Of a stretch of 24,772 nucleotides of DNA, positions 1 through 24,772 are shown piece by piece (position 1 is the stretch's first letter; every line of letters starts with the position of its first letter). The position numbers and the translations under genes were made by a program. Where the stretch lies: IMG/VR virus record IMGVR_UViG_3300009432_000036, positions 1 to 24,772 of that record. One strand, 5' to 3'. The notes under the pieces are model-generated. The model had not been told where the DNA came from. It saw only the letters and a list, made by a program, of their open reading frames with translations, and searched no databases. The DNA comes from a virus.

Positions 1-2
1 CC

Positions 3-869
3 AACAAGTGCTTTGAAGTGCCAGATTTCGAAGCATTCGAGGCAGTGCTATATCGTCTATCTGCCAAACCTCGCAAAGATAAGAAAGATGCAGAACTAAT
101 GTCACCCGCAGTATACTTGCCCAGTACTACTCGGAAGAATGACAATGTTACTGCATGGGGAAGCTGGTGTGCAGTAGATGTAGATGATTATCAAGGTGAT
201 ATTACTGATTATAGGGCTAGTGATTATTACCATATCTGTTACTCTACTGCATCATCAACTAAAGAACAACCTAAATTTAGACTTGTGTTTCCTCTTACTG
301 GTACTATAAGTAAAGAAAAAATTAAACACTTTTGGTTTGCTATAAATAAAGAACTAGGGGAAGTCGGAGATATTCAGACAAAAGATTTATCCCGTATGTA
401 TTATATCCCAGGCAAATATAAAGGTGCTAATAATTTTATCTTTACTAACAAAGGTCCAAGTGTGGATCCAACTGAATTAATGAATAAGTGGGAATATATT
501 GAACCGACCGGTAACTCAATGTTTGATAAGTTACCGAAGAAAATGCAAGAAGCCATGATGTCTCACTTGAAAAATAATCTGAGTAACACCTCGGTTAAGT
601 GGTCAGGTTACAGAGATTGCCCATACTTCCCTAAGAAACTAGAGGCAGAATACAGAACTATAAATGGTACTGGGTGGTATCACAAAATGTATCAAATCAT
701 GGTTGCTTTGGCAGGTAATGCTATACAGGCTAAATACCCTATCAATGCTAAGGAAATTGCATTTCTGTGTCGTGAACTAGATCTCGATACTGGTAATTGG
801 TATAATAAAAGAAATCTCGATACAGAGGCTGAAAGAGCTCTGGAATATGTTTACAAGAACAGCTTTTAA
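3..869 (+). CDS. AEP/RepB-like small primase, 5' end cut by window
   Basis: The reading frame is open to the left edge of the window, so the true start may lie upstream; the first possible start inside is GTG at 18. The segment WCAVDVDD (about residues 47-54 counted from that GTG) is a D-x-D metal-binding motif. It is followed by YSTASSTKEQPKFRLVFPL, then KDLSRMYYIPGKY, which is the motif order of archaeo-eukaryotic/RepB-like primase domains. The last 80 residues (YHKMYQIMVALAGNAI onward) form a helical region like a primase C-terminal domain. The role inferred is primer synthesis for phage replication, next to T4-type replication genes. T4 itself uses an unrelated DnaG-type primase (gp61). 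The domain call is from motif pattern only; I cannot tell whether it is active as a primase or acts as another nucleotidyl transferase. Confidence 0.6.
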   Translation, partial: NKCFEVPDFEAFEAVLYRLSAKPRKDKKDAELMSPAVYLPSTTRKNDNVTAWGSWCAVDVDDYQGDITDYRASDYYHICYSTASSTKEQPKFRLVFPLTGTISKEKIKHFWFAINKELGEVGDIQTKDLSRMYYIPGKYKGANNFIFTNKGPSVDPTELMNKWEYIEPTGNSMFDKLPKKMQEAMMSHLKNNLSNTSVKWSGYRDCPYFPKKLEAEYRTINGTGWYHKMYQIMVALAGNAIQAKYPINAKEIAFLCRELDLDTGNWYNKRNLDTEAERALEYVYKNSF

Positions 870-878
870 TGATATAAT
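850..878 (+). promoter_or_regulatory. Sigma70-type promoter for ugd
   Basis: TTTACA (850-855), a 17-base spacer and TATAAT (873-878) preceded by TGA, giving an extended -10. It lies inside the end of the primase gene. The expected start near 885 leaves only about 5 bases before the ATG at 890, so transcripts would be almost leaderless. The AGGT at 881-884 that could act as ribosome binding site would not be in that transcript. Confidence 0.6.
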
Positions 879-889
879 ATAGGTACAGG

Positions 890-2068
890 ATGAAAAAAAT
901 AACAGTAGTAGGATCAGGATATGTAGGCATGGCAAATGCCGTAATGCTTTCTTCAATGCATGATGTAACTATCTTGGACATTGATGAGGCCAGAGTTGAT
1001 CTAATCAATAGAGGCAAGTCGCCCATAGTTGATTCTGAAATTGATGATTGGTTAAAAACTGACTTATATTTAAAAGCAACAACTGATAAGAAAGTAGCTT
1101 ACAATAATCCAGACTGGGTTATCATTGCCACACCAACCGATTATTGTCCAGAAACTAATTGCTTTGATACAGTTACCGTAGAAAAGTGTATAGCAGAGGC
1201 AATGTGGAACCATAAGGACTGGGATAACTCTAATACTCATATCGTTATTAAATCTACTATTCCTATCGGTTTCGTTGATTCACTGAAAAATGATAGGGTC
1301 CTGTTCTCTCCTGAATTCCTAAGAGAAGGCACTGCACTCAGAGATTGTCTACGTCCTGAAAGAATTGTAATTGGTAACACAGACCAAGAAGGTGTGGACT
1401 TTGCAGAATTAATGTATGATTCTATTATAGAGAATTTCCCTATGCCTCCTATCATTTACTGCGGCAATAGAGAAGCAGAATCAGTTAAACTATTTGCTAA
1501 TGGCTACCTTGCAATGAGAGTTGCATTCTTTAATGAGTTGGATACATTTTCAGAATTTCATGGCTTAGACACTAAGCAAATAATTGAGGGTATTACAGCA
1601 GATAGAAGAATAGGGAAAGGATACTGTAATCCTAGTTTCGGCTACGGTGGTTACTGTTTCCCTAAAGACACTAAACAGCTCTTGGCTAATTATAAAGACA
1701 ATAGAATCCCTAATAGAATTGTCGGTTCTATTGTAAGATCCAACGATGCCCGTATGGATTGGGTTGCAAATCAGATACTGCGCAAAAATCCAAATGTCGT
1801 GGGTATTTACCGACTAATTATGAAATCGGGTTCAGATAACTTTAGAAGTTCTGCGATCCAAGGTATTATTGATAGACTGACTCCACACTGTAAAGTGGTT
1901 ATTCATGAGCCAGAATATGAAGGAAGTGAATTTAATAATTGTATTATTGAAAATGATCTAAATAAATTTAAGAAACTGAGTGATGTAATTGTAACAAATA
2001 GAATGGAGAAGTGCTTAAATGAAGTTAAAGATAAGGTTTATACTAGAGATGTCTATGGAGATAATTAA
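890..2068 (+). CDS. ugd: UDP-glucose 6-dehydrogenase
   Basis: Oxidises UDP-glucose to UDP-glucuronate with two NAD+, in the cytoplasm. The 392-residue length is normal for the family. An N-terminal Rossmann fold shows GSGYVGMANA (8-17). The catalytic region has PEFLREG (141-147), K200 and N204 in VKLFANGYLAMR, and the active-site cysteine C256 in GYGGYCFPKD (251-260). These correspond in order to E, K, N and C of well-studied UDP-glucose dehydrogenases. A GDP-mannose dehydrogenase is the main alternative. The stop overlaps the start of the next sugar-nucleotide gene (TAATG), so the two are probably translated together. A likely job is supplying precursors for altering host surface polysaccharide or phage glycosylation, which is inference. 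Confidence 0.88.
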   Translation: MKKITVVGSGYVGMANAVMLSSMHDVTILDIDEARVDLINRGKSPIVDSEIDDWLKTDLYLKATTDKKVAYNNPDWVIIATPTDYCPETNCFDTVTVEKCIAEAMWNHKDWDNSNTHIVIKSTIPIGFVDSLKNDRVLFSPEFLREGTALRDCLRPERIVIGNTDQEGVDFAELMYDSIIENFPMPPIIYCGNREAESVKLFANGYLAMRVAFFNELDTFSEFHGLDTKQIIEGITADRRIGKGYCNPSFGYGGYCFPKDTKQLLANYKDNRIPNRIVGSIVRSNDARMDWVANQILRKNPNVVGIYRLIMKSGSDNFRSSAIQGIIDRLTPHCKVVIHEPEYEGSEFNNCIIENDLNKFKKLSDVIVTNRMEKCLNEVKDKVYTRDVYGDN

Positions 2069-2904
2069 TGAGTAAAATAATGGTAACAGGTGGAGCAGGT
2101 TTTGTCGGATCACATTTGGTCCACAAGCTCGTTGAGATGGGTCATGATGTAACAGTAATTGATAACTATTCTAATTACTCAGAGAATCCCGAGAATGAAA
2201 ATGCTCGTTACTTTGAAATGGATACAGATGAGTTAGAGTATCAATTTGAAAACGAGACGTTCAATTACATTTTTCACTTGGGTGAATACTCTAGGGTTGA
2301 ATCTTCCTTTCATGATTTTGATAAGGTTATGGCATATAACTATCACTCATTTCCCTCGGTGCTAGAGTTTGCTAAAAGATCAGGTGCAAAATTAATCTAT
2401 TCTGGTTCATCAACTAAGTTTGCTGATAATACACCTGCTGCAAGTCCTTATGCTTATACCAAAGCACAAAATACAGAACTATTAAAAAATTATGCAGAAT
2501 GGTACGGTTTAGATTATACTATCGTGTATTTTTATAATGTGTATGGTGATTACGAGAATGATGCTACTGTTGTCAAGAAGTTTTTAAACCTTGCTAAGAA
2601 AGGCATGAAGACACTACCAGTAACTTCACCCGGAACACAATACAGAAACTTTACTCACATTGATGATATTATCGAAGGACTAGTTAGGGCAGGATTTAAA
2701 GGTAGCGGCGATGGTTACGGCATTGGTTCTGATGAAAAGTGGACTGTCTTGGATCTAGTTAATATGCTAGGATGCGAACCAGAAATGATGCCAGAAAAGA
2801 AGGGCAATAGAATGGATGCTCAGTTGGTAACACACCAGGTCAAGGCCTTGGGCTGGAGAGCACAAAAGTCCTTGCCTAAATATATTTTATCACAACTAGG
2901 GTAA
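2068..2904 (+). CDS. NAD-dependent sugar epimerase/dehydratase (extended SDR)
   Basis: A short extended-SDR protein (278 residues). TGGAGFVG (7-14) is the NAD-binding TGxxGxxG motif. The catalytic set is visible as SGSS (112-115) and Y128-x-x-x-K132 in SPYAYTKAQ. The substrate is probably a UDP-sugar, by analogy with UDP-glucose 4-epimerase, UDP-glucuronate 4-epimerase or UDP-xylose synthase. Coupling to the upstream dehydrogenase favours UDP-glucuronate as substrate, but the sequence alone does not decide between epimerase and decarboxylase. It overlaps the previous gene by one base, with a good GGAG ribosome site at 2057-2060. It is somewhat shorter than typical enzymes of the family (about 310-340), mainly in the C-terminal substrate domain. 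Confidence 0.8.
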   Translation: MSKIMVTGGAGFVGSHLVHKLVEMGHDVTVIDNYSNYSENPENENARYFEMDTDELEYQFENETFNYIFHLGEYSRVESSFHDFDKVMAYNYHSFPSVLEFAKRSGAKLIYSGSSTKFADNTPAASPYAYTKAQNTELLKNYAEWYGLDYTIVYFYNVYGDYENDATVVKKFLNLAKKGMKTLPVTSPGTQYRNFTHIDDIIEGLVRAGFKGSGDGYGIGSDEKWTVLDLVNMLGCEPEMMPEKKGNRMDAQLVTHQVKALGWRAQKSLPKYILSQLG

Positions 2905-2907
2905 CCA

Positions 2908-3153
2908 ATGAGAAATCATCAAGTACAAACAAATCATTTTGAAACTGAGTGCTCGTTAAAATGCACCGATAATGGTAAAACAATGAACGCAGATGTAGTA
3001 TCAATAAAGGAAGGTGAATCACTTACTGTGCTGGTTGACGGTGTTGCCAGAGTTCATCTAAAATACACTAAATTTGAAGAATACGTCGGCTCAACTGCGG
3101 GCCTCGAATTTATAACTAAAGGACCTAAATTCATAGGTTCATCATACAGGTAG
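2908..3153 (+). CDS. Hypothetical small protein
   Basis: An 81-residue protein that I do not recognise. Alternating hydrophobic and polar stretches (DVVSIKEGESLTVLVDGVA, VHLKYTKFEEY) suggest a small beta-rich domain. There is no signal peptide or membrane segment. It starts 4 bases after the epimerase stop, with AGGG at 2898-2901 as ribosome site, and sits just before the co-chaperonin gene in the same operon. Its job cannot be inferred from context. It is called as a gene because it fills the space between two clear genes in the operon orientation. Confidence 0.6.
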   Translation: MRNHQVQTNHFETECSLKCTDNGKTMNADVVSIKEGESLTVLVDGVARVHLKYTKFEEYVGSTAGLEFITKGPKFIGSSYR

Positions 3154-3159
3154 AATAAT

Positions 3160-3411
3160 ATGCAAATGATTGGAGCAAATGTCTTAATCGCTGAGACAGA
3201 AATGGAAAAGAAAACACAAGGGGGTATCATCTTAGGTACTGATGCACGAAAAGGTTCTAAACCTGGCCTAGTAATTATGGCAGGCCCAGAAGCTACACAC
3301 CTCAAAAAAGGTGATAGAGTATTCCTAGAATGGAGCAAATCTATGCCCGTGGATGTTGATGGCAGAGCAGCAGTTATCATCAGCATGGAATTCATCAAAG
3401 CGGTACTATAA
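3160..3411 (+). CDS. groES: GroES-like co-chaperonin (T4 gp31 analogue)
   Basis: An 83-residue Cpn10-fold protein. IGANVLIAETE (4-14) matches the first GroES strand. EKKTQGGIILGTDARKGSKPG (16-36) matches the GroEL-binding mobile loop, with the key hydrophobic GGIIL at 21-25. VIMAG and LKKGDRVFLEW (48-58) follow, and IISMEFIKAVL closes the domain as in GroES (MSESDILAIV). GroES has about 97 residues. Here the stretch that forms the roof hairpin (between VIMAG and KKGD) is reduced to a few residues. T4 gp31 also lacks that roof, which is thought to enlarge the folding chamber for the major capsid protein. The inferred role is to work with host GroEL to fold phage capsid protein. An alternative start is ATG 3166. 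Confidence 0.82.
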   Translation: MQMIGANVLIAETEMEKKTQGGIILGTDARKGSKPGLVIMAGPEATHLKKGDRVFLEWSKSMPVDVDGRAAVIISMEFIKAVL

Positions 3412-3412
3412 A

Positions 3413-3835
3413 ATGTATACATATAAAGCACAAGTAACAAGAGTTGTTGATGGTGATACTATTGATGTCGATATTGATCTTGGTTTTGGAATGGTCTACA
3501 AGAAACAACGAGTACGCATGATGGGTATCGACACACCTGAATCTCGTACTCGGGACTTGGAAGAGAAATTCTACGGCAAAGAATCTAAATACTTTTTACA
3601 GGATTTGATTCAATCTGTTGAAGATGAAATCACTCTAATCTCGCATGAGAAAGGTAAGTTTGGCAGAATCCTCGGTGAAATCTTTATTGAGGGCGAAGAG
3701 AAATCTGTTAATCAACTAATGATTGATTGTCACCACGCAGTTCCATACTATGGTGCTTCTAAGGATCTCACTGAGGAACATCATTTGGCAAACAGAAAGG
3801 CACTCAATGAACAAGGTATTATATACGAAAAATAA
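3413..3835 (+). CDS. Staphylococcal-nuclease-like (thermonuclease) protein
   Basis: A 140-residue SNase-fold nuclease. VVDGDTIDVDID (11-22) gives the calcium-binding Asp residues. RVRMMGIDTPES (33-44) contains R35, D40, T41 and E43, and KFGRILGEI (82-90) contains R85. This is the same order and nearly the same numbering as the catalytic R35, E43 and R87 of the classic enzyme. ATG 3413, one base after the co-chaperonin stop, is chosen because the SNase domain begins immediately; the frame also has an ATG at 3353, which would overlap the previous gene. There is no signal peptide, so it probably acts in the cytoplasm on DNA or RNA, perhaps in host nucleic acid breakdown (inference). Confidence 0.85.
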   Translation: MYTYKAQVTRVVDGDTIDVDIDLGFGMVYKKQRVRMMGIDTPESRTRDLEEKFYGKESKYFLQDLIQSVEDEITLISHEKGKFGRILGEIFIEGEEKSVNQLMIDCHHAVPYYGASKDLTEEHHLANRKALNEQGIIYEK

Positions 3836-3838
3836 GTG

Positions 3839-3867
3839 TTTACATTTGTCTGATAGTGTGTTATAAT
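3839..3867 (+). promoter_or_regulatory. Sigma70-type promoter
   Basis: TTTACA (3839-3844), 17-base spacer, TATAAT (3862-3867) with extended -10 (TGT before it) and ACATATATAAATT downstream. It lies in the gap before the gene at 3901, giving a leader of about 27 bases. Confidence 0.75.
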
Positions 3868-3900
3868 ACATATATAAATTAATAAATTAAAGAGTATATT

Positions 3901-4479
3901 ATGAATGATCTTATTGTGAATACAAGCGACTGGAATCCAATTTCTTGGATCCCATCTACTAATTCTGCAACATGGAAAAAGTTTGTTAAAACCCACGGAG
4001 TCGATGGCAAGATTCCAGGGTGTTATCAAGTTGCGTTAACAAAAGATATTGAATCAATTGGTGATGATGTTGTGCATAACTCTATCGGTTATACAGGCAA
4101 AGCAAAAGATGTCATTGGCCGAACCGGTGGTATTCGTGCACCAAAAGGACGTCATGGAGCTCGTCTGTACATAGATAAGAATAATCTCAGTAGGGAAACC
4201 GATGTGGTTGTTCGTTATCTTATTGCGGCAGATGAAGATAAAGCAACCGAGTTGGAGAACTTTCTACATAAAGAAAGTGAACTTGCATTCGGAGCCAGAT
4301 TTGCTTGGAGAGAAGCGTCTGGCGGCATTGATGGTAAGTATGATAACATTCTATCAGAAGTTGAATACTTAACTGCAACACAGATGCTTGATATTATCGG
4401 AGACATCATGGAGTTATCTAAGCAGAAAGCATTACAAGAACATGAGGAACTAATATTGAGGAAGATCGAGAGTGTCTAA
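3901..4479 (+). CDS. Possible GIY-YIG nuclease-domain protein
   Basis: A 192-residue protein that I do not firmly recognise. The central part has a GIY-YIG-like layout: GCY (40-42) and SIGYTGK (61-67) stand in for the GIY and YIG strands. They are followed by an arginine at 74 in VIGRTGG and by the helix DKATELENFLHKE (113-125), whose glutamate could be the metal ligand. The spacing between the two strands (about 18 residues) is longer than usual, so this is tentative. If correct, it could be a stand-alone (SegA-like) or repair nuclease. It is the first gene after a strong promoter and its end overlaps the next gene by 8 bases. Confidence 0.5.
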   Translation: MNDLIVNTSDWNPISWIPSTNSATWKKFVKTHGVDGKIPGCYQVALTKDIESIGDDVVHNSIGYTGKAKDVIGRTGGIRAPKGRHGARLYIDKNNLSRETDVVVRYLIAADEDKATELENFLHKESELAFGARFAWREASGGIDGKYDNILSEVEYLTATQMLDIIGDIMELSKQKALQEHEELILRKIESV

Positions 4480-4924
4480 AAAGCGAGTAGGAATAACGTG
4501 TTCAACCTTTGACTTGCTTCATGCTGGTCATGTTCAAATGCTAAGAGAGGCAAAGTCTGCGTGTGATTATTTAATAGTTGCACTGCAGAACGACCCATCT
4601 GTTGATAGGCCTGAAAAGAATTCACCTGTACAAAACATTGTTGAAAGACAGGCACAATTGGCCGCAATCAAATATGTTGATGAGATCCTAGTCTATAATA
4701 CAGAACAGGAACTATTAGATATTCTTGGTATGTACCAGATTGATGTTAAAATTATGGGTGAAGAGTATAGGGATAAAGAGTTCACCGGTAAGGATCTATG
4801 TCGCCAAAGAGACATAGAATTTTATTTTAATCGCAGAGATCACAGGTTCAGTACCACAGGATTGAGGGAACGAATTGTCGAACGAGAAAAAATAAAGTCA
4901 AAAAGTAGTGTACAATTCAATTAG
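4472..4924 (+). CDS. Cytidylyltransferase-like protein (TagD/RfaE-type HxGH fold)
   Basis: A 150-residue nucleotidyltransferase that joins CTP or ATP to a phosphorylated small molecule. TCSTFDLLHAGHVQMLREAK (9-28) carries the HAGH nucleotide-binding motif (17-20). FSTTGLRERI (126-135) is the second signature (STT-x-x-[KR]-x-R-I). The full length and motifs resemble glycerol-3-phosphate cytidylyltransferase and the heptose-phosphate nucleotidyltransferases, so the substrate is probably a sugar or polyol phosphate. The start is GTG at 4472, overlapping the previous gene by 8 bases. With ugd and the epimerase it may support surface-sugar changes; this is inference. Confidence 0.78.
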   Translation: MSKKRVGITCSTFDLLHAGHVQMLREAKSACDYLIVALQNDPSVDRPEKNSPVQNIVERQAQLAAIKYVDEILVYNTEQELLDILGMYQIDVKIMGEEYRDKEFTGKDLCRQRDIEFYFNRRDHRFSTTGLRERIVEREKIKSKSSVQFN

Positions 4925-4937
4925 AATGTGTTATAAT
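4909..4937 (+). promoter_or_regulatory. Sigma70-type promoter for the rpsU-uvsX block
   Basis: TGTACA (4909-4914), 17-base spacer, TATAAT (4932-4937) with extended -10 TGT and ATACAC downstream. It is the weakest -35 of the set (4 of 6 to TTGACA). It overlaps the end of the preceding gene and leaves a leader of about 17 bases before the ATG at 4961. Confidence 0.7.
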
Positions 4938-4960
4938 ATACACTATTAACCGGAGAAATA

Positions 4961-5221
4961 ATGCCAAAGATAGAATTAACACCAAGGACCAATAGAAATC
5001 CTAAAGATAAAAGACCACCAAGGGAAATGCCCTTTGAGATGGCTTTAAGAAAATTTAAAAAAGCAGTAGAAAGAGCTGGTACCTTACAAAAAGTCAGGGA
5101 GAAGGAATACTTTGAAAAACCTACGTGGAAGAAGAAACGTAAAAAAGCAGAAGCAGTTAATAGGTCGAAGAAGAAACAAGCTTCACTCTCGCCCGCTGCA
5201 CAACCGTGGAGAAAAAAATAA
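4961..5221 (+). CDS. rpsU: Ribosomal protein bS21 (phage-encoded)
   Basis: An 86-residue basic protein. Residues from about 24 to 70 (PFEMALRKFKKAVERAGTL, VREKEYFEKPTWKKKRKKA, NRSKKKQ) match bacterial bS21 along its length: the [PE]FE-x-ALR-x-FKR start, the KAG turn, the R-x-R-E-x-[FY]-[EY]-KP-[ST] stretch and the K/R-rich tail. It has a 20-residue N-terminal extension (MPKIELTPRTNRNP...) and a short C-terminal tail that cellular bS21 lacks. In cells bS21 sits near the anti-Shine-Dalgarno end of 16S rRNA and helps initiation. A phage copy could replace or add to the host protein and bias translation toward phage messages (inference). It is the first gene of the block leading into uvsX, whose start overlaps its stop. 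Confidence 0.9.
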   Translation: MPKIELTPRTNRNPKDKRPPREMPFEMALRKFKKAVERAGTLQKVREKEYFEKPTWKKKRKKAEAVNRSKKKQASLSPAAQPWRKK

Positions 5222-6276
5222 TGTCAGTAATGGATAAATTAAAGAAAAACTCGAAGATCAAGACTACGGATATCCTATCCGATAGTATATTCTTCGGCCA
5301 AAAAACTATGGTGAAGACCGAAGTGCCGATGATTAATGTCGCACTATCAGGTGATCCCGATGGTGGTTTGACTTCAGGACTTACAGTTCTGGCAGGCCCG
5401 TCAAAACATTTTAAGACCTCGTTTGCCCTATTGATGGCTAGTGCTTACCTTAAAGAACATAAAGATGCTGTGATGTTGTTTTATGATTCTGAGTTTGGAT
5501 CACCACAGTCTTATTTTGAAGCATTTGGTATTGATACTACTCGTGTACTACATACCCCAATTACTGATGTAGAGCAATTAAAGTTTGATCTTGTCGGCCA
5601 GTTGGATAATATTGAACGCAAAGACAAAGTTATTATTGTTATTGATTCAATCGGTAACCTTGCTTCTAAGAAGGAACTAGAAGATGCTTTGAATGAGAAA
5701 TCAGTTGCTGATATGTCTCGTGCTAAAGCTATTAAAGGTTTGTTCCGTATGGTAACACCTTACTTGACTATGAAAGATGTTTCTTTGCTAGCAATCAACC
5801 ACACGTATCAGGAAATGGGTTTATTCCCTAAAGCTATCGTATCAGGTGGAACCGGAATCTACTACTCAGCAGATAATATCTGGATCTTGGGCCGTAGACA
5901 GAATAAGACAGGGATGGAAGTTACTGGATATGATTTTGTTATTAATGTTGAAAAGTCACGAATGGTTAAAGAAAAATCTAAAATACCTGTTTCCGTTTCT
6001 TGGGATGGTGGTGTCGAGCGTAATAGCGGCCTTCTTGATATTGCTCTGGCCGGTGGTTTCGTTGTTAAGCCAAACAATGGTTGGTATTGCATGGTCGATC
6101 AAGAGACTGGAGAAATGGTTGAGCCAAAAGTAAGAGAAAAGCAGACTAGGACCGATGAGTTCTGGGCACCAATTCTCGGCACTAAGAAGTTCAAAGAGTT
6201 CCTCATTAAGCAATACCAAATTGGCCATAAATCTTTAATTGATTTTGACCCAGAAAACCCTGTACAAGGAGAGTAA
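5221..6276 (+). CDS. uvsX: UvsX, RecA-like recombinase
   Basis: Phage strand-exchange protein that coats single-stranded DNA and drives recombination-dependent replication and repair. The Walker A box is GPSKHFKT (59-66), as in T4 UvsX (GPSKSFK). Walker B is VIIVIDS (137-143), followed by IGNLASKKELEDALNEK and VADMSRAKAIKGLFRMVTPY, which are near-identical to T4. INHTYQEM and SGGTGIYYSAD correspond to the L2 region, and VEKSRMVKEKSK also matches. Length is 351 against 391 in T4; the acidic C-terminal tail is short. ATG 5221 (TAATG overlap with rpsU, GGAG at 5208-5211) is preferred over GTG 5206, which lies inside the upstream gene. Confidence 0.95.
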   Translation: MSVMDKLKKNSKIKTTDILSDSIFFGQKTMVKTEVPMINVALSGDPDGGLTSGLTVLAGPSKHFKTSFALLMASAYLKEHKDAVMLFYDSEFGSPQSYFEAFGIDTTRVLHTPITDVEQLKFDLVGQLDNIERKDKVIIVIDSIGNLASKKELEDALNEKSVADMSRAKAIKGLFRMVTPYLTMKDVSLLAINHTYQEMGLFPKAIVSGGTGIYYSADNIWILGRRQNKTGMEVTGYDFVINVEKSRMVKEKSKIPVSVSWDGGVERNSGLLDIALAGGFVVKPNNGWYCMVDQETGEMVEPKVREKQTRTDEFWAPILGTKKFKEFLIKQYQIGHKSLIDFDPENPVQGE

Positions 6277-6277
6277 A

Positions 6278-6640
6278 ATGGTATATAATACTATAACAAA
6301 TGATGACTTTACCCTAGTCGAAAATGATGGCAGTAGTGACTTTGCAGAGTTTTATGGAGTCAAACTCACTACAGGTAAGTACAAAGGTATCATAGTTATA
6401 TATGGGAAAGTGAGTGTCTCCGAAATTGAGGAGACAGGTGAAGGCAAGCTGTCCTTTACTTATGCAGTACAAGACCCAGGTGACTTTGATCTTGACTTCT
6501 TGCAAAAAGACGAAGATTTTAATAATTATCTAGGGGATGTTTTGACATTCTTTATTGAAGACAGCTTAGCAAACAAAGAGGCAAAAATTGGAAATATCAA
6601 ATCAACTACCGACGCACATACTGAATCACCTACTCAATAA
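6278..6640 (+). CDS. Hypothetical acidic protein between uvsX and the helicase
   Basis: A 120-residue protein starting one base after the uvsX stop, with AAGGAGAG (6267-6274) as ribosome site. The frame also opens at 6239 inside uvsX, but ATG 6278 has the ribosome site. It is acidic, with beta-type segments (FYGVKLTTGKYKGIIVIYGKV, KLSFTYAVQDPGDFD) and no membrane segment. I do not recognise a family. In T4 the space between uvsX and gene 41 holds gene 40, but no likeness to gp40 is visible. Position suggests a role tied to replication or recombination, which is only inference. Its last 53 bases overlap the helicase gene. Confidence 0.65.
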   Translation: MVYNTITNDDFTLVENDGSSDFAEFYGVKLTTGKYKGIIVIYGKVSVSEIEETGEGKLSFTYAVQDPGDFDLDFLQKDEDFNNYLGDVLTFFIEDSLANKEAKIGNIKSTTDAHTESPTQ

Positions 6641-7979
6641 TGAGCAGTATTGTCGTAGGGTAATCCCATATATTAAGAAAGAGTACTTTGATGGACCTCA
6701 TCGTACTGTTTTTAATCTTATTGTGGCGTTTGTCGAGCAGACAAACAAGTTACCCTCTTCAAAGATTTTACAGTTAGAGCTAAGAAAACTAAACGGACCT
6801 GAGGATCTCTTAAATAGTGCTAACACACTTATTGGAGAGATCGCTACTAAGTCTGATGTTGATACTGATTACCTAGTAGTTGAATCTGAAAAATGGTGCC
6901 GAGATAGAGCAGTGTATAACGCTATCATGCAGTCAATTGGTATCATTGATGGTAATGATCCTGATCAGACTGACGGTGCCATTCCAGAGATACTATCATC
7001 TGCCCTTGGTGTATCATTTGATCAAGCAATTGGTCATGATTACATAGACAATGCCCAAGAGCGATATGATTTTTATAATCACAAAGAAGATAGAACACCA
7101 TTTGACTTGGATTACTTTAATAAGATCACTAAGGGCGGGTTACCCAATAAGACATTGAATGTTTGTCTTGCTGGTACTGGTGTAGGTAAGTCTTTGTTTA
7201 TGTGTCACGTTGCGGCTTCTATCTTGCAACAGGGTAAGAATGTCCTATATATCACTATGGAGATGGCCGAGGAGCGTATAGCTGAACGTATTGACGCCAA
7301 TTTAATGGACTTACCTATGGAACAGCTTGCACGTATTCCAGAGAAAACATTCACAGACAAGATTGCTACCATTGCTAAAAAGTCTGTCGGCAAGTTAATC
7401 ATTAAAGAATATCCCACTGGTGCTGCTCATAGCGGCCACTTTAGAGCTCTATTAAACGAGTTATCTATGAAGAAGAACTTTAAACCAGATATTATTTTCA
7501 TTGATTATCTGAATATTTGTTCATCTAGTCGCATGAAGGCCATGGGTGGAAGTATAAATAGTTACACATACATTAAGGCCATTGCAGAAGAATTGCGTGG
7601 TCTTGCTGTAGAGTTCAATGTTCCGGTTATGACTGCAACTCAAACCACTAGGGCCGGATTTGGTTCTACTGATGTTGGGCTTGAAGACACTTCGGAATCA
7701 TTTGGTTTACCTGCAACGGCGGATCTCATGTTTGCTCTTATATCTACAGAGGAACTAGAGGAACTTGGCCAGATCATGGTAAAACAATTGAAGAACAGAT
7801 ACAACGATCCTACTAAATACAAAAGATTTGTAATTGGTGTTGATCGTTCCCGCATGAAGTTATATGATGTAGAGGAATCGGCCCAGTCTGATATTATGAG
7901 TGATCCGATTCCAGACAAACCAATCTCCACATGGGGTGACCGAGAAAATAAGGACACCTTTTCGGAATTTAAAATCTAG
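6588..7979 (+). CDS. 41: Replicative DNA helicase (T4 gp41 / DnaB family)
   Basis: A hexameric 5'-3' helicase that unwinds DNA at the phage fork and works with primase. 463 residues against 475 in T4. Helical N-terminal domain, then TKGGLPNKTLNVCLAGTGVGKS with Walker A at 195-202. VLYITMEMAEERIAERIDANLMD matches T4 (VLYISMEMAEEVCAKRIDANMLD). Walker B is IIFIDYLNIC (302-311). SYTYIKAIAEELRGLAVEFNVP and FGLPATADLMFALI follow, as in T4. The only start codon after the in-frame TAG at 6567 that keeps the N-terminal domain whole is TTG 6588, preceded by a good AAAGAGG (6575-6581). The result is a 53-base overlap with the upstream gene, so low or coupled translation is possible. Confidence 0.94.
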   Translation: MEISNQLPTHILNHLLNNEQYCRRVIPYIKKEYFDGPHRTVFNLIVAFVEQTNKLPSSKILQLELRKLNGPEDLLNSANTLIGEIATKSDVDTDYLVVESEKWCRDRAVYNAIMQSIGIIDGNDPDQTDGAIPEILSSALGVSFDQAIGHDYIDNAQERYDFYNHKEDRTPFDLDYFNKITKGGLPNKTLNVCLAGTGVGKSLFMCHVAASILQQGKNVLYITMEMAEERIAERIDANLMDLPMEQLARIPEKTFTDKIATIAKKSVGKLIIKEYPTGAAHSGHFRALLNELSMKKNFKPDIIFIDYLNICSSSRMKAMGGSINSYTYIKAIAEELRGLAVEFNVPVMTATQTTRAGFGSTDVGLEDTSESFGLPATADLMFALISTEELEELGQIMVKQLKNRYNDPTKYKRFVIGVDRSRMKLYDVEESAQSDIMSDPIPDKPISTWGDRENKDTFSEFKI

Positions 7980-7990
7980 AGGATATTATT

Positions 7991-8155
7991 ATGCTAAGTA
8001 AATTTATGAAGACACGTGCTGCGATCGGCACTGGTATGTTGATCGGACTTATTGGTCTAGTCACCGGACTTGTTATGTTTGATCCAGTACAATTGGTGGT
8101 AAGTGCTACACTTATCGGATGTGAAGTTGATCAATGGTTGAATAAGGAAGACTAA
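7991..8155 (+). CDS. Small membrane protein
   Basis: A 54-residue ORF between the helicase and thyX. It has a short basic N-terminus (MLSKFMKTRAA), then a Gly-rich hydrophobic stretch of about 20 residues (IGTGMLIGLIGLVTGLVMF) and a second weakly hydrophobic segment (VQLVVSATLIG), ending in a charged tail. It is probably inserted in the inner membrane. Spacing to neighbours is 11 and 6 bases, consistent with the operon, and AGAGGAT (7978-7984) can serve as ribosome site. No function is recognisable. Confidence 0.6.
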   Translation: MLSKFMKTRAAIGTGMLIGLIGLVTGLVMFDPVQLVVSATLIGCEVDQWLNKED

Positions 8156-8161
8156 TACAAA

Positions 8162-8818
8162 ATGTTTAAAGTGAATCTTATATCATATAGTCAACCACCT
8201 GCAGGTTCGGATCTAAATAGTGACCTCCTGCAGATGGTTGCATATTGTGCTCGGGTGTCAGCGCCCGGTAATCAAAATAATATTGCAACATCAGAGAAAC
8301 TAGTTAAATACCTAGTTAAGCATAAACATTGGTCTCCCTTGGAGATGGTATCAGTGTGTATGGAAATTGATACAACGAGAGATATTGCACGACAGATTCT
8401 GCGACATCGCTCCTTTACATTCCAAGAGTTTTCACAACGATATGCAGATCCAACTCTTGACCTCTCATTTGTAACACGTGAAGCTCGATTACAGGATCCT
8501 AAGAATAGACAGAACTCTGTTGAGAATGATGACAAAACATTACAGCAGATGTGGGATGTTTACCAAGGTGATGTAACCCTCGCTGCCAAACGAGCATATG
8601 ACTGGGCTATTGATAAGGGTATTGCCAAAGAGCAGGCAAGAGCCGTATTGCCTGAAGGTTTAACTATGTCTCGTATGTACGTAAATGGTACTCTACGGTC
8701 ATGGATCCACTATATGGATTTACGAAAGGCTAACGGTACTCAGAAGGAACATGCAGAGATCGCCCAGGCCTGTGCAGAGGTTATATTCAAGTTATTCCCA
8801 TTAGATACCAGTATATAA
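8162..8818 (+). CDS. thyX: Flavin-dependent thymidylate synthase
   Basis: Makes dTMP from dUMP using methylenetetrahydrofolate, NADPH and FAD. The ThyX signature RHR-x7-S is present as RHRSFTFQEFS (81-91), followed by QRYA. The substrate-binding part ARAVLPEGLTMSRMYVNGTLRSWIHYMDLR also fits, and HWSPLEMVSVCMEI is the usual FAD-site helix region. Its 218 residues are normal. T4 encodes the unrelated ThyA (td); use of ThyX is common in marine phages. With ribonucleotide reductase at the end of the window, it raises thymidine nucleotide supply for replication. It is the last gene before a strong terminator. Confidence 0.95.
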   Translation: MFKVNLISYSQPPAGSDLNSDLLQMVAYCARVSAPGNQNNIATSEKLVKYLVKHKHWSPLEMVSVCMEIDTTRDIARQILRHRSFTFQEFSQRYADPTLDLSFVTREARLQDPKNRQNSVENDDKTLQQMWDVYQGDVTLAAKRAYDWAIDKGIAKEQARAVLPEGLTMSRMYVNGTLRSWIHYMDLRKANGTQKEHAEIAQACAEVIFKLFPLDTSI

Positions 8819-8853
8819 CTAAAAGTTCTATGCATATTCAAAAAAGATATAAA

Positions 8854-8890
8854 AAACCTCTAATTATTCGTGATTAGGGGTTTACTTTTT
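8854..8890 (+). terminator. Rho-independent-type terminator after thyX
   Basis: A 13-pair stem (8854-8866 with 8871-8883, two G-U pairs at RNA level) closed by a TTCG tetraloop, which is especially stable. It is flanked by an A-run upstream and by ACTTTTT downstream. It lies 36 bases after the thyX stop. The last three stem bases overlap the -35 box of the next promoter. Confidence 0.8.
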
Positions 8891-8908
8891 AGCTCAGTGT
8901 GATATAAT
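8881..8908 (+). promoter_or_regulatory. Sigma70-type promoter
   Basis: TTTACT (8881-8886), 16-base spacer, TATAAT (8903-8908) with extended -10 TGA and ATACATATAAATT downstream, identical in style to the copies at 3839 and 22419. It starts the block of small genes leading to the DNA ligase, with a leader of about 30 bases. Confidence 0.75.
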
Positions 8909-8944
8909 ATACATATAAATTAATGAAAGAAGGTGAGAAAAATA

Positions 8945-9139
8945 ATGATTCATAATATTGCTGAAGCGACTAGAGCACAAATTACTTCCGAGATTGATCT
9001 TATGTCTAACCAAGAGGTTGCAATCTGTCTCGACATTAAACCAGGTGCGGGTTGGGACTCATGGGACGAAATGTTTGCATGTGCCGACTGGGATTACCTT
9101 AGAAACCGATTAATCAACGAAACATTTGGAGCACAATAA
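8945..9139 (+). CDS. Hypothetical small protein
   Basis: A 64-residue acidic protein (MIHNIAEATRAQITSEIDLM..., GAGWDSWDEMFACADWDYLRNRLINETFGAQ). ATG 8945 is preferred because AAGGTGA (8930-8936) lies 8 bases before it; GTG 8933 is inside that ribosome site. The Trp/Asp-rich second half suggests a compact folded domain. No family is recognised. It is the first gene after the promoter, and its stop overlaps the next start (TAATG). Confidence 0.6.
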   Translation: MIHNIAEATRAQITSEIDLMSNQEVAICLDIKPGAGWDSWDEMFACADWDYLRNRLINETFGAQ

Positions 9140-9360
9140 TGTTAACAACTAAAGATAAAGTCCAAGCTGCAACAGCTGGTATACTGGGTGCAATTATATT
9201 GACATTTGTAATGAATTCAATTGAGGAAACCTTAAATCTTCCAGAGGTACTTACTAGTTATTCAACGGGTACTTGTGTCGAAGTTTTAAATTATGTGGAA
9301 TCAGATGCATATACGTGCGATAATCTTCCTTCAAAATACACAAACATATGGGTACAATAA
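9139..9360 (+). CDS. Small membrane-anchored protein with Cys-containing outer part
   Basis: A 73-residue protein with one membrane helix or uncleaved signal near the N-terminus (ATAGILGAIILTFVMNSI, about 11-28). A roughly 45-residue tail follows with two cysteines (GTCVEVLNY, YTCDNLP) that could form a disulfide in the periplasm. The arrangement resembles small conserved proteins I recall from marine T4-like phages, with no known function. An inner-membrane location is inferred from the hydrophobic segment. Starts and stops are tightly spaced with its neighbours. Confidence 0.6.
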   Translation: MLTTKDKVQAATAGILGAIILTFVMNSIEETLNLPEVLTSYSTGTCVEVLNYVESDAYTCDNLPSKYTNIWVQ

Positions 9361-9361
9361 T

Positions 9362-9583
9362 ATGATCATTATGCAAAAGAAGTCTCCAGTGACTGGAGAA
9401 AACAACACCATGGCAATTGATGCTACTACAGAACAGTTTGAATTGTGGAAAAACGGTATGCTCATTCAGGATGCCATGCCTGGTGCCACTACAGATCAAC
9501 GGGAGTTTTTGATCAGTGGTTGTACCCCAACATGCTGGGAAAACCTAGACAATCCCAATTCATTCGGATTATTGGAGGGATGA
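9362..9583 (+). CDS. Conserved hypothetical phage protein
   Basis: A 73-residue protein starting at ATG 9362, one base after the preceding stop (ATG 9371 is an alternative). The frame is also open upstream to 9293, inside the previous gene. The C-terminal half (ELWKNGMLIQDAMPGATTDQREFLISGCTPTCWENL) has the pattern IQ-[DE]-A-x-P-x-x-[ST]-x-x-x-REFL-x-[ST]-G-x-x-P-x-C/E-W. It is familiar from many small phage proteins of unknown role. A single Cys pair (GCTPTCW) might bind a metal, but there are no further ligands nearby. Confidence 0.6.
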   Translation: MIIMQKKSPVTGENNTMAIDATTEQFELWKNGMLIQDAMPGATTDQREFLISGCTPTCWENLDNPNSFGLLEG

Positions 9584-9584
9584 A

Positions 9585-9758
9585 ATGGCTAAGAAAATAG
9601 CAAGCACAGACACTAATTGGGAAGACGGTACTTTGGGTGCCATTGCTGCGGGATTCTCTGGCATCGAGCAGCAATATATTGAATCGCTCATTTGTGGTTG
9701 CGGCAAGCTGCTTGTAAATTGCCCAGATGCATATGATCACATAACTCACGGAGTATAA
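9585..9758 (+). CDS. Small Cys-containing hypothetical protein
   Basis: A 57-residue ORF (MAKKIASTDTNWEDG..., ESLICGCGKLLVNCPDAYDHITHGV). It has an excellent ribosome site, GGAGGG (9574-9579), 5 bases before ATG 9585. CGCGKLLVNC (C-x-C-x6-C), followed by two histidines, could be a small metal-binding knuckle; that is a guess. It sits in the operon one base before the ligase start. No family is recognised. Confidence 0.55.
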   Translation: MAKKIASTDTNWEDGTLGAIAAGFSGIEQQYIESLICGCGKLLVNCPDAYDHITHGV

Positions 9759-9759
9759 A

Positions 9760-11115
9760 ATGAAGAAACCCTGGGAAATAATTAAATTATTAGAAGCAAC
9801 TGGATCCAGGTTAGAAAAGGAATCTATTCTATATCAGAACTGGAGAAATACAGAATTTAAAAACGGCCTGAGATATGCACTAGACCCTATGGTTACCTAT
9901 GGTGTTAAGCAGATACCAGAGAAGGTAGGAGGAGAACCTTGGCCAGAGTTGGTGTATCATACTGATCACACCTATGTCAACGTGACTGGTGATACTCTTC
10001 TAGTAATGGAAGACTTTGAATCAGCTATTGATAATTTAAAAACAAGAAAGATTACAGGAAATAATGCCAAGGATCTTATTGCTGGAATGATCGGCCGATG
10101 CGAAACACTAGACGAATGGAACTACTGGTATCGCAGAATCCTAATGAAAGACTTGAAATGTGGTATATCAGAGAAGACAGTCAATAAGATGTATGGGAAA
10201 AACCACATTCCAGTATTCAGTCCTATGTTGGCTAAAGACGGCACTAATTCACAGGAAAAGTACAAGAAAGAATGCATCATTGATTACAAGTTTGATGGTG
10301 TACGATGCCTTGCAATAATAGAAAACTCAGAGTGTACTTTATATTCACGAACAGGCAAAGTGTTTGAGAATTTCCCAGAAATCAATAAAGCATTAGGCAA
10401 AGAGTGTTATAACGGAATTGTGTTTGATGGTGAGTTAATGGGCAAAGACTTTCAGATGCTGATGAAACGACTTAACGCAAAGAAAGGTTGGGCAGAAGAA
10501 AGCATGGATGGTTACTTTGCTATCTTTGATGTGATTACACTTGAAGAATTTAGAGCAGGAATAAGTTATACCACCCAGATTGATAGAAAGAAATACCTTG
10601 ATAAACTAATGAGAGCTGATGTGGATCTATTCTGGAATCCTCTTGTTCACTCTGTAAACTATGATATTCTTGATCTTGGAACCACACTCGGCAATGATAG
10701 ACTATTAGAGATTAATGGCATATCTCTGCAAATGGGTATGGAAGGATTGATGATCAAACCAGCTGATGGAATTTATGAGTGCAAGAGATCAGATGCTTGG
10801 TTTAAGATTAAACCATTCTTTGAATATAGTTTGGAGGTGAAAGCAATTGAAGAGGGTACAGGCAAGAACAAAGGCAAGTTGGGAGCTCTCGTATGCGAGG
10901 GTACAGATACTGGTAAACTTATTAAGGTTAATGTTGGGTCTGGCTTATCTGATGATGATAGGTATGCTATTTGGCTTGACCCCGCTAGGTACATAGGTAT
11001 GATTGCAGAAGTCAGGGCAGATGCAGTAACACAAGCAGAAGATGCAACTCACTACAGTCTGAGGTTTCCTCGGTTTAAAGGCTTCCGTGGATCAGAACCG
11101 GGTGAAAAATTGTGA
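9760..11115 (+). CDS. 30: ATP-dependent DNA ligase (T4 gp30 type)
   Basis: Seals nicks in phage DNA during replication and recombination. 451 residues against 487 in T4 gp30. An N-terminal helical DNA-binding region contains KDLIAGMIGRCETLDEWNYWYRRILMKDLKCGI, very like T4. The adenylation domain has motif I as DYKFDGVR, with the AMP-accepting lysine K177. Further motifs are YSRTG, VFDGELM (motif III), YFAIFDVI (IIIa), MEGLMIKP (IV) and AWFKIKPF (V). The C-terminal OB-fold region contains VNVGSGLSDDDR, as in T4 ligase. The stop overlaps the next small ORF (TGATG). Confidence 0.94.
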   Translation: MKKPWEIIKLLEATGSRLEKESILYQNWRNTEFKNGLRYALDPMVTYGVKQIPEKVGGEPWPELVYHTDHTYVNVTGDTLLVMEDFESAIDNLKTRKITGNNAKDLIAGMIGRCETLDEWNYWYRRILMKDLKCGISEKTVNKMYGKNHIPVFSPMLAKDGTNSQEKYKKECIIDYKFDGVRCLAIIENSECTLYSRTGKVFENFPEINKALGKECYNGIVFDGELMGKDFQMLMKRLNAKKGWAEESMDGYFAIFDVITLEEFRAGISYTTQIDRKKYLDKLMRADVDLFWNPLVHSVNYDILDLGTTLGNDRLLEINGISLQMGMEGLMIKPADGIYECKRSDAWFKIKPFFEYSLEVKAIEEGTGKNKGKLGALVCEGTDTGKLIKVNVGSGLSDDDRYAIWLDPARYIGMIAEVRADAVTQAEDATHYSLRFPRFKGFRGSEPGEKL

Positions 11116-11261
11116 TGGGATGGAGAGTCACTGCTAAGGAAAAATCTTCCAGAGATGTAGTGGCTGAATACTTATTTGATCGGATAGAAAGTGCTATTAA
11201 ATTTCATGCAGAAATGGTAAGTAAGGGATATGAGGTAGAAACAAGTCGTGTAATTGTTTGA
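11115..11261 (+). CDS. Very small hypothetical protein
   Basis: A 48-residue ORF that starts inside the ligase stop (TGATG) and ends just before the promoter at 11269. It is a charged, probably helical sequence (MGWRVTAKEKSSRDVVAEYL, IESAIKFHAEMVSKGYEVETSRVIV). The end reads like a beta-alpha-beta fragment. The coupling overlap and filled spacing support it as a real gene, but it could be spurious. No family is recognised. Confidence 0.45.
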   Translation: MGWRVTAKEKSSRDVVAEYLFDRIESAIKFHAEMVSKGYEVETSRVIV

Positions 11262-11268
11262 GATTCAC

Positions 11269-11297
11269 TTTACAAATGTTATAAATATGACTATAAT
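11269..11297 (+). promoter_or_regulatory. Sigma70-type promoter, with embedded T4-late-like TATAAATA
   Basis: TTTACA (11269-11274), 17-base spacer, TATAAT (11292-11297). The spacer contains TATAAATA (11280-11287), identical to the T4 late-promoter -10. It lies at the head of the virion-type cluster, so both early and late use is possible. The downstream gene has AAGGGG at 11309-11314 and ATG at 11325. Confidence 0.65.
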
Positions 11298-11324
11298 AAC
11301 AGTTTATTAAGGGGTTTATGTTAC

Positions 11325-12785
11325 ATGCGTGGATTTAAAACATTCTTGCCGGAAGATTTATCAAATTTAGAATACACCGGAAATGACAATGCATTTGCAT
11401 TAAAGGTTCTATCTGACATTGATGACGCAATTGGATCTATCAATACGGAAATTGAGATAGATGTAAGACCTAATAAACAAAGTGGAGCGAGACTAGGTAT
11501 AAGTCAAGCAATGCCAGAGAAACAAAGGGAGAAGTTTGCTGGCCTTGCTAAAGACATTATTGAAAAGACCGATGGTCTAACTCTCCGAATGGATAAAGTT
11601 CCCTCTGATCGTAAAGAGAAGGACTATGCATTCGAACACAGTGACATGAGTAAATATATTTATGTTAACTGCCGTCCCGATGGTGGACGTGGTGCACTCG
11701 GCGATGACCCCCATGAATTGATGACGGCTGCTCTATGCCTGAAAGCATTTCCTAAAGCACATACAATTGAAAATTCAGATCAGATGGATCAACTTCTTGA
11801 ATTGGTAAAAGGCCAACTAAAGAACGTAAGGGGATTCAAGCAATCCCAAGTTGATGCCATGGCAGATGATTATTCTAATTTATGTAAGGCAGTATCCGCG
11901 GCCAATGCTATTATAGCTGCTGGATACGGTGGGGCTGACACAGTTTACCTAACAGGTCAGGCATGGGATGATGATGTAAAAGAATTCCAAATGTCTCGTT
12001 ACGGTATGAACGACTTTAATTCTTCTGATTTTATTATCAAGAAAGGCAAGAACTACGTTGGAATCTCTTTAAAGAAAAAGAAAAGATCCACCGAAAGTGA
12101 TCCGACTTTAATTAATAAAGCATTCACTGGTCTACTTGCAGATAAAAAGTTTGATAAAATTAAGGCTCAGATTGACGATGACGCCGGTGCATTTTACCTT
12201 CATGTGATTAGAGTAGCTCAAAGATTACAAATACTATCACCTGAATTGCAAAAAGAATTGAAGAAGAGCAAACCAACCAGAAAGAATTGGAAAACATATA
12301 TTCAGAGAATACCTAATGACCTAGTCAATAGAGTACTCAAAGGAAAGCAAACACTGTTCCGCACAATGGCAAATACTATTGACAAGAATAGTGATCTAAT
12401 TGCCTCACAGCTTATACAATTAATTTTTAAATCAGACCTTAAAGAGTTAAAGAAAGTAAACTTTGACTTTGCTCTAGTTACTGGAATTGGTGACTATGGT
12501 CCTAAGAAAGGCGTAGTTGTAGAGAAGGGCGAATACAAAGATATTGACACGACAACCACAATGATTGATGAGCTATTTTCTTCTGGTAAACCTAGGATGA
12601 TACTCACTCCTGGTGCTAAGCAGGCATTCGATCCGGGTGCAAAGGCTGCCAGTCTTAAATTTACTTTGATGATCGGATCAGCTACTGTTGCAGATATAAC
12701 ACTAAGATACAAGGGCAACTTCCGAGCTGCTCCAAACTTTACTGCCGAGATGACTTCGGAGTTTAAGAAATTATTTAAAGCATGA
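11325..12785 (+). CDS. Large protein of unknown function with possible PD-(D/E)XK-like core and head-targeting-like N-terminus
   Basis: A 486-residue protein. The first residues MRGFKTFLPE resemble the leaders of its downstream neighbours, with a possible processing site after LPE10. The middle has FNSSDFIIKKGKNYVGISLK (231-250): an Asp235 on one strand and S-x-K (248-250) on the next, the shape of a PD-(D/E)XK nuclease core with Ser in place of Glu. KKKRSTESDPTLINKAF follows. The N-terminal part has HSDMSKYIYVNCRPDGGRG and DDPHELMTAALCLKAF, which I cannot assign. It looks like a marine-phage conserved protein with no firm name. It is the first gene of the virion-type cluster, and its stop overlaps the next start (ATGA). 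A nuclease role is only a hypothesis. Confidence 0.55.
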   Translation: MRGFKTFLPEDLSNLEYTGNDNAFALKVLSDIDDAIGSINTEIEIDVRPNKQSGARLGISQAMPEKQREKFAGLAKDIIEKTDGLTLRMDKVPSDRKEKDYAFEHSDMSKYIYVNCRPDGGRGALGDDPHELMTAALCLKAFPKAHTIENSDQMDQLLELVKGQLKNVRGFKQSQVDAMADDYSNLCKAVSAANAIIAAGYGGADTVYLTGQAWDDDVKEFQMSRYGMNDFNSSDFIIKKGKNYVGISLKKKKRSTESDPTLINKAFTGLLADKKFDKIKAQIDDDAGAFYLHVIRVAQRLQILSPELQKELKKSKPTRKNWKTYIQRIPNDLVNRVLKGKQTLFRTMANTIDKNSDLIASQLIQLIFKSDLKELKKVNFDFALVTGIGDYGPKKGVVVEKGEYKDIDTTTTMIDELFSSGKPRMILTPGAKQAFDPGAKAASLKFTLMIGSATVADITLRYKGNFRAAPNFTAEMTSEFKKLFKA

Positions 12786-13381
12786 AGGTATTAATTCTAG
12801 CCCCAGGCCGATGTGGTTCTTCTGTATTAGCCGATGCATTAAGTACAAGATATAATTTTAATGAGTATATAAGTGAACCATTTAATTATGATCTCGATAA
12901 TAGTCAGCACGACTTTGATCATAATAATGTGAAGGATAACACCTTAGTTAAATGCATAGTGAACCAATGGCATTTACCTAAAGGCACACCAAATAGTGTA
13001 ACAGGTTGCATTGAGTTTTTTGAAGAGTTTACCAAGCAATTTGATAAAGTGTTCCTATTGAAAAGAGAATCTAACTCACAGAGATTGTTCTCAGTATTAC
13101 ATGCACACCAGACTGGGTTGTGGGGGAAATACGATAGACAAGATATAGTACTAGATGATCCAAAACATGATGTTTTCATAGAAGATTACATAAAAACCGA
13201 AATAATTATGTTTACTTTGGTTACTAAATATGATATAATAACATATGAAAACTTGTACAACAAAGACGTATCTGTATCAAGATCAGAATGGATCAAGATT
13301 GTAGAAAAAGAACCAAAGTGGACATTTAATGAGTATTACAATACTTGGTTTAATCCAAAGAATAGGAAAAAGAAATGTTAA
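12782..13381 (+). CDS. Sulfotransferase-like P-loop protein
   Basis: A 199-residue protein. The N-terminus KVLILAPGRCGSSVLADALS (2-21) matches the 5'-phosphosulfate-binding loop of PAPS-dependent sulfotransferases (PRSGS[ST]). It is followed by the expected helix and by YISEPFNYD, a common second stretch (EPF). VFLLKRESNSQRLFSVLHAHQTG corresponds to the 3'-phosphate-binding region (R-x-N-x-x-x-x-x-S-x-x). The acceptor cannot be told; a surface sugar or a phage protein is plausible. It is unusual in this cluster because it lacks the head-targeting-like leader of its neighbours. It overlaps both neighbours by a few bases. Confidence 0.72.
   Translation: MKVLILAPGRCGSSVLADALSTRYNFNEYISEPFNYDLDNSQHDFDHNNVKDNTLVKCIVNQWHLPKGTPNSVTGCIEFFEEFTKQFDKVFLLKRESNSQRLFSVLHAHQTGLWGKYDRQDIVLDDPKHDVFIEDYIKTEIIMFTLVTKYDIITYENLYNKDVSVSRSEWIKIVEKEPKWTFNEYYNTWFNPKNRKKKC
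13211..13239 (+). promoter_or_regulatory. Internal sigma70-type promoter
   Basis: TTTACT (13211-13216), 17-base spacer, TATAAT (13234-13239) with extended -10 TGA and AACATATGA downstream, matching the intergenic copies closely. It lies inside the sulfotransferase gene, about 135 bases before the ATG at 13375, and would allow separate expression of the downstream genes. Confidence 0.5.
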
Positions 13382-14619
13382 AGTTTAAAAATCACACACC
13401 ATTAAACGAAGCGGCCAAGAATACTCACATGACGCATATCGAAGATTTAATTCTTGATGGTGGAGTTAAGGGGGCACGCCAAGCAATACTCGCATTACGG
13501 TCACTGCGAGATATGCTTTCCGGTAACACTAAATCTGCAGTAGATGTTACGGTTAAATGGGATGGTGCCCCCGCCGTCTTTGCTGGTATTGATCCTGGTG
13601 ACGGCCAGTTCTTTGTTGCCAAGAAAGGAATATTTAATGCTAACCCTAAGGTATATAAGTCACACGAGGACATCGATGCAGATACGTCTGGCGATCTATC
13701 TAAGAAACTTAAAGTTGCCTTTGATGAGTTATCTAAATTAGGAATCACTAATGTTATTCAGGGTGATTTCATGTTTGATCAAGGTGATTTAAAGAGTGAA
13801 ACTATTGACGGTCAGAAGATGACTGTGTTTCACCCTAACACAATTGCATATGCCGTACCAAAAGGAACACCATTAGAAAAAGAAATCAGTTCTGCCAAGA
13901 TCGGTATTGTATGGCATACAAGTTATTCCGGTGCTACATTTGAAACAATGAAGGCAGAGTTTGCTAGAGAGATTGTTCCCAAGTTAAAGAAATCCAAGAC
14001 TGTTTGGATGCAAGATGCTACTCTGCCAGATTTATCCGGTACTGTAACACTTACTGCTTCTGAGACAGAAGAACTTAATAAGAACCTATCTAGTGCTGGT
14101 AAGATATTCAAGACCATTGCATCATCTACACTAAAGGAACTTGAAAATAATAAAGAACTGAATCTTATTATCAATGTCTATAACAATAGAAAGGTTCGTG
14201 ACGGCCAAAGAGTTGCAGATACAAAGAAACATGCTACTGGTTTAATCATGTTTGTGAATGATAGATATGCAAAGGAGATTGACAAGCGCTCATCACAGAA
14301 GGGTAAAGATGTACAGATTAAGAAAAGAGACGAATTATTAAAGTTTTTTGATAAATCTAATCTTAAAAACTTACAATTAATCTTTGAATTACAGAATTTT
14401 GTTATAAATAGTAAATTAATTATTATAAATAAACTAAACAAACTAAGTAATATTGGTACGTTTGTTAAGACTAAATCCGGATTTAAGGTAACCAACCCAG
14501 AAGGTTTTGTTGCCATAGATCGAATGGAAGGTGGTGCTGTTAAACTTGTTGATAGAATGGAATTTTCTACTAACAACTTTAGCAAAGATATTATAAAAGG
14601 TTGGGATAATCCTAACTGA
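13375..14619 (+). CDS. Ligase-superfamily-like nucleotidyltransferase with head-targeting-like leader
   Basis: A 414-residue protein. The leader MLKFKNHTPLNE ends in LNE12 before AA, a good match to the T4 head-protease cleavage rule. VTVKWDGAPAVFAG (58-71) carries K61-x-D-G64, the lysine motif I of DNA/RNA ligases and capping enzymes. NVIQGDFMFD (126-135) fits motif III, PEGFVAIDR (375-383) fits motif IV, and AVKLVD (388-393) fits motif V with the second Lys missing. I recall this as a conserved marine T4-like phage family (DUF6267-like) without known function. The motifs suggest a covalent AMP- or GMP-lysine chemistry. It is different from the true DNA ligase at 9760. It could be a repair ligase packaged in the capsid, or an inactive structural relative. 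Confidence 0.65.
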   Translation: MLKFKNHTPLNEAAKNTHMTHIEDLILDGGVKGARQAILALRSLRDMLSGNTKSAVDVTVKWDGAPAVFAGIDPGDGQFFVAKKGIFNANPKVYKSHEDIDADTSGDLSKKLKVAFDELSKLGITNVIQGDFMFDQGDLKSETIDGQKMTVFHPNTIAYAVPKGTPLEKEISSAKIGIVWHTSYSGATFETMKAEFAREIVPKLKKSKTVWMQDATLPDLSGTVTLTASETEELNKNLSSAGKIFKTIASSTLKELENNKELNLIINVYNNRKVRDGQRVADTKKHATGLIMFVNDRYAKEIDKRSSQKGKDVQIKKRDELLKFFDKSNLKNLQLIFELQNFVINSKLIIINKLNKLSNIGTFVKTKSGFKVTNPEGFVAIDRMEGGAVKLVDRMEFSTNNFSKDIIKGWDNPN

Positions 14620-14646
14620 TTAATGGGTAACCAAGGATAATAAATT

Positions 14647-15000
14647 ATGTTAACGTTTCAACAATGGGCTGAAGCAGCTTCTGCAAAGACCAGAATGAAG
14701 ATGAAAATCGCCATGAAGAAAAACAAGGCGAAGATTGCCATTGGTCGCAAAAAGGCTGCTAAGAAATTAGCCTCACCCGAAAAACTCAAATCAAAAGCAG
14801 AAAAGCAAGCAAGGGGTCTTATGTTAAAGAAGATCCTCAAAGATCGTGACAAGTCCGATTTATCATTCTCTGCCCGTCAAGGCGTCGAAAAGCAACTAGA
14901 CAAGAAGAAAGGTGCAATTAAGAAACTTGCTAAGAAGTTGTTACCCAAAGTGAAGGCACAAGATAGAGCCAAATTAAAAAATAACAGTGGTGAAGAATAA
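14647..15000 (+). CDS. Lys-rich putative internal head protein
   Basis: A 117-residue protein with 31 Lys and 6 Arg, about a third of all residues. The N-terminus MLTFQQWAE before AA is very like the T4 internal-protein leader MKTYQEFIAE, with a predicted cleavage after E9. The rest is helical and basic (RMKMKIAMKKNKAKIAIGR, KKAAKKLASPEKLKSKAEK) with a mid-protein RDKSDLSFSARQGVEKQLDK. It resembles a conserved protein of marine T4-like phages. The charge suggests binding packaged DNA inside the head, as for the basic internal proteins of T4. It ends directly at the start of the next gene. Confidence 0.7.
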   Translation: MLTFQQWAEAASAKTRMKMKIAMKKNKAKIAIGRKKAAKKLASPEKLKSKAEKQARGLMLKKILKDRDKSDLSFSARQGVEKQLDKKKGAIKKLAKKLLPKVKAQDRAKLKNNSGEE

Positions 15001-16182
15001 ATGATTAAGAGTTTTGGAGAATATGTTACCGAAGAAAAAGGTGACGTTACCATTGTATTCGGTAGATTTAATCCACCTACGAGCGGCCACGAGAAATTAT
15101 TTGATACACTAAAGAAAGTATCAAGAAGTGGTGTGTATAGAATATATGCATCTAAGTCTCAAGACGCAAAGAAGAATCCACTCGACTTTAAAAATAAAGT
15201 AAAATTCCTAAGAAAGATGTTTCCTAAACATGCTCGTAACATCATGGCAGATCCTGATATTCGGACTGTTATAGATGTAGCACGGAAAGTATACGACCAA
15301 GGGTTTACCAGACTAACCATGGTTGCTGGTTCAGATAGAGTTAAAGAGTTTGAAATTCTATTAAACAAATATAACGGAGTTGAGGCCAGACACGGCTTCT
15401 ATCAATTCGAAGGTTCAATTAAAGTAATCTCTGCAGGTGAAAGAGATCCAGACAGTGATGAAGTATCAGGAATGTCTGCATCCAAATTACGAGCCGCTGC
15501 AGCAGATAATGATCTAAAATTATTTTCTAAGGGAATGCCAAGCAGCTATAAAGACTCTATGGCACTATTTAATGCAGTTAGAATGGGTATGGGTTTAAAA
15601 GAATCCAAGTCGTTCAGAACACATGTTGAATTACCTAAAGTATCCAATACAAGAGAGGATTATGTAGAGGGTAAACTGTATAAGGTAGGAGATCAAGTAG
15701 AGATTAAAGAAAGTGGTAAGATAGGTACAATTATTAATTGTGGAGCAAACTACCTTACACTATCATTATCAGAAGGTAATAAGACTAAGGTTTGGCTTGA
15801 TGCAGTTGCAACTGTTGCAGAAAAGACATACAGCGATATGAATGCTAAACAGAAAGCTGCCCATGATAAACCAAGAACTGACATGCCAAAAAGCAAACAC
15901 ACTAAGAAATTCAAAAAGAAATTCGGCGAAATGAAGAGTTTCACTGAACAATCACTAGAAGAAGCTGATGTCAAATCTGCTCTTCAGAAAAAAGCTGATA
16001 AGTCCGGAATGCCTTATTCTATTTTAAAGAAGGTATTTGATAGAGGGTTTGAGGCATGGAAGTCATCTCACCGACCAGGCACAAATCCCACTCAATGGGG
16101 ACTAGCTAGAGTCAATTCATTTGCAACCAAATCTCCCGGAACCTGGGGTAAAGCCGATAAAGACCTAGCGGCCAAAGTATAA
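15001..16182 (+). CDS. HxGH nucleotidyltransferase fused to a C-terminal domain, with N-terminal and internal head-targeting-like leaders
   Basis: A 393-residue, three-part protein. The leader MIKSFGEYVTE has a candidate cut after E11. A nucleotidyltransferase domain (15-195) shows FGRFNPPTSGHEKL with TSGH at 27-30 and GMSASKLR (157-164), equivalent to the ISASxxR motif. A KOW/SH3-like segment (about 226-270: KVGDQVEIKESGKIGTIIN) follows, then a Lys-rich linker. At 311 comes MKSFTEQSLEEA, itself a leader-like sequence with a cut site after E321. The last 70 residues (SALQKKADKSGMPYSILKKV, RGFEAWKSSHRPGTNPTQWG, ARVNSF) form a DUF5824-like domain I recall from marine and jumbo phages. The internal ATG at 15931 could also be a second start, but no good ribosome site precedes it. 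Confidence 0.75.
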   Translation: MIKSFGEYVTEEKGDVTIVFGRFNPPTSGHEKLFDTLKKVSRSGVYRIYASKSQDAKKNPLDFKNKVKFLRKMFPKHARNIMADPDIRTVIDVARKVYDQGFTRLTMVAGSDRVKEFEILLNKYNGVEARHGFYQFEGSIKVISAGERDPDSDEVSGMSASKLRAAAADNDLKLFSKGMPSSYKDSMALFNAVRMGMGLKESKSFRTHVELPKVSNTREDYVEGKLYKVGDQVEIKESGKIGTIINCGANYLTLSLSEGNKTKVWLDAVATVAEKTYSDMNAKQKAAHDKPRTDMPKSKHTKKFKKKFGEMKSFTEQSLEEADVKSALQKKADKSGMPYSILKKVFDRGFEAWKSSHRPGTNPTQWGLARVNSFATKSPGTWGKADKDLAAKV

Positions 16183-16197
16183 TAGGAAAATACAAAA

Positions 16198-16968
16198 ATG
16201 TTAAAATTTAAAGAATTAAGAATGAAGTCTGAACCGGTTGCAGAAGCAGCTGATCCTAACGTAGCAAAGGCCGTTCAAGGTTTAAATGATCTTGGTAATA
16301 AAATGAAAGGCCGAGATCAGAAAGACATAAGACGTATCGAAAAGCTATATAGATCTGGTAATAGTAAAGTATTTCAAGGTGCTATAAGAGCATTAGACAC
16401 TGACCTTAGAGATCAGGTTAAGGATATTTTTGATGCGCTAGGTATGGTTAAGAAAGGTGTTATTGAATCAGTTGAACTTGACGAAGGGTTTTCACCTAAA
16501 GAGATTAAAATGGCCATCGGAGTTGCATCAGATAAGCGTTATGCAGGTGGTAATATGTCTGGTGCAGTTAAAGCAATTGAAAAGATTAAAAAGGGTTTGT
16601 CTGATCACCCACAAGTTTCAGCAGTTCTAAAGAGACAGAACGAAGAGCTCGAAGAGTCAACTGCGGCATATGCTGCTTCACTTAACAAGATGGCTAAAGA
16701 TAAAGCACTAAAGCAACTATCTAAGAAAGATAGAGAGACCATTGCTAAATTGGCCGCTATGATGCAGTCTGCTAACGAGGCAGTATTAGAAGGTATGGAT
16801 AACTGGAGTGTTACTGTTGTTAAGCCAGTCAATAAGCTAAAGAAGGGAGATGAAGTAACTATCAAAGCTCGTAGCGCATTCGAGGCAATCAACAAAGCTA
16901 TTAAGTCTTGGAAAGATCCTGCACTGAAAGGCGCACCATCTTCTCACTTCAAGATCGTTAAAGTATAA
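16198..16968 (+). CDS. Multi-segment putative internal head protein
   Basis: A 256-residue protein with leader MLKFKELRMKSEPVAE (cut after E16, then AA). Three further [LIV]-x-E sites fall between what look like separate small domains: LDE96 before GFSPKEIKMAIG, LEE153 before STAAYAAS, and VLE198 before GMDNWSV. The segment 97-150 (EIKMAIGVASDKRYAGGNMS, AIEKIKKGLSDHPQVSAVLK) and the segment 154-198 (AAYAASLNKMAKDKALKQLS) resemble modules recalled from marine T4-like phages. If the head protease cuts these sites, one gene yields four or five capsid peptides. No enzymatic motif is seen. The stop overlaps the next start (TAATG). Confidence 0.6.
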   Translation: MLKFKELRMKSEPVAEAADPNVAKAVQGLNDLGNKMKGRDQKDIRRIEKLYRSGNSKVFQGAIRALDTDLRDQVKDIFDALGMVKKGVIESVELDEGFSPKEIKMAIGVASDKRYAGGNMSGAVKAIEKIKKGLSDHPQVSAVLKRQNEELEESTAAYAASLNKMAKDKALKQLSKKDRETIAKLAAMMQSANEAVLEGMDNWSVTVVKPVNKLKKGDEVTIKARSAFEAINKAIKSWKDPALKGAPSSHFKIVKV

Positions 16969-17213
16969 TGAAAGACTTTACTGAATATAGATTGCAATCA
17001 ACTCTGGATGAAGCACCTTTAGTAATGAAGGACGCTGATATGGTTGATGCACTATTTAAAAAAATCAAAGATGATATTTATGCTAATGCTAGAAAAGATC
17101 GGGATGAGAAAAACTGGCCGACTATTCAGACTCTTGCAAAACTAGCAGGATTCGGTGTTAGTAAAAACAATCAAACTAAGGGTAAATCATACAGGTACGA
17201 TTTGAAAAAATGA
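16968..17213 (+). CDS. Small putative internal head protein
   Basis: An 81-residue protein with leader MKDFTEYRLQSTLDE (cut after E15, then AP). The rest (VMKDADMVDALFKKIKDDIY..., DEKNWPTIQTLAKLAGFGVS) is charged and mostly helical, ending in KGKSYRYDLKK, a basic tail. No family is recognised. It overlaps both neighbours by 1-4 bases, as expected within the cluster. Confidence 0.6.
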   Translation: MKDFTEYRLQSTLDEAPLVMKDADMVDALFKKIKDDIYANARKDRDEKNWPTIQTLAKLAGFGVSKNNQTKGKSYRYDLKK

Positions 17214-17887
17214 TAAGCTTTAAAGAGGTAAGAGAAGGTGTTACTATAATGGAAGGTGTAAATGATCCTTCCATTTTTAAAGCAATCTTTCTCGCTGGCG
17301 GGCCAGGTGCCGGCAAGTCCTTTGTTGTAGGTAAGACTGCTCTACAAGCATTAGGATTTAAATTAATTAATTCAGATGATGCTTTTGAAAAGGGATTAAA
17401 AAAAGCAGGACTTACTACTGATCCAGATGACATTGCATCAGCACAGGCTCAAGACATAAGAGCAAAGGCAAAAGCTATTACTGGTAAGAAACTGCAGCTT
17501 GCTCTTCAAGGTAGAATGGGCATTGTCATTGACGGAACTGGCAAGAATTATCCCAAGATAAAAGGCCAGGTTGAATCATTAAGAAAACTTGGTTATGCAG
17601 TACAAATGATATTTGTGAACACTAATATAGAAACTGCTTTAGCTAGAAATGCAGAAAGGGATAGATCATTACCCGATTCCCTAGTTACAAAAATGTGGAA
17701 AGATGTACAACAGAATCTTGGTAAATTTCAAGGTTTGTTCCGTAACCGTATGATTATTGTTGATAACTCTAACGAATCAGATATAGACCAAGCAACATTA
17801 GAAGCATATAGAGATATCCAAAAGTGGGCAGCTAAGCCGCCAGAGAATTCCATTGCAGTAAAGTGGATAAAGGGCCAGAGAAAATGA
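17210..17887 (+). CDS. P-loop kinase (zeta-toxin-like) with head-targeting-like leader
   Basis: A 225-residue protein. Leader MISFKEVREGVTIME with a candidate cut after E15 (IME before G). IFLAGGPGAGKSFVVGK (26-42) is a Walker A box at 30-37, followed by LINSDDAFEKGLKKAGL (52-68), typical of small kinases and zeta-toxin-like ATPases. IVIDGTGKNYPKIKGQVESL holds the Walker B-like Asp, and ALARNAERDRSLP is a lid arginine region. The substrate may be a nucleotide, a polynucleotide end or a small metabolite; T4 Pnk-type repair is one possibility. Alternatives are a toxin-like kinase. It overlaps both neighbours by four bases (ATGA). Confidence 0.72.
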   Translation: MISFKEVREGVTIMEGVNDPSIFKAIFLAGGPGAGKSFVVGKTALQALGFKLINSDDAFEKGLKKAGLTTDPDDIASAQAQDIRAKAKAITGKKLQLALQGRMGIVIDGTGKNYPKIKGQVESLRKLGYAVQMIFVNTNIETALARNAERDRSLPDSLVTKMWKDVQQNLGKFQGLFRNRMIIVDNSNESDIDQATLEAYRDIQKWAAKPPENSIAVKWIKGQRK

Positions 17888-18258
17888 AAACATTTAAGAA
17901 TCACTTAGAGGGCTTTGGCCTATATGAGGGAGTTACCGTTCCTCTTGAATCTCCTATGATTGAGATTACAGAGGAACGGGAACCCGAACTCAATAAACCA
18001 AAGCGCTCAAGCGGCAAGAAGAAATATGTTGTTTACGTTAATAATCCTAAGACAGGTAATGTAAAGAAGATAGAGTTTGGTGACGAAAAGGGTGGTCTCA
18101 CAAGTAAAATTAATGATCCAGCGGCAGCTAAGTCATTTGCGGCGAGACATAATTGTGATACTAAAACAGATAAATTATCAGCAGGATACTGGGCATGCCG
18201 TCTGCCTAAGTATGCAAAAGCATTGGGGTTGAAAGGTGGTGGATCTTACTTTTGGTAA
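17884..18258 (+). CDS. Putative internal head/virion protein with conserved basic domain
   Basis: A 124-residue protein starting at ATG 17884 (ATGA overlap); an upstream in-frame ATG at 17863 lies inside the kinase gene. The leader MKTFKNHLEGFGLYE, with a cut after E15 before GV, is the closest here to the T4 form MKTYQEF. An acidic linker follows, then a compact domain from about 46: KKYVVYVNNPKTGNVKKIEF, SKINDPAAAKSFAARHNCD, DKLSAGYWACRLPKYAKALG. C91 and C105 may pair or bind metal. I recall this domain (DUF5872-like) in marine T4-like phages, where its role is not known. Its end overlaps the next gene by 23 bases. Confidence 0.65.
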   Translation: MKTFKNHLEGFGLYEGVTVPLESPMIEITEEREPELNKPKRSSGKKKYVVYVNNPKTGNVKKIEFGDEKGGLTSKINDPAAAKSFAARHNCDTKTDKLSAGYWACRLPKYAKALGLKGGGSYFW

Positions 18259-18511
18259 ACCGTATACAGTAGATACGGCAGGTAATGTTAGGACGTTTGA
18301 TCCGAATTTGGATGACGCTGAGTTCGTTTGGCACCGAGACAAGGAAGATCGGGAAATAGAAATACTAGAAGGTGATGGATGGCAGTTTCAGATAGATAAA
18401 TGTCTACCATGGCTTCTTACAAAGGGTATGGTATTTGACATAAGCAAATACGAATACCATAGACTAATACGGGGTGTTACTCCACTTAAATGCAAGGTTA
18501 TACTAAAATGA
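18236..18511 (+). CDS. Small cupin-like conserved phage protein
   Basis: A 91-residue protein starting at GTG 18236 (GTG 18239 is equally possible), overlapping the previous gene. FVWHRDKEDREIEILEGDGWQFQIDKCLP... and KGMVFDISKYEYHRLIRG form the alternating strand pattern of a cupin-type barrel: a WHRD near the first metal-site position and YHRL near the second. This type is frequent in marine phages without a known activity. There is no leader of the head-targeting type. Its stop overlaps the next start (ATGA). Confidence 0.6.
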   Translation: MVDLTFGKPYTVDTAGNVRTFDPNLDDAEFVWHRDKEDREIEILEGDGWQFQIDKCLPWLLTKGMVFDISKYEYHRLIRGVTPLKCKVILK

Positions 18512-18807
18512 CGACAGCTAACGACTACCGGCAGGATGCTGCAGCTAGGATGGAACGGATTGAAGATAAGATTGATCAAATGTCTGATGCCATTATAGCT
18601 CTGGCTAGAGCAGAAGAGAAAATTACTACTTTAACATCTTTTGGTAAGCAGCAGGCGGAACAAACTTTAACTCTTATAAATAGAGTTGATAGAATAGAAA
18701 ACTTGGTTGTGCAGAATGCTACAACCGTAAACATAATTAATAAAATATTCTGGGTAGTCATAACAGCCATGGTGGCTGGGGTTACAGGAATGCTATTTTT
18801 ACAATAG
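18508..18807 (+). CDS. Coiled-coil protein with C-terminal membrane helix
   Basis: A 99-residue protein starting at ATG 18508 (ATGA overlap); an in-frame ATG at 18490 would add six residues. The N-terminal 70 residues are a heptad-like helix (AARMERIEDKIDQMSDAI, LINRVDRIENLV). A C-terminal membrane segment (IINKIFWVVITAMVAGVTGMLFL, about 75-98) follows. The shape resembles XhlA-type proteins that sit with holins in Bacillus phages, and other tail-anchored phage proteins. A lysis or membrane-attachment role is possible, but the lysis-type genes lie 2 kb downstream. Confidence 0.6.
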   Translation: MTTANDYRQDAAARMERIEDKIDQMSDAIIALARAEEKITTLTSFGKQQAEQTLTLINRVDRIENLVVQNATTVNIINKIFWVVITAMVAGVTGMLFLQ

Positions 18808-18816
18808 GAGATAAAG

Positions 18817-19350
18817 ATGGAAATCCAAGATTTGGAAACACTGAGCATTGCTGCAGCAGTAAGTAATGTACTTGAAGGTAAAGTAAAAGAGGAAGAAGCA
18901 AGTTATCCTCACAAAATGTATGATCCCGAAACTGGTAAAGCAGTAACGGTTAAGGATGAAGCAGAACATGAGAAGTATAACAAGATGGGTTATGTTCATG
19001 ATAAGCCTAATCTTGAATCAGATGATGAGCCAGAGAAAGATGATGAGGAAGTAACTACTTCTGAAGCAGTCGTTGGTACTGGTGAGAAAGAATTTAAGGC
19101 TAAACATAAAGTCAAGAAATCTGGCAAATTGGGTAATGATGAAACTATCACCAAGGAAACTAAAGATGACGAAGAAGATGAAGAAGAAGTTGATGAAGCT
19201 TCAGAGAAGCAAAAGAAATATCAAGCATTCTTCCAGAAAGCATTAAAGAAATTTGGTGCTAAATCTCCTTCTGAACTTGATAAGGAAAAGCGCAAAGAAT
19301 TCTTTAATTATGTTGATAAGAACTATCAGGCAGATTCAGAGGAAGATTAA
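18817..19350 (+). CDS. Acidic multi-domain putative head core protein
   Basis: A 177-residue acidic protein. Its first part MEIQDLETLSIAAAVSNVLE ends in VLE20 before GK, a candidate head-protease site although the leader differs from its neighbours. A small domain at 29-64 (SYPHKMYDPETGKAVTVKDE, HEKYNKMGYVHDK) is followed by a long Asp/Glu linker, VDE127 before AS (second candidate site), and a C-terminal domain (KYQAFFQKALKKFGAKSPSE, KEFFNYVDKNYQ). The acidic, segmental layout is like prohead core (scaffold) proteins that are cut up during maturation. It has a strong ribosome site, TAGGAGAT (18805-18812). Confidence 0.6.
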   Translation: MEIQDLETLSIAAAVSNVLEGKVKEEEASYPHKMYDPETGKAVTVKDEAEHEKYNKMGYVHDKPNLESDDEPEKDDEEVTTSEAVVGTGEKEFKAKHKVKKSGKLGNDETITKETKDDEEDEEEVDEASEKQKKYQAFFQKALKKFGAKSPSELDKEKRKEFFNYVDKNYQADSEED

Positions 19351-19362
19351 TCAAGTAACCAC

Positions 19363-19386
19363 TATCCTTTGAAGGGTATATATAAT
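19363..19386 (+). other. Small hairpin followed by a lone TATAAT
   Basis: TATCC (19363-19367) can pair with GGGTA (19374-19378) around a 6-base loop, followed by TATAAT (19381-19386) just before the ATG at 19389. No -35 box is present, so neither a terminator nor a promoter is established. It marks the only non-coding gap (38 bases) in this part of the cluster. Confidence 0.25.
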
Positions 19387-19388
19387 AT

Positions 19389-19760
19389 ATGATGAAAATA
19401 TTTGACCAGTTGACGCATAGAAACTTTAAATTATATGCTGCACACTTTTATAACAATCCAGAATGCACGGATGTTGAAGAGTTCAAGGAAGATGTAAGTA
19501 GGTTTAAATACATAAAGCGCTTGCTGAGTCGCTATGAAGCACATAGTGATTTACAGGAGCGCTTAATATTAAACCATTTAATTGTATTATATAATGTCTT
19601 TGGTATTGAAGCAGCAAATAGAATGCTGTGGTTTAAAATAGACGAAAATCAGTGGACGTATATTAAACCGTTCCTAGTGTTTTTGAACTATTTGCCGATA
19701 GATGAAAAAGTAGAGGTTCCGCTGGATCCTCAAATAATAGAGAGGTTGAGAAGTCTATAA
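19389..19760 (+). CDS. Conserved hypothetical protein
   Basis: A 123-residue, helix-rich protein (MMKIFDQLTHRNFKLYAAHFY..., RFKYIKRLLSRYEAHSDLQE, ILNHLIVLYNVFGIEAANRM). ATG 19392 is an alternative start. It is very like a protein that I recall as widely conserved in T4-like marine phages, placed near head and tail genes, with no assigned role. There is no leader or membrane segment. Its stop overlaps the next start (TAATG), and the two probably act together. Confidence 0.6.
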   Translation: MMKIFDQLTHRNFKLYAAHFYNNPECTDVEEFKEDVSRFKYIKRLLSRYEAHSDLQERLILNHLIVLYNVFGIEAANRMLWFKIDENQWTYIKPFLVFLNYLPIDEKVEVPLDPQIIERLRSL

Positions 19761-20341
19761 TGGGATTGATTTCACGCACAGGTGATTTATTTTACGCATT
19801 TAGGTTCCTAAGAACCCTCACTAAGCCGTGGGATCAAATGGAAGCATTTGACTTAGGTATCATTGATGCAGACGGAAAGGTCATTAAGAAAGCAAAGGAC
19901 CTAAGTACTCCAGAAGAAAAATCTGCATATACAGTATTCCATAGACTAGTATTTAATATTAAGCGACTACTGAATAAACTACCATTTGGTAAATCTAAGT
20001 TGGCATCTTATGCGGCCGCTCTGTTTCTAATTAAAGAAAACACAGGGTTAACCGAAGATGAAATCAGAAAGGTTATGTCAGAAGTATTGGATGACATAGA
20101 ATCCCTAGAAGAAGCTACATGGTTCCAAGAAGATAGTAAACTAAAACCAGGCAAGTATAAACTCACTCAGGAAGTTGCGTCACCTGCTACAGGCGAGATA
20201 GTTGCATTCCCTAAAGATCTCATCGAAGTTAAAGAGTTTCTTGAACCACAGGCAAGGTTATTTAATCAAAATATCTATGAGGTAACCCACTGCAAGACTG
20301 GATTAAAGTTATACATAACTAATGGAGAAATAAAAAGATGA
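19760..20341 (+). CDS. Conserved hypothetical virion-cluster protein with internal protease-like site
   Basis: A 193-residue protein in two parts. Residues 1-95 (GLISRTGDLFYAFRFLRTLT, DAFxLGIID-type stretch, HRLVFNIKRLLNKLPFGKSK, SYAAALFLIKENTG) form a conserved helical domain I recall from marine T4-like phages, without function. SLEE118 before ATWFQ is a candidate head-protease cut. Residues 126-193 (KLKPGKYKLTQEVASPATGE, EVTHCKTGLKLYITNGEIKR) form a small beta domain. The two-part layout with a cut site between parts matches other genes in this cluster. It overlaps its neighbours by one and four bases. Confidence 0.6.
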   Translation: MGLISRTGDLFYAFRFLRTLTKPWDQMEAFDLGIIDADGKVIKKAKDLSTPEEKSAYTVFHRLVFNIKRLLNKLPFGKSKLASYAAALFLIKENTGLTEDEIRKVMSEVLDDIESLEEATWFQEDSKLKPGKYKLTQEVASPATGEIVAFPKDLIEVKEFLEPQARLFNQNIYEVTHCKTGLKLYITNGEIKR

Positions 20342-20538
20342 AGCACTTTAAGGATGTATGGGAAGATGCGGCGAATGCTACAGGTGCTGCGGTTTCGATG
20401 CCTGCCGATGTTTCACATGCCAAGAAGTTAAAACAAAAGAAAATGTATGATGGCAGAACCAAAGAAGGCAGAAAGTTCGTAGAAAGAATTTTAGCTAGAA
20501 GGGCAGCAAAGGTACAAGAATCTAAAACAGAAGGTTAA
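20338..20538 (+). CDS. Small basic putative head protein
   Basis: A 66-residue basic protein. The leader MKHFKDVWE before DAAN resembles the targeting leaders upstream (cut after E9 possible). The body (HAKKLKQKKMYDGRTKEGRK, KFVERILARRAAKVQESK) contains the DGRT-[KR]-x-G-[RK]-KFVERI stretch that I recall from marine T4-like phages. It is probably a DNA-binding or structural peptide in the capsid, by analogy only. It overlaps the previous gene by 4 bases. Confidence 0.6.
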   Translation: MKHFKDVWEDAANATGAAVSMPADVSHAKKLKQKKMYDGRTKEGRKFVERILARRAAKVQESKTEG

Positions 20539-20541
20539 ATC

Positions 20542-20910
20542 ATGTCTAAAATATTGATTGGTATTATTGTCGTTATGGGTTTAGGAGGTTGGTTCCTCTA
20601 TAATAAGAATTTAGAATTGATTCAACTCAATACGGCATTTGAAGTAAGAGATGCGGAACAGCAGGCAGCAATCGTTGCCATTCAGGAATCCATGGAGACT
20701 ACACAAAAAGCTCTCTCTGGTCTACAAACCAAAAATCAAATGTATGAAGCAGAAATGTCAGAGTATTTAGATATATTCAGACGGCACAATATGTCTAAGT
20801 TAGCTAGTGCCAAACCTGGCCTCATTGAATCTCGTGTTAATAAAGCAACAAAGGAGGTATTCGATGCTATTGAAGAATCTAGCACTCGCATTAGCAATCT
20901 TAACAATTAG
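20542..20910 (+). CDS. Inner-membrane spanin subunit (Rz-like)
   Basis: A 122-residue protein with an N-terminal membrane helix (ILIGIIVVMGLGGWFLY, 4-20) followed by a periplasmic coiled coil (about 35-75). A C-terminal region RHNMSKLASAKPGLIESRVNKA is typical of Rz-like subunits in marine phages. Its last 47 bases overlap the start of the following lipoprotein in another frame, the hallmark of overlapping spanin pairs. It is thought to span the periplasm with the lipoprotein and fuse inner and outer membranes at the last step of lysis. The pairing is inferred from topology and overlap. Confidence 0.8.
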   Translation: MSKILIGIIVVMGLGGWFLYNKNLELIQLNTAFEVRDAEQQAAIVAIQESMETTQKALSGLQTKNQMYEAEMSEYLDIFRRHNMSKLASAKPGLIESRVNKATKEVFDAIEESSTRISNLNN

Positions 20911-21343
20911 TGGTTGTTCATTACTAGGTGGCCCTAGAGAAGTACAAATAATTACTAAACCAATTAAGATTGATATAGTACAACCTGTATTGCCCAGACC
21001 AATAAATTTAAAAGAGCCTAAATGGTATGTGGTATCAGACACCAAGATCATAGAGAATTGCTTAAAGAACGAAGAAGGCGTAACAGACTGTAAACTAGGC
21101 AGAGAGGATTTATACCCAGACGGATATACCCACTTTGATAAGTTTATAGATAGTATTAAGAAGAAACACGGCGGCGACTTAGTGTTCGTTGCTATGACGG
21201 TTGATGATTATGAGCTTATGGCTTATAATACTCAAGAAATTAAACGGTATATAAATCAGCTTGGTGAAGTTATTGTGTACTATCGTGATGTAACGATAGG
21301 CGATAAGGATGCGGCAGCAGTTGAAATAAAAGTGGATAAGTAA
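20864..21343 (+). CDS. Outer-membrane lipoprotein (spanin partner, Rz1-like, enlarged)
   Basis: A 159-residue lipoprotein starting at ATG 20864 behind a near-perfect AAGGAGGT (20851-20858). An in-frame upstream ATG at 20807 lacks this. The signal peptide MLLKNLALALAILTISGC has lipobox I-S-G-C18, and Ser at +2 favours the outer membrane. A Pro-rich stretch (about 25-50: KPIKIDIVQPVLPRPINLKE) is typical of o-spanins. A folded extension of about 100 residues follows (DLYPDGYTHFDKF..., GGDLVFVAMTVDDYELMAYN), which is longer than classic Rz1 (about 40 mature residues). The overlap with the gene before it is 47 bases. Confidence 0.78.
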   Translation: MLLKNLALALAILTISGCSLLGGPREVQIITKPIKIDIVQPVLPRPINLKEPKWYVVSDTKIIENCLKNEEGVTDCKLGREDLYPDGYTHFDKFIDSIKKKHGGDLVFVAMTVDDYELMAYNTQEIKRYINQLGEVIVYYRDVTIGDKDAAAVEIKVDK

Positions 21344-21344
21344 A

Positions 21345-22097
21345 ATGGCTAAAACAAAAGCAAGAGACCTAAGTAAATCCGATAGAGCACTAATTGCTGC
21401 TAAACTATCGGCACTAGCATATAAATCAGATGTTCAGGCAGAAGCCAAGTCCATGGGTTTCACCAAAGCAGAGATTATCAGCAAAGATGGAGCAGAAGTA
21501 TTAGTTGTAAGAAATAAGACTGATATGTGGTTTGCATTTAGGGGAACAGAACCCTCTAAGCTAAATGATGTTATGGCTGATTTAAAGGTCTTTAAGAATG
21601 CTGCTATGGCCGGCGGCAAAGTCCACGGTGGTTTCCAACAAGAACTAGATGATATTTGGCCGGAGATTGTTAAAGAGTTATCACACAACGAGAAAGCAAA
21701 AACAAGTAAAGATGTGTATTTTACTGGACATAGTCTGGGTGCTGCCATGGCAACCATTTCGGCTACAAGGTATTGTCCTCAGGAATTACTTACCTTTGGG
21801 TCACCCAGAGTCGGCGGAAATAAATTCATTAAAAATATAAAATGTACACACTACAGATTTATGAATAATAATGACATTGTATGTAGATTACCACCTGCTT
21901 GGTTGGGCTTTAGGCATCACGGAGATATGATTTACTTTGATTGTGATGGCAATAGAGCAGTCGGGCCTTCTTGGAGAGATTTCTTTAAAGGTGTTTTGCA
22001 GTCATGGAAGCGATGGAAGTTCTTTGATGCAGTTGTTGATCACGGCATGCCCAACTATGTAGCAGCAATTAATAATCAAGCAGAAGGAGAGAAATAA
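21345..22097 (+). CDS. Class 3 lipase-like alpha/beta hydrolase
   Basis: A 250-residue hydrolase of the Lipase_3 family. WFAFRGTEP (62-70) is the oxyanion strand and FTGHSLGAAMATI (126-138) gives the nucleophile S130. FGSPRVGGNKF (151-161), RFMNNNDIVCRLPP (Asp177) and DHGMPNYVAAI (His233) complete a plausible Ser-Asp-His triad, with HHGDM (191-195) near. There is no signal peptide, so release would need lysis or a holin. It sits directly after the spanins and before another small membrane protein, suggesting a lysis role or attack on host lipids. It starts one base after the lipoprotein stop and is a rare gene type in T4-like phages. Confidence 0.82.
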   Translation: MAKTKARDLSKSDRALIAAKLSALAYKSDVQAEAKSMGFTKAEIISKDGAEVLVVRNKTDMWFAFRGTEPSKLNDVMADLKVFKNAAMAGGKVHGGFQQELDDIWPEIVKELSHNEKAKTSKDVYFTGHSLGAAMATISATRYCPQELLTFGSPRVGGNKFIKNIKCTHYRFMNNNDIVCRLPPAWLGFRHHGDMIYFDCDGNRAVGPSWRDFFKGVLQSWKRWKFFDAVVDHGMPNYVAAINNQAEGEK

Positions 22098-22405
22098 TGC
22101 ATTGGTTATTAATACTCACACTTAAATCTATTCTCTCTAGTATTATTGGTTCATCATTTTATGCTTGGTTTCAAGGTACAACAATAGGTATATGGTTCCA
22201 GAAGCAGGTAGACCGTTATATGGCTTACTTTGCAGAAAAGTATTCATTGGAGCTTATGAAGAAAGACGCAAAGTTCAGGAAGCAGTATCCTCTACAGGCA
22301 GATAGACTAGATGCCATGGAAGAAGATCTGAATGCCCTCTATGAACTACCTGCAGTTATCAAGGCCTTGTCCGTCCTGGCCGATAAGAAAAAACTTTCTA
22401 AATAA
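22097..22405 (+). CDS. Small membrane-associated protein
   Basis: A 102-residue protein. The first 30 residues are hydrophobic (HWLLILTLKSILSSIIGSSF, with Trp and Tyr) and look like a signal anchor. The rest is charged and helical (KQVDRYMAYFAEKYSLELMK, FRKQYPLQADRLDAMEEDLN). It resembles small conserved proteins of marine phages. It is coupled to the lipase (TAATG overlap) and ends the lysis-type block. It could be a holin-related or regulator protein, but nothing in the sequence proves it. Confidence 0.6.
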   Translation: MHWLLILTLKSILSSIIGSSFYAWFQGTTIGIWFQKQVDRYMAYFAEKYSLELMKKDAKFRKQYPLQADRLDAMEEDLNALYELPAVIKALSVLADKKKLSK

Positions 22406-22418
22406 GCTTAAATAAGTG

Positions 22419-22447
22419 TTTACAAGCCGGTGTGCTTGTGATATAAT
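22419..22447 (+). promoter_or_regulatory. Sigma70-type promoter for nrdA
   Basis: TTTACA (22419-22424), 17-base spacer, TATAAT (22442-22447) with extended -10 TGA and ATACATATT downstream. It is the best match to the promoter at 3839. The expected start near 22454 gives about 29 bases of leader to the ATG at 22483, similar to the other promoters, but only 11 to the ATG at 22465. Confidence 0.78.
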
Positions 22448-22482
22448 ATACATATTATTACAAAATGAATGGAACTATTACA

Positions 22483-24762
22483 ATGCCAATTAATGTCACT
22501 AAGCGAGACGGAACGCTTCAAGAATTTAACCTAGATAAAGTACACCAAGTCCTAGAATGGGCCGTAGCAGACATCGCAGGTGTCTCTATGTCTGAAATTG
22601 AAATTAAAGCCAATATTCAATTATTCGATAAAATTCCTGCTTATGATATTCACGAATTGCTTATCAAGTCAGCTGCAGAACTTATATCAGAACACACTCC
22701 AAACTATCAATTTGTTGCAGCTAGGTTAATCTCCTATAAGTTACGGAAAGAAGTCTATGGTGATTATACACCTTGGCATCTAAAGGACATTATTATTCAG
22801 AATGTCGATCGTGGTGTATATGATGGTGCTATTATGCAGTCATATAACCCATCAGAGATTAATGATTTAAACGAATACATTAAGCATGACAGAGATAACA
22901 CATTCACCTTTGCTGGTATGGAACAGTTCCGTGGTAAGTACTTGGTACAAGACCGTGCAACTAAACTTCACTATGAAACCCCACAAGTATTATACATGAT
23001 GGTTTCTGCTACTTTGTTCTGCAATTATCCTGCAGAGACCCGACTAAAATATGTAAAGGAATATTATGATGCAATATCTCAGTTCTATATATCACTCCCT
23101 ACGCCGATCATGGCTGGAGTTCGTACAACGACCCGTCAGTTTTCAAGTTGCGTGCTTATCGAATCTGGCGATAGTCTTGATTCTATTAATGCTACTGCCA
23201 CCGCAGTTGTAAAATATATTAGTAAGAAGGCAGGCATAGGCATCGGTGCTGGTTCTATTCGAGCCGATGGTAGTCGTGTAGGTGACGGTTCTATCGTACA
23301 TACTGGTTTGATTCCATTCTTAAAATACTTCCAAGCGGCAGTAAAATCTTGCTCACAAGGGGGTGTGCGTGGAGGTGCAGCTACTGTATATCTACCACTA
23401 TGGCACTATGAGTTTGAAGACTTAGTTGTGTTAAAGAACAATAAGGGAACTGAAGAAAATCGTGTAAGACACATGGACTATTGTTTCCAATTAAACAAGT
23501 TAATGTATGAACGCTTATTAACTGGCCAAGATATTACATTCTTTGATCCAAATGATGTACCAGGTCTATATGAATCATTCTTTGATGACCAAGAAAAGTT
23601 TAAAGAGTTATACGAAAAGTTTGAGAAGATGCGCTCTATTCGCAAGAAGACAGTTTCTGCCCTTGATGTATTCCAGTCATTACTTACAGAAAGAAAAGAT
23701 ACTGGCCGGATTTATGTTATGAATGTCGATCATGCAAATGAACATGGTGCATTTGAACCTAAACTTGCTCCTATTCGTATGAGTAATCTTTGTTGTGAAA
23801 TTGATCTACCTACAAGTCCATTATCAAGTGATCAAGAAGATGGAGAAATATCACTTTGTACACTCTCGGCTATTAACTGGGGTCTGATTAATGATCCTTC
23901 TGAGTTTGAAAAGTATTGTGATCTATCTGTCCGAGGCCTTGATGAACTACTTACATATCAAGACTATCCTGTGCTTGCAGCTAAAAAGGGTACTATGAAC
24001 CGTAGACCACTTGGTATCGGTATTATCAACCTAGCTTACTTCTTGGCCAAACGTGGTCTTAAATATGATGAAGGTGCATTTGCTGCAGTAGACGAATATG
24101 CAGAAGCATGGAGTTACTATCTTATTAAAGCCTCTGCTAATCTGGCAGAAGAAAAAGGTAAAATACCTTTAAATAATGAAACAAAATACGCCAGTGGAGT
24201 ATTACCTATTGATACATATAAGAGTGCGATAGATAATTTAATAGAGCATAATGAAAGAATGCCGTGGGAAGAACTAAGAACTCAATTAAAATCCACCGGT
24301 ATCCGTAATTCGACTCTCATGGCTTTAATGCCCGCAGAAACATCCGCACAAATTTCTAACAGTACGAATGGTATTGAACCACCTCGTGCTTTGGTATCTT
24401 ATAAACAAAGTAAGGACGGTGTTCTTGCTCAGGTTGTTCCTGGTTATCATCACTTGAAAAACAAGTATGACTTACTATGGGATCAAAAAGGACCTGATGG
24501 ATATTTGAAGATATGCGCAATACTGCAGAAATATATTGATCAGGGCATTAGTGTAAATACCTCTTATAACCCCGAACAGTTTGACGACAATAAAATTCCT
24601 ATGTCTGCTATGGTAGGCGATTTGGTTACTGCATATAAATATGGACTCAAGCAGTTGTACTACTTTAATACTTACGATGGTTCAGGAGAGATGAAAGAAG
24701 ACTTGCCCGAACTAGAACAGGCCATGATTGATGATGAAGATTGTGAATCTTGCAAAATATGA
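22483..24762 (+). CDS. nrdA: Class Ia ribonucleoside-diphosphate reductase, alpha subunit
   Basis: Reduces ribonucleotides to deoxyribonucleotides with the NrdB radical subunit. 759 residues, close to T4 NrdA. The N-terminal ATP-cone is at 1-90. FSSCVLIESGDSL contains C223, MSNLCCEIDLPT contains N435, C437 and E439, and ISLCTLSAINWG contains C459; these correspond to E. coli C225, N437, C439, E441 and C462. ALMPAETSAQISNSTNGIEPPR also matches, and the tail ends in CESCKI with the redox Cys pair. The start is ATG 22483: it aligns with T4 (MQLINV against MPINV), has GGA about 9 bases before it, and fits the leader length. ATG 22465 would add MNGTIT. A downstream nrdB is expected beyond the window. 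Confidence 0.93.
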   Translation: MPINVTKRDGTLQEFNLDKVHQVLEWAVADIAGVSMSEIEIKANIQLFDKIPAYDIHELLIKSAAELISEHTPNYQFVAARLISYKLRKEVYGDYTPWHLKDIIIQNVDRGVYDGAIMQSYNPSEINDLNEYIKHDRDNTFTFAGMEQFRGKYLVQDRATKLHYETPQVLYMMVSATLFCNYPAETRLKYVKEYYDAISQFYISLPTPIMAGVRTTTRQFSSCVLIESGDSLDSINATATAVVKYISKKAGIGIGAGSIRADGSRVGDGSIVHTGLIPFLKYFQAAVKSCSQGGVRGGAATVYLPLWHYEFEDLVVLKNNKGTEENRVRHMDYCFQLNKLMYERLLTGQDITFFDPNDVPGLYESFFDDQEKFKELYEKFEKMRSIRKKTVSALDVFQSLLTERKDTGRIYVMNVDHANEHGAFEPKLAPIRMSNLCCEIDLPTSPLSSDQEDGEISLCTLSAINWGLINDPSEFEKYCDLSVRGLDELLTYQDYPVLAAKKGTMNRRPLGIGIINLAYFLAKRGLKYDEGAFAAVDEYAEAWSYYLIKASANLAEEKGKIPLNNETKYASGVLPIDTYKSAIDNLIEHNERMPWEELRTQLKSTGIRNSTLMALMPAETSAQISNSTNGIEPPRALVSYKQSKDGVLAQVVPGYHHLKNKYDLLWDQKGPDGYLKICAILQKYIDQGISVNTSYNPEQFDDNKIPMSAMVGDLVTAYKYGLKQLYYFNTYDGSGEMKEDLPELEQAMIDDEDCESCKI

Positions 24763-24772
24763 TTAGTTATAG

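Follow-up and report, generated by a model that had tools for sequence, protein, structure and literature searches.

A gene array with T4-like capsid-targeting leaders in a T4-like marine phage likely encodes packaged internal proteins

The DNA analyzed here (the window), a fragment of 24.8 kb, derives from a T4-like marine phage. Comparisons of its DUF6267 and cytidylyltransferase proteins identified phage C48C1 and Methylophilales phage Melnitz as the nearest named relatives, with Pelagibacter phage HTVC008M among the next; all three are classed under Kyanoviridae. In the interval from a ligase-like gene (9760) to nrdA (22465) lies an array of genes that begin with a short shared leader (Table 1; genes are named by their first position, and start codons were assigned mechanically). 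The array adjoins replication genes and is situated outside the head module. The family assignments in Table 1 were obtained with Pfam and PHROG, which also placed DUF5824 in 15001 and left the remaining leader genes without a family; Pfam returned no family above its cut-off for 20 further leader or cluster proteins. Matches to the promoter-like element listed first in Table 1 numbered 7 in the window versus 3 expected, which is little above chance.

Table 1. Features of the leader-gene array (a slash marks the predicted cleavage site)
Feature	Coordinates	Strand	Leader and remarks
TATAAATA, T4 late-promoter -10 box-like	11280..11287	+	Intergenic, 37 bp upstream of 11325, the first leader gene; weak
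Leader protein phrog_3060	11325..12785	+	MRGFKTFLPE/D at 11325-11354; exact T4 register
Leader protein DUF6267 (phrog_455)	13375..14619	+	MLKFKNHTPLNE/AA at 13375-13410
Leader protein, small, very basic	14647..15000	+	MLTFQQWAE/AA at 14647-14673; pI 10.7 after leader
Leader protein, cytidylyltransferase/NMNAT-like	15001..16182	+	MIKSFGEYVTE/E at 15001-15033; virion-detected orthologues in three cyanophages
Leader protein, no assigned family	16198..16968	+	MLKFKELRMKSEPVAE/AA at 16198-16245
Leader protein, small, basic	16968..17213	+	MKDFTEYRLQSTLDE/AP at 16968-17012
Leader protein, P-loop kinase (AAA_33/Zeta_toxin-like)	17210..17887	+	MISFKEVREGVTIME/GV at 17210-17254
Leader protein phrog_7595	17884..18258	+	MKTFKNHLEGFGLYE/GV at 17884-17928; alternative cut HLE/G
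Acidic protein of same array, not CTS-type leader protein	18817..19350	+	Listed as a leader gene in the first-pass annotation
Leader protein, 66 aa, basic	20338..20538	+	MKHFKDVWE/DAA at 20338-20364; in relatives, followed by a mature major-capsid N-arm-like stretch

The leader has an aromatic residue at about position 4, an aromatic residue or His at about position 7, and a Glu ahead of a small residue. When N-termini were scored with a position matrix from whose training each gene's own family was excluded, the nine leader genes (11325, 13375, 14647, 15001, 16198, 16968, 17210, 17884, and 20338) scored from +0.8 to +15.9, and all other genes of the window scored 0.01 or less. The nine genes account for 9 of the 14 genes within 11325-20541 and for none of the 23 elsewhere in the window (Fisher P = 1.6e-5). 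The open reading frames lie where the first-pass annotation placed them, and the leader-bearing array proposed there is real, with two changes to its membership. Gene 11325, which had been listed with a "perhaps," is a firm member and its leader is among the best of the window, whereas 18817 (read as VLE/GK) was ruled out, as it has no aromatic leader, scores -3.9, has a pI of 4.8, and belongs to a family that reads MKINDKETLSIAAAVSDVLEGK. The leaders of 14647, 16198, 16968, and 20338 are weak singly, and their support is carried by their families.

A scan of related marine phages with a leader profile, which the first-pass annotation had suggested, showed the leader in related contigs as well. 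Eighty IMG/VR contigs were retrieved with the 13375 protein and their open reading frames were clustered; 55 of the 324 resulting families carry the leader, and 23 of these 55 are recurrent (at least three members) and carry it near DUF6267. Approximately 40 to 76% of the genes located 1 to 5 kb downstream of the 13375 orthologue scored above 4, compared to 1.5% of internal Met positions and 1.2% of shuffled N-termini. The carriers belong to different Pfam/PHROG families and blastp clusters and have only the leader in common, and the family content of the slots differs strongly between close phages; the slot upstream of DUF6267, occupied here by 11325, holds different leader proteins in relatives. 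In C48C1, the nearest complete relative, the six best of 205 open reading frames by leader score all fall in the syntenic cluster at 61.8-71.8 kb.

Orthologues retain a recognizable though variable leader directly ahead of the conserved domain. Among the IMG/VR contigs, the leaders of 13375 orthologues include MKGFKNQLAE/AAGKNTHM and MKSLTGYLSE/AAGK and, in more distant Melnitz-like contigs, MLNFSGFLAE/DKGG and MINFSSFLTE/DKGG; HTVC008M-like DUF6267 proteins have lost the aromatic part (MELLNE/DKNTHLEH). Orthologues in these contigs likewise read MIRFKNSFMTEELSAL for 11325, MEFKSFSEYLTE/AKGEVYFVFGRFNPP for 15001, MDNFKEHFDLMEGVNDPSIFKAVFLAGGPGSGKS for 17210, MHSFLEHIEERFGLYEG for 17884, and MKSFKDIWEDAAANS for 20338. 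C48C1 has MLSFKQFVSE/V in the counterpart of 14647 and MKKFKQYIDE/G in that of 17884, and its cytidylyltransferase, which is annotated from an internal Met, is preceded in frame by VIKNFSQYLLE/E. The C-terminal part of 16198 is common to proteins tagged with MKTFKEIREA. The structure model of 11325 was poor (pTM 0.40).

It could be argued that the shared N-termini simply reflect an A-rich translation-start context, or chance, because starts of the type MK-S/T-F-K-E are A/T-rich and so is the phage. We regard this as extremely improbable in view of the low frequencies in the shuffled and internal-Met controls, the presence of the same leader residues in the higher-GC phage S-CREM2, and the lack of the leader in other genes of the same genome. 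In addition, in a set of 100 unique marine leaders with the exact register, 82 have Phe and 17 have Leu at position 4, 90 carry Tyr, Phe, or His at position 7, and 95 carry Leu or Ile at position 8, although the pattern itself restricts the choices at these positions. Codons for Phe4 and Glu10 vary synonymously while the residue is kept; the prevalence of Phe at position 4 together with the use of both GAA and GAG for Glu10 indicates selection at the protein level. Since the exact-register pattern was written after some sequences had been seen, and patterns were partly refined in the same way, we relied on the leave-family-out, T4, C48C1, and proteomics tests.

In T4, the first ten residues of internal protein IPIII direct the protein to the head, with residues 4 and 7 serving targeting and residues 8 and 10 serving processing (PMC9026906). 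The register of the marine leaders agrees with these mapped positions of the T4 capsid-targeting sequence (CTS). When 151 T4 genes were ranked with a matrix built solely from marine leaders, the first five were 61.1, IPI, 57B, IPIII, and IPII, which places the internal proteins second (IPI), fourth (IPIII), and fifth (IPII). The leaders of the window and those of IPI, IPII, and IPIII (CTS MKTYQEFIAE) are alike in register, in the aromatic residues at positions 4 and 7, in the [LI]-x-E ending, and in occurring in short and long forms; the N-terminus of IPI, MKTFKEFTSTTTPVSTITE/A, has an early aromatic pair and a later [LI]xE and served as the model for the window's longer leaders. In both cases the cargo is basic and otherwise unrelated, and both T4 and the window's group are phages with gp21, gp22, and gp23. 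The window differs in grouping nine such genes in a single array, where T4 has three split between two loci, in including enzyme-like proteins and other cargo families, and in the frequent use of Phe4 and His/Tyr7. It differs also in that packaging, cleavage, and injection are predictions for a phage known here from its sequence. T4 Alt (MELITELFDE/D) and the ejection proteins of the giant phage SPN3US are likewise large or enzymatic proteins that the prohead protease processes and that are ejected together with the DNA, but they have other leader sequences, and the likeness to SPN3US is by description only.

Genes for the gp21 protease, the scaffold, and the capsid protein are present in C48C1, Melnitz, and HTVC008M; the window fragment itself does not include them. 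In window-like contigs, the capsid gene has a maturation site of ISE/AA or MTE/AA, and the P1, P1', and P2' residues of the window leaders LNE/AA, WAE/AA, and VAE/AA are, at the motif level, the same as those of ISE/AA. T4 internal proteins are reported to be basic. The leader proteins of the window have a median pI of 9.7 versus 5.45 for its other genes (P = 3e-5), and they retain a pI of 9.0-10.7 after removal of the leader; at the family level, with the first 12 residues removed, the values were 9.5 versus 6.4 (P = 1e-7).

The virion protein list of cyanophage S-CREM2 contains several nonstructural proteins (PMC10665884). Their N-termini include MKDFDSFLEE (SAM hydrolase), MKDLHSFLTE, VKRFDAFLTE (APH kinase), MQTFSMFFSE, and MKNFSSFLTE (cytidylyltransferase), and a Cas9-like virion protein has an internal leader, LRFASFMAE/AA, at residues 17-25. 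Five of the six exact-register proteins of S-CREM2 were virion detected, compared to 23 of the 180 other noncanonical proteins (P = 3e-4). Orthologues of 15001 are also virion detected in S-SZBM1 (S-SZBM1_140, MRFRQFIIE/A) and labeled as virion protein in S-SCSM1 (S-SCSM1_91, MKSFLQFLKE/AA), where seven genes at 86.3-93.4 kb around the NMNAT gene are labeled virion or tail-fiber virion proteins. Genome-wide, the association is weak in each of these two phages alone (one of two exact-register open reading frames detected in S-SCSM1; one of three with an exact or 9-mer leader in S-SZBM1); for the three phages combined, P = 3e-4. A cytidylyltransferase is also found in S-SM1 virions (PMC3037559), and virion-associated cytidylyltransferase/NMNAT has been reported previously without a CTS explanation (PMC9602691, PMC10665884). 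The NMNAT, SAM hydrolase, APH kinase, and Cas9-like virion proteins of cyanophages, in whose original descriptions no targeting leader was recognized, carry the same leader as the window proteins, and 15001 is orthologous to the cytidylyltransferases; the hosts of these phages are cyanobacteria, whereas the window's nearest relatives include phages of methylotrophs and SAR11. Virion detection may include copurified protein, a caution given by those who published the proteomes. Because many virion-detected nonstructural proteins have no leader, the leader is not the sole route into the virion.

We considered whether the tag might instead dock proteins to another phage structure, such as the replisome, the membrane, or the nucleoid, and have nothing to do with the capsid. 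The adjoining replication genes would fit this idea, as would the existence of DUF6267 orthologues with no tag (S-SZBM1_141), but this same untagged protein is absent from the S-SZBM1 virion detections in which tagged S-SZBM1_140 is present. Moreover, the leader matrix picks out the T4 internal proteins and the virion-detected proteins of S-CREM2, and the cut-site residues of the leaders agree with the capsid protein's own site. Docking to a structure other than the capsid is consequently very unlikely.

Capsid targeting of a diverse set of proteins, as proposed in the first-pass annotation, is well supported by the leader statistics, the cross-validation with T4, the virion proteomics of three relatives, the basic character of the proteins, and the match between gp21 and capsid sites. 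Packaging of the leader proteins is likely, and we consider it probable that the array as a whole specifies internal proteins that this T4-like marine phage packages in its capsid, with docking by the tag, cutting by gp21, and injection of at least a part of them. In the proposed sequence of events, the leader proteins would be synthesized late, and the N-terminal tag (an aromatic residue at about position 4, an aromatic residue or His at about position 7, and [LIVP]-x-Glu) would dock the nascent protein into the prohead's scaffold core. Once gp21, the prohead protease, had cut after the Glu, the basic mature proteins would remain in the head with the DNA, at least some of them entering the host with it and acting ahead of phage transcription. 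From knowledge of T4 and the proteomics of relatives, we infer cleavage in the window phage, packaging of the eight proteins besides 15001, injection, and any role in host takeover or counter-defense. Given nine tagged genes and a close cousin of one of their products in the particles of three related phages, the window phage probably carries a ready-made protein kit into the infected cell.

A further possibility is that the tagged proteins enter the prohead but act there, in the core or scaffold or in head morphogenesis, rather than being injected for action in the host. IPIII takes part in the assembly of the T4 head (PMC9026906), and a likeness to the capsid N-arm is seen in 20338 and its analogues. 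However, 15001 and 17210 have enzyme folds with no obvious use in assembly, the slot families vary among close phages as accessory cargo would, and T4 Ip1-3 act in the host, where they inhibit distinct type IV restriction enzymes (PMC12373910). An exclusively head-internal function is thus unlikely for the set.

For 20338 itself, the likeness to the capsid N-arm suggests a head-internal role. Its family consists of small Lys-rich proteins adjoining a DUF7207 gene. T4 61.1 (54 aa) has the same layout of a CTS-like leader, a capsid N-arm-like segment, and a Lys-rich tail, and matched the mature N-arm of gp23 with a score of 69 (next best T4 protein, 37). Virion-detected ORF160 of S-CREM2 scored 95 against its own capsid protein (next, 45), and the virion protein S-SCSM1_97 scored 83 against its own (next after the capsid protein itself, 42); these two proteins have no exact-register leader. 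The resemblance was significant in G013, Melnitz, HTVC008M, G017, T4, and S-CREM2 and strong for S-SCSM1, with weaker matches in G013, Melnitz, and HTVC008M than in T4, S-CREM2, and S-SCSM1; it was not significant in C48C1 (P = 0.20) or G001 (P = 0.10). It is much stronger in T4 61.1 than for the window, whose capsid gene lies outside the fragment. We tentatively suggest, as an idea that may or may not hold, that besides the large and rapidly exchanged set of loaded enzymes and basic proteins, a small protein, CTS-tagged or bound to the virion (20338, T4 61.1, S-CREM2 ORF160, S-SCSM1_97), copies the mature N-arm of its own capsid protein and covaries with it. Such a protein could dock on the inner capsid surface or compete for the partner of the arm, and so organize or retain the cargo.

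As to what the packaged proteins might do, the nucleotidylyltransferase, the P-loop kinase, and the DUF6267 protein suggest, from their sequences, nucleotide, NAD, or nucleic acid chemistry and would suit NAD or nucleic acid repair at time zero. DUF6267 (13375) has the conserved motifs VKWDGAPA, QGD, and EGxVA..VKLVD; it had no PDB match by sequence search or Foldseek (AlphaFold pLDDT 74). Its assignment as a covalent nucleotidyltransferase or RNA ligase was not retained, the hint being at the motif level only and hhalign giving a probability of 0.2 with T4 RnlB. Because T4 Ip1-3 block type IV restriction, some members of the leader set could plausibly serve in counter-defense. The SAM hydrolase of S-CREM2 fits a role of this kind.

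The CTS tag and injected internal proteins are known from T4, and at least 10 internal proteins, found by this signal, have been reported in T-even phages (PMC12373910). The set was thus not "previously undescribed" in every respect, as the first-pass annotation had it, these proteins and the virion NMNAT having been reported already; its novelty lies in its breadth, in the enzymes among the cargo, and in the array. Among the papers examined, none describes the tag in a marine phage, cyanophages included, and a search for capsid targeting with cyanophage yielded only a review of T4 head assembly. What is added here is many more cargo families, including enzymes, a conserved array, and a small capsid-arm-like protein. 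If the interpretation is correct, the T4 capsid-targeting tag would serve T4-like marine phages, which are among the ocean's most abundant viruses, as a general tag for cargo, and injected proteins would be predictable from sequence alone. It would also offer a possible explanation for the puzzling virion enzymes of cyanophages (NMNAT, SAM hydrolase, kinase, and Cas9-like protein), and tens of families with no known role would become candidate proteins for host takeover or counter-defense in the first minute of infection.

In T4, the product of gene 61.1 (54 aa), which was compared with the 66-aa basic leader protein of the window, carries a leader resembling a capsid-targeting sequence, MKTFKEFIKE. 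Beyond this leader, sequence comparison showed that 61.1 closely copies the N-arm of mature gp23 (NISIGTTSGAVVNKGP versus NIAAGQTSGAVTQIGP). No function for 61.1 was found in the literature searched.

Small genes with conserved leaders in exact T4 register also occur in cyanophages S-SCSM1 and S-SZBM1; their N-termini are MKTFKQFMSE/SVNISGDFNGNLY, MKSFKSFLSE/SVNISGDFNGNLY, and MKTFKQYITE/AKNCPPG (slash, predicted cut after Glu). The S-SCSM1 gene, directly followed downstream by the terminase gene, bears no virion label, and the published S-SZBM1 virion list has no entry of the length of the S-SZBM1 genes. In the relative C48C1, the cytidylyltransferase start was annotated too far downstream, and an upstream in-frame GTG gives the N-terminus VIKNFSQYLLE/EEREVYFTFGRMNPP.

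The invariant motifs of the DUF6267 leader protein (VKWDGAPA, QGD, EGxVA, and VKLVDR) look like motifs I, III, IV, and V of covalent nucleotidyltransferases, with a helical insert; structure search gave this likeness no support.

Separately, the virion protein S-SCSM1_93 ends at its C-terminus in a leader-like motif, RTFKEFLEYIE.

Coordinates of features
Feature	Location	Remark
UDP-glucose dehydrogenase and epimerase-like genes	window 890-2904	array flank; coordinates matched by listed order
bS21 ribosomal protein gene	window 4961-5221	as above
ThyX-like gene	window 8162-8818	as above
Rz-like spanin pair and class 3 lipase	window 20542-22097	as above
DUF6267	window 13375-14619	
T4 61.1	NC_000866 18966-19130	compared with window 20338-20538
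Small leader genes	MK867354 44215-44535; OL473597 122311-122628 and 122628-123125 (minus)	
C48C1 cytidylyltransferase start	C48C1 stretch (L002) 13515	OQ984149 63514
S-SCSM1_93	S-SCSM1 stretch (L268) 6508-6717	
Possible second type of head-targeting start	L268 1239-2210, 4943-6505; L002 18835-19599; L003 17131-18519; L004 19430-20548	L003, L004: Melnitz, HTVC008M by listed order

Starts resembling M-x(3-8)-[MLI]-x-[EK]-[AV]-[YL] (for example, MTRYTKTMAEAYREV and MSDINKIMEAYLGMV) were found on S-SCSM1_89 and S-SCSM1_92, both detected in virions, and, in C48C1, Melnitz, and HTVC008M, on proteins from the cluster; such starts possibly constitute a second type of head-targeting N-terminus.
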